Shown piece by piece: positions 1 through 64,000 of a stretch of 64,000 nucleotides of DNA. The notes below the pieces were generated by a model, which searched no databases, was not told where the DNA came from, and saw nothing but the letters and a program-made list of their open reading frames with translations. The position numbers and the translations under genes are program-made. Source of the stretch: Amycolatopsis circi (lineage in GTDB: Bacteria; Actinomycetota; Actinomycetes; Mycobacteriales; Pseudonocardiaceae); the NCBI RefSeq assembly GCF_003385235.1, contig NZ_PQIA01000026.1, forward strand, positions 1-64,000, given 5' to 3'. Each line of letters starts with the position of its first letter. Position 1 is the stretch's first letter.

Positions 1-19
1 CAGCTGGCTTGACGGCCTG

Positions 20-433
20 ATGTTCAACATCGGGGACTCGCCGGGTGGCGGAGGCGGGGCTGCTGCGGGCGGTGGTCCGGGTTCGGGAGGGCAGGGGTTC
101 AGCCTCAGCCATGATGAGGCGATGAGCATGCTGAATCTGGCGCGCGGCATCCGCGACGATCTGGCGAAGATGATCCCCAAGGCAGAACGTCTCACGCATC
201 TGAACCCGCCTGCCGAGGACCCTGCCAGCAAGGGCTACAACGCACTTCTTTCCGGATCAGGCGCGGGCGCCAGCGCATTCGGCCACGGCCTGGGCCACAT
301 TCAGCGCGAACGCGACTACGTCTCGACGCTGATCGAACGGCTGGAGAAGGCCCTGCACATCACCCAGAGCGGCGACGGCGACGCCGCCGGAGCGGTGCAG
401 AACGCCGCGAACTCGGGCGGAGGACTCGCCTGA
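20..433 (+). CDS. ESX-cluster small helical protein, hypothetical
   Basis: This is a 137-residue protein with a Gly/Ala-rich N-terminal stretch of about 25 residues. It is followed by predicted amphipathic helices in the regions starting LSHDEAMSML and REDYVSTLIERLEKAL-like. It opens a tight co-directional run: its stop shares bases with the start of the next gene (TGATG). Size, low complexity and position before DUF3558, PPE-like and EspG genes suggest a WXG100-type or other ESX substrate or accessory protein. No WxG motif is visible, so this is inference from context. The frame stays open to the left edge and no clear ribosome site precedes the ATG, so the true start could lie upstream of the window. 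Confidence 0.6.
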   Translation: MFNIGDSPGGGGGAAAGGGPGSGGQGFSLSHDEAMSMLNLARGIRDDLAKMIPKAERLTHLNPPAEDPASKGYNALLSGSGAGASAFGHGLGHIQRERDYVSTLIERLEKALHITQSGDGDAAGAVQNAANSGGGLA

Positions 434-1071
434 TGGCTTCGCGCACACTCATGCAGTCAGCCGGGCTGGTCGTGCTCGCCGCGGTCGCGGCCAGCTGCAG
501 TTCGCCCGGCAATTCCGGTTCCGGCCTCCCGACGTCCGCAGGCCCGTCGGCGAGCACCTCCTCCTCGGCAGCCCTGCCGCACAGCGGCGCGCCGAAGGTC
601 GCGAACCCGCTGCCGTCGACGACCCTGGACGGCTCGCCCTGCGACGGCGGCCTCACCGGGGACCAGTTGAACGAGATCATCGGCCAGGCCCCGCAGGGCT
701 CGCCCGACACCAAGTCCAGCCTGGGCCCCAGCTGCACCTGGATCAACAGCGTCAAGGGTTCCTACGTCGACGTCGCCTACGACACCAAGAGCGACGACGG
801 ACTCAGCTCGTGGTACGCGAACACCAAGCCCAAGTCGGTGGTGTGGAAGGAATCCGACGTGCTCGGGTTCCCGTCGGTCGCGCACGTGACGCAGAGCAGC
901 GACTCCCCCGACGAGTTCTGCCAGGTCACCATCGGGATCAACGACCAGCGGACCGTGGACGTCTCCATCGGCCTCAGCGCAGCGAAAAAGGGAACCGTCG
1001 ACCCCTGCTACGTCGCGAACGTCGCCGCCCAGCGGGTGATGACGAATCTGAAGCACAAAGCGGGTTCATGA
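433..1071 (+). CDS. DUF3558 family lipoprotein
   Basis: This is a 212-residue exported lipoprotein. The N-terminus has a short hydrophobic signal peptide ending in a lipobox (A19-A20-S21-C22), so the mature protein should be lipid-anchored at Cys22. A Ser/Pro/Thr-rich linker of about 35 residues follows. The DUF3558-type globular domain then carries spaced cysteines (SPCDGG, PSCTWI, EFCQVT, DPCYVA) that could form two disulfides. DUF3558 proteins are common in ESX accessory loci of Pseudonocardiales, but their biochemical role is not known. The start overlaps the preceding stop, and the stop overlaps the next start at 1068 (ATGA), so translation is probably coupled. Confidence 0.85.
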   Translation: MASRTLMQSAGLVVLAAVAASCSSPGNSGSGLPTSAGPSASTSSSAALPHSGAPKVANPLPSTTLDGSPCDGGLTGDQLNEIIGQAPQGSPDTKSSLGPSCTWINSVKGSYVDVAYDTKSDDGLSSWYANTKPKSVVWKESDVLGFPSVAHVTQSSDSPDEFCQVTIGINDQRTVDVSIGLSAAKKGTVDPCYVANVAAQRVMTNLKHKAGS

Positions 1072-2453
1072 TGTCGATCTTCGATGTCCTGGGCGACGCC
1101 GCGAAAGCCGTCGGGCACGCCGTCGAAGGCGCCGTCGAGTGGGTCGGAGACCGGGCCAGCGACGTCGGCGGATGGTTCGGCGAGCTGTTCGAGGGCAACC
1201 TCGGCGAGCAGGCCGTGTCCCAGTCGGAACTGGTCAAGCAGATCATGGCGAGCAAGGGCGCGCCGGACTGGCACGGCGGCGCCGACCAGGCCGCGGAACT
1301 GGCCGAGCAGCACGCGCAGGTCAGCGGCCGCGTGCAGCAGCTGATGTCGGGCATGGAATCGTCCTGGACCGGTGGCGGCGCGGACGCCGCGCAGGCGCGG
1401 ATCAAGCCGCTGGCGGAGGTGTCGCAGGCCGCGTCGCAGACCTTCACCGCGAACTCGCAGAACGCCAGCGGCCTGGCGCACGGGTTCGACCAGCTCAAGG
1501 CGTCGCTGCGGCCGATGCCCGAGACTCCGCCGCACCGGACGTTCCTGGACGAGGCACAGTTCTGGCGGACCACTGACACCGAAGCGAAAATCAACCAGTA
1601 CAACGAGATCGCGCAGCAGAATCTCGACAAGTACAACTCCTACGCGGACACCGCGAAGTCCGCGGGCCAAGGCTTGAAGATCGACTACGGGCAATTGCAG
1701 GACTTCGGCGACGGCAACGTCGACATCACCTCACAGCCGAACGAGCCCGCCGACCACAGGACAGGCCCGGACAGCACTCACCAGCGCAGCAGAGGCCACC
1801 AGCCGCCCGTGGCAGCTCCGGGCACCAGCGGGCCTGCGCAGTCGTTCGCTCCCCCTCCGCCGCCGTCGACGCCGGTGCAGTACCAGCCGCCGGCCAGGGA
1901 CGCGGCGGGGCTGCCGCGCTACCAGCCTGGAGGCGGACCCGGCGACGGGACGACCACAGCCGGATGGATACCGCCGGCATACGAGCGCCCGAACAGCCCG
2001 GGCTGGGCATCTCCCACGCTGCCGAACACCGGTGCCGGCGTCAACGGCGGCAACCCCTCGCCGGGGTTCGTCGCGGGCTTCGGCCCCACGGGCGGCTTCG
2101 GGCCCACCGGCGGACTGCCGGGGACCGGTTCGGGCAGTCCTGGCGGGAGCACGGGCGGCCGAGCCGGCGGGTCCGCCGGACCGGGCGCGGGTTCCGGTGC
2201 CGCGGAAGAACCGGGGGCCCGCGGCGGCGCGAACTCGGCCGCGGCCCGAGGCGCGGCCGGTGCCAAGGGAACGCCCGGGATGGGCGGCATGGCCGGCGGC
2301 GGCAAGGGCGGGAAAGGCGAGGAAGACAAGGAACACCAGCGCAAGTACGGGCTGGACGACGATTCCGCGTTCGACCTCACCGACGACGAGGACGGCCGGC
2401 TGCGCGACCCGCGCACCGGCCTGCCGCCGACCCCGCCCACCATCGGAGGCTGA
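1068..2453 (+). CDS. PPE/WXG100-like ESX substrate with Pro/Gly-rich tail
   Basis: This is a 461-residue protein. Residues about 1-220 are predicted helical and contain a WxG-type turn (SSWTGGG) followed by a long coiled helix, as in PPE and WXG100 proteins exported by type VII secretion. Residues about 220-430 are a disordered Pro/Gly/Ala-rich region, and the end is acidic (DDDSAFDLTDDEDG). The ATG at 1068 overlaps the previous stop (ATGA). A longer open frame begins upstream but lies antiphase inside the DUF3558 gene. The next gene is an EspG homologue, a family that chaperones PPE proteins, which supports this call. Translocation to the surface is inferred, not shown. Confidence 0.75.
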   Translation: MMSIFDVLGDAAKAVGHAVEGAVEWVGDRASDVGGWFGELFEGNLGEQAVSQSELVKQIMASKGAPDWHGGADQAAELAEQHAQVSGRVQQLMSGMESSWTGGGADAAQARIKPLAEVSQAASQTFTANSQNASGLAHGFDQLKASLRPMPETPPHRTFLDEAQFWRTTDTEAKINQYNEIAQQNLDKYNSYADTAKSAGQGLKIDYGQLQDFGDGNVDITSQPNEPADHRTGPDSTHQRSRGHQPPVAAPGTSGPAQSFAPPPPPSTPVQYQPPARDAAGLPRYQPGGGPGDGTTTAGWIPPAYERPNSPGWASPTLPNTGAGVNGGNPSPGFVAGFGPTGGFGPTGGLPGTGSGSPGGSTGGRAGGSAGPGAGSGAAEEPGARGGANSAAARGAAGAKGTPGMGGMAGGGKGGKGEEDKEHQRKYGLDDDSAFDLTDDEDGRLRDPRTGLPPTPPTIGG

Positions 2454-2462
2454 CCCGCGCCG

Positions 2463-3215
2463 ATGACGATCATCGACAGACCGGTCCGGATGCCGCGACC
2501 GGCGTTCTTCGCCGCCTGGAACTACACCGGCCTGACCAGCCTCCCGGTCGTGGTAAGCCCTGAACACGCCTACATGACCGCCGAATTCGCCGCCGAGCGG
2601 GAGCGGCGAGCGATGGACCGGTTCGCCGCCCTCGGACTCGCCACCCCGGACGGACGGCTTACCCCGCAGTTCCGGGCCACCCTGGAACTGCTCGCCGCAC
2701 CCGCCCGCGAGTGCTACTCCTGGACCGCGTTCGCCCACCGCCCGCACGACGACGGCGCGTTCTTCGTCGCCGCGGCCGGACGCGACGCCGTCCGGCTGAT
2801 CACCGACCACCAGTCGATCCAGCTCGACCCGATCCCGCCCCGCAACCTCGCCACCGCACTAATCGAGGCCCTGCCGGAACACCCACCAGCCCGAATGACA
2901 ACCCTGCGGATCCCCACGACCTACCTCGAAGACACCGACGTCGACCCGCTCTCGGAAATGTCCGGCCACGCCGACGACCTGCGCCACCTCCTCCGAAGCG
3001 AACGCACGGCTGTGCACAAGCTCCACGCCGCGGTCGGACACAGCGCCGACCGCGTCCACAGCACAGCCCTGACCGTCTACGACCTCACCCGCGCAGGCCG
3101 CGTGCTCGCCTTCACCAGCGACACCCCAGACGGCGGACTGGAAGCCACCGTATGCAGCGGCAACCGCACCAACCTCGTCGACGCGCTCAACCTCACCCTC
3201 AACGGACTCGCCTGA
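2463..3215 (+). CDS. ESX secretion-associated protein EspG family
   Basis: This is a 250-residue cytoplasmic protein of the EspG type, whose known members bind PE/PPE substrates and deliver them to the ESX secretion machinery. The N-terminal half contains the Arg/Trp-rich segment around EFAAERERRAMDR and the central sheet region (CYSWTAFAH, GAFFVAAAGRDAVRL). The C-terminal third has the typical late strands (ALTVYDLTRAGRVLAFT) and a closing helix. Length is normal for the family. It lies 9 bp after the PPE-like gene, so the two probably form a chaperone-substrate pair. No ESX ATPase or membrane component is in view, so this is an orphan accessory locus or the edge of a larger one. Confidence 0.85.
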   Translation: MTIIDRPVRMPRPAFFAAWNYTGLTSLPVVVSPEHAYMTAEFAAERERRAMDRFAALGLATPDGRLTPQFRATLELLAAPARECYSWTAFAHRPHDDGAFFVAAAGRDAVRLITDHQSIQLDPIPPRNLATALIEALPEHPPARMTTLRIPTTYLEDTDVDPLSEMSGHADDLRHLLRSERTAVHKLHAAVGHSADRVHSTALTVYDLTRAGRVLAFTSDTPDGGLEATVCSGNRTNLVDALNLTLNGLA

Positions 3216-3312
3216 ACCCATGGATCACGGCCCCCTGGCATACGCAATCCGATGCGGCTACCCGGACAGACGGTGATCCTGCCGCAGACACCCGCGGTCG
3301 CCTCTTCCGCGC

Positions 3313-3540
3313 TCAGCACTGGCTCCACGGGTAAAGCGCGCTGAACTGATCGAACGCGTCATTCAAATCCTCATCCCGAGCCAGACCGTCCACGACGACC
3401 GACGCTCCCGAAAGCACATCCGCAGCAGCGAGCACACCGACGACAGCTTGCACGACCGCGGCATACCGACCCGGCGGCACATCAGGCGGCAACTGCACCC
3501 GAAACTCACGAGGCACCACACGAGGAAGGCTGCCTGTCAT
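3313..3540 (-). CDS. small hypothetical protein
   Basis: This is a 75-residue frame on the minus strand, convergent with the EspG gene. The sequence looks protein-like: a basic N-terminus (SLPRVVPREFRV), a Val/Ala-rich helix in the middle, and an acidic helical end (ARDEDLNDAFDQF). I recognise no family. A GTG 21 bases further upstream is an alternative start, and neither start has a good ribosome site. It may be a real small gene at the edge of the accessory island or a remnant. Bases 3562-3849 beyond it hold no gene I can support. Confidence 0.35.
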   Translation of the reverse strand: MTGSLPRVVPREFRVQLPPDVPPGRYAAVVQAVVGVLAAADVLSGASVVVDGLARDEDLNDAFDQFSALYPWSQC

Positions 3541-3849
3541 CAGTTGGTGACGCCAACTCACGTTGTGACCGGACTTAGTCGCTGTCCGGCTGACGGATTT
3601 GCTTACGAGCGGTCAAATAGCCATCGGCTGGCGGGGCCACCCCTGCGACCGAATTACGATGTGCGACCGAAAGACTGAGGAAGGCACGGCACAACCTGCT
3701 AGCTGACGCCCTCGACGCCGACGTGGTGCTCATCCGCCCGAATGCCCTGGCCAGCACGAACTCTGCGTAGCGACAGTCCAGAGTGGACCATGGAATTTCC
3801 GGACATCCGCCCGGCAAACACGCGGATTCAGCAAGCTTACGGTTAGAAC

Positions 3850-4272
3850 TTAGGCTGCCTCTGTGATCATCGCCATTGCCCTGCGCGTCGCTGTATGCCA
3901 GGTTCCTCTGGCCTCTTCCCAGCCCTGCCGATCCGGGCGATGACGCCGGTGCCCCTTCGGCCAGCTTTCGGTGCACCGGAAGTGATGCTCCAGCACCACC
4001 TGTGGATCTTTGAAGCCGTAGCCGCTGTCGAGGACGGCGCTGTCATAGCCGCCAGGACTGGCGAGGGCAACGGCAAGCCGAGGCGGATCGGTCCGGTCTG
4101 CAACCAGACTTACACGGTTCTTGTAGTCATCCACACGGTCGGCTGCGTAGTACCCGACCAGCGTCAAGTCCTCGGACTCTGCGCCTCGCCAGTCAGGATC
4201 GCCCGGCCAAGCGAGTACAGCGCCGGGGTGCAATATCCCGGAGACGACTGGCGCGGGCTGCTGAGCAGACAT
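3850..4272 (-). CDS. hypothetical protein, second gene of a minus-strand pair
   Basis: This is a 140-residue protein of unknown family. The body (LHPGAVLAWPGDPDW, DLTLVGYYAADRVDDYK, VALASPGGYDSAVLDSGYG) reads like a small beta-rich cytoplasmic domain. The tail is rich in Arg, His and Trp and may be disordered or altered by a late frameshift. The ATG at 4272 lies 62 bp after the stop of the upstream minus-strand gene, so they are likely co-transcribed. There are no membrane segments and no catalytic signature I recognise. Longer in-frame extensions upstream exist but read as non-coding Arg-rich sequence. Confidence 0.45.
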   Translation of the reverse strand: MSAQQPAPVVSGILHPGAVLAWPGDPDWRGAESEDLTLVGYYAADRVDDYKNRVSLVADRTDPPRLAVALASPGGYDSAVLDSGYGFKDPQVVLEHHFRCTESWPKGHRRHRPDRQGWEEARGTWHTATRRAMAMITEAA

Positions 4273-4334
4273 CGGCCCAACGGCCCGCGACCGACGGTCA
4301 CGCAGACTCCAACCGAGGCCGGACAAAGGCAGAG

Positions 4335-4895
4335 TCAAGACCGCAGCTGACAGCCGTGGACCTCGTGTGGTTCGTCGTGGTCGACGCGCCGCCACATCGC
4401 GATACGTTCCTTCTCAAGCCCGGTCGGCCGGAACGGCCGGAAACGAACCCTGACGCCGTCCAACCACACCGCGTTCAGCTCGCCGAGCGCGTTCATCCCG
4501 GGGGAAAGCTCGCCCGGCTCGACTGTGCCGGTGTCCGGATTCTCCGCGAAGTGCAACAGTTCACGGACGACCTCCCACGCGTACGGGCCGCCGACCCAGT
4601 CGAGGTCGATGTGACCGTCAATCGTGCGCCACCGGTCCCGCTGCTGGACACCGTCGAGGATGTAGCTGTCGCGCAGCGCCAGCTCGATCGCGCCAAGGGC
4701 AGCGCGATGCTGGCGAACGGTCGGGTACGGCCGACTCCGCCGCTCCGGGTCCGTATCCCAGATCACGGGCAGATGTGGGTACTCGGCGGCGATCTTCAGC
4801 TCCCGCAGGATCTCGCGTTGGGCCTGTCGGAAAGTCACGTCATTCACGTGCTGGCGAGCACGAATGATCGCTTTTAGCTTGCGGTCCTGCGTCAT
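4335..4895 (-). CDS. hypothetical protein
   Basis: This is a 186-residue protein with balanced composition and no membrane segments. The N-terminus is helical and basic (DRKLKAIIRARQHVND, QREILRELKIA). The middle contains RTIDGHIDLDWVGGPYAWE. A Pro/Arg-rich region with RFRPFRPTGLEKER closes it. I do not recognise the family. The ATG at 4895 is preceded on the minus strand by GAGGA at about 11 bases, a usable but distant ribosome site. A longer frame starts upstream but its extra residues look non-coding. It is followed by another unknown gene in the same direction, in a region where neighbouring DNA is degenerate. Confidence 0.5.
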   Translation of the reverse strand: MTQDRKLKAIIRARQHVNDVTFRQAQREILRELKIAAEYPHLPVIWDTDPERRSRPYPTVRQHRAALGAIELALRDSYILDGVQQRDRWRTIDGHIDLDWVGGPYAWEVVRELLHFAENPDTGTVEPGELSPGMNALGELNAVWLDGVRVRFRPFRPTGLEKERIAMWRRVDHDEPHEVHGCQLRS

Positions 4896-5617
4896 GGCCG
4901 ATGTCCTCACCGCGAGGTCTCCCACGCAGCCTCGCCGGGGATACAGGATCGAACCGACGGGTTTCTGCACGCGATTCTGAGAACCTTGTCCTCAACGCGC
5001 CGTCGGCGTGGGCGGATCGACGCTCGGAGACAGGCCTGCGTGCCGGCCCGCCATCACGATAGCCGCTCCGCCACGAACCGGCACCGCTGGGCGGAACCGC
5101 CCCTTGATCTTCAACATGGCGCTGGTTCGGAGCCGATAGCAGGCCATCGGTTACGAAACTCAGCTGCATCCATGCCGTAATCACCAGCATCACGGCGACA
5201 ACGCCCATCCACCTCGGTTCGATGAAATTGATCTGTCTGATCGCCATCGCATCACGTCGCCGAAGCTCCCGCAGCCCAGTCTCCAGAGCGATCGCCGAGT
5301 TGCCGTTCCTGGCCGACTTTGGTGTTGAGATAGGTGGCTGTGGTGTAGGCGTCGATCATCCGGCATCGATGCGCGTCAGCGACATGGAGAACGTAACCCT
5401 TGCCCAGGCCACGCACGATGTTGCGGCGTCAATCCCTACCTCCAGTCGGGCAAGTAGATGCCTGCGGCTCGCACGTTTGCAGCAACTCCTCCCTGGCCTC
5501 GCTGTGGCGGCGATAGCCTCGCGCCATTCGCCCATTGGAGTGGCTCCATGTATCCACTCCATCACCGCCCGCCTCCTCTCCGGCACGACTGCGGTCCGGA
5601 GATGAGAGGAAACAAAC
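4896..5617. other. 720-bp stretch without a supportable gene
   Basis: Several short frames run on the minus strand. One (start at 5247) encodes a plausible N-terminal membrane helix (MGVVAVMLVITAW) but dissolves into Arg-rich sequence. Another, with no normal start, ends near 5260 just before it. These look like pieces of decayed genes rather than intact ones. A tRNA-like GTTCGATCC occurs near 4940-4960 but does not fold. Confidence 0.4.
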
Positions 5618-6052
5618 GTGGATCCGAACTTCGACCTGGGCGCGTTGACCGAGCAAGCGGCTCAGGTGGTGGTGAAAGGCTTCATGACCGGCGCAGCAAC
5701 GGCGCTGCGCGACCGTCTTGTGCAGCTGTTCACCCGGGGGAAATCCACCGAGGAACCGACGGCGGAGGAGCGCAGGCTCGACGAGACGAGCAACCAGCTC
5801 GAAGCGGCCTCCGACGACGAGCGACACGACGTCGCCGAGCAACTCGCCACGAGTTGGAGCCGACGCCTGCTGGTCTTCCTCGAGGACCACCCCGAAGCCG
5901 CCGAAGAGCTACAGCAGATCATTGCCGAATTCGCTCCGGACGAAGACGAAGAGGCCAGCAGGCCCCGGTCGGTATCCGCCAAAGCCGGAGACAACTCGAT
6001 CGTCATCGCGTCTGGCCGGAATACCAACATCAAGGGTGGTGTCCAGCGATGA
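5618..6052 (+). CDS. putative amyloid-motif effector or adaptor, first gene of an NLR-like operon
   Basis: This is a 144-residue protein. Residues 1-40 form an Ala/Leu-rich amphipathic helix region (LTEQAAQVVVKGFMTGAAT) that could insert in or contact membranes. Residues 45-110 are a charged helical segment. The C-terminus (120-138) is a short Gly/Asn/Ser motif, SAKAGDNSIVIASGRNTNI. It aligns residue by residue with residues 20-38 of the next protein (identical at S, A, G, D, S, V, A, G, R and I positions). In known bacterial NLR systems, amyloid signalling motifs (BASS class) sit at the C-terminus of the effector and the N-terminus of the adjacent ATPase, exactly this arrangement. The effector activity itself is not identified. 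The stop overlaps the next start (ATGA). Confidence 0.6.
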   Translation: MDPNFDLGALTEQAAQVVVKGFMTGAATALRDRLVQLFTRGKSTEEPTAEERRLDETSNQLEAASDDERHDVAEQLATSWSRRLLVFLEDHPEAAEELQQIIAEFAPDEDEEASRPRSVSAKAGDNSIVIASGRNTNIKGGVQR

Positions 6053-8025
6053 CTGCCTCATACGAGGAATCGCCAGCCTTCCCGGAAGTTCCAGACACTA
6101 TGGTCAGCGCGAGCGGCGGCGATCACAGCTCTGTTTACGCGGCGGGCCGCGACCTCACGATCCTGCTCGGGAAGGCGCTCGGGCTCCAAAGCCTGCAACC
6201 AGAATTACAGCAGGTGCAAACCTGCTATGCGCCCATCGCGGCGAGCGAGTGGGCCCAGGTCGTTAAGGCCTGGCGCGCATCGCGTCTGGTGATCATCACG
6301 GGTCCGCCCCGGGTCGGCAAGCGCACGGCGGCCCTACGGCTGCTCTCGCAGCGCGACTCGGACACCAAGCTCGCTGACTTCAGCCTGGCGGGAGTACGCG
6401 AGTTGCGCAAGGACTGGGAGACACCCGATGTCGGGATGCTCCCCGTCCTGCCAGGCACGTATCTGCTCGATCTGGGCGAGACACCAGCGGAGACCCTCCC
6501 CGAAGACTTCGGGGAGGGCTTGCGGTCATTCGTCGAGGACCCGGCGCACACGAAGATCCGACTCGTTGTAACGATGACCGACGACGCCAGTACGCGGTGC
6601 GCGAGCTCGTTGCACCAGCAAGTCGCGCGGGTGACGCGTCCTTCGCCGACCGACGTCGTCAAGGCACACCTGCAGCTGCTTGACCACGAAACACGCGCGG
6701 AATGGATCGATCACGAGCCACTGGACACACTGCTCACCGCGGATTCCTCACCACGGGATGCCGTGAGCCTCGCGCGGGCGATCGCGCACGCGCCCGACCC
6801 GGGAACCGACAAAGACAAGATCCTCGCCAGCGTCGCTGACGAGTTCCGGCGCTGGAGCGGGTACCTGACGGCCAAGTTCAACGGCCAGAACAGAAAGGCC
6901 GACGACGTCGCGCTTTTCATCGCCGCCGCAGTGGTAGACGGCGCCCCGCCGGACGTCGTCTGGAAAGCAGCCATGACGCTGCTCGGCCCGAATCGCCTGC
7001 ACCCCACGGTCGAACAGCTCCTACTCGAAGACGATCTCGAAACCAGGCTTCGCGCCATCACCGGCCACGGAAACGACGCTGCCTTGGACCGCGTGTCTCT
7101 CGACGTTACGCGCCGCGGAATCAGCACCGCCGTGCTACCGCACCTGTGGCGCCAACGACCACAGCTCGTCCCGGCGCTTCTTGCCTGGATTCAGGCGATC
7201 ACCGGCTCCGACGGCGTCGCCAAGGAACATCTGCCTGCGATCGGGGAACGGCTGGCTGTGCTGGCCGAAACACACCCGGGTGCCGGACTCGTCGACACCT
7301 TCCTGAAGTGGGCCGAGAAGGACATCGAGAACAGGCAGCTGGTGGCTGCTCTGCTGACTCGGCTGGCCGGTGACGGTGCCGTTGGCACCGAGATACGGAG
7401 GAGGACCTGGGACGCGGCCTACAACTACCACAAACGGACCACTACCACGACCTCCACGCATGAAGCGGCGGTCGTCGCAGAAATGTGCGCCGGCCGGTTC
7501 GCCATCGATTACCCCAATGAAACACTTGTGCGGCTGAAGTGGCTGCTGGACGGTCCGGCGTCGGAAGACGTCCACGCCCCAGCCCGCCGGGCGCTGCGCA
7601 AGCTCTGCACGTCCACCGATCAGGTCATGGCTCTCCTGCGCACCGCGCTGGCGTGGCGCAAGGAAGCGCCGAACGCGAGTGCCCGGGTCGTGCTGTACTT
7701 GCTCGACCCCGATGACGGAGAGACCTCGCTTGCGCTGCTCGAACTGGCCGAACGCCAACCGGAGGTGCTCGAAGCTGTCCGCGCCGGCTGGGGAATCCTG
7801 CTCGAAGCGAACGCCGTGCGCAGAGAAACCGCGAAGTTGATTCGAGAGTGGCTGACCGCGGTACCGTCCGGTGCGCTGCCACCCGAGCCGACCAAGACCG
7901 TGCTCGCCGAGGTTTTGCGTACCAGCGTCAGCAACAACGAGGTGGCTAAGGCGTTTCTGCCGGAGGGTGCCGACGATGTGCAGGGCCAACTCATGACCGA
8001 GATCATCGCGAAGAGCTGGCAGTGA
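6049..8025 (+). CDS. STAND/NLR-like P-loop ATPase with N-terminal amyloid-like motif
   Basis: This is a 658-residue cytoplasmic protein. Residues 20-38 (SASGGDHSSVYAAGRDLTI) match the C-terminal motif of the upstream protein. A P-loop domain follows with Walker A GPPRVGKRT (85-93) and a Walker B-like YLLDL (138-142). The remaining 400 or more residues are predicted mostly helical and could be a superstructure-forming sensor, but no TPR or WD consensus stands out. STAND ATPases act as ligand-triggered oligomerising switches in immunity and regulation. The ATG at 6049 sits in an ATGA overlap. A longer open frame upstream only reads antiphase through the previous gene. The stop overlaps a GTG start of the third gene. 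Confidence 0.7.
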   Translation: MTASYEESPAFPEVPDTMVSASGGDHSSVYAAGRDLTILLGKALGLQSLQPELQQVQTCYAPIAASEWAQVVKAWRASRLVIITGPPRVGKRTAALRLLSQRDSDTKLADFSLAGVRELRKDWETPDVGMLPVLPGTYLLDLGETPAETLPEDFGEGLRSFVEDPAHTKIRLVVTMTDDASTRCASSLHQQVARVTRPSPTDVVKAHLQLLDHETRAEWIDHEPLDTLLTADSSPRDAVSLARAIAHAPDPGTDKDKILASVADEFRRWSGYLTAKFNGQNRKADDVALFIAAAVVDGAPPDVVWKAAMTLLGPNRLHPTVEQLLLEDDLETRLRAITGHGNDAALDRVSLDVTRRGISTAVLPHLWRQRPQLVPALLAWIQAITGSDGVAKEHLPAIGERLAVLAETHPGAGLVDTFLKWAEKDIENRQLVAALLTRLAGDGAVGTEIRRRTWDAAYNYHKRTTTTTSTHEAAVVAEMCAGRFAIDYPNETLVRLKWLLDGPASEDVHAPARRALRKLCTSTDQVMALLRTALAWRKEAPNASARVVLYLLDPDDGETSLALLELAERQPEVLEAVRAGWGILLEANAVRRETAKLIREWLTAVPSGALPPEPTKTVLAEVLRTSVSNNEVAKAFLPEGADDVQGQLMTEIIAKSWQ

Positions 8026-8753
8026 GGCGATGGGGAAGCCGTCACGGCGGACGAGGCCGGATCCAGTTCACCGCGCGGCTGGACAGCAACCTGCCAACCG
8101 TCAGGTTCAGTGCGGCCATGACCGTAGGGTGGAATCGCACCACGGCGCAACAACAGGAACCTCTCGTCCGCGCGATCGTCCGGAAGGACGTGGAGGCAGC
8201 GCTCGGAAAGGAGTCCCCGCACGACCTCGGTGCAGCAGCCGATGCCGTCTGGTTGCACACAGGAGGCGGATTCAATTCCCAGCAGCACGGTCTAACTATC
8301 AAACTCGAGGCTGTCCAAATCAGGCTGGACGAGGAAGCTCGCAGAGCGCTCGCGGATCATGAGGAGGCTTCTCGGCTCGCCTGGCAACGCGCCGAAAACC
8401 TCACGATGCAAACGAAGTCATTGCGAGATCTGCTCAAAAGCCAGGACACCGGCCTGGCATGGCTGCTTCGCCAGCACGGCCAAATAGTCCTCACGAACTC
8501 GATCGACGCCGATCGTCTGATAACTATCCTGAACAATATCGCGGCCGTGCGACCGGTGCCGTCCGTCGGCAAGACCCTAGTCGACCAGCTTGTCGATCTG
8601 ATGCGGCAGTTCGTCGCACCCATCACCGAACCAGCTCAGAAGCAGTTGTTCCTGCAGATGCTGCCTTTCTTCTTCACTCATTACGGGAGGGACGACCTGG
8701 CGCAACAAGCAGAAGAGCTCGCCAAGAATCCGATAGACGAGCGTCCGCCATAA
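8022..8753 (+). CDS. hypothetical coiled-coil protein, third gene of the NLR-like operon
   Basis: This is a 243-residue protein starting at GTG in a GTGA overlap with the ATPase gene, so it is almost certainly co-translated. The N-terminal 90 residues are mixed strand and helix (TVRFSAAMTVGWNRT, VRKDVEAAL). A segment ending KLEAVQIRLDEEARRAL runs into a charged helix (DHEEASRLAWQRAEN), reminiscent of the junction between an SPFH/Band-7 domain and its coiled coil. That resemblance is weak and is my inference. The C-terminal 80 residues are helical (VDQLVDLMRQF, QKQLFLQMLPFFF). There is no membrane helix and no catalytic motif. Linkage suggests a sensor or regulatory subunit for the STAND ATPase. 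Confidence 0.55.
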   Translation: MRRWGSRHGGRGRIQFTARLDSNLPTVRFSAAMTVGWNRTTAQQQEPLVRAIVRKDVEAALGKESPHDLGAAADAVWLHTGGGFNSQQHGLTIKLEAVQIRLDEEARRALADHEEASRLAWQRAENLTMQTKSLRDLLKSQDTGLAWLLRQHGQIVLTNSIDADRLITILNNIAAVRPVPSVGKTLVDQLVDLMRQFVAPITEPAQKQLFLQMLPFFFTHYGRDDLAQQAEELAKNPIDERPP

Positions 8754-8847
8754 CCTGCTCGTCGATGAGGCCGCCAGTGAGCGTCATGCTCATACCGCAC
8801 CGAGGCCAATAAGGGTACCTGCCTAACAGCGAATCGCGGAGGGAACG

Positions 8848-9789
8848 ATGAGCGAGGCCATTGCGGAAGGCCCGGATTTTCGTGGCTCGACAGCACGAAA
8901 CGGTGGCGCTGATGTTGGCCGACCTCGAGCCAAAACTGCAGCCTCGAACAAGACGGCATGCCTGCAACGATGGATCGCGCGGCTGCTCATGATCACCGCT
9001 GCACCAGGCATCTTGCCCTCGCACTTGTGGAGTGCGCCTCTGCGCGACGCGGAATCACGGTACCTCGCTGATAACGGAGTTCCGGAGCGCTATCGGGAAC
9101 TGATCTTTCGGGCGACGCGCTGTCAGACCCGGATGACATTCATCGGCTTGCTCACGGTCGTGGTTGCCGTGGTATTGCTGGAGGTGGTGCTCGTGCTGCC
9201 GGTTCAGTTTCCTGCCATGCCACCGTTTCTGGTAGGCAGGGACGGGTCATTTGTTGCGGGTACTTTTCTTGCCTTCCTCTCGATGTGGGTGCTTTCGTTG
9301 CTGAACGGGTCGCCGCGAAGACGGCTCATGGTCTCGGTAGGGCGCGCGGCGCGCTTGGTCCTGCTTCTTGATCCACGCGCGGAGCAGTCCTGGCGCGGCC
9401 GCGTCCTTCAGTCCTACCTCGCGGAGCCCAGGGTCCGGCGCAGGCATGTCGAGGGAGTGGCGTGGGCGCTCACTCGAGACACCGCCATCCTCACAGGGCA
9501 GGACGCGGCTGCAGGCATGACGGTAGGCGAATTACTGCTCTGGTTCGCCGAGAACCCGGCCGACCGGCGACGACGACCAGTTCTCGGCATATACGTGGCT
9601 GAACTGGCGGCCGCTGCCGCAGGCGGATACTCCATTCCCCATGCCCAGTTCATGCCCGCGGCTCGATTTCGGACCCGGTCGCCCAGAGAACCGGCCTTAC
9701 GTCGGCTACGCAGCTTCGTCGGCGGAGCACTGGCAACCGGGATCGTCGTCGCGATCGTCACGGCAGTCTTGCGCCTCTGGTTCAAGTAA
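8848..9789 (+). CDS. membrane protein, unknown family
   Basis: This is a 313-residue protein with a basic cytoplasmic N-terminus. It has two adjacent strong membrane segments (about residues 94-116, MTFIGLLTVVVAVVLLEVVL, and 130-150, FVAGTFLAFLSMWVLSLL), a soluble Arg-rich domain, and a terminal membrane segment (GGALATGIVVAIVTAVL) near the C-terminus. A good ribosome site (GGAGGG) precedes the ATG by 8 bases. It starts 94 bp after the NLR-like operon and may have its own promoter. I recognise no family. A membrane protein next to an NLR-like operon could be a target or executor, but nothing in the sequence proves a link. Confidence 0.55.
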   Translation: MSEAIAEGPDFRGSTARNGGADVGRPRAKTAASNKTACLQRWIARLLMITAAPGILPSHLWSAPLRDAESRYLADNGVPERYRELIFRATRCQTRMTFIGLLTVVVAVVLLEVVLVLPVQFPAMPPFLVGRDGSFVAGTFLAFLSMWVLSLLNGSPRRRLMVSVGRAARLVLLLDPRAEQSWRGRVLQSYLAEPRVRRRHVEGVAWALTRDTAILTGQDAAAGMTVGELLLWFAENPADRRRRPVLGIYVAELAAAAAGGYSIPHAQFMPAARFRTRSPREPALRRLRSFVGGALATGIVVAIVTAVLRLWFK

Positions 9790-10276
9790 AGTCCAGGATG
9801 ACGATCAATCCCAACCTCGAGGTCGGCGGGCAGGACGCCGAGGCTTGGGCGGCGCGTGCAGTGACGGCTTCGGCAGGTACCCGTGTAAGCGATCACGATG
9901 CCAATGCGGGAGATCCGCGGCCAACCGGTGCCCCAGAGTCCGTCACGGAACCAGGCAGCACCCACACCACCTGGCCGAACGGGTCCAAGGCCCGCCGCCC
10001 CGTCGGGTGCCCGGGCGCAGTCTGCGTCGGCTGAGCACTCGGCCGCCTGCCCCGTTGTTAGCTTGTGCCGACCTGAGGTCTCGGTTAGCTCGCTCTGGCT
10101 TCTGCCGAGACGTCGGCGTCAGTCTGTTTAGCCTATGGTGCCGAGCACATAAAGTCGGGTCTGGATTCATGGGCCGCGGCGAGTTCTCATCTCTGCTAGC
10201 CTCGCAGCATCCTCCTGAGAGGTCGCGGCCGTGTGCGAAGGACTGCGATGGCATGTGCGGCAGGGCTCCGGTGCCC
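9790..10276. other. intergenic stretch without a supportable gene
   Basis: An ATG frame of 78 residues starts 9 bp after the membrane protein gene, but its composition is low-quality and it lacks a good ribosome site. I see only short, Arg- or Pro-rich frames in all directions. The right end leads into the conserved upstream element of the first paralogue. Confidence 0.4.
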
Positions 10277-10310
10277 CCGCTGGCAATGCCGAAGGGTGTG
10301 GGGCACCCAC
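10277..10310 (+). promoter_or_regulatory. conserved upstream element, copy 1, with hairpin
   Basis: The core GGGTGTGGGGCACCC (10294-10308) is an inverted repeat with 5-bp arms and a 5-base loop. It is preceded by CCCGCTGGC. The same 15-base core and flank recur at 11384-11416. Each copy lies about 75-80 bp before the start of one of two paralogous genes. It may be an operator, promoter part or RNA leader hairpin. Confidence 0.55.
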
Positions 10311-10381
10311 TTCGCGCGCAGCGATGGAAATGATCGTAGGAACGTGACCATGTGCGGGCCGGAACGCAGAATGGATCACGC

Positions 10382-11290
10382 ATGCCCTCATCACCCCGGC
10401 GCAAGCTAAAGGACATCCGGCGCTTGTACACTGGCGAAGACAAAGCGAGCGCGAAGGCCGGCGTAGGCAGGGGCGACCTCGGCCTCGATCGATGTTCGCC
10501 TCAACAGCGGCGATTCCGCGCGCTGCTGGCGGTCTACCTCTTCAACGCCAACATGGCTAACACGCCTTTCGCTGCTCAGCACAGCGCGAACGCGTTCCTG
10601 TCCTACAGCATGACCGTGTCGCCATGGTTCGACGCCTTCGTCTGCGTCATACCTAGTGCCGTCGAGAACGCCGTCGGCCGGCTTTTGGCCTCACCCACGG
10701 ACGGTGACCTGCAGTACGGGATACCAGGGCTGCGCGTAACCGCGGCCGTCGACTTCAGGACGTACCACCTCGTCCACCTGTCCACCGGCGCGAAGATGGT
10801 GCTGGCTTCCCGGCCGGACTTCCCGCCCGTGAGCGAAATCCAGCGCATCGGCCCGTACCGCGAAACCTGGAGCGCCAAGCACTACGTCGGTGCCGAGATC
10901 CCGCTCACCGAGGTGGAACGCGGGGCCCTGTCCCGCATTCCCTCGATGTCTCCTGGAATCGAGCGGATTCTCGCGGCACTGGTAGCCCGGCTCGATGCGC
11001 GCGACCCCTCCGGCAAGTGGGCAATGGGGATGTGGTGGTACGACCCGCTCCTTCGCCCGCATCCGCTGGAGTATCGCCGCGGCCGCAAGATCTCGCTGTG
11101 GGGCCAAGGATCGACCTGGGAACTTCGGTGGAACGGCTGGCCGTCACCAGAGGACCTCACCGCGTGCGTGACAGCACCCGTCATCGGCGCCCCGCACCTC
11201 ACTGCCACGCAACGCTCGTCATCCGAATGGGTCATAACACTCGACGGATGCAGGCTGACGTTGACATACACGCCGTACGAACGTCCATGA
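10382..11290 (+). CDS. hypothetical protein, paralogue A of a tandem pair
   Basis: This is a 302-residue protein of unknown family, clearly related to the next gene. Shared blocks in the same order are LDRCSPQQRRFRA near residue 35, GIPGLR near 112, HLSTGA near 130, IPSM near 185, a Trp-rich block with LWGQG near 238, and PVIGAP near 266. It has no signal peptide or membrane segment. The many conserved Trp and the IPSM helix suggest a folded cytoplasmic domain. I chose the ATG at 10382. An earlier in-frame ATG at 10352 adds ten weak residues. It carries its own copy of the upstream hairpin element, so it is probably transcribed separately from paralogue B. Confidence 0.55.
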   Translation: MPSSPRRKLKDIRRLYTGEDKASAKAGVGRGDLGLDRCSPQQRRFRALLAVYLFNANMANTPFAAQHSANAFLSYSMTVSPWFDAFVCVIPSAVENAVGRLLASPTDGDLQYGIPGLRVTAAVDFRTYHLVHLSTGAKMVLASRPDFPPVSEIQRIGPYRETWSAKHYVGAEIPLTEVERGALSRIPSMSPGIERILAALVARLDARDPSGKWAMGMWWYDPLLRPHPLEYRRGRKISLWGQGSTWELRWNGWPSPEDLTACVTAPVIGAPHLTATQRSSSEWVITLDGCRLTLTYTPYERP

Positions 11291-11383
11291 GCACACCGTG
11301 CATCCGCAGAGAGCGAGATCGTGTACGCTCGTCGGTGCTCGGAGCGCAAGGGGCCGGGGCTGCGGCGGATCTACCCAGACGAT

Positions 11384-11416
11384 CCCGCTGGCGGCAAGAG
11401 GGTGTGGGGCACCCAC
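11384..11416 (+). promoter_or_regulatory. conserved upstream element, copy 2, with hairpin
   Basis: This repeats the element at 10277-10310. CCCGCTGGC is followed by the identical 15-base inverted-repeat core at 11400-11414, about 80 bp before the start of paralogue B. The DNA between the copies is otherwise diverged, so its retention suggests function. Confidence 0.55.
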
Positions 11417-11494
11417 CTTGCAATACAGCAGTGTTGGGTCGTCAGCACGTCTGGCACGTGTCTACAGTCGAGTCTGGGCGACAGGAGACGCGCC

Positions 11495-12481
11495 ATGCCT
11501 GGAACTTCCCGACTGCACTTCGCCGGTCTCCGCAGCCAGTTCACTCGCGAACCGCGCTCGCTCGCGGCACGCGCTATCCCGCGGATCACTCCCGGCACCA
11601 CGCCGTCAGCACTGGGGCTGGACAGCTGCAATCCTGCTCAGAAGCGATTCCGTGCGTTCGCCGCGCCCTTCCTGCTCAACACTCCAGACGTGCCGCCCTG
11701 GGTTCGGGACCCGCGCGCTCGGCCCGCCGCAAGGCCGAGCGCCGCCCGGGTCGGTTGGAACAGGGTTGTCGTCTCCCCTCAGTACAACGACTTCAGCATC
11801 CTCGCTGAGGATCCTGATCACCTGGTGCAGTACCTCGCAGACAACGACGACGACTATCTGACCCTCGGCATCCCAGGCTTGCGCCCTGCGGAGGTGGAGG
11901 GGCGTGGCGAGGCACTGTTGATGAAGCACCTCCCTACCGGAGCGTGGTTGCGGGTGCGCTATCACAACCGTTACACGCCCAAGCTGCGAACGCCGCCGTG
12001 GTTTTTCCCGACCAATTGGCGACATCTACGGCGTGACGTCGTCCTGGGACTGCAAGAACGCGACTCCCTCGACGCGATCCCGTCGATGGGCGAGGATGCC
12101 GTAGACCTGCTCGCTGGCTTGGTCGCGCGGCTCACGTGCCGAAGCGACGACGAGGGGTGGGCAGTCGGCTGGTTGGTCAGCGATCCCATGCAACGGGCGT
12201 CTCGCGAGCAGAGCTGGTTCGACTTCATACAGCTGTGGGGAGGTCAAGATCGCTGGATCTTGCAGTGGGGCGGCTACGGCTCGGTACCGGCGAGTGATCT
12301 AGCCCGGGCGCTCACGCATCCAGTCATCGGAGTCCTCGGTGCCCGCGCCACGAAGTCGGAGGAAACGCGCGCCGAAGTCCGGCTCCGGAAAGCGTGCTTG
12401 ACGCTGGAACTACACGACGTTCCCACATCCATGCACTTCGCCAACGCTCACCGCGGTGCCTCTGGCGAGGCGACGCGATGA
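11495..12481 (+). CDS. hypothetical protein, paralogue B of a tandem pair
   Basis: This is a 328-residue homologue of the preceding gene. It has LDSCNPAQKRFRA near residue 42, GIPGLR near 125, HLPTGA near 145, IPSM near 195, a Trp-rich block with LWGGQ near 247, and PVIGVL near 275. It is longer at the N-terminus and has an Arg/Pro insertion (DPRARPAARPS). The ATG at 11495 is supported by GGAG 9 bases upstream. An open frame extends further back without a credible start. The stop overlaps the ATG of a small membrane protein gene (ATGA), an element paralogue A lacks. The function is unknown. The tandem duplication and divergence suggest variation under selection, as in conflict genes, but this is inference. 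Confidence 0.55.
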   Translation: MPGTSRLHFAGLRSQFTREPRSLAARAIPRITPGTTPSALGLDSCNPAQKRFRAFAAPFLLNTPDVPPWVRDPRARPAARPSAARVGWNRVVVSPQYNDFSILAEDPDHLVQYLADNDDDYLTLGIPGLRPAEVEGRGEALLMKHLPTGAWLRVRYHNRYTPKLRTPPWFFPTNWRHLRRDVVLGLQERDSLDAIPSMGEDAVDLLAGLVARLTCRSDDEGWAVGWLVSDPMQRASREQSWFDFIQLWGGQDRWILQWGGYGSVPASDLARALTHPVIGVLGARATKSEETRAEVRLRKACLTLELHDVPTSMHFANAHRGASGEATR

Positions 12482-12696
12482 ACAGCACACAAGAGCCGCT
12501 GTCCTGGAAGCACGTCGTGGACAGCTGCCTCCGCGATCACCGGCGATTCCGTCGCATGCTCGTCCTGGTCATCGTCCTCGCAGCCTTCACGCTCACACTC
12601 GTGGCCATCGCAGGCTGGCCGTTGGCCGGCATCGGCTCGATAGCAACCTGCGCCTTGGCGCGCCGCCGCACAAGACAACTGCACCCACGCGATTGA
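12478..12696 (+). CDS. small two-helix membrane protein
   Basis: This is a 72-residue protein translationally coupled to paralogue B (ATGA overlap at 12478). The N-terminal 28 residues are charged and cytoplasmic (SWKHVVDSCLRDHRRFRR). They are followed by two closely spaced membrane helices (MLVLVIVLAAFTLTLVAIAG and PLAGIGSIATCAL) and a short basic tail. It could be a membrane partner or anchor for paralogue B, or an immunity or holin-type peptide. Nothing more specific can be read from the sequence. Confidence 0.55.
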   Translation: MNSTQEPLSWKHVVDSCLRDHRRFRRMLVLVIVLAAFTLTLVAIAGWPLAGIGSIATCALARRRTRQLHPRD

Positions 12697-12737
12697 CAGA
12701 CAGCCCCGCAAAGAACCGTCTCCGTTATTCGCAACCG

Positions 12738-12881
12738 CTACCGGCATGCGACCCACCAGCCGATCACGGTGATGATCAGTCCGCCGCAACCGCTGGCGAG
12801 CCCCTTCAACAACCCCAGCGCGATCTCCGCACCTGCCCGCCGCCACAGTCCCTGCGACTGTTCGGTCTTCTTTTCAGTCAT
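12738..12881 (-). CDS. 47-residue single-helix membrane peptide
   Basis: This is a short minus-strand gene. The ATG at 12881 is preceded by GGGGGAACGGAC, a strong ribosome site. The product starts with a charged polar segment (MTEKKTEQSQGLWRR), continues with an amphipathic helix, and ends in a hydrophobic segment (GGLIITVIGWWVACR) closing with TAG at 12738. It is divergent from the helix-turn-helix/Z1 gene, and both share the short intergenic region with the TTGCA array. Its size and charge pattern resemble type I toxin-like or membrane-anchoring microproteins. The function is not known. Confidence 0.5.
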   Translation of the reverse strand: MTEKKTEQSQGLWRRAGAEIALGLLKGLASGCGGLIITVIGWWVACR

Positions 12882-12935
12882 GTCCGTTCCCCCTTGTCGT
12901 GGATCGATGCAGGTCACGCTGCCGTATGGGCTGAT

Positions 12936-12974
12936 GTTGCATCAATTGCAACGCGTTGCAAAAGGTTGTGCAAC
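12936..12974. promoter_or_regulatory. array of TTGCA half-sites, probable operator
   Basis: It contains GTTGCA (12936-12941), then a perfect 16-bp palindrome TTGCAACGCGTTGCAA (12946-12961), then TGCAAC (12969-12974). Alternate half-sites face each other. It lies between a divergent small membrane gene and the helix-turn-helix/Z1 gene, whose N-terminal domain is the obvious candidate binder. Confidence 0.55.
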
Positions 12975-13012
12975 AGCTGGCCAACGCGCAGCTGCTGGGG
13001 TTTACTTGGCGA

Positions 13013-15070
13013 GTGCGGCACACCTCCGGTCACCTTGCGCCGCTCAGAACGGACCTCCCCGCCGAGCGATTCGCACTCGCGAATGCGCTGCGCGGGCAGT
13101 TCACGATGCTGCTTCCGATGTCCGTACGTGCATATGCAAGGAAGCAGGCGCTCCAGGCGAGTACAGTGACCCGCTACTTGAGCGGCGCGGTGCTACCGTC
13201 CGAGGACTTCATCAACGACCTCGTCGACGAGGTCCAGCTACGGTGCAAGAAACCGCAACCTGGGCAGCCCCGAGATCTGTTGAGCCTCCTGCACGCCGCT
13301 CAAGACGCTCAGAGCGGGACGTGGGGACACGCGAAGCGCTTGCAGAAGCAGGCGGCAGCTCTCCGAGCTCGTGTTGAGTCTCTCGAGCTGAGCCGTCAAG
13401 AGTTATTCGAAGAAAACCGCGAGCTCAGGAACCGTCATGCCTCAGCGAGCGAGTCCATACGCCAGCAGCTGCAGGTAGCGCACACCCGAATCACCGAACT
13501 CGAGTGCGAACGCGCTGCCCTCCTCGCACGTCTTGACGACTCAGCCGCCGCCCACCAGCCAGAAACACGAGCGCTCCGCAGAGGGTACTGGCACTTCTAC
13601 CGAGAAACCCTGCAAGCCCAAGGCTGGTCCGCCCAGGCGATCGCCAACGCCGATTCCGTGGCCACCTCGGTACTCACGCGCTTAGCGGCTCCCTCGGCCA
13701 TCGCGCCTGGTCACCGTAGAGGACTGGTGATCGGACAGCCAGGAAGCGGCCGAACTGCCGCCGCTATCGGGCTCATCGCGAAGGCTATTGACGCGGGATA
13801 CCGCTTGGTCATCGTCCTCGGAGGCAACCAGAACGCACTCCGTCGACAGGTTCAGGACCGCCTCGACGAAGCGCTCCCCTCATTACCAGGCGAGCCTGCC
13901 ATCATCCGCTTAACCGGCGCTGACCTCGACTACAGCAGGCTGGGCCCGCGCTTGCGCGGGCTGGAGTTCGAGAAGCAGCAACCGGACCAGCCGCTGAACT
14001 CACCGGACAACCTCAATAACACCGCAGTACGACTGCTCGTGGTCAAGAAGAACGCCGCAGTATTACGAAAACTAAACGGAGATCTGAACGCCGGCGCTTC
14101 GCTTGCCGAGGTCCCAACCATCATTGTCGACCTGGACACCGACATAGCACAGCCAGGGTTCGCCGTTGACCGGCACATCAACGGCCTGCTCCGCACTCTT
14201 CCAAATGCACAGCACGTTGCCTACGCCTACAGTTCGTTTGCCGACCTTCTAGCCGACGACGGAATCGACTTCGTCGTCGACTTGCCAAGACCCGCCGAAT
14301 ACATTGGTCCCGGCACCTTCCATGACACCGACCAGGACGTATCAGTCGAACAGCGGGACCTGGCCAGATCGGGAGAAGCTGCCTTCGTCCGCCGCGTCGA
14401 TCCGCAGGAACGCGGCCTTGTGGCCTCAATGGACGCGTTCGTACTGACGGGCGCGATGAAGATTCATCGCACACCGCAGGTTGGCGAGGTGTTCGACAGA
14501 CACACCCTATTCGTGCACGGATCAGCCCGGATCAAAGAACAAGAAGATCTTCGCGCTCAGGCTGCCGCCTTATGGCGGAAAACCAGCTACGCAAGCATCG
14601 AAAGCATCACCCGACTCCGCGAACTCTTCGAAACAGACTTTTTGCCAGTGTCGCGAGCTCGCAACACAGAGGTACAGCTGCCATCGTCCTTCGACGAGCT
14701 GATCCCTGCCATCAAGACAGCCTTGACTCGCATCGGAGAAAATCCGATCGCCCGCGAACCGGACATCGGTGCGAGCCGTTTGTGGAAGATCTTCGTATCC
14801 AATTCCCGCTCAGTAGGCGAACCCGCCAGCGAAGGACTCACCATCCTGCACGTGCGCGACAGCGCTGGACTAACGACAATCCTGAAGCTTGCGGACATCT
14901 GGTTCGGCTTCCGTCCGCACTATACAGACTTGGTGCGCCTTCACATTCCCACATCCAGCAAGTCCGGCCGCGACCTCTATACAGACCTTTCCGAAACCTG
15001 GCAAGAATCAGAAGAACTTCGCGCCGAAATATTCGGCCTAACAAATTCCACCCCTTCTGAACTCGAATGA
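13013..15070 (+). CDS. HTH-coiled coil-Z1 domain fusion with degenerate helicase motifs
   Basis: This is a 685-residue protein. Residues about 15-70 are an XRE-type helix-turn-helix (AYARKQALQASTVTRYLSGA). Residues about 110-170 form a coiled coil (RARVESLELSRQELFEENRE). The rest matches the Z1 domain, an SF2-helicase-related ATPase of conflict systems: GLIAKAIDAGYRLVIVLGG, DFVVDLPRPAEYIG, TLFVHGS and WFGFRPHYTDLVRL are all in order. The catalytic motifs are altered. Walker A reads GQPGSGRT (Arg for Lys), the DDEAD-type box reads VDLDTD, the TATPFAN motif reads AYSSFAD, and the GRWFGYR arginine motif reads ADIWFGFRP. It is probably a non-hydrolysing or regulatory relative. The GTG at 13013 is chosen because the helix-turn-helix needs residues upstream of the ATG at 13106. 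A TTG at 12956 inside the operator is less likely. Confidence 0.65.
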   Translation: MRHTSGHLAPLRTDLPAERFALANALRGQFTMLLPMSVRAYARKQALQASTVTRYLSGAVLPSEDFINDLVDEVQLRCKKPQPGQPRDLLSLLHAAQDAQSGTWGHAKRLQKQAAALRARVESLELSRQELFEENRELRNRHASASESIRQQLQVAHTRITELECERAALLARLDDSAAAHQPETRALRRGYWHFYRETLQAQGWSAQAIANADSVATSVLTRLAAPSAIAPGHRRGLVIGQPGSGRTAAAIGLIAKAIDAGYRLVIVLGGNQNALRRQVQDRLDEALPSLPGEPAIIRLTGADLDYSRLGPRLRGLEFEKQQPDQPLNSPDNLNNTAVRLLVVKKNAAVLRKLNGDLNAGASLAEVPTIIVDLDTDIAQPGFAVDRHINGLLRTLPNAQHVAYAYSSFADLLADDGIDFVVDLPRPAEYIGPGTFHDTDQDVSVEQRDLARSGEAAFVRRVDPQERGLVASMDAFVLTGAMKIHRTPQVGEVFDRHTLFVHGSARIKEQEDLRAQAAALWRKTSYASIESITRLRELFETDFLPVSRARNTEVQLPSSFDELIPAIKTALTRIGENPIAREPDIGASRLWKIFVSNSRSVGEPASEGLTILHVRDSAGLTTILKLADIWFGFRPHYTDLVRLHIPTSSKSGRDLYTDLSETWQESEELRAEIFGLTNSTPSELE

Positions 15071-15971
15071 TCAGGCACACAGGAAGGCGACGGCACATCA
15101 CGCCTTCACAACGACAGCGGTGATAATTAATCGAATAACAGACCAGCCGACATCGAGGTCCGCAGACATCTCCCATGCTGCAACTATGACTTCAAGAACC
15201 GACCCAGGAACCTCATGCGCGCCAGGCGGGCACCCTCCTCAAAGGCGGCGAACGCTACGAACTGCGGCTACCAGACCTCGAGAGATCGGACCACTCAACC
15301 CGCTACCAACGAATAAGGCCGGCGAGCTCATATCACGGCTGAGCGTCACCGCCTCGAAGCACACGCTCATCCCGGTGTTGAGCACTCGCCCCGGCATCGT
15401 GCGGCTGCTGCGCGAGTTCGACGACGACCCGACGCGGCCCGCAGGTTCCGCGCCGGTTACACGGGCCAAGGCTGTGATGGAACCAGTTCTGCCGCAGCGC
15501 GACCGCGCCTGCCGCAACCGCCGATCACCTCGAACAACCACAGACGGCCCGATGTCCTTCGCGTTCCACGGCACCGTGCGCGAGAGCGGCACCGCACATT
15601 CCGGCAACACCCACCAGCTACGAGACGAGCAACGAGGACGACCTCAACCACGCCGCCGAACGACAGCGACTCCGCCTCGTCATGCGATCACACCACCACC
15701 CATGTCCAGCCAGGCGATCAATGGCTCGGATACGGACATTGGCAGCTCTGGCTCGTCCCTCGCGCTCCCATCACCGAAATACAGTTCGATTGACGGACCA
15801 TGGTCACTCGCCACCTGGAGTGATAGTGGGTGCCTCCAGCAGTCGTGTCTGAATTGCCCGGGCATGCTGCCCGATGAGGCGAGGGGGTGTTCGAATACCT
15901 AGACAGTGGATATCCCTGGCTGGCTTGACCAGGCTACGAAGGCTGAGATCCGACTCTGGCTGCGGGCTGCT
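15071..15971. other. degenerate 900-bp stretch downstream of the Z1 gene
   Basis: Protein-like pieces occur in different plus-strand frames. About 15215-15330 reads LLKGGERYELRLPDLERSDH. About 15310-15450 in another frame reads GELISRLSVTASKHTLIPVL and later VRLLREFDDD. A 260-codon open frame covers the area but switches between sensible and Arg/Pro-rich sequence and has no ribosome site. I interpret this as a frameshifted, decayed gene that once followed the Z1 gene. Identity is unknown. Confidence 0.4.
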
Positions 15972-18071
15972 TCAGGAGACTTCGTCGTCAATGAGCCCGT
16001 AGGGAGGTTGGTCTTCTCGTCGCGAGTAGCGAACAACGACGTCGGGGTCGGTGGAGCTCGGAGGCGCATTGTCAACGACAATGATCTGGGCGCCTTGACC
16101 CGCGCCTGCGAGCCACGTGTGCAGGTGCTGATAGAAATCCGTGACGGCAATGCTGTCAGCGAATTCGGTGTCGCGGTCGCCGCCCTGACCGAGGTTCTTT
16201 TGCGGGCTGTCGATCATGAGGAAGCCAGGGTGAGCGCTGCCGGTCTCCCAGGCGATCTGGAAGATTGCCAGTATCCAGGCCAGGGAGATCAGGGTGCGCC
16301 CCCCAGAGGAAGCGTTGGTATAGCTCATACCGCGCATGTGGGGGACGAGGCGACCGTCGATGAACGCCTGGTCGAGCTTGGGGTAGCGCCAAGAGGTGAG
16401 GATGGCAACATAGCGCTCGCTGATGCGGTGAATGACGTCGTTGCGGTCCGGCTGCATAGCGGCTTCGTTCATCTCAGTCCGCAACGCATCGACGTTGGTT
16501 TCGAGGCGAGCAACTGTAGCTCCGCGTCGGTCGAGGCTGTCGAGCATCCTGATCGCGGTCTTCGCCCGGTCCAGGCTGGCCGCGGCGGCCTGCTGCTGAC
16601 GCATCAGGTCGTCGCGCTGGCTGAGGTATGGGCTCACCGCGGCGTTGGTCGCGGCGTCCACCTCGTGCGCGAGGCCAGCCTCGTTGTCGTTGGCTTGCTT
16701 GGCCTCGATACGCAGATGTCCGAGTTCTGATTCGAGCTCCTCGACGAATGTAGTGATTTCCGCCAAGCGTGCCTTGGTGGCTCGCAGCTCGGTGGAGACG
16801 TCGAACTTCGCCTCGGTTACGGTGCCTGCAGTGTCCTGCGCGGTGTTGTTCGCAGATGAGCCGTTGGTGGACGCGGTGGTGCCGGTGGATTCTGTTGCTG
16901 GCAAGGTGACTTCAGAGCTGCATAGCGTGCAGTGGCCGTCGGCGATGTGCGGGGCGTCCCGGAGCACAGTCAGGCAAGCGGGACAGACCTTCACTTGCAA
17001 CGGATCGAATAACTTGCGCGCCTCGGCGAGCATTGTCAGCTTGGTGATGTCGGCGGCGTACTGGGCACGGAGAGGAACGAGGCGGCGTAGCTGGGTCTCA
17101 CGGTCGCGCACGAGCGCCGCGGCCTGCTGTGCCTGCCGAGACGCATCGCGGTGCCTTGCGCGCAGGTCCGCGGCAAAGGTGGATGCAGCGCGGATCTCGG
17201 TGTCCAGGGTTTCGAGCGCGCGCGTGGCCTGTTCGACCTTCTGCTCGGCATCCCCGCGGATCAGTTCGATCTCAACGCGCGTGCCGAATTCCTGCTCGTC
17301 GAGGAACCCCTGGGTGGTGGTGTACTCGGCGCGAGCCTTGGCCAGTCGGTTCTCCAGCTCTCTGATTCGGCGGCCGAGTTCGACTGCCTTGTCGTCGTGG
17401 ACGCCAAACACGACGTCGACCACTTGGCCGAGCTTGAGGCGCTTCATGGGAGAGCTCTCGAACAGCAGGTGCTTGTCGTCGAGTCGCTCGTTGGGCATGT
17501 AGCTGAGCCACAGCAGATCGCGGATGCTGAGCGGATCGGTTCCGGACTCCGCCTGGGTGGGTGCCTCGCGCAGCTCCACGCCTTCGAGACCGCAGTAAGA
17601 CAGGAGGAAACTCGAGAGGCTGTCCGCAGCACCGGCAGGCCTGATCATCTTCTTGTCGAGGGGTGGGATCTCGACATCCCCAAGGCGTCCCGTCCTGACG
17701 AACGCGGCAGTGGATGGCTCACCGACAGCCCGCTCAATGACGTGAGGTTGCCCGTTGAGCTCGACTTCGAGGAGCGCCGACCTGACCTTGCGGAGGATCT
17801 CCGGATGCTGTGGGTGATCTTTTCCGCCAAGGCAGTAGGCAACGAACTCAAGCACCGAGGACTTGCCCGTGCTGAACGCCCCGGCGATGACAGATAGCGA
17901 CCGCAGTTTTGTTTCGGTGTCCCGGAAGTCGACCTCGTAGTCGCGGTCGATGCCCTTGAGTCGGAGGCGCACGAGCCGGATACCACGGGGAACGACGATG
18001 GGCTCGGAGGAGCCACCCGCGGTGGGCGGGTTGTCCCGAACAGCCTTGCCAGGGTCATTCTCGGTGCTCAT
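15972..18071 (-). CDS. ABC-3C system ATPase, SMC/Rad50-like (DUF3732 type)
   Basis: This is a 699-residue cytoplasmic ATPase. Walker A is GAFSTGKS (64-71). The Walker B/D-loop region is FLMIDSPQKNLG (about 614-625), preceded by a signature-like SSGGRTLISLAW. Long coiled-coil stretches lie between them. Two CxxC pairs (VCPACL and HCTLCS, about residues 362-386) sit between the coils and probably bind zinc like a hook or ribbon. This architecture is that of the ABC ATPase of ABC-three-component systems, which couple it to a middle component and an effector. The ATG overlaps the stop of the middle-component gene (ATGA), so the three genes form one operon. The role is probably sensing DNA or phage and licensing the nuclease. 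Confidence 0.75.
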   Translation of the reverse strand: MSTENDPGKAVRDNPPTAGGSSEPIVVPRGIRLVRLRLKGIDRDYEVDFRDTETKLRSLSVIAGAFSTGKSSVLEFVAYCLGGKDHPQHPEILRKVRSALLEVELNGQPHVIERAVGEPSTAAFVRTGRLGDVEIPPLDKKMIRPAGAADSLSSFLLSYCGLEGVELREAPTQAESGTDPLSIRDLLWLSYMPNERLDDKHLLFESSPMKRLKLGQVVDVVFGVHDDKAVELGRRIRELENRLAKARAEYTTTQGFLDEQEFGTRVEIELIRGDAEQKVEQATRALETLDTEIRAASTFAADLRARHRDASRQAQQAAALVRDRETQLRRLVPLRAQYAADITKLTMLAEARKLFDPLQVKVCPACLTVLRDAPHIADGHCTLCSSEVTLPATESTGTTASTNGSSANNTAQDTAGTVTEAKFDVSTELRATKARLAEITTFVEELESELGHLRIEAKQANDNEAGLAHEVDAATNAAVSPYLSQRDDLMRQQQAAAASLDRAKTAIRMLDSLDRRGATVARLETNVDALRTEMNEAAMQPDRNDVIHRISERYVAILTSWRYPKLDQAFIDGRLVPHMRGMSYTNASSGGRTLISLAWILAIFQIAWETGSAHPGFLMIDSPQKNLGQGGDRDTEFADSIAVTDFYQHLHTWLAGAGQGAQIIVVDNAPPSSTDPDVVVRYSRREDQPPYGLIDDEVS

Positions 18072-18727
18072 GTACGGCGTCCATCGTGGGGCGGAGGAAC
18101 AGGTGCGTCGGCTAGGAGCAAGTCGGAGGCTGACGGGCTCTCCTCCACCAGGTGGATGGCGTCGAGGAGGTCGAGCGCTTCTGGACGCGCGGAATCGCGT
18201 GCCGTCATGGTCCAGGTCTGGACCGCATCGCGTAGACGGGAGTCGCTATAGCGGCGCAGCTTGGTGAGCAGAATCTCTGCAGACAGCCGGTATGACCTTG
18301 CGTAGACGGCGCTGAACCTCTCAGCGAGTTCGACGCCTTCGGCAGTCGCGGCGTACAGCACGCTCTTGTCCACCGCTGGCTCCACCAAGCCGTAGGCCAC
18401 GAGCAGGGCCAGGTCATGCTGGAGGCGCTCCCGCCGGGTGGTGAAGCGGTGTGCCGGACTGGCGTAGCTCAATGCCCGACCGTCGAAGCCCGCCATAAGC
18501 AGCCGTTTCCGGTCCCGGTCTTCCTCATCGGTGAGCACCAGCATCGGGTTGGCCACGAGAAAGTCGTAGTAACCCAACCGCTCGATCGACGCTCCGGGAA
18601 GATTGAACTCACGTAGCGACGCAAGTAGCAGCACCAGCTGCGCCAGCCGGAAGACGACGTCGTCCTCCGGCACCACGACCGGCGGCCGGGAGCCCGAGCT
18701 CGTTGGGGCGTCGGTCGGGCTGGTCAC
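18068..18727 (-). CDS. ABC-3C system middle component
   Basis: This is a 219-residue protein starting at GTG in a GTGA overlap with the upstream effector gene and ending in an ATGA overlap with the ATPase gene. The N-terminal 30 residues are Pro/Ser-rich. The body is helical with features of middle components that bridge effector and ATPase: RLAQLVLLLASLREF, LGYYDFLVANPMLVL, a winged-helix-like RRERLQHDLALLVAYGLVEP, and a C-terminal helical region. I cannot assign the numbered middle-component subfamily with certainty. The call rests on position, size and the strong calls for both neighbours. Confidence 0.65.
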   Translation of the reverse strand: MTSPTDAPTSSGSRPPVVVPEDDVVFRLAQLVLLLASLREFNLPGASIERLGYYDFLVANPMLVLTDEEDRDRKRLLMAGFDGRALSYASPAHRFTTRRERLQHDLALLVAYGLVEPAVDKSVLYAATAEGVELAERFSAVYARSYRLSAEILLTKLRRYSDSRLRDAVQTWTMTARDSARPEALDLLDAIHLVEESPSASDLLLADAPVPPPHDGRRT

Positions 18728-19785
18728 GACGGCTCCGCTGTGGCCGCGGTGTCAGGAACCTCGCCTGGTTGCCCGGTCTCGGCAGGATTTACGTGGTCCT
18801 CCGCGACCTGCCGCCAGTGGCGGACCCACCCGGCCCGTCGGTCGTCGACGACTCGGTGCATCAGGCCGGTCGTGTGGACCGCACCTGCGGGAAGCCCAGC
18901 TCCCAGGGCTTCGTGCTGGGACCTGATCTCACCCATCACCGACTTCTGCAGGCCTGGCAGGCGCGAGCCCTCGTGGATCTGGCACGCGTCGTTGAAGTGG
19001 TCCTCCCACAGGCCATGCACCGCCGCGTCGGCGTGGGACAGTGCGGCGACCTCTGAGGGGACTCCCTTGTCCACGATTTCTCTCGCCATCAACTCGGCGT
19101 TGAAAAATTGGTGCTTGGATGCGGAGACTTCCACATGGCCTGCCTCACGGAGCTGACGCACGAACAACGCTGAATCTAGCCGGTCGGAGTCCTCATCGGC
19201 CAAGTTCACGACTTGGGCGACCGTGCGCACCGACCGAGCGGGCTCGTAGTAGTGCCTGCGCACAGCCTCCGCGTCAGGTGAGAGCAGAAGTCCTCGCAGC
19301 TCGTTCTCGTCCCACAACTCGATCAAGACCCCGTGCTGTTTCTCCGTCCGCTTCTTCCAGCCCGACCACCACTTCGATGTAGGCGCGTCCATGCTGGACG
19401 GTACGCAGAGAACCCACTGGTGCAATACGAACTTCTCGTTGGCGGCGTTCTTCACCGCCGAGTTGAAGGACTCCCGGATTTGCGCTTGATGGGTACTGCC
19501 CGCAACCTCGGGCATAAAGTACTTCGACTGCCAAATCGTGATGTGACCGCCAAGGTCGCCGATGAACACATCGATGCCCCAGTCACCGGGGTTGGCGGCA
19601 ACCATCGCTGCCACCCCGGGCCGGACGGCGCGGACCAGCTGACCGATCATCTCCTCGAAGTCTTGTCGAGCGCCGTGGGTGTTCGCGCGAACTTCGTGCG
19701 CACGGAAATTGATAGGTGAACCGCCAGCAGCCACGCCCGAAGGCGAACTCGTCACCGCAGCCGTACCCTGCGACAACCTGATCAC
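18724..19785 (-). CDS. ABC-3C effector: Mrr-like restriction endonuclease fold
   Basis: This is a 353-residue protein. Residues about 40-90 carry a PD-(D/E)xK nuclease core: an acidic helix (QDFEEMIGQL), then GDWGIDVFIGD with the catalytic Asp near 72, then TIWQSKYF with the QxK pair at about 86-88. The following 250 residues are a helical domain that in ABC-3C effectors binds the other components. It is the first gene of the three-gene operon. The start is uncertain. GTG at 19785 has GGAGG only 3 bases upstream, and GTG at 19830 or 19755 are alternatives. The product probably cuts nucleic acid when the ATPase complex is triggered. DNA as substrate is inferred from the fold. Confidence 0.7.
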   Translation of the reverse strand: MIRLSQGTAAVTSSPSGVAAGGSPINFRAHEVRANTHGARQDFEEMIGQLVRAVRPGVAAMVAANPGDWGIDVFIGDLGGHITIWQSKYFMPEVAGSTHQAQIRESFNSAVKNAANEKFVLHQWVLCVPSSMDAPTSKWWSGWKKRTEKQHGVLIELWDENELRGLLLSPDAEAVRRHYYEPARSVRTVAQVVNLADEDSDRLDSALFVRQLREAGHVEVSASKHQFFNAELMAREIVDKGVPSEVAALSHADAAVHGLWEDHFNDACQIHEGSRLPGLQKSVMGEIRSQHEALGAGLPAGAVHTTGLMHRVVDDRRAGWVRHWRQVAEDHVNPAETGQPGEVPDTAATAEPS

Positions 19786-20341
19786 CTGCCTCCATCGCTC
19801 AGACTGGCTCTGACGTGCTCTGTTGCCCACCGCAACATCGACTTACTAGCGCGGCACGTTACCGCCATCGTGGTGTGTCGCCGGACCGTAATCGTCTTGT
19901 TCTTCGATTCACCTGTCCGGCGGGCCATCACACGGCGTGAACTGTCGACCTTCTCGACAGCGTGGGGCTTCTTACAGAGCACGAAGGCAGACGACGACCT
20001 GTTCCAAGATGACTGGCCGCATGCTGGCCCCAGCCGGCGGTCGCCGTTGATGTTGATGTTCTCGACGTCGGTGTCGGCCAGCGGCGACTGCAAAGCCGAC
20101 CAGGACGAAAGACCTGGGCGGCTTGCAGCCGCCGCTGCTCGACGTTGGGCGGCACCAGCATTCCGCCAGCCGCGGAGTTGCGTAGCTCGGCCTGCGCGTG
20201 CGCGTTGGTCAAGATGACCTCGGTCAGCCAGCGGCGCGACGAGTCGTCCATCGTCGGCTGGCTGGCGGTCTCGCCGACGCGGTTGGGACGGTTAGTCAGG
20301 AGTTGGCCGCCGGGGATCACCCGCGTCAGCGGCAAAGCCGG
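19786..20341 (-). pseudogene. decayed coding fragments left of the DUF2637 gene
   Basis: On the minus strand about 20330-20110 reads protein-like (SSRRWLTEVILTNAHAQAEL, AAGGMLVPPNVEQRRLQ). It then continues in another frame as SALQSPLADTDVENINING around 20095-20040. The switch suggests a frameshift in a once continuous gene. Downstream sequence is Arg/Ser-rich. The original identity is not clear. A phage or integrative-element structural gene is possible but unproven. The left end overlaps the region where the ABC-3C effector gene may begin. Confidence 0.4.
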
Positions 20342-21067
20342 TCACGGACGCCCAGTCGCTCCTACCGGCGCATTGTCGAGCCGCACCGCCGCCACGAGAG
20401 TCCGCGACGTTCCTGCTCCGACCCGAAGCTGCTTCCGCAGAGTCTCCGCGGAGATTGGACGTCGGTAGCGCCGCCAGTGCTCCGCGTCCGCCCGACGCGC
20501 TCGCCTCATGAGTTCCTCATCAAGGTCGGCGTCCCCACGGGCCGCTGCTCGGACCCGCTTTTCGCGCTGCAGACCTGCCGCGGCGGGCACCACCTGTTCC
20601 AGGCCGCCATCCATCGATTCCGCGGGCAAAGCCGCTGGCGACTGAACCGAGCTGGGATAGGGCCTCGCCACGCTCAACGCACGAAGGAGGCCTGGACCTG
20701 CTTCGCATACCCCGATTAGCAAGAGCGGGCCGACCGAGTCGAACGCGGCCTTACCCCACTGACCAGCAAACACCGGATCGGCGACGTTCAGCAACAGGGT
20801 CACCACGCTCGCCGCCAACAGCAGGCGTCGCGCCGGCCGCAGCACCTCCTTGCTGGCCCCGGCCAGCGCTAGCTGCCGCGTACCGACGAGCAACCCCAGC
20901 ACCGTCAGGTCAACAGCAGGCGCCACCAGCGGTGCCACGAACGCTGGGACTTGAAGCTTCAACGCCAGGTTGAGGACGTTCCCAAACCCAAACAGGAACG
21001 TGAGCCCGATAACCAACCCCATCGTGACCGTGACAAACCGAGCAACCGCCTGCGAACTGGCGCTCAT
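20342..21067 (-). CDS. DUF2637 (SpdB-type) membrane protein
   Basis: This is a 241-residue protein with four predicted membrane helices in the first 130 residues (VTVTMGLVIGLTFLFGFGNV, PAVDLTVLGLLVG, LLLAASVVTLLLNV, GPLLLIGVCEAGPGLL). They are separated by the polar loop GTRQLALAGASKEVL, typical of DUF2637 proteins linked to intramycelial spread of actinomycete plasmids and integrative elements. The cytoplasmic C-terminus contains the usual HTH-like end (RPISAETLRKQLRVG). No relaxase, integrase or FtsK-type translocase is near, so it is probably a remnant of an integrative element. It lies at the right end of the accessory island. Confidence 0.65.
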   Translation of the reverse strand: MSASSQAVARFVTVTMGLVIGLTFLFGFGNVLNLALKLQVPAFVAPLVAPAVDLTVLGLLVGTRQLALAGASKEVLRPARRLLLAASVVTLLLNVADPVFAGQWGKAAFDSVGPLLLIGVCEAGPGLLRALSVARPYPSSVQSPAALPAESMDGGLEQVVPAAAGLQREKRVRAAARGDADLDEELMRRARRADAEHWRRYRRPISAETLRKQLRVGAGTSRTLVAAVRLDNAPVGATGRP

Positions 21068-21186
21068 GCCGGGCCTCCGCCTGAGCCCGGAAGCTCGAAG
21101 CTCGCCTCGACCACCAGCGTGCCGCTGAAGAGTCCCTGGTCAGCCCCGTTCCCATCCTTTGGTAGTCCTGCCGAGGGCACATTACC

Positions 21187-21227
21187 GGCCGATACTCGAA
21201 ATCACCTTCAAGGTGCGGGTATCGGCC
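21187..21227. terminator. nested hairpin, likely terminator
   Basis: The outer arms are GGCCGATAC (21187-21195) and GTATCGGCC (21219-21227). An inner stem CACCTT/AAGGTG (21203-21215) has a one-base loop. The plus strand continues with ATTTTCATTT. It lies 23 bp beyond the stop of the response regulator gene and marks the right border of the accessory island. Confidence 0.55.
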
Positions 21228-21250
21228 ATTTTCATTTCCGCCGCTCGACG

Positions 21251-21910
21251 TCACGCCGGGTGGATGAGGCGGCTTTCGTAGGCGAAGATCACCGCCTGGA
21301 TCCGGTCGCGGAGTTCGAGCTTGTGCAGGATCCGGCCCAGGTGGGACTTCACGGTCGCCTCCGCGAGGTGCAGGGCGGCGGCGATCTCTGCGTTCGAAAG
21401 ACCGGAGCCGACCTGGACGAGTACCTCGCGCTCGCGGGCGCTGAGTCTGCTCAGGCGCTCGTCGACAGCGGCGTCTGCGTCGGGCAGGTGCGGGCGGAAT
21501 TTCTCCAGCAGGCGGCCGGTGATCCGCGGGGAGACCACGGCGTTTCCGGCGGCCACGGTGCGGATCGCGGCTAGCAGTTCTTCGGGCCGGGTGTTCTTGA
21601 GCAGGAAGCCGGAGGCTCCGGCTTTGAGCCCGGCGAAGGCGTACTCGTCCAGGTCGAAGGTGGTGAGGATCAGGACTCTCGTCCGCGGACAGTCCTGGAG
21701 GATCTGCCGGGTCGCCTCGATTCCGTCGGTCCTCGGCATGCGGACGTCCATGAGGACGACGTCGGGACGCAGGTCGGTGGCGAGGCGGATGGCGTCGGCG
21801 CCGTCCGTGGCTTCGCCGACCGGTTCGAGGTCCGGCTCGGCGTCCAGAACCATGCTGAATGCCATGCGCAGCAACGCTTCGTCGTCGGCGATCAGGACGC
21901 GGATCGTCAT
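21251..21910 (-). CDS. NarL/FixJ family response regulator
   Basis: This is a 219-residue two-component regulator. The receiver domain (1-120) has the acidic pair D9/D10, the phosphoacceptor Asp in VVLMDVRMP at D55, Thr in LILTTFD and Lys in FLLKNTRPEE. A LuxR-type helix-turn-helix follows (LSAREREVLVQVGSGLSNAE, LAEATVKSHLGRIL). It should be phosphorylated by the kinase encoded immediately upstream, whose stop overlaps this start (ATGA). The target genes are unknown. The divergent hydrolase gene beyond the kinase is one candidate. Confidence 0.9.
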   Translation of the reverse strand: MTIRVLIADDEALLRMAFSMVLDAEPDLEPVGEATDGADAIRLATDLRPDVVLMDVRMPRTDGIEATRQILQDCPRTRVLILTTFDLDEYAFAGLKAGASGFLLKNTRPEELLAAIRTVAAGNAVVSPRITGRLLEKFRPHLPDADAAVDERLSRLSAREREVLVQVGSGLSNAEIAAALHLAEATVKSHLGRILHKLELRDRIQAVIFAYESRLIHPA

Positions 21911-23013
21911 GCGGACTCCGCTGAGGCACCGAAGACCAGTCGGGTGTGCACTCGCCAGCCGCCGCCGGGAAGCGGTCCGGCCAGCACCGTTCCCCCGTAG
22001 GCGGCCACGCGCTCGCGCATGCCGGTGATTCCGTTGCCAGCACGGGTGATCTGGGCTGCCGACGGGCCGGTGTCAGTGACGTCCACGGTGACGGTCTCGG
22101 CGGCGCATTCGATCCGGACCTTCGCGCGGGTTCCGGCTGGGGTGTGTTTGAGAGTGTTGGTCAAGGCTTCCTGGACCAGACGGTAGACGGTCAGTTGCGC
22201 GGTCGCGGGGATGTGCGGATAGCGGCCGTCGAGGTCGAGTTCGGTCTGGAGCCCGGCGGCGCACATCTGTCCGGCGAGGGTCTCCAGTTGCGCGATGCCG
22301 GGCAGCGGGTGGCGCGCCGCGTCCGGTTCGCCGGTGCGCAGGACTCCGAGCGAACGCCGCATGTCGGTCAGCGCCTGCCTGCCGGTTTCGGAGACCTGGA
22401 GCATCGCCGCGGTGGCTTTGTCTGGAGACCGACGCTGCGCGGAGACGGCGGCATCGGTGAGCGCGACCATGACGGACAGGTTGTGGGTGACGATGTCGTG
22501 CATCTCCCTGGTGATCCGGGCCCGTTCCTCGGCAACGGCCCGTTCCCGCAGGGCTTCCAGGTAGGCGCGCGCGGTCCGGTTGTTCACCCCGAGGACGGCC
22601 GCGGCGACGACCATCGCGGTGAGCGCGGTGAACGGGGTCAGGAACGCACCGTCGCCCGTCCAGCGCAGGCAGGCGAGGACGGCCCCGATCTCCACCACGA
22701 CGACAGCGACGAAGGTGACGCGCTTGCCCGAATTCGCGGCCACTGTGTAGAGAGCCACCAGCAGTGCGATGTCCGCGGGCAGTTGCACGCCCACCATCCA
22801 CTGGACTGCCGCTGCGGTCGTCACCGCACCGAACACCGTCAGCGGGGCATGGCGCCGCCACACCAACGGGACCGCGAGCCCGGCGGTGAGCGCGGCGGCC
22901 ACCGGCAACTCCGCAGGCGCCCACATGGTCAAGACGTGGAGGAGGAGAAGCGCGGGCAGCAGCGAGTCCCACGCTGTCGGCGGCAGCCGGGACGCCCAGC
23001 GCCGCTCGGTCAT
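21907..23013 (-). CDS. NarL-type sensor histidine kinase
   Basis: This is a 368-residue membrane kinase. About five hydrophobic segments occupy residues 12-150, with little extracytoplasmic sequence, so it probably senses a membrane or cytoplasmic signal. The HisKA_3 dimerisation helix contains the phospho-His in ARITREMHDIVTHN (about residue 171). The HATPase domain has the N-box EALTNTLKHTP and a late G-rich box (GNGITGMRERV). I take the ATG at 23013 (MTERRWASRL); an upstream ATG in the same frame adds twelve weak residues. It is coupled to its response regulator. The gene is divergent from the hydrolase gene at 23226. Confidence 0.88.
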   Translation of the reverse strand: MTERRWASRLPPTAWDSLLPALLLLHVLTMWAPAELPVAAALTAGLAVPLVWRRHAPLTVFGAVTTAAAVQWMVGVQLPADIALLVALYTVAANSGKRVTFVAVVVVEIGAVLACLRWTGDGAFLTPFTALTAMVVAAAVLGVNNRTARAYLEALRERAVAEERARITREMHDIVTHNLSVMVALTDAAVSAQRRSPDKATAAMLQVSETGRQALTDMRRSLGVLRTGEPDAARHPLPGIAQLETLAGQMCAAGLQTELDLDGRYPHIPATAQLTVYRLVQEALTNTLKHTPAGTRAKVRIECAAETVTVDVTDTGPSAAQITRAGNGITGMRERVAAYGGTVLAGPLPGGGWRVHTRLVFGASAESA

Positions 23014-23225
23014 CACCCGGCAAGCGTAGGCCGACGGCCCGCCGCGCACATGAGCCCGGAGTCTGACTGTGGTGAGCCGGATTGCGACCGCAGCAGGAGT
23101 CCCGATACCTCCTGTAGTCGTAGTCCGGCCGGTGGTCCGGGGTGCTCGATTGCCACTGGAGACGGCACGGGAATCGCGCCCGGAGAGCGATGTGGCCGCA
23201 CGGGTCCGGCACCGAATATGGCGAC

Positions 23226-24635
23226 ATGAACTTGTCCCCGCTGGAAATCCTGACTTTGCTCGGCGCCGTCGCGCTGGTGGTAGCGCGCTGGCTGCCCGCC
23301 GCGGCCCGCCCGCGCGTCACCATCGCGGCCGGGGCGGTGTTCCTGCTGTCCGCTCTCGTGCTTTGCGTGACCGGGATCCGCTGGCAACTGCTGCCGGTGC
23401 TGGCCAGCGGTGCGATCGCGGCGCCGTTCGCCTTCTCCCCGCTCGTCCGAAGCCGTACTCGGCGGGCCCGCTGGTGGCTGGCGCTGCCGGGATCGGTGGC
23501 CTGCGTCGGCCTGATAGTCACGGCCCCTGTCACGGCGTGGGCCTTTCCCGTCCCCGTCTTCCCGACGCCCTCCGGCAACTTCGCGGTCGGCACCCGAGTG
23601 CTGCAGTGGACCGACCCGGACCGCCCGGAAACCTTCACAGCCGACCCGCGAGACCGGCGCACGATCGTCGCCCAGCTCTGGTACCCCGCGCAGAACAGCC
23701 CGGCCGGCGCACCGCGTGCCCAGTACCTCGGACGCACAGAAGACGAAGCTCGCACCGTCTCCCAAGCACTCGCCCAGGGAGTCGGCCTGCCGGGCTTCCT
23801 GTTCGACGGTGTCCCCCGCGCCCGCACCCACGCGATCCCCGACGCCCCGGTGGCCGCCGAGGGCGGACGATTTCCGATCGTGCTGTTCTCGCCAGGGTCC
23901 AGCGGAGTGCGCACCCAGAACACCGCATGGGCGGAGGAAATCGCCAGCCACGGCTACGTAGTCGCAGCGCTGGACCATCCGTACGACTCCGCCGCCGTCG
24001 TGCTCGCCGACGGCCGGACGATCACCTCCGCGACCGTTTCCACCGGCGATCGGAACGAGGACGACCGGCTGGCCGACCAATGGACGTCGATCCGCGCCGC
24101 CGACCTCAGCTTCGCGCTGACCCGCCTGGAAAGGCTCGATGCCGACCCATTGACCGGACGCCTGGACACCGGCCGGGTCGCCGCGACCGGCCACTCCATG
24201 GGCGGTGCCGCCGCCCTGCAGGCAGCCAGGCGGGACCACCGGTTCGACGCCGTCATCGACCTGGACGGCTTCCCTCACGGCCCCCTGTCGCCTGCCCTCG
24301 GCCAGCCGACGCTCGCGTTCACCCAGGCCATTACCCCGGCTACCGACCCGCGTTACCCGTCTCAGCTCGCCGAGGTGCTTGCGCGCGGCACGGCGACGAA
24401 CTACCGGCTCACCATTCCCGGTGCCGCGCACCTCACCTTCACGGACGGCCCCTTGTATCTGCCGCCGGTGCCGTCGATCGTCGGCTCGCTGGGGCGTATC
24501 GAGAGCCCGCGGGTGGTCGCTGCTGCCAGTCTGGAGTTTCTGGATTCCGTGCTGCGTAACGGATCTGGCGACTTAGCGGGCGCTTTGTCGAGCCACGGGG
24601 AACTTAAGATGTTCCCTCCTGGCAACGGCCGCTGA
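23226..24635 (+). CDS. membrane-anchored alpha/beta hydrolase, PAF-acetylhydrolase-like
   Basis: This is a 469-residue protein. Three N-terminal hydrophobic helices (about residues 5-110) anchor an extracytoplasmic or membrane-associated hydrolase domain. That domain has the oxyanion segment PIVLFSPGSSG, the nucleophile elbow GHSMGG (Ser near residue 323), an Asp in DAVIDLDGFP and the catalytic His in PGAAHLTF. The arrangement matches platelet-activating-factor acetylhydrolase-like and dienelactone-hydrolase-like esterases. The substrate is unknown. The ATG at 23226 is chosen because residues upstream in the longer frame are non-coding in character. It is divergently transcribed from the NarL kinase. 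Confidence 0.75.
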   Translation: MNLSPLEILTLLGAVALVVARWLPAAARPRVTIAAGAVFLLSALVLCVTGIRWQLLPVLASGAIAAPFAFSPLVRSRTRRARWWLALPGSVACVGLIVTAPVTAWAFPVPVFPTPSGNFAVGTRVLQWTDPDRPETFTADPRDRRTIVAQLWYPAQNSPAGAPRAQYLGRTEDEARTVSQALAQGVGLPGFLFDGVPRARTHAIPDAPVAAEGGRFPIVLFSPGSSGVRTQNTAWAEEIASHGYVVAALDHPYDSAAVVLADGRTITSATVSTGDRNEDDRLADQWTSIRAADLSFALTRLERLDADPLTGRLDTGRVAATGHSMGGAAALQAARRDHRFDAVIDLDGFPHGPLSPALGQPTLAFTQAITPATDPRYPSQLAEVLARGTATNYRLTIPGAAHLTFTDGPLYLPPVPSIVGSLGRIESPRVVAAASLEFLDSVLRNGSGDLAGALSSHGELKMFPPGNGR

Positions 24636-24748
24636 CCGCCTCCGATCACGCCAGCGATGAGATTGCCCGCTGAGCATGACAGAGAGCTGACCCATCAGCT
24701 ACGACGGATGGCGGTTGTCCCCCGCCCCACCAGCCGGTATTTCTACTT

Positions 24749-24762
24749 TTACAACGTTGTAA
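24749..24762. promoter_or_regulatory. LacI-type operator palindrome
   Basis: TTACAACGTTGTAA is a perfect 14-bp palindrome with the central CG typical of LacI-family operators. It ends 6 bp before the GGAGG ribosome site (24768-24772) of the GH127 gene, so a bound repressor would block transcription or its start. No LacI gene is in the window. Confidence 0.6.
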
Positions 24763-24781
24763 CGAGTGGAGGCTGGTCTCC

Positions 24782-27616
24782 ATGCCGCTGAACCGCAGAC
24801 ACTTCGTCGCCGGGGCCGTCGCCACTCTGCTCACCACGGCGTCCGTCGGGACCGCTGACGCCGTGCGCGGCCGGAAGCGCGGCGGTTTCTACACGCCCAA
24901 CGCCGCCCCGCTCTCCCCCACCGCGTTCCTCAAACTCCCGCCCGGTGCGGTCAAACCGAAGGGCTGGCTCGCCGGTCAACTGCGGCTCCAGCTCGACGGC
25001 CTCTGCGGCCACTACCCCGAAACGTCGCACTTCCTCGACTTCGCCACCACCGGCTGGGTCCATCCCGAGCGCGGCGGTTGGGAGGAACTGCCGTACTGGC
25101 TGCGCGGGTACGTCGACCTCGCCATCGTGACTGGGGACGGCACCGCGCTGGACTCGGCTCGGCGCTGGATCGACGCGGTCATCGCCACCCAGCAGGCGGA
25201 CGGCTTCTTCGGCCCGAGCGAACTGCGCACCAGATTCCGGGGCGGGCCGCACTTCTGGCCGTACCTGCCGATGATCCAGGCGTTGCGGTCGTGGCAGGAG
25301 TACAGCGGCGACGCGCGAATCGTCCCGCTGTTGACCCGTTTCTTCCGGTACATGAACGCGCAAAGCACCGACGTGTTCGACGCGGACTGGCTGAACATGC
25401 GCTGGGGCGACGGCCTCGACAGCGTCTTCTGGCTGTTCAACCGCACCGGCGACGCGTTCCTCCTCGACCTCGCCGACAAGATCCACCGTTACGGGGCCAA
25501 CTGGGTCGGCAATCTGCCGAGTCTGCACAACGTCAACGTGGCACAGGGATTCCGCGAACCAGCGCAGTACTCGCTGCGTTCCGGCGACGCGAAACTGGTC
25601 CAAGCGTCCTATCAGGACTATGACCAGATCATGGCGGCGTACGGACAATTCGCCGGCGGCGGGTTCGCCGGAGACGAGAACGCGCGGCCCGGTTACGGCG
25701 ATCCGCGGCAGGGCTTCGAAACCTGCGGAATCGTCGAGTTCATGGCGAGCCACGAATTGCTCACCCGGCTCACCGGCGACCCGATCTGGGCCGACCGCTG
25801 CGAGGATCTCGCCTTCAACTCCCTGCCCGCCGCACTCGATCCGGCCGGGCGCGCGGTGCACTACATCACCAGTGCGAACAGCATCGATCTCGACAATGTG
25901 CCCAAGACCGAAGGCCAGTTCCAGAACGGCTTCGCGATGCAGGCCTATCTGCCCGCCGTTGACCAGTACCGCTGCTGCCCGCACAACTACGGCATGGGCT
26001 GGCCGTATTTCACCGAGGAACTCTGGCTGGCCACTCCGGACAACGGACTCGCCGCTTCGATGTACTCGGCGAGCAGCGTCACGGCGAAGGTCGGTGACGG
26101 CACCTCGGTGACTATCGATGAGGACACTACCTATCCGTTCTCAGAGACGATCACCTTCACCATCCGGACGCCTAAGCCGCTGAATTTTCCTTGGTATTTC
26201 CGCATTCCGGCTTGGTGCACGACTCCACAGCTCACCGTGGCCGGTGCGCCGGTCGCGGTTCCCGCCGGGCGTGCGTATGCGAAAGTCCAGCGCGTATGGC
26301 GGAACGGCGAGGTGGTCACCTTGACCCTGCCGCAGCGAACCTCCGTGCGAACCTGGCGCGCGAACCACAATTCCCTTTCGGTCGACCACGGGCCGCTGAC
26401 GTATTCGCTGCAGATCGGGGAACGATACGAGCAACTCGGCGGTTCCGCGCAGTTCCCGGAGTACGCCGTACACGCGACCACGCCGTGGAACTACGGGTTG
26501 GTCGGCGACGCTTCGGCGATGACCTTCGCCGCCACCGGCGGGCCGCTGCCAGACAATCCCTTCACTCCGGACGCCACGCCGGTCCGGATCACCGCTCCGG
26601 CGCGGAAAATTGCCGAATGGACCGCGGACGACCAGAATGTCGTGACCCCGCTGCAGCCATCACCAGCACGCAGTACGGCGGACGTCGAGTCGGTCACGCT
26701 GATCCCGATGGGCGCGGCGCGGCTGCGGATCACGTCCTTCCCGACCGCCGCACCCGACGGCACTTCATGGCTTCCCGGCGGAGGCGGCGCTGGGTTCCGG
26801 ATCGTGAACTTGAACTCCGGCAAGGTTCTCGGCGTCGATCTGATGTCCACTGCAGACAGTGCGACAGTGGTGCAGTACACCGATAACGGCACCGCGGACC
26901 ACGTCTGGCACCTGATCCCGAACGGTGACGGCTGGTATCGGATCCGCAACCACAACTCGGCCAAGGTGCTCGGCGTCGATCAGATGTCCACTGCGGACAG
27001 TGCCCAAGTCGTGCAGTACACGGACAACGGAACCGCAGATCACCTCTGGCGGCTCATCGACAACGGCGACGGCTGGTTCCGAGTCGTCAACCGCAACTCC
27101 GGCAAGGTCCTCGGCGTGGACCGGATGTCCACAGCGGACAGTGCCCGCGTCGTCCAGTACGCCGACAACGGGACCGCCGACCATCTGTGGCAGCTGGTGC
27201 CCGACGGCCAGGTGCGGATCGAGAACCAGAACTCGGCGAAGATCCTGGGCGTCGACCGGATGTCGACTGCCGACAGTGCCCGGGTCGTCCAGTTCGGCGA
27301 CACCGGCACCGCCGATCACCTGTGGACCTTCGAGGCGGCCGGAGGATGGCTGCGGGTTCGCAACGTCAACTCGGGCAAGGTGCTCGGCGTCGACCAGATG
27401 TCCACCGCGGACAGCGCGACAGTGGTGCAGTACGCCGACAACGGCACTCCAGACCACGACTGGCGGCTGCTCGACGACGGAAGCGGCTGGTTCCGGATCG
27501 TGAACCGCAACTCCGGCAAGGTGCTCGGAGTGGACGGAATGTCCACTGCGGACAGTGCACAGGTGGTCCAGTTCAGCGACAACGGGACCGCGGACCATCG
27601 ATGGAGGTTGCGTTAG
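24782..27616 (+). CDS. secreted GH127-type beta-L-arabinofuranosidase with six ricin-type repeats
   Basis: This is a 944-residue Tat-exported glycosidase. The signal has RRHFVAGAVATLL. Residues about 40-660 form the GH127 (DUF1680) alpha-barrel and beta-sandwich. The metal-binding catalytic set is visible as E313-T-C315 (GFETCG) and C398-C399 (YRCCPHN), matching the Glu and three Cys used by characterised GH127 enzymes. Residues about 672-944 are six near-identical 43-47 residue repeats, each with NSGKVLGVD, MSTADSA, VVQY and DNGTADH. They amount to two beta-trefoil ricin-type carbohydrate-binding modules. The likely job is trimming arabinose from plant or cell-wall polysaccharide outside the cell. 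A LacI-type operator precedes it. The stop overlaps the stop of the convergent MarR gene by 4 bases. Confidence 0.88.
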   Translation: MPLNRRHFVAGAVATLLTTASVGTADAVRGRKRGGFYTPNAAPLSPTAFLKLPPGAVKPKGWLAGQLRLQLDGLCGHYPETSHFLDFATTGWVHPERGGWEELPYWLRGYVDLAIVTGDGTALDSARRWIDAVIATQQADGFFGPSELRTRFRGGPHFWPYLPMIQALRSWQEYSGDARIVPLLTRFFRYMNAQSTDVFDADWLNMRWGDGLDSVFWLFNRTGDAFLLDLADKIHRYGANWVGNLPSLHNVNVAQGFREPAQYSLRSGDAKLVQASYQDYDQIMAAYGQFAGGGFAGDENARPGYGDPRQGFETCGIVEFMASHELLTRLTGDPIWADRCEDLAFNSLPAALDPAGRAVHYITSANSIDLDNVPKTEGQFQNGFAMQAYLPAVDQYRCCPHNYGMGWPYFTEELWLATPDNGLAASMYSASSVTAKVGDGTSVTIDEDTTYPFSETITFTIRTPKPLNFPWYFRIPAWCTTPQLTVAGAPVAVPAGRAYAKVQRVWRNGEVVTLTLPQRTSVRTWRANHNSLSVDHGPLTYSLQIGERYEQLGGSAQFPEYAVHATTPWNYGLVGDASAMTFAATGGPLPDNPFTPDATPVRITAPARKIAEWTADDQNVVTPLQPSPARSTADVESVTLIPMGAARLRITSFPTAAPDGTSWLPGGGGAGFRIVNLNSGKVLGVDLMSTADSATVVQYTDNGTADHVWHLIPNGDGWYRIRNHNSAKVLGVDQMSTADSAQVVQYTDNGTADHLWRLIDNGDGWFRVVNRNSGKVLGVDRMSTADSARVVQYADNGTADHLWQLVPDGQVRIENQNSAKILGVDRMSTADSARVVQFGDTGTADHLWTFEAAGGWLRVRNVNSGKVLGVDQMSTADSATVVQYADNGTPDHDWRLLDDGSGWFRIVNRNSGKVLGVDGMSTADSAQVVQFSDNGTADHRWRLR
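26795..27613 (+). repeat. six tandem ricin-type coding repeats
   Basis: Six units of about 130-141 bp encode the repeated block with conserved NSGKVLGVD and MSTADSA. Nucleotide similarity between units is high, so unit loss or gain by recombination is plausible. Six units equal two three-lobed trefoils. Confidence 0.8.
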
Positions 27617-28086
27617 GCCTGCCGCGAGGTCTTCCCGCTTTCCGCGACCCGCAGCAGCGCCTTCCCGATCACCGCCGCTTCCTCGTCGCTGACGTGCGCC
27701 GAGAAATGCCGTTCGATGCTCTGCAGATAAACCGGCGCGGTCTTGCGCAGCGCGCGGATCCCCTCGTCGGTGATCACCGCCCAGCTGACCCGGCGGTCGT
27801 CCGGTTCCGGCCGCTTCGTCACCAGCTCGGCGCGCACCATCTCGTCGACCAGCCGGCTCACCCGCGTCCGGCTGAGCACCACCCGGTCGGCGACCTCCGC
27901 CATCCGCAGCCCCTTCTTCCCCGCCGCGTTCAGTTCCAGCAGGACGTCGTACCAGGCCAGGGGCACGGTTCCGCCTCGTTGCACGTCGGTCTCGATGGCT
28001 CGCACCGCGGCGCTGTGCGCGAGCAGCATCGCCCGCCAGGCCTCCAAGCCAATCTTCGGGTCGCTCACCCGCCCAGTGTAGGTCAT
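27613..28086 (-). CDS. MarR family regulator
   Basis: This is a 157-residue winged-helix regulator. The dimerising N-terminal helix (EAWRAMLLAHSAAVRAIE) leads into the helix-turn-helix (MAEVADRVVLSRTRVSRLVDEM), a wing with VTKRPEPDDRRVSW, and C-terminal helices. It is divergent from the rhodanese/YceI pair. Two matching palindromes in the intergenic region imply autoregulation and control of those genes. The ATG at 28086 is 4 bp from the nearer palindrome; a GTG at 28068 is an alternative start. The ligand is unknown. MarR proteins next to rhodanese and YceI genes often respond to oxidants or quinones. Confidence 0.85.
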   Translation of the reverse strand: MTYTGRVSDPKIGLEAWRAMLLAHSAAVRAIETDVQRGGTVPLAWYDVLLELNAAGKKGLRMAEVADRVVLSRTRVSRLVDEMVRAELVTKRPEPDDRRVSWAVITDEGIRALRKTAPVYLQSIERHFSAHVSDEEAAVIGKALLRVAESGKTSRQA

Positions 28087-28089
28087 TGC

Positions 28090-28129
28090 GTGCGGGCGCA
28101 CCTAATGTATAGAGTGCGTGCGTACGCAC
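28090..28129. promoter_or_regulatory. twin MarR operators
   Basis: GTGCGGGCGCAC (28090-28101) and GTGCGTACGCAC (28118-28129) share arms GTGCG/CGCAC, with centres 28 bp apart. Both lie in the divergent region between the MarR gene and the rhodanese gene, as expected for a repressor that controls both directions. Confidence 0.6.
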
Positions 28130-28151
28130 TTAAATCCTTCGAGGAGGACTG

Positions 28152-28481
28152 ATGGTCGAGCCCATCACGCGGGACGAGGTCAAGCGGCGGATCGACGCCG
28201 GATCGGCGATCGTCGTCGAAGCCCTGCCCGCCGACTATTACGCGAAAGCGCACCTGCCCGGCGCGCTCAATCTGCCGGTGGACGACGTCGAGAAGCTCGC
28301 CCCCACCCTGTTGCCGCGCAAGGATTCCGCGGTGATCGTCTACTGCGCCGACTCGCCCTGCCAGAACTCGGGCACTGTCGCGAAGCACCTTTCGGAACTC
28401 GGATACACCCAGGTATTCGACTACGACGAGGGCAAAGCCGACTGGATCGCGGCCGGACTGCCGACCGAATCCGGCAATTGA
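28152..28481 (+). CDS. rhodanese-like domain protein
   Basis: This is a 109-residue single-domain rhodanese. The CH2A-like motif is AHLPGALNLPVDDVE, and the active loop is VYCADSPCQNSG, with the catalytic Cys in YCAD. Rhodaneses transfer sulfane sulfur or act as phosphatase-like or redox modules. The ribosome site GAGGAGG sits 5-6 bases before the ATG. It lies 20 bp before YceI in the same direction and is controlled by the divergent MarR. The loop has an extra Cys (SPC), which may make it redox-responsive. Confidence 0.85.
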   Translation: MVEPITRDEVKRRIDAGSAIVVEALPADYYAKAHLPGALNLPVDDVEKLAPTLLPRKDSAVIVYCADSPCQNSGTVAKHLSELGYTQVFDYDEGKADWIAAGLPTESGN

Positions 28482-28501
28482 GAGCAAAGGACTAAAGCGA
28501 C

Positions 28502-29068
28502 ATGACAGACGCAACCCGCGTGGTCGCCGGAACGGAACTTCCCGCCGCGGGGACGTGGAAGGTCGATCCCGGGCACGCCGAGGTCGGTTTCGTGGGCAGA
28601 CATTTCCTGCTCACCAAGGTCCGCGGCCGGTTCACCGGCGTGGACGCCACGGTGGAAATCGGCGAGCGGATCGAGGACACCACAGTGCGCGCGGTCATCG
28701 ACATGGCCACAGTGGACAGTGGAGATCAGACCCGGGACGACCATCTTCGTTCCGGCGATTTCTTCGACGTGGAACAGCACCCGCGCGCCACGTTCGAATC
28801 GGTCTCGGTCACCGCGACCGGCAGCATCGCGACCATGACCGGAAACCTGACCATCAAGGAAGTCTCGCGTCCGGTCACCCTCGCCGTGGAGTATCTCGGG
28901 CACGCACGCGATCCGTGGGGAAACGATCGCGCGCTGTTCTCCGCGCGCGGCAAGATCAACCGCGAGGATTGGGGACTGGTCTGGAACATGGTGCTGGAAT
29001 CGGGCGGCCTTCTCGTGTCGAAGGAAATCGAACTCGTCCTGGAGATCGAGGCGATCCGCTCCTCCTGA
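28502..29068 (+). CDS. YceI family lipid-binding protein
   Basis: This is a 188-residue YceI-type lipocalin-like barrel. Signature strands are WKVDPGHAEVGFVGRHFLL, the DGRFTG-like VRGRFTGVDATV, DDHLRSGDFFDVEQHPRATF, and the late INREDWGL and LLVSKEIELVLEI. The family binds isoprenoid or amphiphilic ligands. There is no signal peptide, so this member is cytoplasmic. It forms an operon with the rhodanese gene and is followed by a strong hairpin before the convergent SARP gene. Confidence 0.88.
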   Translation: MTDATRVVAGTELPAAGTWKVDPGHAEVGFVGRHFLLTKVRGRFTGVDATVEIGERIEDTTVRAVIDMATVDSGDQTRDDHLRSGDFFDVEQHPRATFESVSVTATGSIATMTGNLTIKEVSRPVTLAVEYLGHARDPWGNDRALFSARGKINREDWGLVWNMVLESGGLLVSKEIELVLEIEAIRSS

Positions 29069-29084
29069 TCGAGCACCACTGAAC

Positions 29085-29116
29085 CGGCCGGGTCGGCCGC
29101 CGTGCCGACCCGGCCG
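29085..29116. terminator. hairpin between convergent YceI and SARP genes
   Basis: Perfect 12-bp arms (29085-29096 and 29105-29116) surround an 8-base loop. No U-run follows on either strand, as is common for high-GC actinomycete terminators. Its position between convergent stops supports bidirectional termination. Confidence 0.6.
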
Positions 29117-29135
29117 AGCGGGTCAAGTGGGTCGC

Positions 29136-31976
29136 TCAGTTCGCCTCGGTCAGCACCGCGGCAGCGAGATCGAACTGCTCCCGCGGCGCCGCGTCCTCAC
29201 CCCGCGCCTGCCGACAAGCACCCAGCCGGTTCCGGACCTCGATCTCCGCCCACGGCGACATCTGGTCGGTCAGCACCCCCAGCGCCCGCAAGTGGTACGA
29301 GAGCGCGAGATCCAGACTCCCCAATTCCTGCTCCGCACTGCCAAGCCTCGACAGCGAACTCACCAGCAACAACCGGTCGTCGACCCGCTCGGCCAATTCC
29401 ACCGCCTCGCGCAGAGGTTCCACTGCTTCCGCAGACCGGCCCAGGTGCAGCCGGACGCTGCCGATGTGGCTGGAAACGCGGCCCAGCATCGCCGGATTTC
29501 CGGTCGAGACCGCGACTTCCCGTGATTCGGCGAAACAGGCTAGCGAGAGTTCATAGTTGCCCTGCTTGAAATGCACATACCCAAGCCCGGAAACCGCGCG
29601 TTCGACCAGCCAGCTGTCCGCTACTTCGACTGCCAGCGCCCGGGCGTCGCTCAGCACCCGTTCCGCTTCCTCCAGCGGTCCGGCGAGCATCGTGACCATT
29701 CCCAGTCCGCACAGCCCTCGCGCCGTTTCGCGCCGATCGCCGGTTTCGCGGCTGATTCGCAGGCCTTCTTCGCACCATTGCCGAGCCTGCGCGGAATCGC
29801 CCAGCGCGAGGTGCGCCCAGCCGAGTCCGAAGCGCAGCGCGGTCGCCATCCGCCGGTCCGCCACGTTGTCTACTTCGGACAGTGCGACTTCCAGCAGGGC
29901 AACGCATTCGCGATACCGGATGCGCCGCACGAGGTAGTCGACGGCCCCCTCGGCGATCCAGCACGCGTAGTCCGGGTGGCCTGCGGCGACCGCGGACGAG
30001 ACCACCTCGACCAGGTCGCCTGCCTGGTCCAGCCAGGCTGAAGCGTCGACCAGTCCGGCGAAAGGAGATTCGGTCGGTACCGGACCGCTGGGGAAACCGG
30101 GTTCGCCCCATTCGCTCGCGGCGCGGCAAGCGTGCAGATACACCCCGAGTCCGCTGGCGACGTCGGGTTCATCGGCGGCGAGTCGGCGCGCATAAACCGC
30201 GACCAGGTCGTGCATCCGGTACCGGCCCGCAGCGGGTGCCTGCACCAGGTTCGCGTCGACCAGATCTTCGAGTACGGTTTCCGCCGCGCGCCGGGAACAA
30301 CCGAGCATCGCGGCGAGGACCAGTTCGTCGAACTCGGGTGCAGGTGCGCGGCCTAGCGTACGGAAAGCACGTTGCGTGTCAACCGGAAGCTGGTCGTACG
30401 AGAGCCGGAATGCGGCCTCGACGCTGCGTTCCTCTGCGGTCAGTTCGCCGAGGCGGCTGGTGTCGTCGGCGAGCCGGTCCGCCAGGTCGCGGAAAGTCCA
30501 CATCGGACGGTTCTGCAGCCGGGCTCCCGCGATGCGCAGGGCGAGCGGAAGCCGTCCGCACAGGCTGGCCAGTTCGCGCACGGCGTCGCGTTCCCGACCC
30601 GCGCGCGCCCCGCCGACGATCCGGCTCAACAGGCCAGCAGCGGCGTCGGAAGTCAACGGTCCCAGGGAAATCCGGCGTTCAACGTCCAAACCGGGCAGTC
30701 GGCGACGGCTGGTGATCAGCACGCGGTTTCCGGTCCCGCCGGGCAGCAGCGGGCGGACCTGTTCGGCGCTGACGGCGTCGTCCAGCACCAGCACCAGGCG
30801 CAGCGGGGCGGTGGCGGCGCGCCAGTTCGCGGACAGTTCGTCCAAGTCGTCTGGAATGTTCTGATCGTTGACGCCCGCCGATCGCAGCAACCGGCGCACC
30901 ACCCGCACCGGAGCGAGCGGGGCCCGGCTGGTGCTGTGCCCGTGCAGGCCGACGAACAGGCAGCCGTCGGGATGTTCCTCACGCAGCAACTGGGCCGCAC
31001 GCACCGCCAGCGCCGTCTTTCCGGACCCCGGCACCCCGTCGACCGCCGACACCGCGCTGCCCGGCGCGGCGAGCCGGGCCAGCTCGGCGTCGCGACCAGC
31101 CAGCTCTCCGACGTCGTGCGGCAGCTCGTCCCGGATCCGGGGCGGTGCGGGAGGCCGTGCTGCGACGCCGAGCGCGCCATCATCACCGCGCAGCACCGCG
31201 TCGTGCACGCGACGCAGGTCTTCGCCGGGTTCGAGCCCCAGCTCGTCGAGCATCCGGCCGCGGAACTCGCGCCAGGTGTCGAGCGCGTCGGTCTGTCGGC
31301 CGGCGCCGTAGAAGGCCCGCATGAGCAGCCCGGTCAGCGGTTCGCGGTCCGGATGCTCGGCGAGCTGAGCCGACACCTCGCTGATCGCCGATTCGTAGTC
31401 CCCCAGCCGGATCAGCGCGTCCGTCCGGCCTTCGACCAGCCCGATCCGGCGTTCGACAAACCGGCGCCGCTCCCGTTCGGCGAACGGACCGGGCAGTCCG
31501 GCCAGCGGAACACCCTCGTAGAAGGCCAGCGCCTGGCCGTATCCGTCCGCCGCCGCGGCGAGCCCACCGGCCGCGGCGGCTTTCTTGGCACGAGCGGCGA
31601 TTTCCTCGACCCGCACGGCGTCGATGCCCACGCCTGCCGCGGAGAACCGGTATCCGCCTGGATCGGTCCGCAGCACGGATTTCGCGTCCGCACCGGCCGC
31701 CGCCAGAGATTTCCGCAGCTGATAGACATAGCCGGGCACGCCGTCGCTCTCCGGCGGATGCTCGCCCCACACCCGGTCGACCAGCTCGGCCCGGCTGACC
31801 GTGACGTCCGGCCGCAGGAGCAGCGCGACCAGCATCGTCGTCCGCAGCACCGGCCCGAGTTCCAGCGGCTGCCCGCCGTACCAGCCGCGGACCGGTCCGA
31901 GCACGGCGAACTCCAGCCGGGACCCGGGCTCGCGTTCCGCCCCTCCCCGGCCGGCTCGCGCGGCGCCCGATGACAT
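29136..31976 (-). CDS. SARP-STAND regulator, AfsR/DnrI type
   Basis: This is a 946-residue regulator. Residues about 20-110 are an OmpR-like DNA-binding wing (LELGPVLRTTMLVALLLRP, AELVDRVWGEHPP, YVYQLRKSLAAAG). About 115-260 is the bacterial transcriptional activation domain. About 285-560 is an NB-ARC ATPase with Walker A GVPGSGKTAL and Walker B LRLVLVLDDAVS. From about 620 on are TPR-type helical repeats (MATALRFGLGWAHLALGDSA and following). Such proteins activate secondary-metabolite clusters, though none is recognisable nearby, so it may act globally. It is transcribed alone on the minus strand. The region before it (31977-32060) is short and holds no obvious operator. Confidence 0.92.
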   Translation of the reverse strand: MSSGAARAGRGGAEREPGSRLEFAVLGPVRGWYGGQPLELGPVLRTTMLVALLLRPDVTVSRAELVDRVWGEHPPESDGVPGYVYQLRKSLAAAGADAKSVLRTDPGGYRFSAAGVGIDAVRVEEIAARAKKAAAAGGLAAAADGYGQALAFYEGVPLAGLPGPFAERERRRFVERRIGLVEGRTDALIRLGDYESAISEVSAQLAEHPDREPLTGLLMRAFYGAGRQTDALDTWREFRGRMLDELGLEPGEDLRRVHDAVLRGDDGALGVAARPPAPPRIRDELPHDVGELAGRDAELARLAAPGSAVSAVDGVPGSGKTALAVRAAQLLREEHPDGCLFVGLHGHSTSRAPLAPVRVVRRLLRSAGVNDQNIPDDLDELSANWRAATAPLRLVLVLDDAVSAEQVRPLLPGGTGNRVLITSRRRLPGLDVERRISLGPLTSDAAAGLLSRIVGGARAGRERDAVRELASLCGRLPLALRIAGARLQNRPMWTFRDLADRLADDTSRLGELTAEERSVEAAFRLSYDQLPVDTQRAFRTLGRAPAPEFDELVLAAMLGCSRRAAETVLEDLVDANLVQAPAAGRYRMHDLVAVYARRLAADEPDVASGLGVYLHACRAASEWGEPGFPSGPVPTESPFAGLVDASAWLDQAGDLVEVVSSAVAAGHPDYACWIAEGAVDYLVRRIRYRECVALLEVALSEVDNVADRRMATALRFGLGWAHLALGDSAQARQWCEEGLRISRETGDRRETARGLCGLGMVTMLAGPLEEAERVLSDARALAVEVADSWLVERAVSGLGYVHFKQGNYELSLACFAESREVAVSTGNPAMLGRVSSHIGSVRLHLGRSAEAVEPLREAVELAERVDDRLLLVSSLSRLGSAEQELGSLDLALSYHLRALGVLTDQMSPWAEIEVRNRLGACRQARGEDAAPREQFDLAAAVLTEAN

Positions 31977-32060
31977 GCCCGGAGTTTAAGGCAGCTCTTT
32001 CCGAGGCCACGCGGATACGTCCGGTTTTCCTCGCCTCAGTAAGCCGCGGGCACTCGGCGG

Positions 32061-32612
32061 TTACGCCTTGGCAGCCCACTCGTCCCGGGTCAGTTCGTAC
32101 TCGACCTCGCCGTGTTCGGTTCCCGGCAACGGGTCGTCGAAGTGGAGATGGAACGTGCGGACGTAAGTCAGCCCAGACCGTTCCATCACCCGGCGCGACG
32201 GGGTGTTCACCGCCATCGTCTGCGCCCACACCCGTCGCGTGCCCAGTTCGGTGAATCCTTTGTGGATCGCCGCCCGGGAGCCTTCCGTCGCGTAGCCCCG
32301 GCCCCAGGCTTTCGCCATCAACCGGTAGCCCAGTTCCAGCTCCGTGGTGCTGCCGTCTTCCGGCGGGTCCAGCGAAATCCAGCCGATGAACTCGCCGGTC
32401 TCCCGTTCGATCGCCGCCCACCGCCCGGCGGGGCCGCGCTCGTAGCCGCCGAGGATGGCGGGGAGCACCTTCTGCTCGATCTCCGCACGAGGCGTCGGCT
32501 CGCCGGTCAGGAACCGCATCACCTGCGGGTCGCTGTCGAGCTGGACCAGATTCTCGACGTCGGCTTCGGTGAATCGCCGCAGCAGCAACCGATCCGTCTC
32601 CAGGAACTTCAC
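32061..32612 (-). CDS. GNAT N-acetyltransferase, RimJ/RimL type
   Basis: This is a 183-residue acetyltransferase. The N-terminal strand-helix is FLETDRLLLRRFTEADVENL. The acetyl-CoA-binding segment is GYRLMAKAWGRGYATEGSRA, and the late motif is NTPSRRVMERSGLTYV. The family acetylates N-termini, amino groups of small molecules or antibiotics, and the substrate cannot be read from sequence. Its ATG overlaps the stop of the amidohydrolase gene (ATGA), so both are controlled from the same MarR-bound promoter. Confidence 0.88.
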   Translation of the reverse strand: MKFLETDRLLLRRFTEADVENLVQLDSDPQVMRFLTGEPTPRAEIEQKVLPAILGGYERGPAGRWAAIERETGEFIGWISLDPPEDGSTTELELGYRLMAKAWGRGYATEGSRAAIHKGFTELGTRRVWAQTMAVNTPSRRVMERSGLTYVRTFHLHFDDPLPGTEHGEVEYELTRDEWAAKA

Positions 32613-33844
32613 TGGACCACCAGTCCGGCCGCCTCCGCGATGCGGTCGCGCGATTCCAGCAACTGGGTCCGTAGCTTCGGCAGATCGACCCCCAGCAACC
32701 GGCCGTCCCGCTTGACCGCCCTTCCCCCGACGAAAACGCTGTCCACCAGTCCTGGATGCCCAGCGGTGACCACTGTGGACACAGGATCGTTGACCGGAAA
32801 CACCGACAAGTCCTCCGCGTCGATGAGCACTAGATCCGCATCCTTCCCGACGCTGATGCTTCCTGCCCGGTCGTCTCGTCCACAGGTCCGAGCACCGTCC
32901 ACAGTGGCGAACTCGAGCAGATCGCGCGCGACGAGACTGCCGTCAAGACCGCGCTGCGCAGCGAACGCCGTGCGCATAGCCGAAAACATGTCACCCCCAA
33001 CTGATGGACAATCGTCAATCGACAACGACGGCCGGATCCCGGCAGCCAGCAGACGTCCGGTTTCCGGCCACCCGAACCCCATCTTCAGCTCGACATCCGG
33101 GCTGATCGTCACCGAACAGCCCGCGTCCCCGAGGATCGCAAGCTGTTCGTCGGTGAGACCGTTGCCGTGAACAATCGTCGTCCGGTCGTCAAGCAGGTTT
33201 CGCTCGTGCATCTCGGGAATCGATTCGCAAACCGAGCGGTGGATGTGCACACTCACCCGGAGTCCGAGTTCCCGCGCCAACGCGACATCGGCAGCTGTCG
33301 TGTCCATTGTGGTCAAGATCGGGCCGCGCAGCCCGAACGCCATTTCGTCGCCCGGCAGCCGTTTCCGCACGCGGGCGGCGTCCGCTGGTTCCATTGCGCT
33401 GTAACAGAAGATCGACCTTCCGGCAGCCTCGTCGAGGGCATCAATCGCCGCGTCCGCGCTCTCCGGAAGATCGGAGCAGTGGAACCAGTCAAGCATGGTC
33501 GTCACGCCCGAGTTGAGCGCTTCGAGCCGTCCCAGCAGGTTGCCGATGTACACGTCCTCCGGCCGGTAGTGCGGCCTCAGCTTCGCGTGCATGGCGTCGC
33601 GGTACTCAGCGAACGTCCAGTCCGCGCCGATCCCCCGGAACGCGGTCTGCCAGGTGTGCCGGTGGGTGTCGACGAACCCCGGCAGCACGATCTTGCCCGT
33701 CGCGTCCACGATCTCGGCTTCGGCTCGGATCGCGGGCCCCACCGCCGCGATCCGCCCGTCCTCGATCAGGACGTCGCCGCGCGGGAGATCTCCCACCGCC
33801 GGGTCGAGACTGATCACGGTTCCGTTCTGGAGCAACGTCCGCAT
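32609..33844 (-). CDS. amidohydrolase superfamily deaminase-like enzyme
   Basis: This is a 411-residue metal-dependent hydrolase of the TRZ/ATZ and guanine-deaminase-like group. The N-terminal composite beta domain is followed by the first metal motif D59-T-H61-R-H63. Further ligands are in VHIHRS, IVHGNG and LSIDDCP, and the C-terminal beta domain has ISVGKDADLVLID. It probably deaminates or dechlorinates an N-heterocycle, but the substrate is not known. The ATG at 33844 has GGGGAGGG 6 bases upstream; an earlier in-frame ATG lies inside an operator and is less likely. It is divergent from a MarR gene, with two operators between. Confidence 0.85.
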   Translation of the reverse strand: MRTLLQNGTVISLDPAVGDLPRGDVLIEDGRIAAVGPAIRAEAEIVDATGKIVLPGFVDTHRHTWQTAFRGIGADWTFAEYRDAMHAKLRPHYRPEDVYIGNLLGRLEALNSGVTTMLDWFHCSDLPESADAAIDALDEAAGRSIFCYSAMEPADAARVRKRLPGDEMAFGLRGPILTTMDTTAADVALARELGLRVSVHIHRSVCESIPEMHERNLLDDRTTIVHGNGLTDEQLAILGDAGCSVTISPDVELKMGFGWPETGRLLAAGIRPSLSIDDCPSVGGDMFSAMRTAFAAQRGLDGSLVARDLLEFATVDGARTCGRDDRAGSISVGKDADLVLIDAEDLSVFPVNDPVSTVVTAGHPGLVDSVFVGGRAVKRDGRLLGVDLPKLRTQLLESRDRIAEAAGLVVQ

Positions 33845-33857
33845 GAACCCTCCCCAA

Positions 33858-33902
33858 AGTTGATGCATCAACTCTAGGACTGTCGCAGTTGATGAGTCAA
33901 CT
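33858..33902. promoter_or_regulatory. twin MarR operators between amidohydrolase and MarR
   Basis: AGTTGATGCATCAACT (33858-33873) is a perfect 16-bp palindrome. AGTTGATGAGTCAACT (33887-33902) is a near-perfect second copy with centre 29 bp away. The second copy overlaps the first possible ATG of the MarR gene (33892). This layout suggests autorepression and control of the divergent amidohydrolase-GNAT operon. Confidence 0.7.
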
Positions 33903-34368
33903 CACCGAGGTACGCTCCCTGCCCATGACGCCCGACGATTGGGAGCTGTGGAACGCCTGGGTGCGCGCTCAACGCCTGCTCACCCGCGAACTCGACCGCG
34001 GACTGCAACGTGCCTGCGGCATCTCGAAGGCCGAGTTCAGCGTTCTCGTGACCCTTTGGCGCACCACTGGCCACGAAGCGCGCGTCGCCGACCTGGTCGA
34101 GTCCCTCGGCTGGGAGAAAAGCCGCGTCTCGCACCAGCTGACCAGGATGGAGTCGCGCGACCTGGTCACGCCGACCCGCAGCGGCCCCAGCGGACGCCGC
34201 ACTGGAATCAGCCTGACCTCCCATGGCCGTTCGGTCATTCAGGAGGCCTTGGCGGTCCACGGCGACAACATTCGCCGCCACTTCCTGGAGACGCTGTCTC
34301 CCTCGCAGACTGAAGCCATTCGGTCTTGGGCAGCACAGACGATCGAGCGTATCGAGCCAGGCGGTTGA
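33892..34368 (+). CDS. MarR family regulator
   Basis: This is a 158-residue winged-helix regulator (147 if started at the ATG at 33925). The N-terminal dimer helix is WELWNAWVRAQRLLTRELD. The helix-turn-helix is ARVADLVESLGWEKSRVSHQ, and the wing is VTPTRSGPSGRRTGISLT. Two AGTTGAT-type palindromes in the short divergent promoter are its likely targets. The start is ambiguous because the ATG at 33892 lies inside one palindrome, while the ATG at 33925 starts nearer the conserved core but has its GAGG 14 bases away. The ligand may be the substrate of the neighbouring amidohydrolase. Confidence 0.85.
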   Translation: MSQLTEVRSLPMTPDDWELWNAWVRAQRLLTRELDRGLQRACGISKAEFSVLVTLWRTTGHEARVADLVESLGWEKSRVSHQLTRMESRDLVTPTRSGPSGRRTGISLTSHGRSVIQEALAVHGDNIRRHFLETLSPSQTEAIRSWAAQTIERIEPGG

Positions 34369-34423
34369 CCGGACGCTACCGTGTTCCGAAGATGACTACA
34401 GGTATCCGAAAGGTTGGTGCCGG

Positions 34424-35206
34424 ATGAGCGACGCATCGGGCAAAGCAGCGTCGCCGGCCGCGGACCGGACGCTGACGGTGTTGGAAGCACTCGTACGGGC
34501 CGAGGAACCGCTGACGCTGACGGCACTCGCGAAGGCCGCCGGGGTGCCGCTCGCCACCTGCGCGTCTATCGCCTACACGCTGGAGCAGCGGGGTTACGCC
34601 GTGCGCCGGGTAGTCGGCCGAAGCCACTTCTGGCGGCCGACCCTGCGTCTTTACGGCCTGGCCATCGAGTTGGTCCGGAAGGTCGACCTGCCGTCCCTGG
34701 TCCAGGCTGATTTGCGGCGGCTTGCGGAAAGCCTTGGGATGCCTGCGCATGTCGGAATCCTGGAGGACGCCTCGGTGGTTTATGTCGCTAAGGCTTCCAC
34801 GCCTGGGTTTGTTCAGTTCGATACTTATCGGGGGAAGGTCGCGCCGTTCGACTTGACCGCGTTGGGGCGGGCGATCGCTGCGCATCTTTCGGAGGCCGAA
34901 CTGAAGCCGTTGCTGTCGCGGCTTTCGCGTGGAGTGGGGCCGAAGGCTGCTGCTCCCGATGCGGGGCAGTTTCTGGCGTTGTTGGCGAAGGTGCGGGCGG
35001 ATGGGTATGCGATTGAGAGCGAGGAGGAGCAGGCTGAGATCGCTTGCCTTGCCGCGCCGTTCTTCGATGCCGAGGGCGCTGTCGCCGGGGCAGTTGGGGT
35101 GACGGGGTTTGCGCGGCAGTTGGTTGGGGAGAAGCGGAAGGCCGCGGTGCGGGGTGTGGTGCAGGTTGGACAGGAGGTCTCGCGGCGGCTGGGGTTTGTG
35201 TTGTGA
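34424..35206 (+). CDS. IclR family regulator
   Basis: This is a 260-residue regulator. The N-terminal winged helix (RTLTVLEALVRAEEPLTLTA, GVPLATCASIAYTLEQRGYA) precedes the effector-binding IclR domain (AHVGILEDASVVYVAKAST, LTALGRAIAAHL, YAIESEEEQAEIACLAAPFF). It heads the catabolic cluster that follows and is the obvious regulator of it. Candidate operators lie at 35543-35588 and 42222-42265. The start ATG at 34424 is 55 bp after the MarR stop. Codon use shifts toward T- and G-ending codons in its second half and in the genes after it. Confidence 0.88.
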   Translation: MSDASGKAASPAADRTLTVLEALVRAEEPLTLTALAKAAGVPLATCASIAYTLEQRGYAVRRVVGRSHFWRPTLRLYGLAIELVRKVDLPSLVQADLRRLAESLGMPAHVGILEDASVVYVAKASTPGFVQFDTYRGKVAPFDLTALGRAIAAHLSEAELKPLLSRLSRGVGPKAAAPDAGQFLALLAKVRADGYAIESEEEQAEIACLAAPFFDAEGAVAGAVGVTGFARQLVGEKRKAAVRGVVQVGQEVSRRLGFVL

Positions 35207-35542
35207 ATATCCCGAGACCTAGCCAGACACCATCTCGCTATTTTTCAGCGCCACATTGCCGAGCGGCCTTCGCTATTCACCGGTGAGACTGAAATTTCAG
35301 CGATCCGGCTGTCATCGTTGCCTCTGTCTTTTTCGCCGCTGATGCGACCGCGCACGGCGTCGTGTATCTCGCGGTCGACGTCACCCGGCCTGCCAACGGT
35401 ACGGAGCCCGCGCTGCGGGTGCTGAAGGATCCAACCGACCGGTAAACCTCCCCCGCACCCCCGCTGCCCGGCCGGGTCCGACCTCTGGCCGGGCTTCCTC
35501 TTGCCTCCTCGCCAACGGCATTGCTTCTCCTGCCTCGATCGA
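35207..35542. other. intergenic stretch with a gene remnant and a hairpin
   Basis: A plus-strand frame without a start (about 35300-35445, ending TAA) reads like the end of a real protein (HGVVYLAVDVTRPANGTEPA, LRVLKDPTDR). It is probably the leftover C-terminus of a deleted gene. A terminator-like hairpin follows at 35466. No intact gene was seen. Confidence 0.45.
35466..35494 (+). terminator. rho-independent-type hairpin
   Basis: The arms GCCCGGCC (35466-35473) and GGCCGGGC (35487-35494) form a perfect 8-bp stem with a 13-base loop, followed by a pyrimidine-rich TTCCTCTTGCC. It lies after the gene remnant and before the catabolic operon. Confidence 0.55.
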
Positions 35543-35588
35543 CTATCTTCCTGAATAAGGAAGATTTCTACGAAATACCGGAAGATAG
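35543..35588. promoter_or_regulatory. GGAAGAT operator cluster before the catabolic operon
   Basis: CTATCTTCC (35543-35551) faces GGAAGAT at 35559 and again at 35580, the last extended to GGAAGATAG. The two direct copies start 21 bp apart, i.e. two helical turns. It sits 27 bp before the GTG of the creatininase gene, in the position of promoter and operator. The adjacent IclR protein is the likely binder. Confidence 0.5.
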
Positions 35589-35614
35589 GCCAACCGGAGT
35601 ATCGGGGAGACGTC

Positions 35615-36343
35615 GTGGGCGCACTCTTGCGCTGGGCGGAGGCCGACCGCGCCGCGGTGCGCGGGGTGCTTTCCGAGGCGCTCGTCTTGGTGCCCATCGG
35701 CGCGACCGAGCAGCATGGGCCGCATTTGCCTACTGGCACTGACGCGTTTCTCGCGGCTGCCGTGTGCGAGCGGGCGGCTGAGGTGGCGGCACCGCGGGCC
35801 GAGCGGGCGTTGTTGCTTGCGCCGGCGATTCCGTACGGGGCTTCTGATCATCATCTTCCCTTCAACGGCACGCTTTCCCTTTCCACGCAGACCTTGTTGC
35901 ACGTGTTGGACGATTTGGCGCGATCGATCGCGGTTCAGGGCGGGAAGCGACTGGTTGTGGTCAACGGGCACGGGGGCAACGTCGGCGTCTGCCACGCGTT
36001 CGCGGGGGCTGCGTCGACCCGGCATGGGCTTGCGGTGGCGCATACTGACTATTGGCGGGTCCTTGCGCCGGAGGACATCGTGCCTGGGCATGCTGGCCAG
36101 TTCGAGACCTCGATGATGCTGGCGGTTCGCGGGGAATTGGTTCAGGAGACGGCGGCTCGGAAGCAGCCCAAGCAGGTCGCCAGGGTGTCTGATGTGGACA
36201 TTCATTCCGAAAAGGTCTGGCGGGACATCGACGGGTATACCGATCGGCCCGAGTTAGCTACGGAGGGCCAGGGCGACCAGTGGTTCGAGAGGATCACCAA
36301 CGGGCTCGCGGACCGGTTTGTCGCGCTGGCGAAGGTGTTGTGA
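35615..36343 (+). CDS. creatininase/creatinine amidohydrolase family protein
   Basis: This is a 242-residue hydrolase of the creatininase superfamily. The metal-site motifs are PIGATEQHGPHLPTGTD near residues 28-44, then the Asp/His pair in YGASDHHLPFNGT, VNGHGGNVG, and the late Glu in QFETSMM. Members open cyclic amides or act on formamidopyrimidine-type and amide substrates. The start is GTG with GGGGAGA upstream. It is the first gene of a plus-strand operon with an amidohydrolase-2, a DapA-family lyase and an enolase-superfamily enzyme, so it probably performs a ring-opening or deblocking step. Confidence 0.85.
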   Translation: MGALLRWAEADRAAVRGVLSEALVLVPIGATEQHGPHLPTGTDAFLAAAVCERAAEVAAPRAERALLLAPAIPYGASDHHLPFNGTLSLSTQTLLHVLDDLARSIAVQGGKRLVVVNGHGGNVGVCHAFAGAASTRHGLAVAHTDYWRVLAPEDIVPGHAGQFETSMMLAVRGELVQETAARKQPKQVARVSDVDIHSEKVWRDIDGYTDRPELATEGQGDQWFERITNGLADRFVALAKVL

Positions 36344-36347
36344 AGCC

Positions 36348-37226
36348 ATGATCGTGGACGTGCACACTCACACTCCAACCCACCGAGCCACGGTGCCGGA
36401 GGATGAGCGGCGCGTTTACGAGGGGTGGCGTACCGACCGGGCTGTGGTTACCACGAATTCTTGGGACGACTACGACAAAGCCACTGAGGCTGCCGATCTG
36501 TCCATAGTGTTCAACATCGCGGTCGAGAAGCCGGAGGAAGCCACGGGGCTGCCGTATCGGTCGGAGGACACCAATACTGCCACTGCGGCGTTCATGGCGA
36601 ACGACCCCGAACGGCGGATTGGGTTTATGTCGGTGAATCCGACTGCGCCTGAGGTGTTCGAAGAAGCCGATCGGTGTCGTGAACTCGGGCTGGTCGGGGT
36701 GAAGCTCGGGCCGAACTATCAGAACTTCGATCCGCTGTCGCAGGCGGCGTTGGACTTTTATGGGTACTGCGAGCGGCACCGGTTGCCGATCTTGTTTCAT
36801 CAGGGAGCGTCGCCGATTCGGCAGGCACCGTTGCGGTACACGTATCCGCTGGTCACGGACGAGGTCGCGTTGCAGTTCCCGGAACTTCGGATCGTCATGG
36901 CGCACATGGGGCATCCGTGGGGGCGCGAGACTGTGGTGACCATCCGCAAGCATCCGCACGTGTACGCCGACGTCTCCTCGATCTACCTCCGGCCTTGGGT
37001 CTGTTACGAATCCCTGCTCGCGGCGCAGGAGTGGGGCGTGCCGCACAAGCTGTTGCTCGGTTCGGACTTTCCGATCGCCACGACCGCGGAGGCGATCGCG
37101 GGGATCCGCCGGGTCAACGACATCGTCGCGGGTACCGCGTTGCCGAAGATTTCCGATGAGCTGATCGAGGGAGTCATTCACGCGGACGCGGTCGGTGCGC
37201 TTGGCCTGGAGAGGAAACCCCGATGA
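36348..37226 (+). CDS. amidohydrolase-2 family protein
   Basis: This is a 292-residue TIM-barrel metal enzyme. It has the N-terminal VDVHTHTP motif, GLVGVKLGPNYQNFD, LPILFHQGA, RIVMAHMGHPW and the terminal GSDFPIATT. Amidohydrolase-2 members include decarboxylases, sugar-lactone isomerases and lactonases. Context with DapA-type and enolase-superfamily genes favours a lactonase or isomerase in acid-sugar-like catabolism, but this is inference. The ATG at 36348 lies 4 bp after the creatininase stop, and the stop overlaps the next start (ATGA). Confidence 0.82.
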   Translation: MIVDVHTHTPTHRATVPEDERRVYEGWRTDRAVVTTNSWDDYDKATEAADLSIVFNIAVEKPEEATGLPYRSEDTNTATAAFMANDPERRIGFMSVNPTAPEVFEEADRCRELGLVGVKLGPNYQNFDPLSQAALDFYGYCERHRLPILFHQGASPIRQAPLRYTYPLVTDEVALQFPELRIVMAHMGHPWGRETVVTIRKHPHVYADVSSIYLRPWVCYESLLAAQEWGVPHKLLLGSDFPIATTAEAIAGIRRVNDIVAGTALPKISDELIEGVIHADAVGALGLERKPR

Positions 37227-38125
37227 CGCCGATCCGCGGGGTTTCTCCCGTTCTCGAAGTGCCTTTTACTGACGACGGCGAGATCGATGTTGCCGGATTT
37301 CGGCGAGTGGTTCGGCATGTGCTCGGGACCGGGGTCGGCAGTGTGATGTTCCCGGGGTTCGCGTCGGAGTTCTACAAGCTGACCGAGGACGAACGGCACA
37401 CGCTCACTGAGGTGTTGCTGGCGGAGACCGCGCCGCGGGCGGATGTTCTGGCCATTGTCGCGGTTCAGGATCACGCGACCCGGCTTGCGGTGAAGCGGGC
37501 TGCTGACGCGGTGGCGGCGGGGGCTGATTTGATCAATCTTCTGCCGCCGCATTATTTGCAACCTTCCCGAAAGGCGCTGGTCAAGCATATTCGCGAGGTG
37601 CTTGACGCGGTGACGCCGACTCCGGTGGTGTTGCAGTACGCGCCTGCCGAGACCGGTACCAGTCTTGACGCGGACGTGCTGCGCGAGATCGCGGCCAAGC
37701 ACGCCAATCTGCGGCTGGTCAAGGTCGAGTCCAGTCCGCCGGGGCCGTTGATCGCCGAGCTGGCCGCCGGGGATCCGCCGATTCCGGCGGTCGAGGGGTA
37801 CGCGGGGGTGCAGTTGCCGGACGCGATCCGGCGCGGGGCGGTCGGGACGCAGCCGGGGTGCTCGTTCACCGAGATCTACGTGGAGATCTGGCGGCGCTTC
37901 GAGAACGGCGACGACGTGGGCGGCGAGGAGTTGCACCGCAGGCTGCTGCCGTACATCTCCTACTGGATGCTCGACACCGAGCGGATTATCGCGACGGAGA
38001 AGCTGATTTCGGTACGCCGGGGGCTGTTCGCCAGCCCGTACTGTCGCGCGCCCGCGCATCAGCTGGACGCCGAGGACATCCGGATGATCGACCGGTTTCT
38101 CGTCGAATTCGGCGAGTTTCTGTGA
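37223..38125 (+). CDS. dihydrodipicolinate synthase (DapA) family lyase/dehydratase
   Basis: This is a 300-residue class I aldolase-fold enzyme. It has the N-terminal VEVPFT-like EVPFTDDGEIDVAGF, the GVGSVMFPGFASEFYKLT loop (equivalent to the GTTGE region), the Tyr in VVLQYAPAETG and the Schiff-base Lys in LRLVKVESSPPG. The family cleaves or dehydrates 2-keto acids. In this operon it may process the product of the enolase-superfamily enzyme. The loop where DapA has Thr-Thr reads Phe-Ala-Ser, so lysine biosynthesis is unlikely. It has an ATGA overlap at the start and a GTGA overlap at the end. Confidence 0.85.
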   Translation: MTPIRGVSPVLEVPFTDDGEIDVAGFRRVVRHVLGTGVGSVMFPGFASEFYKLTEDERHTLTEVLLAETAPRADVLAIVAVQDHATRLAVKRAADAVAAGADLINLLPPHYLQPSRKALVKHIREVLDAVTPTPVVLQYAPAETGTSLDADVLREIAAKHANLRLVKVESSPPGPLIAELAAGDPPIPAVEGYAGVQLPDAIRRGAVGTQPGCSFTEIYVEIWRRFENGDDVGGEELHRRLLPYISYWMLDTERIIATEKLISVRRGLFASPYCRAPAHQLDAEDIRMIDRFLVEFGEFL

Positions 38126-39234
38126 ATACGGTCGAAGACATCGAGATCACCGCGATCAGTCCGGTCGTCCGGCCGGAACTGGTCGTCGCCGGGGCGCGGG
38201 GGACGCATAGCCGTTCCGACTTCTTGCTGGTCCGAGTGACCACTTCGGACGGTACGACCGGGCTTGGCGAGGTCAGCGCGACGCTTCAGTGGAGCGGCGA
38301 AGACGCTGGTACTGCGGGATATCTGATCAAGCAGGCCCTTGCTCCGGCGGTCCTTGGCCAGCCGCTCATCCCAGTCGCCGATCTTGAGCGGCGCATGGAC
38401 TACGCGGCGGCCGGTGCGCCGTTCACCAAAGCGGGGGTCTCGACGGCGTTATGGGATGCGTACGCCCGCACGCTCGGGGTCCCGCTCGCGGTAGCACTCG
38501 GGGGTCCATTAAGGACCGAGGTGCCGGTGAAGTGCTCGCTCAGCGGCAGCGGGCAACGGCTCCGTGAGGTCTACCAGGCCGCCTTCGAAGCGGGGTTTCG
38601 CAGCTATAAGCTGAAAATTGGCTTCGATCCCGAGGATGACGCACGTCGTCTTAAAGAGGCGCGAAAGCTCGTCGGGACGGACACGTTTCTCGGCCTCGAC
38701 GCGAACGGCGGCTACCGACCTGCCGACGCAGCGAGGGCGATCGAGCTGATGCGCGACCAAGACCCGGCGTTTCTCGAGCAGCCGGTAGCACCCGGGGATC
38801 TCGCCGGGATGCGATCGCTGCGCGGACGTGGATTGTCCATTGTGGCCGATGAGAGCGTGTTCGGCACTGACGATCTCGTGTCCGTGCTCCGGGCGGAAGC
38901 GGCGGACGCGGTCAGCTTGTATATCGGCAAAGCGGGCGGACCGGGCCGAGTGGTGTCGATGGCGCACCTCGCGAACGCGTTCGGGCTGGACGTCGTGCTC
39001 GGGTCCAATGGGGAGATGGGCATCGGCGCGGCGGCCCAGCTGCACGCCGCGTGTGCGGCTCCTGGGCTGTCGGCCCGGATCCCGTCGGACATCATCGGTG
39101 CGCACTACTACGAGCGCGACATCCTCAAGACGCCGTTGCACAGCGATGGTCAACACGTCCGCCTCGGCGACGCACCTGGCCTCGGTGTCGAGGTGGCCGA
39201 CGACATCGCCGCTGGGTTTACGAGCGTCCGGTGA
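38122..39234 (+). CDS. enolase superfamily enzyme, mandelate racemase/muconate lactonizing type
   Basis: This is a 370-residue enzyme starting at GTG in a GTGA overlap with the lyase gene. The capping domain (residues 1-120) precedes the barrel, with the catalytic KLKIG (KxK), metal Asp in GLDANGG, Glu in FLEQPV, Asp/Glu in IVADESVFG and the opposite Lys in LYIGKAGG. The KxK and late-Lys pair is that of the muconate-lactonizing-enzyme subgroup, which includes cycloisomerases, racemases, epimerases and o-succinylbenzoate synthases. The substrate is unknown. Its 3-prime end overlaps the convergent dimethylformamidase-like gene by 17 bp. Confidence 0.88.
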   Translation: MNTVEDIEITAISPVVRPELVVAGARGTHSRSDFLLVRVTTSDGTTGLGEVSATLQWSGEDAGTAGYLIKQALAPAVLGQPLIPVADLERRMDYAAAGAPFTKAGVSTALWDAYARTLGVPLAVALGGPLRTEVPVKCSLSGSGQRLREVYQAAFEAGFRSYKLKIGFDPEDDARRLKEARKLVGTDTFLGLDANGGYRPADAARAIELMRDQDPAFLEQPVAPGDLAGMRSLRGRGLSIVADESVFGTDDLVSVLRAEAADAVSLYIGKAGGPGRVVSMAHLANAFGLDVVLGSNGEMGIGAAAQLHAACAAPGLSARIPSDIIGAHYYERDILKTPLHSDGQHVRLGDAPGLGVEVADDIAAGFTSVR

Positions 39235-40801
39235 AGCGGTCGAGCACGTTCGCCGTCACTGCGGAGACGCCGTCGTCTACGAGCACCGCGGACGTCCACG
39301 TGATCGATCCGACCGAGAACACCTCGCCCCCGCTGGCCGTGGAGTAACAAGCGATCTCGCCGCCGCCGTCGCCGGGGTTCAGGCCGCGCGCGAGGACGTG
39401 GGTCCCTTGTGGACTGTGCTGACCGGTCTTGTCGGTTTCGTGGCCGGATGCGCCGCCTGGGCATCGTTCGTGCAGACTCCGGACGCCGAACAGGTCGCCC
39501 TTGTCCAGTCCGGTGCCGCGGAAAGCCCAGTGGCCGGGATCGATGACCTCGTACGGTGCGCCGGTCATCGCGCCCGCGCTGGTGAAGACCACGCCGAACA
39601 GCTCCGACGTCGGGCGGAACGTGCGGTGCATCCGGCTCTCGTACGGGCCGGTCTCGACAGCTTGGGTACGGAAGCGCAGGGCGGCAGAGTCGAAGGCCAC
39701 TTCGCAGTCAGCGACATTGCCGCCGAAGTTGGCCAGCTTTCCGCCGCGGTCGTGCACCCAGGAATAGACCGCGGAGTACATCTCGCGGGACCAATACTCC
39801 GGATGTGTGCTCAGGACCAGTGCCTGGTAGCTGTCCAGCGACAGAGTGCCGTCGTGCAGGTGTGCGTCGGAGTAGAGGTCGTATTCGTAGCCGTTGCGTT
39901 CCATCCAGCTGAGTAGTCGCCACTCCGCGGCGGCCAGGTGACACGGTTGCCTGCCGCGGATCGGGTCGTCCGGCTGAGCTTCGGCGCTGATCTGATTCAG
40001 CGGTTCCGGGCGTTCGAAGGACAGCGGCGGGTACGCGTCATCGGGCAGGGCGTGTTCGCTGAAGCTTGATTCGAGGTAGCGCGGCATTTCTAAGCGGGGC
40101 ACCAAAACTGGCGCGGACGGCAGACCCGAGGCGTTGATGTAGTTGCTGCGGCCGCCGAAATTGTTGTAGGCGTTCCAGGTGTTCGTGGAAGCGACTACGG
40201 CGATCGGTGCGGTCGGCTGGCGCGGTGCGACCACCCAGGGGAAGGAGAATCTGGCACCGGATTCGCCTTCGACGTGGAAGTAGTACAGGCCGCTGCGCTC
40301 CGGAGCTGTGACGTACTGGCGGTGCGACGGATCGACATAGCCTTTTTCGTTGAACCGCACGCCGGTTTGCGTGTAGTCGCCGTCCGGGGTCACCTGCACG
40401 GTGGCTCGTGGCGCGTGTTCGTCGAACCAGCCGATCAGCGCTGTCTCCTCGGCCACCGCGCCATGTCGCCACAGGCTCAGCCGGTACGGCTCTGGGCTGT
40501 GGATCCGGAACTCGCCCTCGTCGCCGCTCCGGACCCACTTTGGCCAGATATAGCCGAAAATCTGGTCGGACAGCAAGCGGAATTGGTGCGGCTTGCCGGA
40601 CCCGAGTACGAGGTCGACGTGTTTGGCGCCGTAGCCGTCCTTGGCGAGGGTGACGCGGTAGTCGCCGGGCGGAACGTCGGCGTGGATCGCGCCGGTGGCG
40701 GTGGACCGGGCGGTCCAGTGCGAATCGTGGTCGCTGATCTCGACGGTCGCGTCGGGCAAGGCGAGATAGCGTTCGTCGCTGACATACCCGAGCAAGGTCA
40801 T
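39218..40801 (-). CDS. N,N-dimethylformamidase large-subunit-like protein with N-terminal Ig-like domain
   Basis: This is a 527-residue protein. Residues 1-75 look like a carboxypeptidase-regulatory-type beta sandwich (PDATVEISDHDSHW, IHADVPPGDYRVTLAKDGY). The remainder matches the dimethylformamidase beta-subunit fold (STNTWNAYNNFGGRSNYINA, LVLSTHPEYWSREMY, GGKLANFGGNVADCEV, WTSAVLVDDG), related to glutamine-amidotransferase-like domains. True dimethylformamidases hydrolyse small N,N-dialkylamides and need a small subunit, which is absent here, so the substrate may differ. There is no signal peptide. The ATG overlaps the stop of the MHS transporter (ATGA), so import and hydrolysis appear coupled. 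Confidence 0.78.
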   Translation of the reverse strand: MTLLGYVSDERYLALPDATVEISDHDSHWTARSTATGAIHADVPPGDYRVTLAKDGYGAKHVDLVLGSGKPHQFRLLSDQIFGYIWPKWVRSGDEGEFRIHSPEPYRLSLWRHGAVAEETALIGWFDEHAPRATVQVTPDGDYTQTGVRFNEKGYVDPSHRQYVTAPERSGLYYFHVEGESGARFSFPWVVAPRQPTAPIAVVASTNTWNAYNNFGGRSNYINASGLPSAPVLVPRLEMPRYLESSFSEHALPDDAYPPLSFERPEPLNQISAEAQPDDPIRGRQPCHLAAAEWRLLSWMERNGYEYDLYSDAHLHDGTLSLDSYQALVLSTHPEYWSREMYSAVYSWVHDRGGKLANFGGNVADCEVAFDSAALRFRTQAVETGPYESRMHRTFRPTSELFGVVFTSAGAMTGAPYEVIDPGHWAFRGTGLDKGDLFGVRSLHERCPGGASGHETDKTGQHSPQGTHVLARGLNPGDGGGEIACYSTASGGEVFSVGSITWTSAVLVDDGVSAVTANVLDRFTGRS

Positions 40802-42150
40802 ACCGTCGCGGCTTTCGGTTCACCAGCTGGCTCCGGCAGCGGCTGTCCGGCGCGTTCGGGCAACATCAGCATCGCGACCGCGCTCAGCACGCAGCCGGCG
40901 ATGACGTAGATCCCGACGCCCCACACCGCACCGGTCGCGCCGACCAGCAACGCGCTGAGGTACGGCGCGAATCCGCCGCCGAGCACCGCGGTGAGTTGAT
41001 ATCCCAGGTTGACGCCGGTGACGCGCGAGCGGGTGTCGAACAGTTCGGACAGAATCGTCTGGGACAGCGCGGACATCGCCATCACGAACACCGAGAAGCC
41101 CAGCACCATCGCGACCGCCACGAGGACCGGGTTCTTCGTTTCGAACAACCAGAACACCGGGAAGATCACCACGGCGAGCCCGACGCAGCCGCCCAGGAAC
41201 ACCGGTTTCCGGCCGATCCGGTCGGACAGCGCGCCCCAGGTCGGTGCGAGAATGATCTGTGCCCCGGCGGCGACCATGGTGGCGGTGAGCGCCACCGAAG
41301 CGGGCATTCCTAGATCTTTTTTGACGTACGACGCGCCGTACGTGGTGATGACGTAGCCGCCGATGCTGTTGGCGAAACCGAACAGAACGCCGTAGATCAA
41401 ATTGCGCGGACGGCGCAGTACGGCAAGCAAGGGAATGCGCTCGCCGACGTCCTTTTCACGGGCGCGTTCGAAGTCCGGCGTTTCGCCTACTCGCAGCCGG
41501 ATGATCAAACCCGCGACCAGCAGCACGAAACTCAGCAGGAACGGGATCCGCCAGCCCCAGGCCAGGAAATCCCGATCGGGAAGCGTCGCGAACAACGCCA
41601 TCAAGCCGGAGGAAATGAGCAGCGCGACACCGGCTCCGGAAAGGAGCAAGGCACCGTAGAGACCGCGTTTGCGCGGCGGGGCGTGCTCGACGGCCAGCGA
41701 GATCGCGCCGCCCATTTCGCCGCCGGTCGAAAAGCCCTGCAGCAACCGCAGGATGACGAGCAGAATCGGGGCCGCGACGCCGATCTGGCGGTATCCGGGC
41801 AGCACGCCGATGAGAATCGTGGCGATCCCCATCAGCACGATGGTGAGGATCAAGGCCTTCTTGCGGCCGAACCGGTCCGCGAGATGGCCGATCACGATGC
41901 CGCCGACCGGGCGCAGCACAAACCCGACGGCGAAGGTGGCGAACGCCGACAGCTGCCCGGTGAGCGGGTCCGCGGACGGGAAGAACACGGCCGGGAACAC
42001 GACCGCGGCGGCTAGGCCGAACAGGTAATAGTCGTAGTACTCGAGCAGCGTGCCGATACTGGAAGCCAGCACCGCGGACCGGCGGGCCGATCGCGCCGGG
42101 GCCGAGCCTGCCGAGTCGGAGCTGTCCGAGTGAGAGCTGTCTGCGCCCAT
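40798..42150 (-). CDS. MFS transporter, metabolite:H+ symporter (MHS) type
   Basis: This is a 450-residue permease with 12 predicted membrane helices. The N-terminal Ser/Asp-rich cytoplasmic tail (about 25 residues) precedes the MHS signature SSIGTLLEYYDYYLFGLAAA. The loop motif GHLADRFGRKKAL occurs after helix 2, and its second-half echo is SDRIGRKPVFLGG. FSTGGEMGGA in helix 4 is typical of the KgtP/ProP/ShiA branch that imports carboxylates and zwitterions with protons. It is the first gene of the minus-strand arm of the catabolic cluster and probably brings in the substrate. Confidence 0.88.
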   Translation of the reverse strand: MGADSSHSDSSDSAGSAPARSARRSAVLASSIGTLLEYYDYYLFGLAAAVVFPAVFFPSADPLTGQLSAFATFAVGFVLRPVGGIVIGHLADRFGRKKALILTIVLMGIATILIGVLPGYRQIGVAAPILLVILRLLQGFSTGGEMGGAISLAVEHAPPRKRGLYGALLLSGAGVALLISSGLMALFATLPDRDFLAWGWRIPFLLSFVLLVAGLIIRLRVGETPDFERAREKDVGERIPLLAVLRRPRNLIYGVLFGFANSIGGYVITTYGASYVKKDLGMPASVALTATMVAAGAQIILAPTWGALSDRIGRKPVFLGGCVGLAVVIFPVFWLFETKNPVLVAVAMVLGFSVFVMAMSALSQTILSELFDTRSRVTGVNLGYQLTAVLGGGFAPYLSALLVGATGAVWGVGIYVIAGCVLSAVAMLMLPERAGQPLPEPAGEPKAATV

Positions 42151-42221
42151 GACGCCCGCACCTCCTGATCCGATAGTGGACCAAGGCCGGTCGACCTCGA
42201 CCCGACAACCCCCGAATCACG

Positions 42222-42265
42222 TATTTCCGAGATACCGTAGATACGTCTTCTATTTCGGAAAGATT
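42222..42265. promoter_or_regulatory. candidate operator between MHS transporter and flavin oxidase
   Basis: TATTTCCGAGATACC and, after GTCTTC, TATTTCGGAAAGATTAG repeat a TTCCG/GGAA-type motif. They resemble the GGAAGAT cluster before the creatininase gene (35543-35588). It lies in the divergent promoter of the minus-strand transporter operon and the flavin oxidase gene, a logical second site for the cluster regulator. The match is imperfect. Confidence 0.35.
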
Positions 42266-42360
42266 AGTCTATGCTGGCGGCGTCGGACAAGGGGAATCTC
42301 GGGCGGGCCAGCGGGTTTCTTCTCGTGCGCGCGGGCCGCCGAGCCGTGGAGGGGTCGTCC

Positions 42361-43791
42361 ATGTCGTTGAGCCGTCGTCGTCTTTTGCAGTTGTCCGCGG
42401 TCGCGGCGGGCACAGCCGTGATCGGGACCGGAACCGTCGCCGAGGCCGCCGGAAAGGAGCCGGACTGGGCCGCGTTGCGCAGACGGCTGCACGGCGCGCT
42501 GCTGCAGCGAAATGACGCTGGCTACGAGGAAATCCGCCCGCCGTTCAACCTCCTTTACGACGATCGCTACCCGCCGGCGATCGCGCGCTGCACAGACGTC
42601 GACGATGTCCGGAAGTGCCTGGCTTTCGCCGCGGAAAACAAAATCAAGTTCGCGGCCCGCAGCGGCGGGCACAGTTATGTCGCATATTCCACTCCCGGCG
42701 ACGGATTGGTCGCGGATCTCAAGCTGATGAACCGCGTGGAGGTCTGCCGGAACGGCACCGCGGTCGTCGGCGCGGGCACGCGGTTGATCGATGTCTATCA
42801 CGCGCTGGCTGCCGAGGGACGCGCCTTGCCGGGCGGCACGTGCGGTTCGGTCGGCATCGCCGGGCTCACCCTCGGCGGCGGAATCGGCGTGCTGATGCGG
42901 AAGTACGGACTGACCTGCGACCACCTGGCCGGCGCGAAAGTGGTGACGCCGCGCGATCTTCGCGTGCATTCGGTCGATCCGGGTTCGAACCTCGGCTGGG
43001 CACTCACCGGCGGAGGCGGCGGGAACTTCGGCATCACCACGGAATTCACCTTCCGCACAGTGCCCGCGCCGCCGCGAGTCACGGTGTTCGTGGTGAACTT
43101 CCCCGAGGGCTCGGGCACCGACGTCTACGGTGCCTGGCAGGACTGGATCACTGCCGCGCCAAGGGAATTCTGGTCGAACATCTCGGTGCTCGGCGGTCCG
43201 AATCCGGCCGCCGGCGTCCCCGGCTGTCTCCTCGGCGGCGAACAACAGGCACGCGAACTGATTGCCGACCTGGAGCGCCGGGCCGGGGTCAAGGGCACCA
43301 TCAGCGGATTCCAGGAGACGGACTACCTCGGTGCGATGGATTTCTGGTCCGGAAGCCTGGGGCGTCGTCGATTCATGGCCGCCTCCCGGGTGCTGGCGAA
43401 GAAAGCCGACCCGGCGCAGCTGAGCGCGCTTGTCACCGGCGAGACCAAGATCGCGCTGGAAGTGAACCCGCTCGACGCGGCGGTCTCCGACCCCCGTCCT
43501 ACCGACACCGCGTTCGCCCACCGCGGCGTTTTCGGCGACGTGCAGGTCTACCTGAGCGCCGACCCGGGCGTCGACCGGGAGACCGCGAAGCGGGAAGTGA
43601 ACGACGTCCAGGCGCGGCTGGCGAAATTCGCCACCGGCGGCGCGTACGTCAACTACATCAACGACGACCAGAAGGACTGGGCCACCGCGTATTACGGGGT
43701 GAACCTTCCGACGCTCCGGGCGGTAGCGGCGAAGTACGACCCGAGTGGGGTGCTCGCGTTCGAGCAGGGTCTCTCGCCGCGCCCGGTGTGA
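42361..43791 (+). CDS. Tat-exported BBE-type flavin oxidase
   Basis: This is a 476-residue FAD enzyme with a Tat signal (SRRRLLQLSAVAAG). The PCMH FAD-binding domain has the covalent-attachment His in R-S101-G-G-H104 and the second attachment Cys in GTC161GSVGIAG, so bicovalent flavin as in berberine-bridge and carbohydrate oxidases is expected. The substrate domain follows, and the BBE C-terminal motif is YVNYINDD with ATAYYGVN and the end KYDPSGVLAFEQG. It oxidises an alcohol or sugar-like or polyketide substrate outside the membrane using oxygen. It is divergent from the MHS transporter, so oxidation may feed uptake. A strong hairpin follows the stop. Confidence 0.88.
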   Translation: MSLSRRRLLQLSAVAAGTAVIGTGTVAEAAGKEPDWAALRRRLHGALLQRNDAGYEEIRPPFNLLYDDRYPPAIARCTDVDDVRKCLAFAAENKIKFAARSGGHSYVAYSTPGDGLVADLKLMNRVEVCRNGTAVVGAGTRLIDVYHALAAEGRALPGGTCGSVGIAGLTLGGGIGVLMRKYGLTCDHLAGAKVVTPRDLRVHSVDPGSNLGWALTGGGGGNFGITTEFTFRTVPAPPRVTVFVVNFPEGSGTDVYGAWQDWITAAPREFWSNISVLGGPNPAAGVPGCLLGGEQQARELIADLERRAGVKGTISGFQETDYLGAMDFWSGSLGRRRFMAASRVLAKKADPAQLSALVTGETKIALEVNPLDAAVSDPRPTDTAFAHRGVFGDVQVYLSADPGVDRETAKREVNDVQARLAKFATGGAYVNYINDDQKDWATAYYGVNLPTLRAVAAKYDPSGVLAFEQGLSPRPV

Positions 43792-43793
43792 AA

Positions 43794-43834
43794 GCCGGTC
43801 TGCGGCCGGCGCAGGACTCCGGCCGCAGACCGGC
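43794..43834 (+). terminator. strong hairpin after the flavin oxidase gene
   Basis: Perfect 16-bp arms (43794-43809 and 43819-43834) with a 9-base loop begin 2 bp after the TGA. There is no U-run. A second, separate 55-bp palindrome follows at 43857. Confidence 0.65.
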
Positions 43835-43856
43835 GGGCTAGACATACGGCGACGAC

Positions 43857-43911
43857 GTCCGTGAGGGGAACCCTGAGGGAATCAGAGTCCCTCAGGGTTC
43901 CCCTCACGGAC
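43857..43911. repeat. 55-bp interspersed palindrome, copy 1
   Basis: Two perfect 24-bp arms flank a 7-base loop. The ends are GTCCGTGA and TCACGGAC. Copies of the same length occur at 57011-57065 and 60378-60432. It lies between convergent genes (flavin oxidase and VOC protein) and probably terminates transcription in both directions. Confidence 0.75.
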
Positions 43912-43926
43912 TTCTCTCGGGAATGG

Positions 43927-44373
43927 CTAGGCGGCGACCTGCAGGATCCAGGTGACGCCGAAGCGGTCCCGGAGCATGCCGAACGCCGGGGCCCACTGCG
44001 ACGGGCCGAACGGCTCGATCACCGTGGCGTCCTCGGCCAGCTTCTTCCAGAACTCGCCGACCTCGTCGACGGAATCGCCGCCGACCGACAGGAAGAACTT
44101 CTCCGTGGTGACGGTCATCCCGTTCTCGCGGGTCGTCTCTCCGACCGGCGCGGCGGCGGCGAGGCCGGGGATGTCGTAGGCCATCACCTGGAACCCGTTC
44201 TCGCCGACGACTTGACCGAACACGACGTGGTCCGCGCCGGGCGCGTCCTTCGGCATGCCGAAGTCGCCGTACGTGGCGACCCGGGCCTCCCCGCCGAACA
44301 CCGACTGGTAGAACTCGAGCGCCTCCCTGGCCTCGCCCCGGAAGTTCAAGTGGGCGACGGCGTGCACTGCCAT
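43927..44373 (-). CDS. VOC superfamily protein, PhnB-like
   Basis: This is a 148-residue protein of the vicinal-oxygen-chelate fold, PhnB type. Opening strand and helix are AHLNFRGEAREALEFYQSVFGG, followed by DHVVFGQVVGENGFQVMAYD, then FLSVGGDSVDEVGEFWKKLAEDA and the closing FGMLRDRFGVTWILQ. Metal-ligand conservation is weak, as is usual for this branch, so an enzymatic role is uncertain. It is a single gene, convergent with the flavin oxidase and divergent from the LD-carboxypeptidase gene. Confidence 0.85.
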   Translation of the reverse strand: MAVHAVAHLNFRGEAREALEFYQSVFGGEARVATYGDFGMPKDAPGADHVVFGQVVGENGFQVMAYDIPGLAAAAPVGETTRENGMTVTTEKFFLSVGGDSVDEVGEFWKKLAEDATVIEPFGPSQWAPAFGMLRDRFGVTWILQVAA

Positions 44374-44485
44374 GATTTCGGCTCCTAGCTTCTCCGCCGG
44401 ACTCGTTCCGGCGCTGGAATCGAGACTCGCAGCAGTAGCGGTCAGGCAGTGGCCGCTACCGCGCGAAATCTGCGAAAGTGCTCAG

Positions 44486-45388
44486 GTGACCGACGTCGTG
44501 CTGCCGCCGAAGCTCCAACGCGGAGACCGCGTCCGGCTCGTCTCCCCGGCGAGCTGGCCCACCGCCGAACTGCTCGCGGAATCCGTGCGGACACTGGAAA
44601 ATTGGGGCCTGACCGTCGAGGTAGGCAAGCACGCCCTCGACCGGCACGGCTACCTCGCCGGGCTCGACGAGGACCGGTTAGCCGACCTCAACGACGCCTA
44701 CCGCGACCCCGGCGTGCGCGCGGTCATCGCGACTCGCGGCGGGGCCGGGGCGTACCGGATCGCCGACGGGGTCGATTTCGCGGCCGTGCGCGCGGATCCC
44801 AAGCCGCTCATGGGGTTCAGCGACATCACCAACCTGCACCTCGCGCTGTGGCAGCACTGCCGGATCGCCGGAATCCACGGCTTCCTCGCCGGTGAGCGCT
44901 CCGCCGAATCGACCCGGCGGCTGCTGTTCGAACCGGAACCCACGACGCTGCACCGGGACCCGAACGCGCTCACCGCCGCGGTCTCGTTTCCCGGGACGGC
45001 CACCGGGAACCTGGTCGGCGGGCATCTCGGCACCATCATCGGGTTCATCGGAGCCGGTCTGCCCAGCCTCGACGGCGCGATCCTCTTCCTCGAAGCCCCG
45101 CGCGCGATCGGGCTGGGACAGGTCGACCGGCAGCTGACGCACCTCATGCGGTCCGGTTCGCTGCGCGGTCTGCGCGGGGTCGCACTCGGCCGGTTCCCCG
45201 GGTTCGAGGACTACACCGACCGCGGCTGGACCGTCCTCGACGTGTTGCGCGACCGGCTCGGCGCGCTGGACGTCCCGGTGCTCGGCGGCATCGACGTCGG
45301 CCACGGCGACGCCCCGTTGTCGCTCCCGCTCGGGCCGATCGCGAAGCTGGAAGCGGACACGCTCACCGTCGGGCCAGCGGTCAGCTAG
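44486..45388 (+). CDS. LD-carboxypeptidase, peptidase family S66
   Basis: This is a 300-residue serine peptidase that cleaves the L,D bond in tetrapeptide stems during peptidoglycan recycling, or related amide bonds as in microcin C7-type immunity. The N-terminal domain has RLVSPASWP, ATRGGAGAYRI and the nucleophile region LMGFSDITNLH. The C-terminal domain has FLEAPRA with the catalytic Glu and GHGDAPLSLPLG with the His. It has no signal peptide, consistent with cytoplasmic recycling. The GTG at 44486 is chosen because residues upstream in the open frame do not fit the family. It overlaps the convergent folA gene by 8 bp. Confidence 0.87.
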   Translation: MTDVVLPPKLQRGDRVRLVSPASWPTAELLAESVRTLENWGLTVEVGKHALDRHGYLAGLDEDRLADLNDAYRDPGVRAVIATRGGAGAYRIADGVDFAAVRADPKPLMGFSDITNLHLALWQHCRIAGIHGFLAGERSAESTRRLLFEPEPTTLHRDPNALTAAVSFPGTATGNLVGGHLGTIIGFIGAGLPSLDGAILFLEAPRAIGLGQVDRQLTHLMRSGSLRGLRGVALGRFPGFEDYTDRGWTVLDVLRDRLGALDVPVLGGIDVGHGDAPLSLPLGPIAKLEADTLTVGPAVS

Positions 45389-45845
45389 AACCCCAGCTCA
45401 GGTGCCGGAAGTGCAGTCCGTTCTTCGACTCCTGCCACTCCCCGACGGTGTCCGGCTCCCGGCCGATCTCCGGCGCGTAGACGTCGCCCTCGAAGGACTC
45501 GCGGAGTTCGGTCACCTCGATCCGGTCGGCGAACGGCAGCGACTCCTCATACATCCGCGCGCCGCCCATCACCCACACGTCGCCGTCGGCGGCCGCAAGC
45601 GCTTGCTCCAAGCCGGGGAACGTCTCCGCGCCGTCCTGCGGCGTGCGCGAGACCACCAGGTTTCGCCGTCCCGGCAGCGGCCGGAAGCGCTCCGGCAGCG
45701 ACTCCCACGTGCGCCGTCCCATGAGCACGGTCGCGCCCGCGGTCACGGTGCGGAAGTGCTTCATGTCCTCCGGGATGTGCCACGGCAACGCGTTGTCGCG
45801 GCCGATGACGCGGTTCGCCGACTGTGCCCAGATGAGTCCGATCAT
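45381..45845 (-). CDS. folA: dihydrofolate reductase
   Basis: This is a 154-residue enzyme that reduces dihydrofolate to tetrahydrofolate with NADPH. Signatures are IGLIWAQSANRVIGRDNALPWH with the active-site LPWH, the acidic IPEDMKHF, the NADPH-binding VLMGRRTWESLP and the VMGGARMYEES Gly-Gly motif. Length is normal. The start shares a base with the thyA stop (45845). ThyA makes the dihydrofolate that this enzyme recycles, so the pair is a functional operon. Confidence 0.96.
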   Translation of the reverse strand: MIGLIWAQSANRVIGRDNALPWHIPEDMKHFRTVTAGATVLMGRRTWESLPERFRPLPGRRNLVVSRTPQDGAETFPGLEQALAAADGDVWVMGGARMYEESLPFADRIEVTELRESFEGDVYAPEIGREPDTVGEWQESKNGLHFRHLSWGSS

Positions 45846-46642
45846 CAGACTGCCACCGGGGCCTTGATGCCGGGGTGCGGGTCGTAGCCCTCGATCGCGA
45901 TGTCCTCGTAGCGGTACTCGAACAGGCTCTCCGCCGGCTTCAGGCTCAGCGACGGGAACGGCCGCGCGTCCCGGGAAAGCTGCTTGCGCACCTGGTCGAC
46001 GTGGTTGTCGTAGATGTGGCAGTCGCCCCCGGTCCAGACGAAATCGCCGACGCGCAGGCCGACCTGGTCGGCGATCATGTGCGTCAGCAGGGCGTAGCTC
46101 GCGATGTTGAACGGGACGCCGAGGAAGAGGTCCGCGCTGCGCTGGTAGAGCTGGCAGGACAGCTCGCCCTCAGCCACGTAGAACTGGAAGAACGCGTGGC
46201 ACGGTGGGAGCGCCATCTGCGGGATATCTCCGACGTTCCACGCTGAGACGATGATCCGCCGGGAATCCGGGTTCTCCTTCAGGGTGTGCAGCACCTCGCT
46301 GATCTGGTCGACGTGGCCACCGTCGGGCGTCGGCCAGGAGCGCCATTGTACGCCGTACACCGGACCGAGGTCGCCGTCCTCGGCGGCCCACTCGTCCCAG
46401 ATTGTGACGCCGTGGTCACGCAGCCAGTTGACGTTCGAGTCTCCGCGCAGGAACCACAGCAGTTCGTACGCGATGGAGCGGAAGTGCACCTTTTTCGTGG
46501 TGATCAGCGGGAATCCGTCGGCCAGCCGGTAGCGCAGCTGGTGCCCGAAAACCGACCGGGTGCCCGTCCCGGTGCGATCTCCCTTCCGGGCTCCCGTGTC
46601 GAGCACGTGCTGAAGCAGGTCTTCGTACTGCGTGTCCGGCAT
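45845..46642 (-). CDS. thyA: thymidylate synthase
   Basis: This is a 265-residue enzyme converting dUMP to dTMP with methylene-tetrahydrofolate, close to the E. coli length. Signature segments are [30 protein letters not shown], the catalytic Cys in [14 protein letters not shown] (about residue 147), [17 protein letters not shown] and the dUMP-binding GDCHIYDNH. The ATG at 46642 is preferred; an in-frame extension upstream reads as non-coding and overlaps the divergent P450 promoter. It is the first gene of the thyA-folA pair. Confidence 0.97.
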
Positions 46643-46745
46643 GCCTGCGAATGTAGCCGAGACTGCGCGGTGCCAGCCGGATATCAGCCGGATGTCAGCC
46701 GCCGCGGTGACGCTGGTCGCACCACCACAGGGAGGGGATCCGAAG

Positions 46746-47954
46746 ATGACACGCCCACCTGGCCTGCCTCTCGACCGCGACGCAGGCCCGTTCGCTCCGC
46801 CGTCCGCCATCACCCGGCTGCGGGAGACCCGGCCGGTGAGCCCGCTGAAGTTCCCGGACGGCCACGACGGCTGGCTGGTCACCGGCTACGACGCGGTCCG
46901 CCAGGCGCTGGCCGACCCGCGGTTCAGCTCGCGCCAGGACCTCGGCCCGCAGCACGTGCCCTACGAGATGCCGAGCATGCCGGCGGGTCCGGACGGGTTC
47001 GAACCGTCGCCGCAGGTGCCCGGCCTGTTCATCTCGATGGACCCGCCGGACCACACCCGGCTGCGCAGGAAGCTCACCGGCGCGTTCACCGTCAACCGGA
47101 TGAAACGGCTCGAGGAGCACATCGCCGAAATCGCGGAGCAGCAGCTCGAACACCTCGCCGAATGCCCGCAGCCGGTCGACCTGGTGACGGAATTCGCGCT
47201 GCCGGTGCCGTCGCTGGTGATCTGTGAAATGCTTGGGGTGCCGTACGCGGACCGGGAAATGTTCCAGAAGAATTCCTCGCAGATCATGGTTCGGGACCAG
47301 AGCGTCGAGGACAAGATCGCCGCCTGGACAGCGATCTCGTCGTACCTCGGCGAACTCGCGGTGAGCAAGCGCGCGGAACCCGGTTCGGACATCCTGTCCG
47401 ACCTGGCCCGCGACGACGACCTCAGCATCGAGGAACTCGTCGGCATCGGATTCCTGCTGCTGCTCGCCGGGCACGAAACGACGGCGAACATGCTGGCGCT
47501 CGGGACTTTCGCGTTGCTGGAGAACCCGGAGCAGATGTCCGCGCTGCGCGCCGATCCGGACCTGATTCCCGGCGCGGTCGAGGAATTGCTGCGTTATCTC
47601 GCGGTGGTCGACGTCCTTTTCCGTTACGCCTCCGAAGATCTCGAACTCGGCGGCGAAAAGATCAGCAAGGGGTCGACCGTCCTCGTTTCCATGCTGGCCG
47701 CCAACCGCGATCCTTCGCATTTTCCCGACGGCGAATCCCTTGATGTCGAGCGGAAAGCGCGTACGCATCTGTCGTTCGGCCACGGCGTGCACCAATGCCT
47801 CGGACAGCAGCTCGCCCGGATCGAAATGCGCGCCGGATTCGCCGGGTTGCTGCGCCGCTTCCCGAAGCTCGCGCTCGCGGTCCCGCCCAGCGAGGTGCCG
47901 CTGCGGACCGGCATGAACATCTACGGCGTCCACGAGTTGCCGGTGACCTGGTAA
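46746..47954 (+). CDS. cytochrome P450
   Basis: This is a 402-residue bacterial class I P450. The I-helix oxygen-activation motif is AGHETTAN (about 240-247), the K-helix ExxR is in VEELLRY (about 278-284), and the haem-binding loop is [15 protein letters not shown] with the Cys thiolate near 350. A strong ribosome site (GGAGGGG) precedes the ATG. It is divergent from thyA with about 100 bp between. No ferredoxin or reductase gene is adjacent, so it depends on partners elsewhere. The substrate is unknown. Such soluble P450s in actinomycetes often hydroxylate polyketides, steroids or terpenes. Confidence 0.93.
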
Positions 47955-47969
47955 CCCGCGGATCCGTCA

Positions 47970-48382
47970 ACGTAGTGCGCGCGGCGAGAGCCGGGCGCCC
48001 ACTGGGAACGGCTGGGGGCGGAGTACGGCAACTGGTCCAAACAGGCGATGCAGCAGCACTATCGGCGGCGCGGCGGGAAACGTTCCTGGCCGACCGGGAA
48101 CGCCCGTCGCGCGCCGAGTCGCCGCACCGGCTGACCGACGAAGACCTGGACCCGGCCGACGTCGCGAACGTGCGCGAGGCGATCAGCGCCCTGCTCGCCA
48201 CCGCGCACGACGTCACCGAAACGCACCCGGTCGACGGGGTGTGGACCGCGGGCGAACCCGTCCTGGAGGAGATCTCGACGATCGGGCTGGAACCGTCCTT
48301 CGCGAACGGCACGTCCGACCGCAGCCCGCGCGGGACGAGCACCAGAGCTTCGCCCGCGAAGCTGACGCCGATCGCGAGCTGA
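47970..48382 (+). pseudogene. truncated coding remnant, unknown family
   Basis: A plus-strand frame ending at 48382 has excellent codon bias over its last 80 codons (DLDPADVANVREAISALL, GVWTAGEPVLEEISTIGLEP). It has no start codon or ribosome site, and a neighbouring frame reads protein-like just upstream (WERLGAEYGNWSKQAMQQHY). I interpret it as a frameshifted and truncated gene. The family is not recognised. Confidence 0.45.
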
Positions 48383-48560
48383 TACGGCCGCGCTCAGCAC
48401 TGGTCAGCCCCTTGAAACCGACCGCTCCCGCGACGCCGATGGCGATCAACACCACCGGCGACGCGACCGTATCGCGCCAGTTCAACGGCTCCCCGAGCAT
48501 CCGGAACACCAGCATCACCACGACGCCGGCGACCAAGCTCACAAGCACCCACCCGCTCAT
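48213..48560 (-). CDS. possible small membrane protein, 3-prime part doubtful
   Basis: The minus-strand ATG at 48560 has GGGGG six bases upstream and starts a convincing two-helix membrane segment (WVLVSLVAGVVVMLVF and SPVVLIAIGVAGAVG), about 55 residues. After that the frame becomes Arg/Ser-rich and antiparallel to the plus-strand remnant. The true gene is therefore probably broken here or joined to foreign sequence. I recognise no family. Confidence 0.35.
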   Translation of the reverse strand: MSGWVLVSLVAGVVVMLVFRMLGEPLNWRDTVASPVVLIAIGVAGAVGFKGLTSAERGRISSRSASASRAKLWCSSRAGCGRTCRSRRTVPARSSRSPPGRVRPRSTPRRPGAFR

Positions 48561-48588
48561 CGCGGACCCCCTGCCCCAAGCGCTGGAC

Positions 48589-48634
48589 CTCGTGCGTGTT
48601 TGTGCCGGTTAGAACCGGCACAAACACGCACGAG
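48589..48634. repeat. 22-bp-arm perfect palindrome
   Basis: Two perfect 22-bp arms (48589-48610 and 48613-48634) are separated by 2 bases, with outer ends CTCGTGCG and CGCACGAG. It lies between gene remnants and just before a headless TetR gene. It could be a bidirectional terminator or an interspersed repeat. It is unrelated to the 55-bp family. Confidence 0.6.
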
Positions 48635-48671
48635 CCCCAGCGGTGCCGGAGGACTGGCGGAACGGCGCGCG

Positions 48672-49100
48672 ATGATGATCTTCACCATGGACCAGCTCGG
48701 ACGCCGGATCGGCGAGCGCGTCGCGGTCCGCGCGGACCGGCTGCTCAACGCCGACACCGACCGCCGGACGCTTGTCGAGGACCTGCTCGCCGAGTTCCTC
48801 CCGCTCGACGACGACCGCCGGGACGAAGCGATGGCGTGGCTGGCGTTCACCGTCGCCGCCCGCACGCGTCCGGCGTTCCGCGCGAGCGCCGACGCCCAGC
48901 ACCAGTACGTGCGCGACCTGATCACGCGGATCCTGCGCGAAGCCGTCGCGCTCGGCCGGCTCTCCGGGGAACTGGATCTGACCGTCGAGTCGGTCCGGCT
49001 TTCCGCTCTGCTCGACGGACTGACCATGCAGGCCGTCCTGTACCCGGATTCGACGCCGCCGGAACTGCTCCGGAAAGCGCTGCGGCGAAGCCTGCCGTAA
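48672..49100 (+). pseudogene. TetR-family C-terminal domain without DNA-binding part
   Basis: The open frame encodes about 142 residues that match the ligand-binding half of TetR regulators of the BetI-like group. They include FTMDQLGRRIGERVAVRADRL, LAEFLPLDDDRRDEAMAWLA, the helix with RPAFRASADAQHQ, and the closing GELDLTVESVRLSALLDGLT. The 50-residue helix-turn-helix that should precede it is missing. In its place is the palindrome at 48589-48634. It is probably the remains of a deletion. A short dominant-negative dimeriser is a remote alternative. Confidence 0.6.
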
Positions 49101-49352
49101 TCCTGGGTCCCTTGTGGACGAACACTCCTCCAGCGCGATTCATCGGTTGTGAACGCGCTGTGAATATTGCGAATTACCTGTCACCGCGATGAGCGAAACC
49201 GCGGCGGTGCCAGTCTTTTCCGCGCAAAACCGGCTGTGAACACTCACACGGCGTGCCGGAGCCGTTGCTCTGCGGCAACGGGCGAGCACACAGTGATGCT
49301 CGGCCGGGTCACCCCGGCAAGCTCCCTTCCCCGTCTGGCACAAGGAGATTCG

Positions 49353-50036
49353 ATGACTTACCGACCCACCCGGAGGACAGTCCGGATTACGGTGGCGACC
49401 GGGGCAGCCGCGCTTGCCGTGGCGCTGCTGCCGGGCACCGCGCTGGCCCAGTCGACCAACGACGCGAACCAGCCGAACGGCCTCATCAAGACCGCCACGC
49501 ACACCAAGGTGGTCGAAGTCCAGCCGCTCGGCGGGCACCTGAACCGCGCGGCACTGCCCGCGTCGAAGCAGCTGGACTACAACCAGCAGGTGCAGGAAAA
49601 CGACCAGTGGTGCTGGGCCGCGGACGGCTCCAGCATCGAGCAGTCCCAAGGCGGCACCGCCTCGCAGGCCGATTTCTGCGCGGCGGGCAAGGGCACGCAG
49701 TCCGGGTACTGCCCGAACGAAGGCGGCCAGATCTCGGAAATCGTGCAGGGCTTCCAGGGCACCGGGTTCTCCGCGCAGAACGCGAACGGACCGATCAGCT
49801 ACGACTCGATCCAGAACCAGGTCAACTCCGGAATCCTGAACCTGACCGGCATCTACTGGACCTCCGGCGGCGGCCACGCCGAGGTGATCTACGGATACGA
49901 CAGCTCGAACAACTCGATCATGCTCGGCGACCCGTGGCCGAGCTACCAGCGGTACCAGACCTGGGATTACAACCAGTACCAGAGCAACGCCCAGTTCACC
50001 TGGAACGACACCGTCGTCAACATCAAGAAGGGCTGA
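49353..50036 (+). CDS. secreted papain-like cysteine protease (C70/C39-like)
   Basis: This is a 227-residue exported protein. The signal peptide (about residues 1-33) has a basic start (RPTRRTVR) and ends in GTALAQ. The mature domain has the catalytic Cys in QWCWAADGSS (Cys87), the His in GGGHAEVIYGYD (His175) and the polar residue in LGDPWP (Asp193), as in AvrRpt2-like and staphopain-like papain folds. A possible propeptide separates signal and catalytic domain (about 34-75). AAGGAG ribosome site. It is followed after 9 bp by a membrane-anchored protein that is probably a partner, such as an inhibitor, chaperone or substrate. Confidence 0.82.
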   Translation: MTYRPTRRTVRITVATGAAALAVALLPGTALAQSTNDANQPNGLIKTATHTKVVEVQPLGGHLNRAALPASKQLDYNQQVQENDQWCWAADGSSIEQSQGGTASQADFCAAGKGTQSGYCPNEGGQISEIVQGFQGTGFSAQNANGPISYDSIQNQVNSGILNLTGIYWTSGGGHAEVIYGYDSSNNSIMLGDPWPSYQRYQTWDYNQYQSNAQFTWNDTVVNIKKG

Positions 50037-50045
50037 CGAGCCGCC

Positions 50046-50831
50046 ATGGGTGAGATCTGCCGGAAGTTCGCCGCCGGCGCGGCGATCGCGGTCGCGGCGC
50101 TCCTGTCCGCCGGTCCCGCCGAGGCCGCCGGGGCCTCGTGGGTCGCGCCGCCGTCGGAGCAGGACGTCGCGGCCGCGGTCAAAGCCGCGGAAACGGCGCG
50201 CGCGATCAGTTTCGCCACGTCGAACTTCCGGCAGGTCGACCACGGCGAGCCCGGCCGGATCACGGTCGGGCACAAGGGAATCCCGGTCTACACGCTCAAT
50301 CCCGACTTCGTCGCGGCGAAGCCGGGAGCCCCGGCCGGGGTGCTGCGGTCGATCGCGGTGACCGCCACCGCGGCCACCGGTGCGAAAGCCACCCTCCGCG
50401 CCGCGCCCGACCGCGCCGCGCCGAGCGGCTGGTCGGTCGGGAACGTGTTGTCCGGCAACGACGAGGAGACGCTCAGCGCCCGGCTGCGCCCGGGTTCGGT
50501 GCTGCTGAACGAACCGCAGATCAACGGGTGGTACGACCTCGGCCGCGACGGCGTCGTGCTCCTGCAGGCCAGCCTTCCCCAGTCGCCGGTCGGCCAGTTC
50601 ACGCCGATCGCCGACTACGAGCAGCAGGTGCACTCCCGCTATGGCGACAAACTGCCCGGTTCGCAGTACCAGCGAGGCGGCGGGATCGGGTTCAAGCAGA
50701 CCGTCCAGCAGCGCGACACCGGACCGGCCGGTTCGCTGACCGTCGGGCTGATCGTGCTCGGCTCCGCGGTGGCGGCGGGCGGCGCGTTCCTGTTGTGGCG
50801 CTGGACGAAACGGCGGATCAGTCCCAAATGA
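50046..50831 (+). CDS. exported, C-terminally membrane-anchored protein
   Basis: This is a 261-residue protein with an N-terminal signal peptide (FAAGAAIAVAALLSAGPAEA). It has an extracytoplasmic domain of about 200 residues (GEPGRITVGHKGIPVYTLNP, LRPGSVLLNEPQINGWYDLG) and a single C-terminal membrane helix (LTVGLIVLGSAVAAGGAFLLW) followed by a basic tail. It is co-directional with the papain-like protease gene, 9 bp apart. I recognise no family. The paired arrangement suggests a surface-tethered cofactor or inhibitor. Its 3-prime end overlaps the convergent regulator gene by 14 bp. Confidence 0.65.
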   Translation: MGEICRKFAAGAAIAVAALLSAGPAEAAGASWVAPPSEQDVAAAVKAAETARAISFATSNFRQVDHGEPGRITVGHKGIPVYTLNPDFVAAKPGAPAGVLRSIAVTATAATGAKATLRAAPDRAAPSGWSVGNVLSGNDEETLSARLRPGSVLLNEPQINGWYDLGRDGVVLLQASLPQSPVGQFTPIADYEQQVHSRYGDKLPGSQYQRGGGIGFKQTVQQRDTGPAGSLTVGLIVLGSAVAAGGAFLLWRWTKRRISPK

Positions 50832-51753
50832 GATCGACTCCGGCGATGCCTACGCCGAGTTCCTCGAAGTAGGCGCTGACCGTGTTCCCCGGCCCGCAGA
50901 AAAGCGGCTCGCGGACCAGCAGTTCCAGGTCCTCCCTCGGCCGGATGGTCCGCAGGCAGCGCGCGGGCAGCGCGGCCGGGTCGAAGCGCAGCCGCAGCAG
51001 GTACGCCGACATGCGGGAGCGCACGACCCGGTGGAAATTCCCCGGCCGGACCGAGGCGGCGGGACGCAGCGTGAACCCGAACGTGTGCGTCTCCCCCTCG
51101 GCGAGGCCGCGGTCGAAGAGCACCTCGAACACCATCCCCGCCGACTGGACGCTGCGCCGCACCCGCCCGACGCGGCAGCCGTCGACCGCGATGATCTCGG
51201 TCGCGGTGACGTCGCTGCCGTCCTCGTCCTGGTGCGTGACCAGGAAGCTGTCCGGACCGGATCTTCGGGCCCGCACCACCATGGTCGACGTGATCTCCTC
51301 GGTCCGGCCTTGCGCGCCGAGCGTCAGCACGTCTACCACGGTCGCGACGTCGAGGTCCGCGTTCTCCTCGCTGCCGGGCATCCCGCTCAGCTCGTCACGC
51401 AGCGCGAACGTTTCGGCCCAGCTCTGCTGGAGTTCCGGCAGCGACGGCCTGCGGTCGGCGTCGGCGGTCCGGTGCGGCCCGATCAGCACGACCAGGCTGT
51501 CCGGCGGCAGGTTCAGGACCGATTCCAGAGCGCGCACGACGTCGAGCGACCGCGGGGCGGACGGGCTGCGCAATCCGCGCTGCCAGTAACTCAGCGTGGA
51601 CTCGGCGACCGAAACCCCGTGCGCGGCGAGATGCGCGCGAAGGCGGGAAAGGGACAGCCCGCGCCGGTCGACGGCCTCGGACAACGCGCGGTGGAACGGT
51701 CCGGACCGGATTGTTCGCGACGACCACCGGACCGCCAAGCTCTGCTGCTGCAT
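50818..51753 (-). CDS. XRE-type helix-turn-helix regulator
   Basis: This is a 311-residue protein. Residues about 18-80 form a lambda-repressor-like helix-turn-helix (FHRALSEAVDRRGLSLSRLR, SVAESTLSYWQRGLRSPS, SLDVVRALESVLNLPPDSL). The remaining 200 residues are a beta-rich domain with VVDVLTLGAQGRTEEITST, EVLFDRGLAEGETHTFGF and an end resembling other large actinomycete XRE proteins of unknown ligand. AGGGG lies upstream of the ATG. It is convergent with the protease-partner gene and may regulate it, though nothing in sequence proves this. Confidence 0.75.
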   Translation of the reverse strand: MQQQSLAVRWSSRTIRSGPFHRALSEAVDRRGLSLSRLRAHLAAHGVSVAESTLSYWQRGLRSPSAPRSLDVVRALESVLNLPPDSLVVLIGPHRTADADRRPSLPELQQSWAETFALRDELSGMPGSEENADLDVATVVDVLTLGAQGRTEEITSTMVVRARRSGPDSFLVTHQDEDGSDVTATEIIAVDGCRVGRVRRSVQSAGMVFEVLFDRGLAEGETHTFGFTLRPAASVRPGNFHRVVRSRMSAYLLRLRFDPAALPARCLRTIRPREDLELLVREPLFCGPGNTVSAYFEELGVGIAGVDLIWD

Positions 51754-51860
51754 CTGGCTTCCCCTGCTCGTACCGAATAACTGTTCAGCATGAGCAGTTC
51801 GTGACCGGGCAACAACCGTCCATGGTCGAGAATCGGACATTTCCCCGCACTTGGAGAGGC

Positions 51861-52301
51861 TCAGCCGTCCTCGAGGGTCCGCCAGATGCCCGCCAGAAGG
51901 CGCAGCTGGTCGTCGTCCAGCCGGTCGAAGAACAGCGTCCGCAGGTCCTCGTGGTGCCGGCGGCGGGCTTTGCGGATCAGCGCACGGCCCTGCGCGGTCA
52001 AAACGGCGTCGAAGCTGCGGGCGTCTGCCGCCGATTGGCGGCGCTCGATCAGCCCTCGGCCGACGAGCCGGTCGGCCAGCCGGGTGAAGCCGCCGGTGGA
52101 CATCAGGCGGCGCTGAGCGAGGTCGGTCATCCGCATGCCCGCGTCGCCGGCTTCGGCCAACAGGGCCAGCACGCTGTACTCCGCCATGCTCACGTTCAGC
52201 GGCGCGAGCCCGTCCGCCAGTGCGCGCCACAGCCGCTCGTGCGTGAAGAGGAACCCGCTCCACGCCTCCTGTTCCAGGTCTCGCAGCCCGTCGCTCGCCA
52301 T
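51861..52301 (-). CDS. MarR family regulator
   Basis: This is a 146-residue winged-helix regulator with helix-turn-helix MTDLAQRRLMSTGGFTRLAD and wing RRQSAADARSFDAVLT. The N-terminal helix is EAWSGFLFTHERLWRALAD. It is divergent from the LLM oxidoreductase gene, with a perfect palindrome between (52361-52374) that is the likely binding site. It probably derepresses the flavin enzymes on sensing their substrate or an oxidant. Confidence 0.85.
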   Translation of the reverse strand: MASDGLRDLEQEAWSGFLFTHERLWRALADGLAPLNVSMAEYSVLALLAEAGDAGMRMTDLAQRRLMSTGGFTRLADRLVGRGLIERRQSAADARSFDAVLTAQGRALIRKARRRHHEDLRTLFFDRLDDDQLRLLAGIWRTLEDG

Positions 52302-52360
52302 GGCGACACGGTAACCGGGACCCGGCAAACGGGTGATCGCGGCCACCGCCGGAAATAGTT

Positions 52361-52374
52361 GTCTGCGCAGACAG
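52361..52374. promoter_or_regulatory. MarR operator palindrome
   Basis: TGTCTGCGCAGACA is a perfect 14-bp palindrome in the 130-bp divergent region between MarR and the LLM gene, centred about 65 bp from each start. A TAGT before and TTAA after suggest overlap with promoter sequence. Confidence 0.6.
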
Positions 52375-52431
52375 GTTAATTCCGGCAGGCTCGGCCGCGG
52401 CGTGCGACCGGGCGCCCGAAAGGAGTCGGCC

Positions 52432-53499
52432 ATGGCTGAACCGCAGACCGCGCAGGCCGTTGAAGCGCGTCCGTTCGAAATCGGCATCCTGACGTTCGGA
52501 GAACTCACCAGGGACCCGGTTTCCGGCGCGCTCCCCTCGCCGCGGCAGCGGGCGCGCGAGACGATCGAGCAGGCACAACTCGCCGACGAGGTCGGACTGG
52601 ACGTCTTCGGCGTTGGCGAGCACCACCGCACCGACTTCGTCGGGTCCGCGCCCACGATCCTGCTCGCCGCGGCCGCCGAGCGCACCGAACGGATCCGGCT
52701 GACCAGCGCGGTGACCGTGCTGAGTTCCGAGGACCCGGTGCGGGTGTGGGAGCAGTTCGCGACCATCGACCTGCTGTCCGCCGGCCGCGCCGAGATCGTC
52801 GCGGGCCGCGGGTCGTACACCGAGTCTTTCCCGCTTTTCGGCTACGACCTCGCCGATTACGCCGATCTCTTCCGCGAGAAGCTCGACCTTCTGCTGGCGA
52901 TCCGCGAGCGGAACCCGTTGACCTGGAAGGGGAAGTTCCGCGCCGCACTCGATGACGCCGACATCGCGCCGCGTGCCGACGGCCTGCCGATCTGGGTGGG
53001 CGTCGGCGGGTCCGCAGCATCAGCGGTCAGCACTGGACGGCGCGGGTTGCCGATGGCGATGGCGTTGCTGCTGGGCCCGTTGACGCAGCACGAGCAGACC
53101 GCCGCGCTCTACCGGCAAGCGGCTCGGGAAGCCGGGCATGAACCGGCATCGATCAGCATCAACGTGCACGGGTACGTCGGGCGCACCAGTCAGGAGGCGC
53201 GCGAGACGATGTATCCCTACTTCGCGCAGGGCATGCTGGAGAACAACCATCAGCGCGGCGAAGGGATGCGGCTCTCCCGGTCCGCCTTCGAAGCACAGGG
53301 CTCGCCCGGGTCGGGGCTGCTGGTGGGGAGTTCGGCGGAGCTGATCGAGAAAATTCTTGCCTACCACGAGTTTTACGGCTTGAACCGGGTCCTGGTCCAG
53401 CTCGGCTTCGGCGGGATGCCGCAGAAGGAACACCTCGAAGCGATCGAACGGCTCGGCACGGAGGTCGCCCCGGTCGTGCGACGGGAGGTGCCGGCGTGA
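52432..53499 (+). CDS. LLM-class flavin-dependent oxidoreductase
   Basis: This is a 355-residue luciferase-like TIM-barrel monooxygenase using reduced FMN or F420. Signatures are FEIGILTFGELTRDP, EVGLDVFGVGEHHRTDFVGS, the RIRLTSAVTVLSSEDPVRVW block, RAEIVAGRGSYTESFPLFGY and LPIWVGVGGS. GAAAGGAG lies before the ATG. The next gene is an NADPH-dependent FMN reductase with overlapping start, so a two-component FMN monooxygenase is likely. The substrate is unknown. Confidence 0.9.
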   Translation: MAEPQTAQAVEARPFEIGILTFGELTRDPVSGALPSPRQRARETIEQAQLADEVGLDVFGVGEHHRTDFVGSAPTILLAAAAERTERIRLTSAVTVLSSEDPVRVWEQFATIDLLSAGRAEIVAGRGSYTESFPLFGYDLADYADLFREKLDLLLAIRERNPLTWKGKFRAALDDADIAPRADGLPIWVGVGGSAASAVSTGRRGLPMAMALLLGPLTQHEQTAALYRQAAREAGHEPASISINVHGYVGRTSQEARETMYPYFAQGMLENNHQRGEGMRLSRSAFEAQGSPGSGLLVGSSAELIEKILAYHEFYGLNRVLVQLGFGGMPQKEHLEAIERLGTEVAPVVRREVPA

Positions 53500-54041
53500 G
53501 CGGACTGCGGGTGGCGGTCGTCAACGGGAGCCCGAGCCAGCCGTCCAAGACGATGGGCCTGGTGGACGTCATCCTGGAAACTCTCGGCGGGCTGGTCCCC
53601 GTTTCGGCGGCCCGGATCGACGTTTACCGGCTGGGCCTCGCCGGAACGATCGAGCGCGCGGACGTGCCGCCGGACGTCGAGGCGGCCTTGCGGAGCGCCG
53701 AAGAAGCCGACCTGCTGATCGCGGCGACGCCGGTGTTCCGCCGCTCGTATCCCGGGATGTTCAAGCAGTTCTTCGATCTTGTCGACCAATACGCACTTGT
53801 CGACAAACCCGTCCTGCTGGCCGCGACCGGCGGCGGCGACCATCACGCGCTGGTGCTGGAGCACGCGTTGCGGCCGTTGTTCGGGTTCTTCCAGGCCCTG
53901 ACGCTGCCGGTCGCGATCTTCGCTGCCAGCGGGGACTTCGACGGCACCGTGCTGTTGAACCCGCGCGTGCACGGGAGAATCCAGATCGCGGCCGAGTCCG
54001 CGGTCCGGTTCCTTCCGGCGATGGCTCAGGCCGCGAAGTAG
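53496..54041 (+). CDS. NAD(P)H-dependent FMN reductase
   Basis: This is a 181-residue flavodoxin-fold reductase. The phosphate-binding loop is VVNGSPSQPSKT, and the ring-contacting segment is ATPVFRRSYPGMFKQFFDLVD followed by PVLLAATGGGDHH, as in MsuE/SsuE reductases. It supplies reduced FMN to the upstream LLM monooxygenase. The GTG start overlaps its stop (GTGA). The 3-prime end overlaps the convergent LysR gene by 16 bp. Confidence 0.9.
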   Translation: MSGLRVAVVNGSPSQPSKTMGLVDVILETLGGLVPVSAARIDVYRLGLAGTIERADVPPDVEAALRSAEEADLLIAATPVFRRSYPGMFKQFFDLVDQYALVDKPVLLAATGGGDHHALVLEHALRPLFGFFQALTLPVAIFAASGDFDGTVLLNPRVHGRIQIAAESAVRFLPAMAQAAK

Positions 54042-54901
54042 GCCGTCGCGAATTCCGTCAACCGTTGTGCCGCGGCGGAAACGTAGGTGTCCGCTCGCTG
54101 CACCACCGTCAACGTCCGATAGCAATCCGGAACGTCCAGCTCCAGCCCGACAGCCGCCTCGTCCTTGGCGGCCTGTCGGGCTACCTCCGGTACCAGGCCG
54201 ATTCCCAGCCCGCTCGCGATCAGCTGGCCGGTCGCGCCGGGTTCGTCGCTCTCGCAGGAGTAATTCGGTTCCAGTCCCGCCTCGGCGAAGAGGCGGTCCG
54301 CGAGGGTGCGCGGCCAGTAGCCGGGCCGGGTCGTCACCATGGGCTCGTTCGCGAGGTCCGCCATCCGCACGCGTTTGCGCTTCGCCAGCCGATGTGTGAT
54401 GGGCACGGCGAGAAGCACCTCCTCGCGTAGTAGTTCGCGAGCCTCCAGTCCGGGTTGCTGCAGCGGCTGCGACGCGAAGCAGAGATCGACCTCGCCCGCG
54501 CACAGCTGCTGCGCCATGGTTTCCGCCGACGACTGGTACAGCCGCAGCTCGACGCCGGGGTACTCCGCGCGGAAGGCGCTCATCAGTCCGGTGAGCGTGA
54601 GCAGGGTTTCCGACGCGACGGCGACCCGGCCGTGGTCCAGGCCGGCCAGGTCGACGAGTTCCTGGCGGGCGTCGTCGAGTTCGCGCAGGGCCCGGTCGAC
54701 GCGGCGCAGGAACGTGGTGCCGAAGTGGTTGAGCCGCAGCCCCCGCCCGGCGCGTTCGAACAACGGCACGCCGAGATCCGCCTCCAGCCGCGCGATGGCC
54801 CGGCTCAGCGACGGCTGCGCGATGTGCAGTTCGGCCGCCGCCTGGCTGAGGTGGCCGCGGTAGGCGACCGCCTGGAAGTAGCGCAGTTGCAGCAGGTCCA
54901 T
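54026..54901 (-). CDS. LysR family regulator
   Basis: This is a 291-residue regulator. The N-terminal winged helix is LLQLRYFQAVAYRGHLSQAA, AELHIAQPSLSRAIARLEAD. The periplasmic-binding-like effector domain has GRVAVASETLLTLTGLMSAF, AGEVDLCFASQPL and SGLGIGLVPEV. It is divergent from the membrane protein/multicopper oxidase pair, with about 107 bp between, the usual LysR arrangement, so that pair is the likely target. I could not single out a convincing T-N11-A box. Confidence 0.9.
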   Translation of the reverse strand: MDLLQLRYFQAVAYRGHLSQAAAELHIAQPSLSRAIARLEADLGVPLFERAGRGLRLNHFGTTFLRRVDRALRELDDARQELVDLAGLDHGRVAVASETLLTLTGLMSAFRAEYPGVELRLYQSSAETMAQQLCAGEVDLCFASQPLQQPGLEARELLREEVLLAVPITHRLAKRKRVRMADLANEPMVTTRPGYWPRTLADRLFAEAGLEPNYSCESDEPGATGQLIASGLGIGLVPEVARQAAKDEAAVGLELDVPDCYRTLTVVQRADTYVSAAAQRLTEFATAYFAA

Positions 54902-55008
54902 CTCATAGCTCCGAGGTCATGAGTACATGGCGGATTTGGTCTTGGACGGCATGAGAAGTTCAGCTTAGCGTCTGTTCGGGGGAAGACTCACGCGCACAAG
55001 GGGGGACA

Positions 55009-55398
55009 GTGGCCGAAGCGACCCACATTCGCGGGCGGACGTTGCTGGTGGTGATGCGGGCTTTCGTGACGGTGCACGCCGTCGCGATCCTGGGCCAGCC
55101 GGTGTTCGCCGGGCGGTATCTGATCGGCGACTACGACATGTTGGCGATGCACGAACTCGGCGCGAACGTCGTGTCGACCGTCGCGCTGGTGCAGCTCGTG
55201 CCTGCCGCGCTGTACTGGTGGCGCGGCGGCGTCCAATGGCCGTTCTGGGCGAGCCTGCTGATGGCCGGCGGCGAGACCGCGCAGTACTTCGCCGGTCAGG
55301 CCGGTGCCCTCGACCTGCACATTCCGCTCGGCGTCGCGCTGGTCGCGATCGCGCTCGGAACGCTGTTCGGCATCTGGCGGACCGGAGCGCGGCGATGA
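55009..55398 (+). CDS. four-helix membrane protein, partner of multicopper oxidase
   Basis: This is a 129-residue protein starting at GTG behind a GGGGGGA ribosome site. Four membrane helices (VVMRAFVTVHAVAILGQPV, ELGANVVSTVALVQLVPAAL, PFWASLLMAGGETAQYFAG, PLGVALVAIALGTLFGIW) hold two His that could bind haem or metal. The stop overlaps the ATG of the oxidase gene (ATGA). It may anchor or supply electrons or copper to the Tat-exported oxidase. I recognise no named family. Confidence 0.65.
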   Translation: MAEATHIRGRTLLVVMRAFVTVHAVAILGQPVFAGRYLIGDYDMLAMHELGANVVSTVALVQLVPAALYWWRGGVQWPFWASLLMAGGETAQYFAGQAGALDLHIPLGVALVAIALGTLFGIWRTGARR

Positions 55399-56969
55399 GC
55401 GGGATGTCGCGACGCCGGTTTCTCGGATTGGCGGGCGGTGCCGGCGCGCTGTTCACCGCCGGGTTCGTCGCCCCGCGGTTGTTGCGGCCCGCTGCCGCTA
55501 CCGGAGAGCTATTGCTTAGCGAAGTGCCGCTGCCGCAACCGTTTCAGGCTCCGCTGCCGCTGCCGCCGGTGTTGAAACCAGTGTCGCGTGACGGCGGTGT
55601 CGACCGGTACGAGATCGTCCAGCGGGCGAGCACAGCCGAGATCCTGCCCGGCCTGCGTACGCCGATTTGGGGCTATCAAGGCACTTTCCCCGGCCCCACG
55701 ATCGAGTCTCGCAGCGGCCGGACCACGATTGTCCGGCATCGCAACGAACTTCCGGTGCCGACGGTCGTACACCTGCACGGCGGACGCACGCCGCCGGAGT
55801 CCGACGGATACGCGACCGACCTCGTCCTGCCCGCCGACGGCCGGTATCTGGCCGGCGCCGGGCACGGGCATTCGGGGATGGCCGATCCGGACGCCATCGT
55901 TGCCACTGGCACCCGCAAGTACACGTATCCGTTGCAGCAGAAGGCCGCGATGCTCTGGTATCACGACCATCGGATGGATTTCACCGGCCCGGCCGTGTAT
56001 CGCGGGCTCGCGGGCCTGCACATCATCCGCGACGCCGAGGAAGACGCCCTGCCGCTGCCGCGCGGCGAACGGGAACTTCCGTTGATGATCACCGACCGCG
56101 CGTTCGCCGAAGACGGATCAATACGGTATCCGTCGCTGGACCCTTCGCTGCGGACCGTGCCCGGTGTCGAAGACGCCTACGCTGCCGGGGTTCTCGGTGA
56201 TGTGCTGCTGGTGAACGGTGCACCGTGGCCGGTCGCGGAAGTGTCGGCGACCAGGTATCGGTTGCGGTTCCTCAACGGTTCCAACGCCCGTCGCTACGAC
56301 CTCGCGCTCGATCCGCCGCCCCCGAGCGGTCCTGCGTTCACACAGATCGGCTCGGATCAGGGCTTGCTGGACTCCCCGCGCGGCCACGAGCATCTGCCGA
56401 TCGCGCCCGCCGAACGGTATGACCTGGTGGTCGACTTCGGTGCCTACCCGGTCGGCACTGACGTGACTCTGGTCAACCGTCTCGGGACCGGGACTACCGC
56501 ACAGGTCATGCGCTTTCGAGTGGTCCGCCGGGCGAAAGACGACAGCCACATCCCGGCCAAACTGTCCGAAGCGGAGCGACTCGACCGTGCACAAGCGACC
56601 GTGACGCGCGAGTTCGCGTTCCGAAGTGGACAGTTCAACGGCCAGCACGGCTGGACCATCGGCGGCGAGGCCTTCACCCCGACCCGGATCGCAGCCCAGC
56701 CGAAACTCGGCGATGTCGAGATCTGGCGGTTCATCGCGGATCTGCACCATCCGATCCACCTGCACCTGGTGCACTTCCAGGTACTTTCCCGCGGCGGCAA
56801 GGAGCCTGCTCCGCACGACGTGGGTCGCAAGGACACTGTGGACCTTCGACCCGGCGAAGCGGTCGAGGTGATCGCGCGGTTCGACGGCTATCGCGGGCGG
56901 TACATGTTTCACTGCCACAACGCCGAGCACGAGGACATGGGGATGATGGCCACGTTCAAGACCGTCTAG
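55395..56969 (+). CDS. Tat-exported multicopper oxidase
   Basis: This is a 524-residue three-domain cupredoxin oxidase of the CotA/CueO/SufI group. The Tat signal is SRRRFLGLAGGAGALFTAG. Copper sites are VHLHGGRTPPESDG (about 124-137), LWYHDHRMD (about 188-196), HHPIHLHLVHFQV (about 451-463) and FHCHNAEHEDMGMM (about 505-518), with the type 1 Cys in HCH and an axial Met. It oxidises phenols, metal ions or bilirubin-like substrates with oxygen outside the membrane. It is coupled to the small membrane protein and probably controlled by the divergent LysR. A 55-bp palindrome follows the gene. Confidence 0.92.
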   Translation: MSGMSRRRFLGLAGGAGALFTAGFVAPRLLRPAAATGELLLSEVPLPQPFQAPLPLPPVLKPVSRDGGVDRYEIVQRASTAEILPGLRTPIWGYQGTFPGPTIESRSGRTTIVRHRNELPVPTVVHLHGGRTPPESDGYATDLVLPADGRYLAGAGHGHSGMADPDAIVATGTRKYTYPLQQKAAMLWYHDHRMDFTGPAVYRGLAGLHIIRDAEEDALPLPRGERELPLMITDRAFAEDGSIRYPSLDPSLRTVPGVEDAYAAGVLGDVLLVNGAPWPVAEVSATRYRLRFLNGSNARRYDLALDPPPPSGPAFTQIGSDQGLLDSPRGHEHLPIAPAERYDLVVDFGAYPVGTDVTLVNRLGTGTTAQVMRFRVVRRAKDDSHIPAKLSEAERLDRAQATVTREFAFRSGQFNGQHGWTIGGEAFTPTRIAAQPKLGDVEIWRFIADLHHPIHLHLVHFQVLSRGGKEPAPHDVGRKDTVDLRPGEAVEVIARFDGYRGRYMFHCHNAEHEDMGMMATFKTV

Positions 56970-57010
56970 CCAGGCCGAGCACCCGGCCGCCGACGGACCC
57001 GGCCCGCAAC

Positions 57011-57065
57011 GTCCGTGAAGGACTCCTTGGGGGAATCTGATTCCCTCAAGGAGCCCTTCACGGAC
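57011..57065. repeat. 55-bp interspersed palindrome, copy 2
   Basis: The same 24-7-24 layout and the same ends (GTCCGTGA / TCACGGAC) as the copies at 43857 and 60378, but the inner arms differ (GGACTCCTTG paired with CAAGGAGCCC). Arms still pair at all but about two positions. It lies between the convergent multicopper oxidase and a truncated response regulator. Confidence 0.7.
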
Positions 57066-57077
57066 AGCGAGCTGGGT

Positions 57078-57545
57078 TCAAGCGGGCGAGGCGGCGAGGC
57101 GGTAGCCAGCTCCGGCGACCGTCTCGATCACCGGCGGCAATCCGAGCTTCCGCCGCAATGTCATCACCGTGACGCGCACCGTGTTCGTGAACGGATCGGC
57201 GTGCTCGTCCCACGCCTTCTCCAGCAACTGCTCGGCACTCACCACCGTCCCGTCCGCGCGCATCAGAACCTCCAGCACCGCGAACTCCTTCGGCGACAAC
57301 GGCAGAAACCGGCCATCGCCGGACGCCTGGTGGCGCGGCAGATCCAACACCAGACCAGCCGCCTCCAACACCGGCGGCAATGCAGGACGCGCGCGGCGAG
57401 CCAGCGCATGCACCCGGGCAACCAGCTCCGCGAACACGAACGGCTTGGTCAGATAGTCATCGGCACCCAGGTTCAGACCTTCGATCCGATCAGTGACATC
57501 GGCCGCTGAGGTGAGCATCAAGACCCGCGTCGACGATCGCCGCGC
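57078..57545 (-). pseudogene. OmpR-type response regulator lacking its N-terminus
   Basis: The minus-strand frame encodes the end of a receiver domain ([40 protein letters not shown]) and a complete winged-helix effector domain (LSPKEFAVLEVLMRADGTVV, AEQLLEKAWDEHADPFTNTV, LRRKLGLPPVIETVAGAGYR). The first 70 or so residues, including the phosphoacceptor Asp, are absent. The frame runs into the broken 5-prime end of a plus-strand permease near 57545. It is a deletion product and unlikely to respond to a kinase, though the ATG at 57521 could still yield a short DNA-binding protein. Confidence 0.75.
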
Positions 57546-57553
57546 ACACCTCG

Positions 57554-57871
57554 TCGCCGTGCACGGTGATCTCGGTGCTGGAACGCCGGCGTGAGATCGG
57601 GCTGCGCCGCGCGCTCGGTGCGACCCGACGCCAGATCCGCGGGCAGTTCCTAGCCGAGTCAGTGCTGCTGTCCGGGCTGGGCGGGCTCGTCGGGGTGGTG
57701 ATCGGGGTCGGCGCGACGGCGGGCTACGCGCTCAGCCAAGGCTGACCCGCAGTGCTGCCGCCGGTCGCACTCGTCGGCGGGGTGGCGGTTTCGGCCGCGG
57801 TCGGCGCGATCGCCGGGGCGTATCCGGCGATGCGGGCCGCGCGGCTTCCCCCTGCTCAGGCCCTGGCTTGA
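57554..57871 (+). pseudogene. FtsX/MacB-type permease C-terminus with internal stop
   Basis: The frame reads [20 protein letters not shown] and [20 protein letters not shown], the conserved C-terminal region of ABC permeases of the MacB/FtsX family. It then has an in-frame TGA at 57743-57745 where Trp would be expected, then resumes with VLPPVALVGGVAVSAAVGAI and the closing YPAMRAARLPPAQALA to the stop at 57869. The N-terminal three quarters are missing. It lies head-to-head with the truncated response regulator, indicating one deletion removed both 5-prime ends. Confidence 0.8.
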
Positions 57872-58143
57872 GCCCTCGGAACCGAACCGCGTGAACGCCA
57901 TCCGGTCGTGCGGGCAATTATCAACACTGGACTCCCGTCTAGTGCTATGGTGCAACTACGGTTACAAGTACTAACGTTCGATTGAGTTCCTAATCAACTC
58001 CGGCCTGCCGAGGTGTCGCAGGCGCTGCCGCGGCTCGGCAGCGCGGGGGATCGCCCTCGCGCCGAACTGCGGATCCTCGGCCGAGGCGGAGGCGGGCGGA
58101 GCACGCGGCGCTGCCGCCGGGAACGACTGGTCTGTGAGCTGAC
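57872..58143. other. intergenic region before the LuxR-type gene
   Basis: No gene seen. An AT-richer patch at about 57930-57980 (TATGGTGCAACTACGG and onward) may hold the promoter of the regulator at 58144. Confidence 0.35.
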
Positions 58144-58782
58144 ATGAGCGCATTGCCCGAACGAGTGGCGGTCATCGCCAATGACCCGATCAGCGGCGAG
58201 GGTGCCGCCGCCTACCTGCGCGCCTCGCCCCGCTACGCCGTGATGGGCCCAGGCGAGGTGCCGCGCGCGGACGTCCTGCTCGTGATCGTGCCGGAGGTCC
58301 GCGAGAAAACCCTGCTCGACCTGGCCCGGATCCGCCGGACCGCTCTCGTGCCGGATGTGCGCGCGGTGCTGGTCGCGGACCGGATCGAGAAGGCCGAACT
58401 GAGCAGGCTCGGCGGATTCGGCCTGTCCGCGGTGCTGTACCGCGGTTCCGCGACGCGCGACAAGATCCTGGAAGCGCTGGCTGCCCGGGTGCCAGCGGCC
58501 GAACCTGAGGAGGTCCGCGCGACCCGGCTGACGAATGAGTTCCGCGCGAGCGAGGGCGAGGCCCGGTATCCCCGGGGTTTCCTTGACCGGCACCGGCTGC
58601 AGAGCCGCGAGGTGGAAATCCTCGGGCTGCTCGCGGACGGCTTCGGCACGGTCGAAATCGCCGACCGGATGTCGTATTCGGAGCGGACGATCAAGAACAT
58701 CATCAGCACGCTGCTGGTGCGGTTCGATCTGCGAAACCGCTCGCACGCGGTCGCGTACGCGCTGCGGACCGGCATCATCTGA
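58144..58782 (+). CDS. LuxR-type regulator with degenerate receiver
   Basis: This is a 212-residue NarL-like protein. The N-terminal half has a receiver-like fold (RVAVIANDPISGEGAAAYLR, VPRADVLLVIVPEV), but the position of the phosphoacceptor Asp is hydrophobic and the conserved Lys reads Arg (VLYRGSATRD), so it should not be phosphorylated normally. The C-terminal helix-turn-helix (LQSREVEILGLLADGFGTVE, YSERTIKNIISTLLVRFDLR) ends NRSHAVAYALRTGII. A homologue with the same ending lies convergent at 58965-59588. The pair may heterodimerise or bind the same sites. Confidence 0.8.
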   Translation: MSALPERVAVIANDPISGEGAAAYLRASPRYAVMGPGEVPRADVLLVIVPEVREKTLLDLARIRRTALVPDVRAVLVADRIEKAELSRLGGFGLSAVLYRGSATRDKILEALAARVPAAEPEEVRATRLTNEFRASEGEARYPRGFLDRHRLQSREVEILGLLADGFGTVEIADRMSYSERTIKNIISTLLVRFDLRNRSHAVAYALRTGII

Positions 58783-58964
58783 ACGCCGTCCCACGTTGCC
58801 TCGGTCAACTTCGGCGGCGGAACACGGCGATGGCGCGCTGGGCCGCGTCAGCCGCTCCGATTCGCCGCGATCAGCTTCGGCAGCGGAACGACCTCGGCGA
58901 CACCAGCAGACAGGCCAGCACGCGACGACGGCGCTCGCCGAACAGCGTCAAGCCGCTCCAGGCC

Positions 58965-59588
58965 TCAGATCGCGCCGTTCCGTAGCGCGTACGCCACCGC
59001 GTGCGTCCGGTTCCGCAAGTCCAGCCGCTGCGACATGTCGTGGATGACCTTCTTCACCGCACGCACGGAGAAGTTGATTTTCTCCGCGGTTTCCGCGGTG
59101 TCGAGGCCGTCGGCGAGCAGGCGCAGCACGTCGATTTCCCGTTGCGTCAGACCGGAACTGTGCGTCGGGCGCGGATCCATCGGACGGCGGAAATGGCTGA
59201 GCAGCGTGCCCAGCGCCGCCGGGGGCAGGATTCCGCCGCCGCGCGAAGCGGTCAGCACCGCGGCGGCCAGTTGCTCGCTCGACATGCGCTCGCGGTTCAG
59301 CAGGGCGACCACGTTGCACTCCACCGCCGTCAGCACCGCCGCGCCCGAGGCCTCCTCGTCGACGAGCAGGACCACCGGAGCGTCCACAGTGGCCTTCAGC
59401 CCGCGCAACGTCGACGCTACCTCCACCGACAACAGCTCGGCCGCGACGATAATGACGTCCACTTCTTCGGAAACCACGGAAAACTCGGGTCTCGCCTGCA
59501 GCCAGCTCCGGATCCCCGTGTCGGTAAGCGGATCCGCGGCTTGAATCAGCACTCGGACCGCTTCGTCGTGCACCGCCGCCCCGTTCAT
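58965..59588 (-). CDS. LuxR-type regulator with degenerate receiver, homologue of the gene at 58144
   Basis: This is a 207-residue protein with the same plan as the plus-strand gene 180 bp away. The degenerate receiver (VRVLIQAADPLTDTGIRSWL, VDVIIVAAELLSV) has no Asp at the phosphorylation position, and the helix-turn-helix (LTQREIDVLRLLADGLDTAE, FSVRAVKKVIHDMSQRLDLR) ends NRTHAVAYALRNGAI. Sequence identity with the partner is concentrated in the DNA-binding half, so an old inverted duplication is likely. It is divergent from the TetR gene at 59747. Confidence 0.8.
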   Translation of the reverse strand: MNGAAVHDEAVRVLIQAADPLTDTGIRSWLQARPEFSVVSEEVDVIIVAAELLSVEVASTLRGLKATVDAPVVLLVDEEASGAAVLTAVECNVVALLNRERMSSEQLAAAVLTASRGGGILPPAALGTLLSHFRRPMDPRPTHSSGLTQREIDVLRLLADGLDTAETAEKINFSVRAVKKVIHDMSQRLDLRNRTHAVAYALRNGAI

Positions 59589-59676
59589 CCCACTCCCCCT
59601 GCCGCCGGTCCTCCCGAAGTCTCGAATCTATGGCCCCGGCGGGACGACCGGCGATCCCGCGCGGGGTAAAGACCAG

Positions 59677-59692
59677 GTACAGCCAGCTGTAC
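59677..59692. promoter_or_regulatory. TetR operator palindrome
   Basis: GTACAGCCAGCTGTAC has perfect 7-bp arms around CA. It ends 54 bp before the TetR start, in the region divergent from the LuxR-type gene. The repeated GTAC and CAGC elements continue to the right (TACTGCCAGCGG). Confidence 0.55.
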
Positions 59693-59746
59693 TGCCAGCG
59701 GAACTGCCCATGGTCCCGCGATACTGGACGGGACGGAAGGACATCC

Positions 59747-60322
59747 ATGGCACGGACGGGACGCCGCCCCGGGCAGACCGAAACGCGGGAGGCCATTCTG
59801 GCCGCCGCGCGGGACCTGTTCGGCCGGAACGGGTACGAGGGCGCGACGATCCGCGCGATCGCCGCCGAGGCGGGGGTGAATCCCGCGCTCGTGCACCATT
59901 TCTTCGGCAGCAAGGACCAGGTTTTCGCGACCGCGCTGCACCTTCCGGCCGACCCCGGCGTCGTGGTCGCCGCGATCCTCGACGGCCCGCGCTCCGAGGT
60001 CGGCGAACGCCTCGTGCGGCTGTTCTTGACGCTCTGGGAAACCCCGGCTTCGCGCGACGCGTTCTTCGGGGTGCTGCGCTCGGTCTCCACCACCGAACAG
60101 GCCGCGGACATGCTGCGCGGCTTCATCCAGGGCGCGCTGCTGGACAAGATCGCCGACGCCCTCGACATCCCGCCCCTGCGGGTCACCGGCATCGCCGCCC
60201 AGCTCGTCGGCCTGGCGATGGTCCGCTACGTCGTCCAGGTCGACCCCCTCGCTGGGGCCACGCACGAGGACGTCATCGCGTTGATCGCTCCCGCGGTGCA
60301 GCAGTACGTCGACCAGGCCTGA
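59747..60322 (+). CDS. TetR family regulator
   Basis: This is a 191-residue regulator. The helix-turn-helix is ETREAILAAARDLFGRNGYE, GATIRAIAAEAGVNPALVHH, HFFGSKDQVF. The C-terminal domain resembles TetR_C_17-type members (FILGALLDKIA-like FIQGALLDKIADAL, LVGLAMVRYVVQVDPLA). GGAAGGA lies before the ATG. It precedes a two-gene ABC exporter in the same direction, the usual setup for a drug-efflux repressor. A 55-bp palindrome separates it from the exporter, so the two are probably transcribed separately. Confidence 0.88.
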   Translation: MARTGRRPGQTETREAILAAARDLFGRNGYEGATIRAIAAEAGVNPALVHHFFGSKDQVFATALHLPADPGVVVAAILDGPRSEVGERLVRLFLTLWETPASRDAFFGVLRSVSTTEQAADMLRGFIQGALLDKIADALDIPPLRVTGIAAQLVGLAMVRYVVQVDPLAGATHEDVIALIAPAVQQYVDQA

Positions 60323-60377
60323 CCCGCACCCTCCGGAACACAGCTGCCGCCCCCGGCTTCGCCCTCCCGGCCAAATG

Positions 60378-60432
60378 TCCGTGAGGGGAACCCTGAGGGA
60401 CTCAGAGTCCGTCAGGGTTCCCCTCACGGACC
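60378..60432. repeat. 55-bp interspersed palindrome, copy 3
   Basis: Nearly identical to copy 1 at 43857 (differences confined to the loop edges), with 24-bp arms, a 7-base loop and GTCCGTGA/TCACGGAC ends. It lies between co-directional TetR and ABC ATPase genes. Confidence 0.75.
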
Positions 60433-60513
60433 TTCACCGCGCCGGAGCAATCCCCTCGGCCGCTCCCGCGCCGGTTCTTGACAGGGAAATTCCGCGCGCG
60501 CAGAATTAAACGC

Positions 60514-61227
60514 ATGACTAATTCCGCGGTGGTCATCGACGGTCTGCGGGTCGTCCGAGGTGGCCGGGAGGTGCTGCGCGACGTGAGCTTCCGCGTCGGG
60601 GCCGGTTCGGTCACCGGGCTGCTCGGACCGAGCGGCTGCGGGAAGACCACGCTGATGCGCGCTGTCGTCGGCGTGCAGGTGACGCACGGCGGCGCGGTCA
60701 CTGTGCTGGGCGAACCCGCCGGGAGTCGTCGGCTGCGCAAGCGGATCGGGTATGCCACTCAGGCACCAGCGGTCTACGCCGACCTCACGGTCACCGAATC
60801 CCTGCGTTACTTCGCCTCCGTGCTGGGCGCGCCGGCGCGTTCGGTGGCCGACGCGATCGAACAGGTCGGCCTCGGCTCGCACGCCGACGCGCTGGTCGGC
60901 CGTCTTTCCGGCGGCCAGCGCAGCCGGGCCAGCCTCGCCGTCGCGCTGCTCGGCAAACCCGAACTGCTCGTGCTCGACGAGCCGACCGTCGGGCTGGATC
61001 CGTTGCTGCGCGAGCATTTGTGGAACCTTTTCCACCGGCTCGCCGCGGAGGGCACCACGCTTCTCGTGTCCAGCCATGTCATGGACGAAGCGGCGCGCTG
61101 CACCCGATTGCTGCTCATGCGCGACGGCGTACTGCTCGCCGACGATTCGCCGGACGCCCTCCGCGCGGCCACCGGCGAACAAGACCTCGAACGCGCGTTC
61201 CTGCACCTGGTGAAGGCTCAGCGATGA
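60514..61227 (+). CDS. ABC transporter ATPase, drug-export type
   Basis: This is a 237-residue nucleotide-binding subunit. Walker A is GPSGCGKTT (about 38-46), followed by the Q-loop region YATQAPAVYADLTVTE, signature RLSGGQRSRAS (about 131-141), Walker B LLVLDEPTVGLDP (about 151-163) and H-loop VSSHVMDEA. It belongs to the DrrA/ABC-2 group. The stop overlaps the permease ATG (ATGA). It pairs with the following ABC-2 permease to form an exporter, probably regulated by the upstream TetR protein. Confidence 0.92.
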   Translation: MTNSAVVIDGLRVVRGGREVLRDVSFRVGAGSVTGLLGPSGCGKTTLMRAVVGVQVTHGGAVTVLGEPAGSRRLRKRIGYATQAPAVYADLTVTESLRYFASVLGAPARSVADAIEQVGLGSHADALVGRLSGGQRSRASLAVALLGKPELLVLDEPTVGLDPLLREHLWNLFHRLAAEGTTLLVSSHVMDEAARCTRLLLMRDGVLLADDSPDALRAATGEQDLERAFLHLVKAQR

Positions 61228-61958
61228 CTGTCTCGATCACTCTCGCCACCACCCGCCGGATTCTGGCTCAGCTGCGGCACGATCCGCGCACCGTCGTGAT
61301 GCTCGTCCTCGTGCCGACGCTGCTGATGTTGTTGCTGCGCTTCGTGTTCAACTCGGCCGAGGTGTTCAGCCGGATCGCGCCAGCGCTGCTCGGCGTGTTC
61401 CCGTTCGTGATCATGTTCCTGATCGCGTCGATCACCACGCTGCGCGAGCGCACCGCGGGCACCCTGGAACGGCTGATGACGATGCCGCTCGGGAAATTCG
61501 ACCTGCTCGCCGGGTACGCGCTGGCCTTCGGGCTCGTCGCGGTGCTGCAGGTGGCGGTCGCGACGGCGGTCAGCCTGTGGTGGCTCGGGCTGACGGTGGC
61601 CGGTTCGGTGTGGTCGCTGCTGCTGATCACCGCGCTCGACGCGTTGCTGGGCATGGCGCTGGGCCTGTTTGTGAGCGCGTTCGCGACGAGCGAGTTCCAG
61701 GCCGTGCAGTTCATGCCGCTGTTCGTGCTGCCGCAAGCGTTGCTGTGCGGGCTTTTTCAGCCGCGCGAGCAGATGGGCTGGGTGCTGCACTGGCTGTCGG
61801 ACGTCATGCCGCTGTCCTACGCCGTCGAAGCGCTCACCCAGGTGACGCACAGCTCGGACTGGACGATGACGTTGACCCGCAACATCTTGGTCGTGCTCGG
61901 CTGCGCAGTCCTGGCGCTGGGGCTCGGCGCGGCAACGCTACGTCGTCGTACGCCTTAA
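61224..61958 (+). CDS. ABC-2 type permease
   Basis: This is a 244-residue membrane subunit with six predicted helices. The ABC-2 signature is visible as IASITTLRERTAGTLERLMTMP after helix 2. Further helices are VAVLQVAVATAVSLWWLGL, LLITALDALLGMALGLFVSA, and the late SEFQAVQFMPLFVLPQALLC and PLSYAVEALTQVT. It works with the ATPase encoded immediately upstream. The 3-prime end overlaps the convergent membrane-protein gene by 4 bp. Confidence 0.9.
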   Translation: MTVSITLATTRRILAQLRHDPRTVVMLVLVPTLLMLLLRFVFNSAEVFSRIAPALLGVFPFVIMFLIASITTLRERTAGTLERLMTMPLGKFDLLAGYALAFGLVAVLQVAVATAVSLWWLGLTVAGSVWSLLLITALDALLGMALGLFVSAFATSEFQAVQFMPLFVLPQALLCGLFQPREQMGWVLHWLSDVMPLSYAVEALTQVTHSSDWTMTLTRNILVVLGCAVLALGLGAATLRRRTP

Positions 61959-62524
61959 AGCCGCCTCGCCGCTGCCTCGTAGGCCGCACGGTTGCGGTTG
62001 AGCCATTTCGCGAAGTACTGGTCGGACTGGGTGTAGACAAATCCCGGCGGGACGAACAAAACGGCGAAGACCCCGAAGGCACCGAGCCCGATGATCGCCA
62101 GCTTCAGCACAGCGTCCGGCGGAGTATTGGACATAAAGGACAGTCCACATACGACAGTGGCCAGAAGACCCATTCCCGCCGCGGCAAAGAAAGCCCCGCG
62201 CACGTTGCCCGGCGTACGACCGGCAGGCGGATGCGAACCCGGGTTCAACGCCCGTTCAGTCGCGGGCCTGCTGCGCCAGATCAGCGTTCCGCCGAGCCAC
62301 AGCACCGCGAAGAAGACGCCACCGCCCGCCAAGCTGAAACCGCCCGCGGCGGAGTGGGCCAGCACTCCGACTAAGAGCCCGCTGATGCCGAAGAGCCCGG
62401 CGAGACTGGCCGTCATCACCCGGTAGACCCGGCGCGTGGTGACGATCGCCTGCAGCCGGGCGGTGTAGTCGCGCAGCCGTTGTTCGGGAGTGTCCGCGAC
62501 CGCGCGGACCTGGTACCCGCTCAT
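61955..62524 (-). CDS. four-helix membrane protein, unknown
   Basis: This is a 189-residue protein. The N-terminal 40 residues are cytoplasmic and Arg-rich. They are followed by two helices (VMTASLAGLFGISGLLVGVL, SLAGGGVFFAVLWLGGTLIW), a Pro-rich loop (ALNPGSHPPAGRTPGN), two more helices (FFAAAGMGLLATVVCGLSFM, LAIIGLGAFGVFAVLFVPPG) and a polar tail. The ATG overlaps the stop of the RDD gene (ATGA), so the two act together or are at least co-expressed. I recognise no family. Confidence 0.65.
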   Translation of the reverse strand: MSGYQVRAVADTPEQRLRDYTARLQAIVTTRRVYRVMTASLAGLFGISGLLVGVLAHSAAGGFSLAGGGVFFAVLWLGGTLIWRSRPATERALNPGSHPPAGRTPGNVRGAFFAAAGMGLLATVVCGLSFMSNTPPDAVLKLAIIGLGAFGVFAVLFVPPGFVYTQSDQYFAKWLNRNRAAYEAAARRL

Positions 62525-63054
62525 GGCTTCCGGACGAAACCGGCCGCGCGGAGCCGGTCGGTCTCGCGGACGTCGATGCTCGTGCGAACCCCGTTCGTCA
62601 CGGTCACGTCGCCGTTCAGGACACCGAGCGCAATGATCACGAAGCCGAGCGTGCGGATCAGCATCGCCCAGCCCGCCTTGCCGAGCCCGATCCGGCCGCC
62701 GTCGCGGAGCCGGACCAGGCGGATCCCGTTGAACAGCGCGCCGAGGCCGCGTCCGTTGCCGTAGAACCAGCCGTACAGCAGCGGCAGCACGAACAGCCCC
62801 GCCACCCCGAGCACGCTCGCGCCGACCGCGGCGTCGACGCTGTAGGACTTGACGTAGTACGCCACCGCCGCGCCGACCGACAGGCCGGTGACCAGGAGGA
62901 AGTCGACCAGCCACGCCCAGAGCGTGGAAGCGGTGCGCGCCTCGACGTACAGGTCGCCGTTCTCGAACGCGCGAATCCGCGCCGCCGCGCCCTTGCCGAG
63001 GACGGGTTCGGCCTGGGTGCGGAGGCGGGCCAGGACGTCTTGCTCAGTCTTCAC
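62521..63054 (-). CDS. RDD family membrane protein
   Basis: This is a 177-residue protein. After a cytoplasmic start (TEQDVLARLRTQAEP) the RDD domain has a first helix containing the typical AWLVDFLLVTGLSVG. Another helix is ASVLGVAGLFVLPLLYGWFY, followed by the NGRGLGALFNGIRLVRL loop and a third helix (AMLIRTLGFVIIALGVL). RDD proteins are implicated in ion or metabolite transport but are poorly defined. The GTG at 63054 with GAGG five bases upstream is preferred over an ATG at 63108. It is co-transcribed with the following unknown membrane protein. Confidence 0.78.
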   Translation of the reverse strand: MKTEQDVLARLRTQAEPVLGKGAAARIRAFENGDLYVEARTASTLWAWLVDFLLVTGLSVGAAVAYYVKSYSVDAAVGASVLGVAGLFVLPLLYGWFYGNGRGLGALFNGIRLVRLRDGGRIGLGKAGWAMLIRTLGFVIIALGVLNGDVTVTNGVRTSIDVRETDRLRAAGFVRKP

Positions 63055-63115
63055 ACCGACCTCGACGCCGATCCGGGGCTGGAGGTTCCCCTGACCGGTG
63101 CACATCACCCGCGGC

Positions 63116-64000
63116 TCACGCGAAGCTGTAATCCTCCAACGGGAACCGCGCCGCTTCCCGGTGGGCGCTGATCGTCGACGTCGGGCGCAGCAGGGTCGCC
63201 TCGCCGTGCTGGTTGAAGTAGTAGCTGTTGGCCGTCGCGCACTGGCCGAGCGCGAACACCGAGTGCCCGACCTTGTGTTTCATCCGGTCGAGGAACTCGT
63301 CGTTCGCCCGCTGGGTCACCTCGAACACGTCCGAGCCGCGGGAGCGCATCCCCTTGAACAGCCGGTCGATGTGCTTCATCTGGCACTCGATGGTCGTGAA
63401 GTACGACAGGCCGCTGTAGGAATACGGGCTGTTGAGCGAAACCAGGTTCGGGAACCCGGGCACGGTCACGCCCTCGTAGGCCTGGAACCGGTTGTCCCGC
63501 CACCATTTCCCGAGGTTCTTGCCGTCCTTCCCGATGATCTCGATCGCCGGGAAGTTCACGTCCCACAGGTTGAAGCCGGTGGCCAGCACGAGCGTGTCGA
63601 TCTCGGTGCGGTTGCCGTCCGCCGTGACGATCCCGGTCTCGTCGATCCGCTCGATGCCGGTGGTTTCGAGGTGCACGTGCGGGCGGGTGAAGGCCGGGAA
63701 GTAGCCGTTGGAGAACGTCGGCCGCTTGCAGCCGAAGGAGTAGTCCGGGGTGAGCTTGCGGCGCAGCTGCGGGTCGCGGACCTGGCGATAAAGGTGTGCG
63801 CGGCACCAGCGTTCGGCGATCCGGTTGGCCCCGCGGAACTGGCGGTACTGCACGACGCCGGAGATCATCATCAGCTCCAGCACCGAACTGCCCGCCAGCC
63901 GCACCGCGCGCTGCACCAGCGGCAGCTTCGCGAACGCCTGCTGCAGCGGCTTCGGCACGGCGTAGTCCGGCTTCGGGCTGACCCAGATCGGCGTGCGCTG
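63116..64000 (-). CDS. flavin-containing monooxygenase, C-terminal part (runs off the edge)
   Basis: 294 residues of the C-terminal part are in view, and the frame is open to the right edge, so the N-terminal FAD Rossmann motif lies outside. Visible features are a second-half nucleotide-fold region (ITADGNRTEIDTLVLATGFN, the ATG motif conserved in Baeyer-Villiger-type and N-hydroxylating monooxygenases), then the SFGCKRPTFSNGYFPAFTRP segment before it and NLVSLNSPYSYSGLSYFTTI after it. It probably oxidises ketones or steroids using NADPH and oxygen. The gene ends 62 bp before the RDD gene in the same direction. Confidence 0.85.
   Translation of the reverse strand, partial: QRTPIWVSPKPDYAVPKPLQQAFAKLPLVQRAVRLAGSSVLELMMISGVVQYRQFRGANRIAERWCRAHLYRQVRDPQLRRKLTPDYSFGCKRPTFSNGYFPAFTRPHVHLETTGIERIDETGIVTADGNRTEIDTLVLATGFNLWDVNFPAIEIIGKDGKNLGKWWRDNRFQAYEGVTVPGFPNLVSLNSPYSYSGLSYFTTIECQMKHIDRLFKGMRSRGSDVFEVTQRANDEFLDRMKHKVGHSVFALGQCATANSYYFNQHGEATLLRPTSTISAHREAARFPLEDYSFA

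What the first reader, a model, noticed from the sequence alone, without database searches (positions are those of the whole stretch)
13013..15070. HTH-coiled coil-Z1 fusion whose Z1 ATPase motifs are altered
The Z1 framework is plain (GLIAKAIDAGYRLVIVLGG, DFVVDLPRPAEYIG, TLFVHGS, WFGFRPHYTDLVRL). Walker A has Arg for Lys, the acidic DDEAD box reads VDLDTD, TATPFAN reads AYSSFAD, and the arginine motif loses GR. Known Z1 proteins are active SF2-like ATPases in multi-gene defence systems. A version carrying its own DNA-binding domain and a dead engine suggests a regulator or decoy that evolved from a defence helicase.
Basis: partly seen in the sequence, partly recalled or inferred. Interest (0 to 1): 0.85.

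Follow-up and report, generated by a model that had tools for sequence, protein, structure and literature searches.

The report
Dead helicase switch beside membrane peptide
A soil bacterium carries a defence-type DNA helicase that has lost its ATP-burning parts and gained a DNA-binding head, and it sits back to back with a gene for a tiny membrane peptide that it probably keeps switched off until something, perhaps a virus, is sensed.

Summary

New here: a divergent gene for a 47-aa single-TM peptide (12738-12881, -), with two tandem palindromes between the genes (GTTGC-N7-GCAAC, GTTGC-N10-GCAAC; 12936-12974). The operator is in 8 of 8 headed loci and 0 of 76 headless ones. One relative shares only 12735-15097, this gene pair. 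The same head, and often like peptides and operators, recur on other bodies (solenoid-like, TIR-NB-ARC).

The parts
13013..15070 (+). [not shown]
13034..13270 (+). XRE/HTH_31-like DNA-binding head
   Evidence: HTH_31 in 15 of 15 aligned heads, window below the cut-off; best solved-chain match HigA antitoxin, E 0.006; helices in the model
13319..13552 (+). coiled coil, residues 103-180
   Evidence: long helices in the model
13733..13756 (+). altered Walker A, GQPGSGRT (canonical GYVQSGKT)
   Evidence: alignment of 43 rows
14126..14143 (+). altered motif II, VDLDTD (canonical IDDESD)
14225..14245 (+). altered motif III, AYSSFAD (canonical TATPFAN)
14417..15037 (+). [not shown]
   Evidence: PF10593
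14894..14914 (+). altered arginine motif, DIWFGFR (canonical GRWFGFR)
12738..12881 (-). divergent 47-aa single-TM peptide gene, MTEKKTEQSQGLWRRAGAEIALGLLKGLASGCGGLIITVIGWWVACR
   Evidence: SD-like AAGGGGGAA before the ATG; like peptide at the same place in the 7 relatives; strict test 5 of 8 headed v 0 of 76 headless loci
12936..12952 (.). operator palindrome 1, GTTGCATCAATTGCAAC
12955..12974 (.). operator palindrome 2, GTTGCAAAAGGTTGTGCAAC

Best explanation
[not shown]
Against: No binding or expression data. No sigma-70-like promoter was found near the operator. The peptide's dN/dS against G480 is 0.69 on 47 codons, so constraint is weak in that pair (0.11 against G511). Under the strict test the peptide is called in 5 of 8 loci; the three Streptomyces copies lack an SD. 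The HTH is below Pfam's cut-off. The segment with Walker A is not the most constrained in the G511 or G499 pairs. G378 keeps SGKT and is truncated; the three Streptomyces copies keep GR of the arginine motif and IDD of motif II. The operator pattern's single genome match is not above chance by itself: the reversed control gave 1 and 1. Most of the best peptide loci (18 of 30) have no detectable head next door. No phage link: viral and phage matches do not reach the head.
Confidence: 0.6

Rival explanations
1. The peptide is not a toxin but a membrane anchor or sensor that holds or reports to the HTH protein; release from the membrane, not derepression, changes transcription.
For: The peptide's helix is rich in Gly/Ala, like the EACC1 TM helix, whose authors suggest a membrane sensor (PMC7159879, passages). 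Small TM ORFs of other kinds sit beside other headed proteins.
Against: The operator lies between divergent genes, which fits control of the peptide's transcription. Contact between the two proteins was not tested.
Confidence: 0.25
2. Pure autoregulator: the HTH protein controls only itself and acts as a direct effector (for instance it binds phage DNA with its helicase fold), and the peptide is an accessory.
For: The operator ends 38 bp before its own start codon. The body is under constraint.
Against: All four catalytic motifs are altered. A like peptide is beside it in all 8 loci.
Confidence: 0.12
3. [not shown]
Confidence: 0.03
4. Decaying pseudogene of a fusion that no longer has a function.
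For: G378 is truncated; G466 keeps only fragments of the head.
Against: Long open frames in 7 of 8 loci despite identity down to 33%; dN/dS 0.21-0.37; operator retained.
Confidence: 0.03

Closest known systems
[not shown]
   Different: No MzaB/MzaD match among the window neighbours scanned, catalytic motifs lost, N-terminal HTH and coiled coil added, shorter than the 860-1170-aa frames of most headless matches, with a divergent peptide gene and an operator
One-component regulators built from an enzyme fold (MocR/PdxR, ROK; recalled, no call)
   Same: HTH head on a former enzyme body, operator between divergent genes
   Different: The body is a helicase and the likely target is a 47-aa membrane peptide
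HigA-type XRE antitoxins
   Same: Best solved HTH chain (E 0.006); an HTH protein next to a small gene
   Different: Divergent genes, long sensor body, TM peptide as the neighbour (comparison with typical HigBA is recalled)
EACC1 two-gene membrane system (PMC7159879, passages)
   Same: Actinobacterial pair of a small single-TM protein and a large variable protein; small residues, often Gly, in the TM helix
   Different: EACC1 is the 5' gene beside a gene often encoding a caspase-type peptidase and has alpha+beta flanks; the window peptide has no Pfam hit

Membership tests
[not shown]
   46 bits v 25
[not shown]
   All four altered
[not shown]
   Eight window genes scanned; no MzaB or MzaD, neighbours are Lamassu genes and unknowns
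XRE/HTH_31 DNA-binding regulators | HTH profile match | tested here: inconclusive
   18.7 bits v cut-off 27 for the window; 15 of 15 aligned heads match, best E 2e-6; helices in the model
XRE/HTH_31 DNA-binding regulators | Conserved palindromic operator | tested here: met
   8 of 8 v 0 of 76
XRE/HTH_31 DNA-binding regulators | Demonstrated DNA binding and repression | not testable with these tools
   Needs a gel shift and a reporter
Toxin-antitoxin system | Toxic product neutralised or repressed by its partner | not testable with these tools
   No phenotype data
EACC1 system | EACC1 domain in the small protein | tested here: not met
   No Pfam match to the window peptide at E<=1; that Pfam holds an EACC1 model is recalled, not checked
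EACC1 system | Caspase-type partner downstream | tested here: not met
   [not shown]
Lamassu | LmuA, LmuB or LmuC profile | tested here: not met
   [not shown]

The most novel reading that the evidence does not exclude
A whole class of transcription-wired immune switches in actinobacteria. One HTH-coiled-coil head and one operator type are fused to interchangeable sensors (dead helicase, alpha-solenoid, TIR-NB-ARC-TPR, protease-like fold, DnaA-like), each guarding a small membrane peptide, so that the pathogen signal is read by a sensor-repressor and killing is triggered by derepression.
Probability: 0.35. Interest if true: 0.9.

Novelty: new variant of a known kind. Interest (0 to 1): 0.75.

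Why it matters
If true, a defence helicase was stripped of its motor and kept as a sensor wired straight to transcription, a new way to turn an anti-phage enzyme into a switch. It also points to a membrane-peptide family with no Pfam match for the window's member, paired with swappable sensors, and it predicts the exact DNA site, so the model can be tested with one gel shift and one reporter.

Full report

MOTIFS. Of 43 rows aligned, L058 duplicates G980, leaving 6 headed and 36 headless rows. All 36 headless ones keep SGKT, DDE[SA]D and [TS]A[TS]P[FY]AN, and 35 of 36 keep GRWFG[FY]R; L021 reads ARWFGFR. The six headed rows read SGRT (window, G511, G480), GGAS with a gap (G499), SGVS (G980) and SGKT (G378), and none keeps DDE[SA]D. 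In a second set, the best 80 of 275 relatives in named genomes, three carry the head: L138 (G480 again), L142 (Streptomyces dysideae) and L214 (Streptomyces sp. H27-S2). These three lost all four patterns. The other 77 keep QSGKT, DDE[AS]D and GRWFG[FY]R; 75 match the motif III pattern and two read TATPCAN and TATPSAN. The two sets overlap and must not be added. None of 113 headless proteins from them matches a head at E 0.01. Limits: G378 keeps SGKT and is truncated; the Streptomyces copies keep GR and the IDD of motif II; L142 and L214 are close relatives of G980.

DESCENT. The six headed rows form one clade (100/99) beside headless L057, L005 and L056 (G378 and G499 have long branches). Of these neighbours, L057 (locus L071) lies with MzaB- and MzaD-like genes, and L056 (locus L070) with an MzaB-like gene and two cytosine methyltransferases; the surroundings of L005 were only listed, not scanned. 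The simplest account is one capture of an MZA-like helicase by the head, followed by loss of the motor. dN/dS is 0.37 against G511, 0.21 against G480 and 0.33 against G499, and 0.29 between G980 and L142. In the G480 pair it is lowest (0.11) in residues 189-330, which hold the altered Walker A; in the other two pairs that segment is not the lowest. The headed form is rare: the window and G378 among 397 genomes of the order; the window, G511, G480 and G499 plus a G466 remnant among 390 of the family; G980 among 394 of the class (beside the window) and among 392 of its genus. Searches scored only two candidates in nearly every genome, so these are lower bounds.

THE PARTNER GENE. On the other strand, 12738-12881 encodes MTEKKTEQSQGLWRRAGAEIALGLLKGLASGCGGLIITVIGWWVACR, with an SD-like AAGGGGGAA. 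The seven relatives have a like peptide at the same place. In the six headed genomes searched with a peptide profile, the one match each lies beside the headed gene; five of these peptides helped to build the profile, and 150 of 562 to 676 candidates per genome were scored. The window and the 19.5-kb G480 locus align only over 12735-15097, which is this pair of genes. Strict calling (ATG, SD, 35-75 aa, hydropathy at least 1.4) finds the peptide in 5 of 8 headed loci and 0 of 76 headless ones. Against this, the peptide's dN/dS is 0.69 v G480 (0.11 v G511), and the three Streptomyces copies have no SD.

THE OPERATOR. Between the genes stand GTTGCATCAATTGCAAC and GTTGCAAAAGGTTGTGCAAC (12936-12974). 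Tandem sites of this form, up to one mismatch each, are in 8 of 8 headed loci and 0 of 76 headless ones (the headless starts were taken as the first ATG or GTG of the frame, and one of 77 loci lacked upstream DNA). Six of the eight served to define the form; L142 and L214 did not. Among 37 loci with a head of any kind they are in 18, against 0.92 expected from shuffles, with 0 of 27 headless controls; for L094 15% of shuffles do as well. In a looser control, 4 of 89 long ORFs of the named loci had the operator and 1 of 89 the peptide; these loci include the headed ones. The pattern occurs once in the genome, here, but the reversed control gave 1 and 1, so this only says that no second exact site exists. 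The head matches HTH_31 in 15 of 15 aligned heads and, best among solved chains, HigA (E 0.006).

NOVELTY. HTH heads on former enzymes and small membrane toxins are known themes (recalled). A pseudohelicase used this way, with this peptide and operator, was not seen in ten searches of open papers (listings, plus passages of PMC7159879, PMC10907252 and PMC4267653). I rate it a new variant of a known kind and leave the bolder reading in the section on the most novel reading.

Noticed in passing
window 15972-19830 (-): Lamassu-type genes LmuB (E 2e-241), LmuC (6e-60) and LmuA (7e-104), converging on the finding; the G511 locus is 94.6% identical over window 7023-24648.
   Followed up: partly
window 10352-11290 and 11321-12481 (+): Two neighbouring ORFs that look alike by eye, with no Pfam, NCBIfam or PADLOC match.
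   Followed up: no
window 12394-12696 (+): Small ORF with a strongly hydrophobic stretch next to the 3' end of the peptide gene; outside the block shared with G480.
   Followed up: no
L104:282-2147 (-), L099:310-2166 (-): The same HTH-coiled-coil head fused to a DnaA-type protein; DnaA domains by Pfam for L104, by eye for L099.
   Followed up: partly
L067, L087, L088, L092, L093, L095, L096, L100, L101, L105, L106: HTH-coiled-coil heads (response-regulator body by Pfam for L067) with a small TM ORF upstream on the same strand, overlapping by 8 bases in all but L096.
   Followed up: partly
L124:1128-2429 (+): iHD-CE conflict-domain protein divergent from a peptide-profile match.
   Followed up: partly
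L055:10388-10617 (+): Fragments of the head only in G466, apparently a decayed copy.
   Followed up: no
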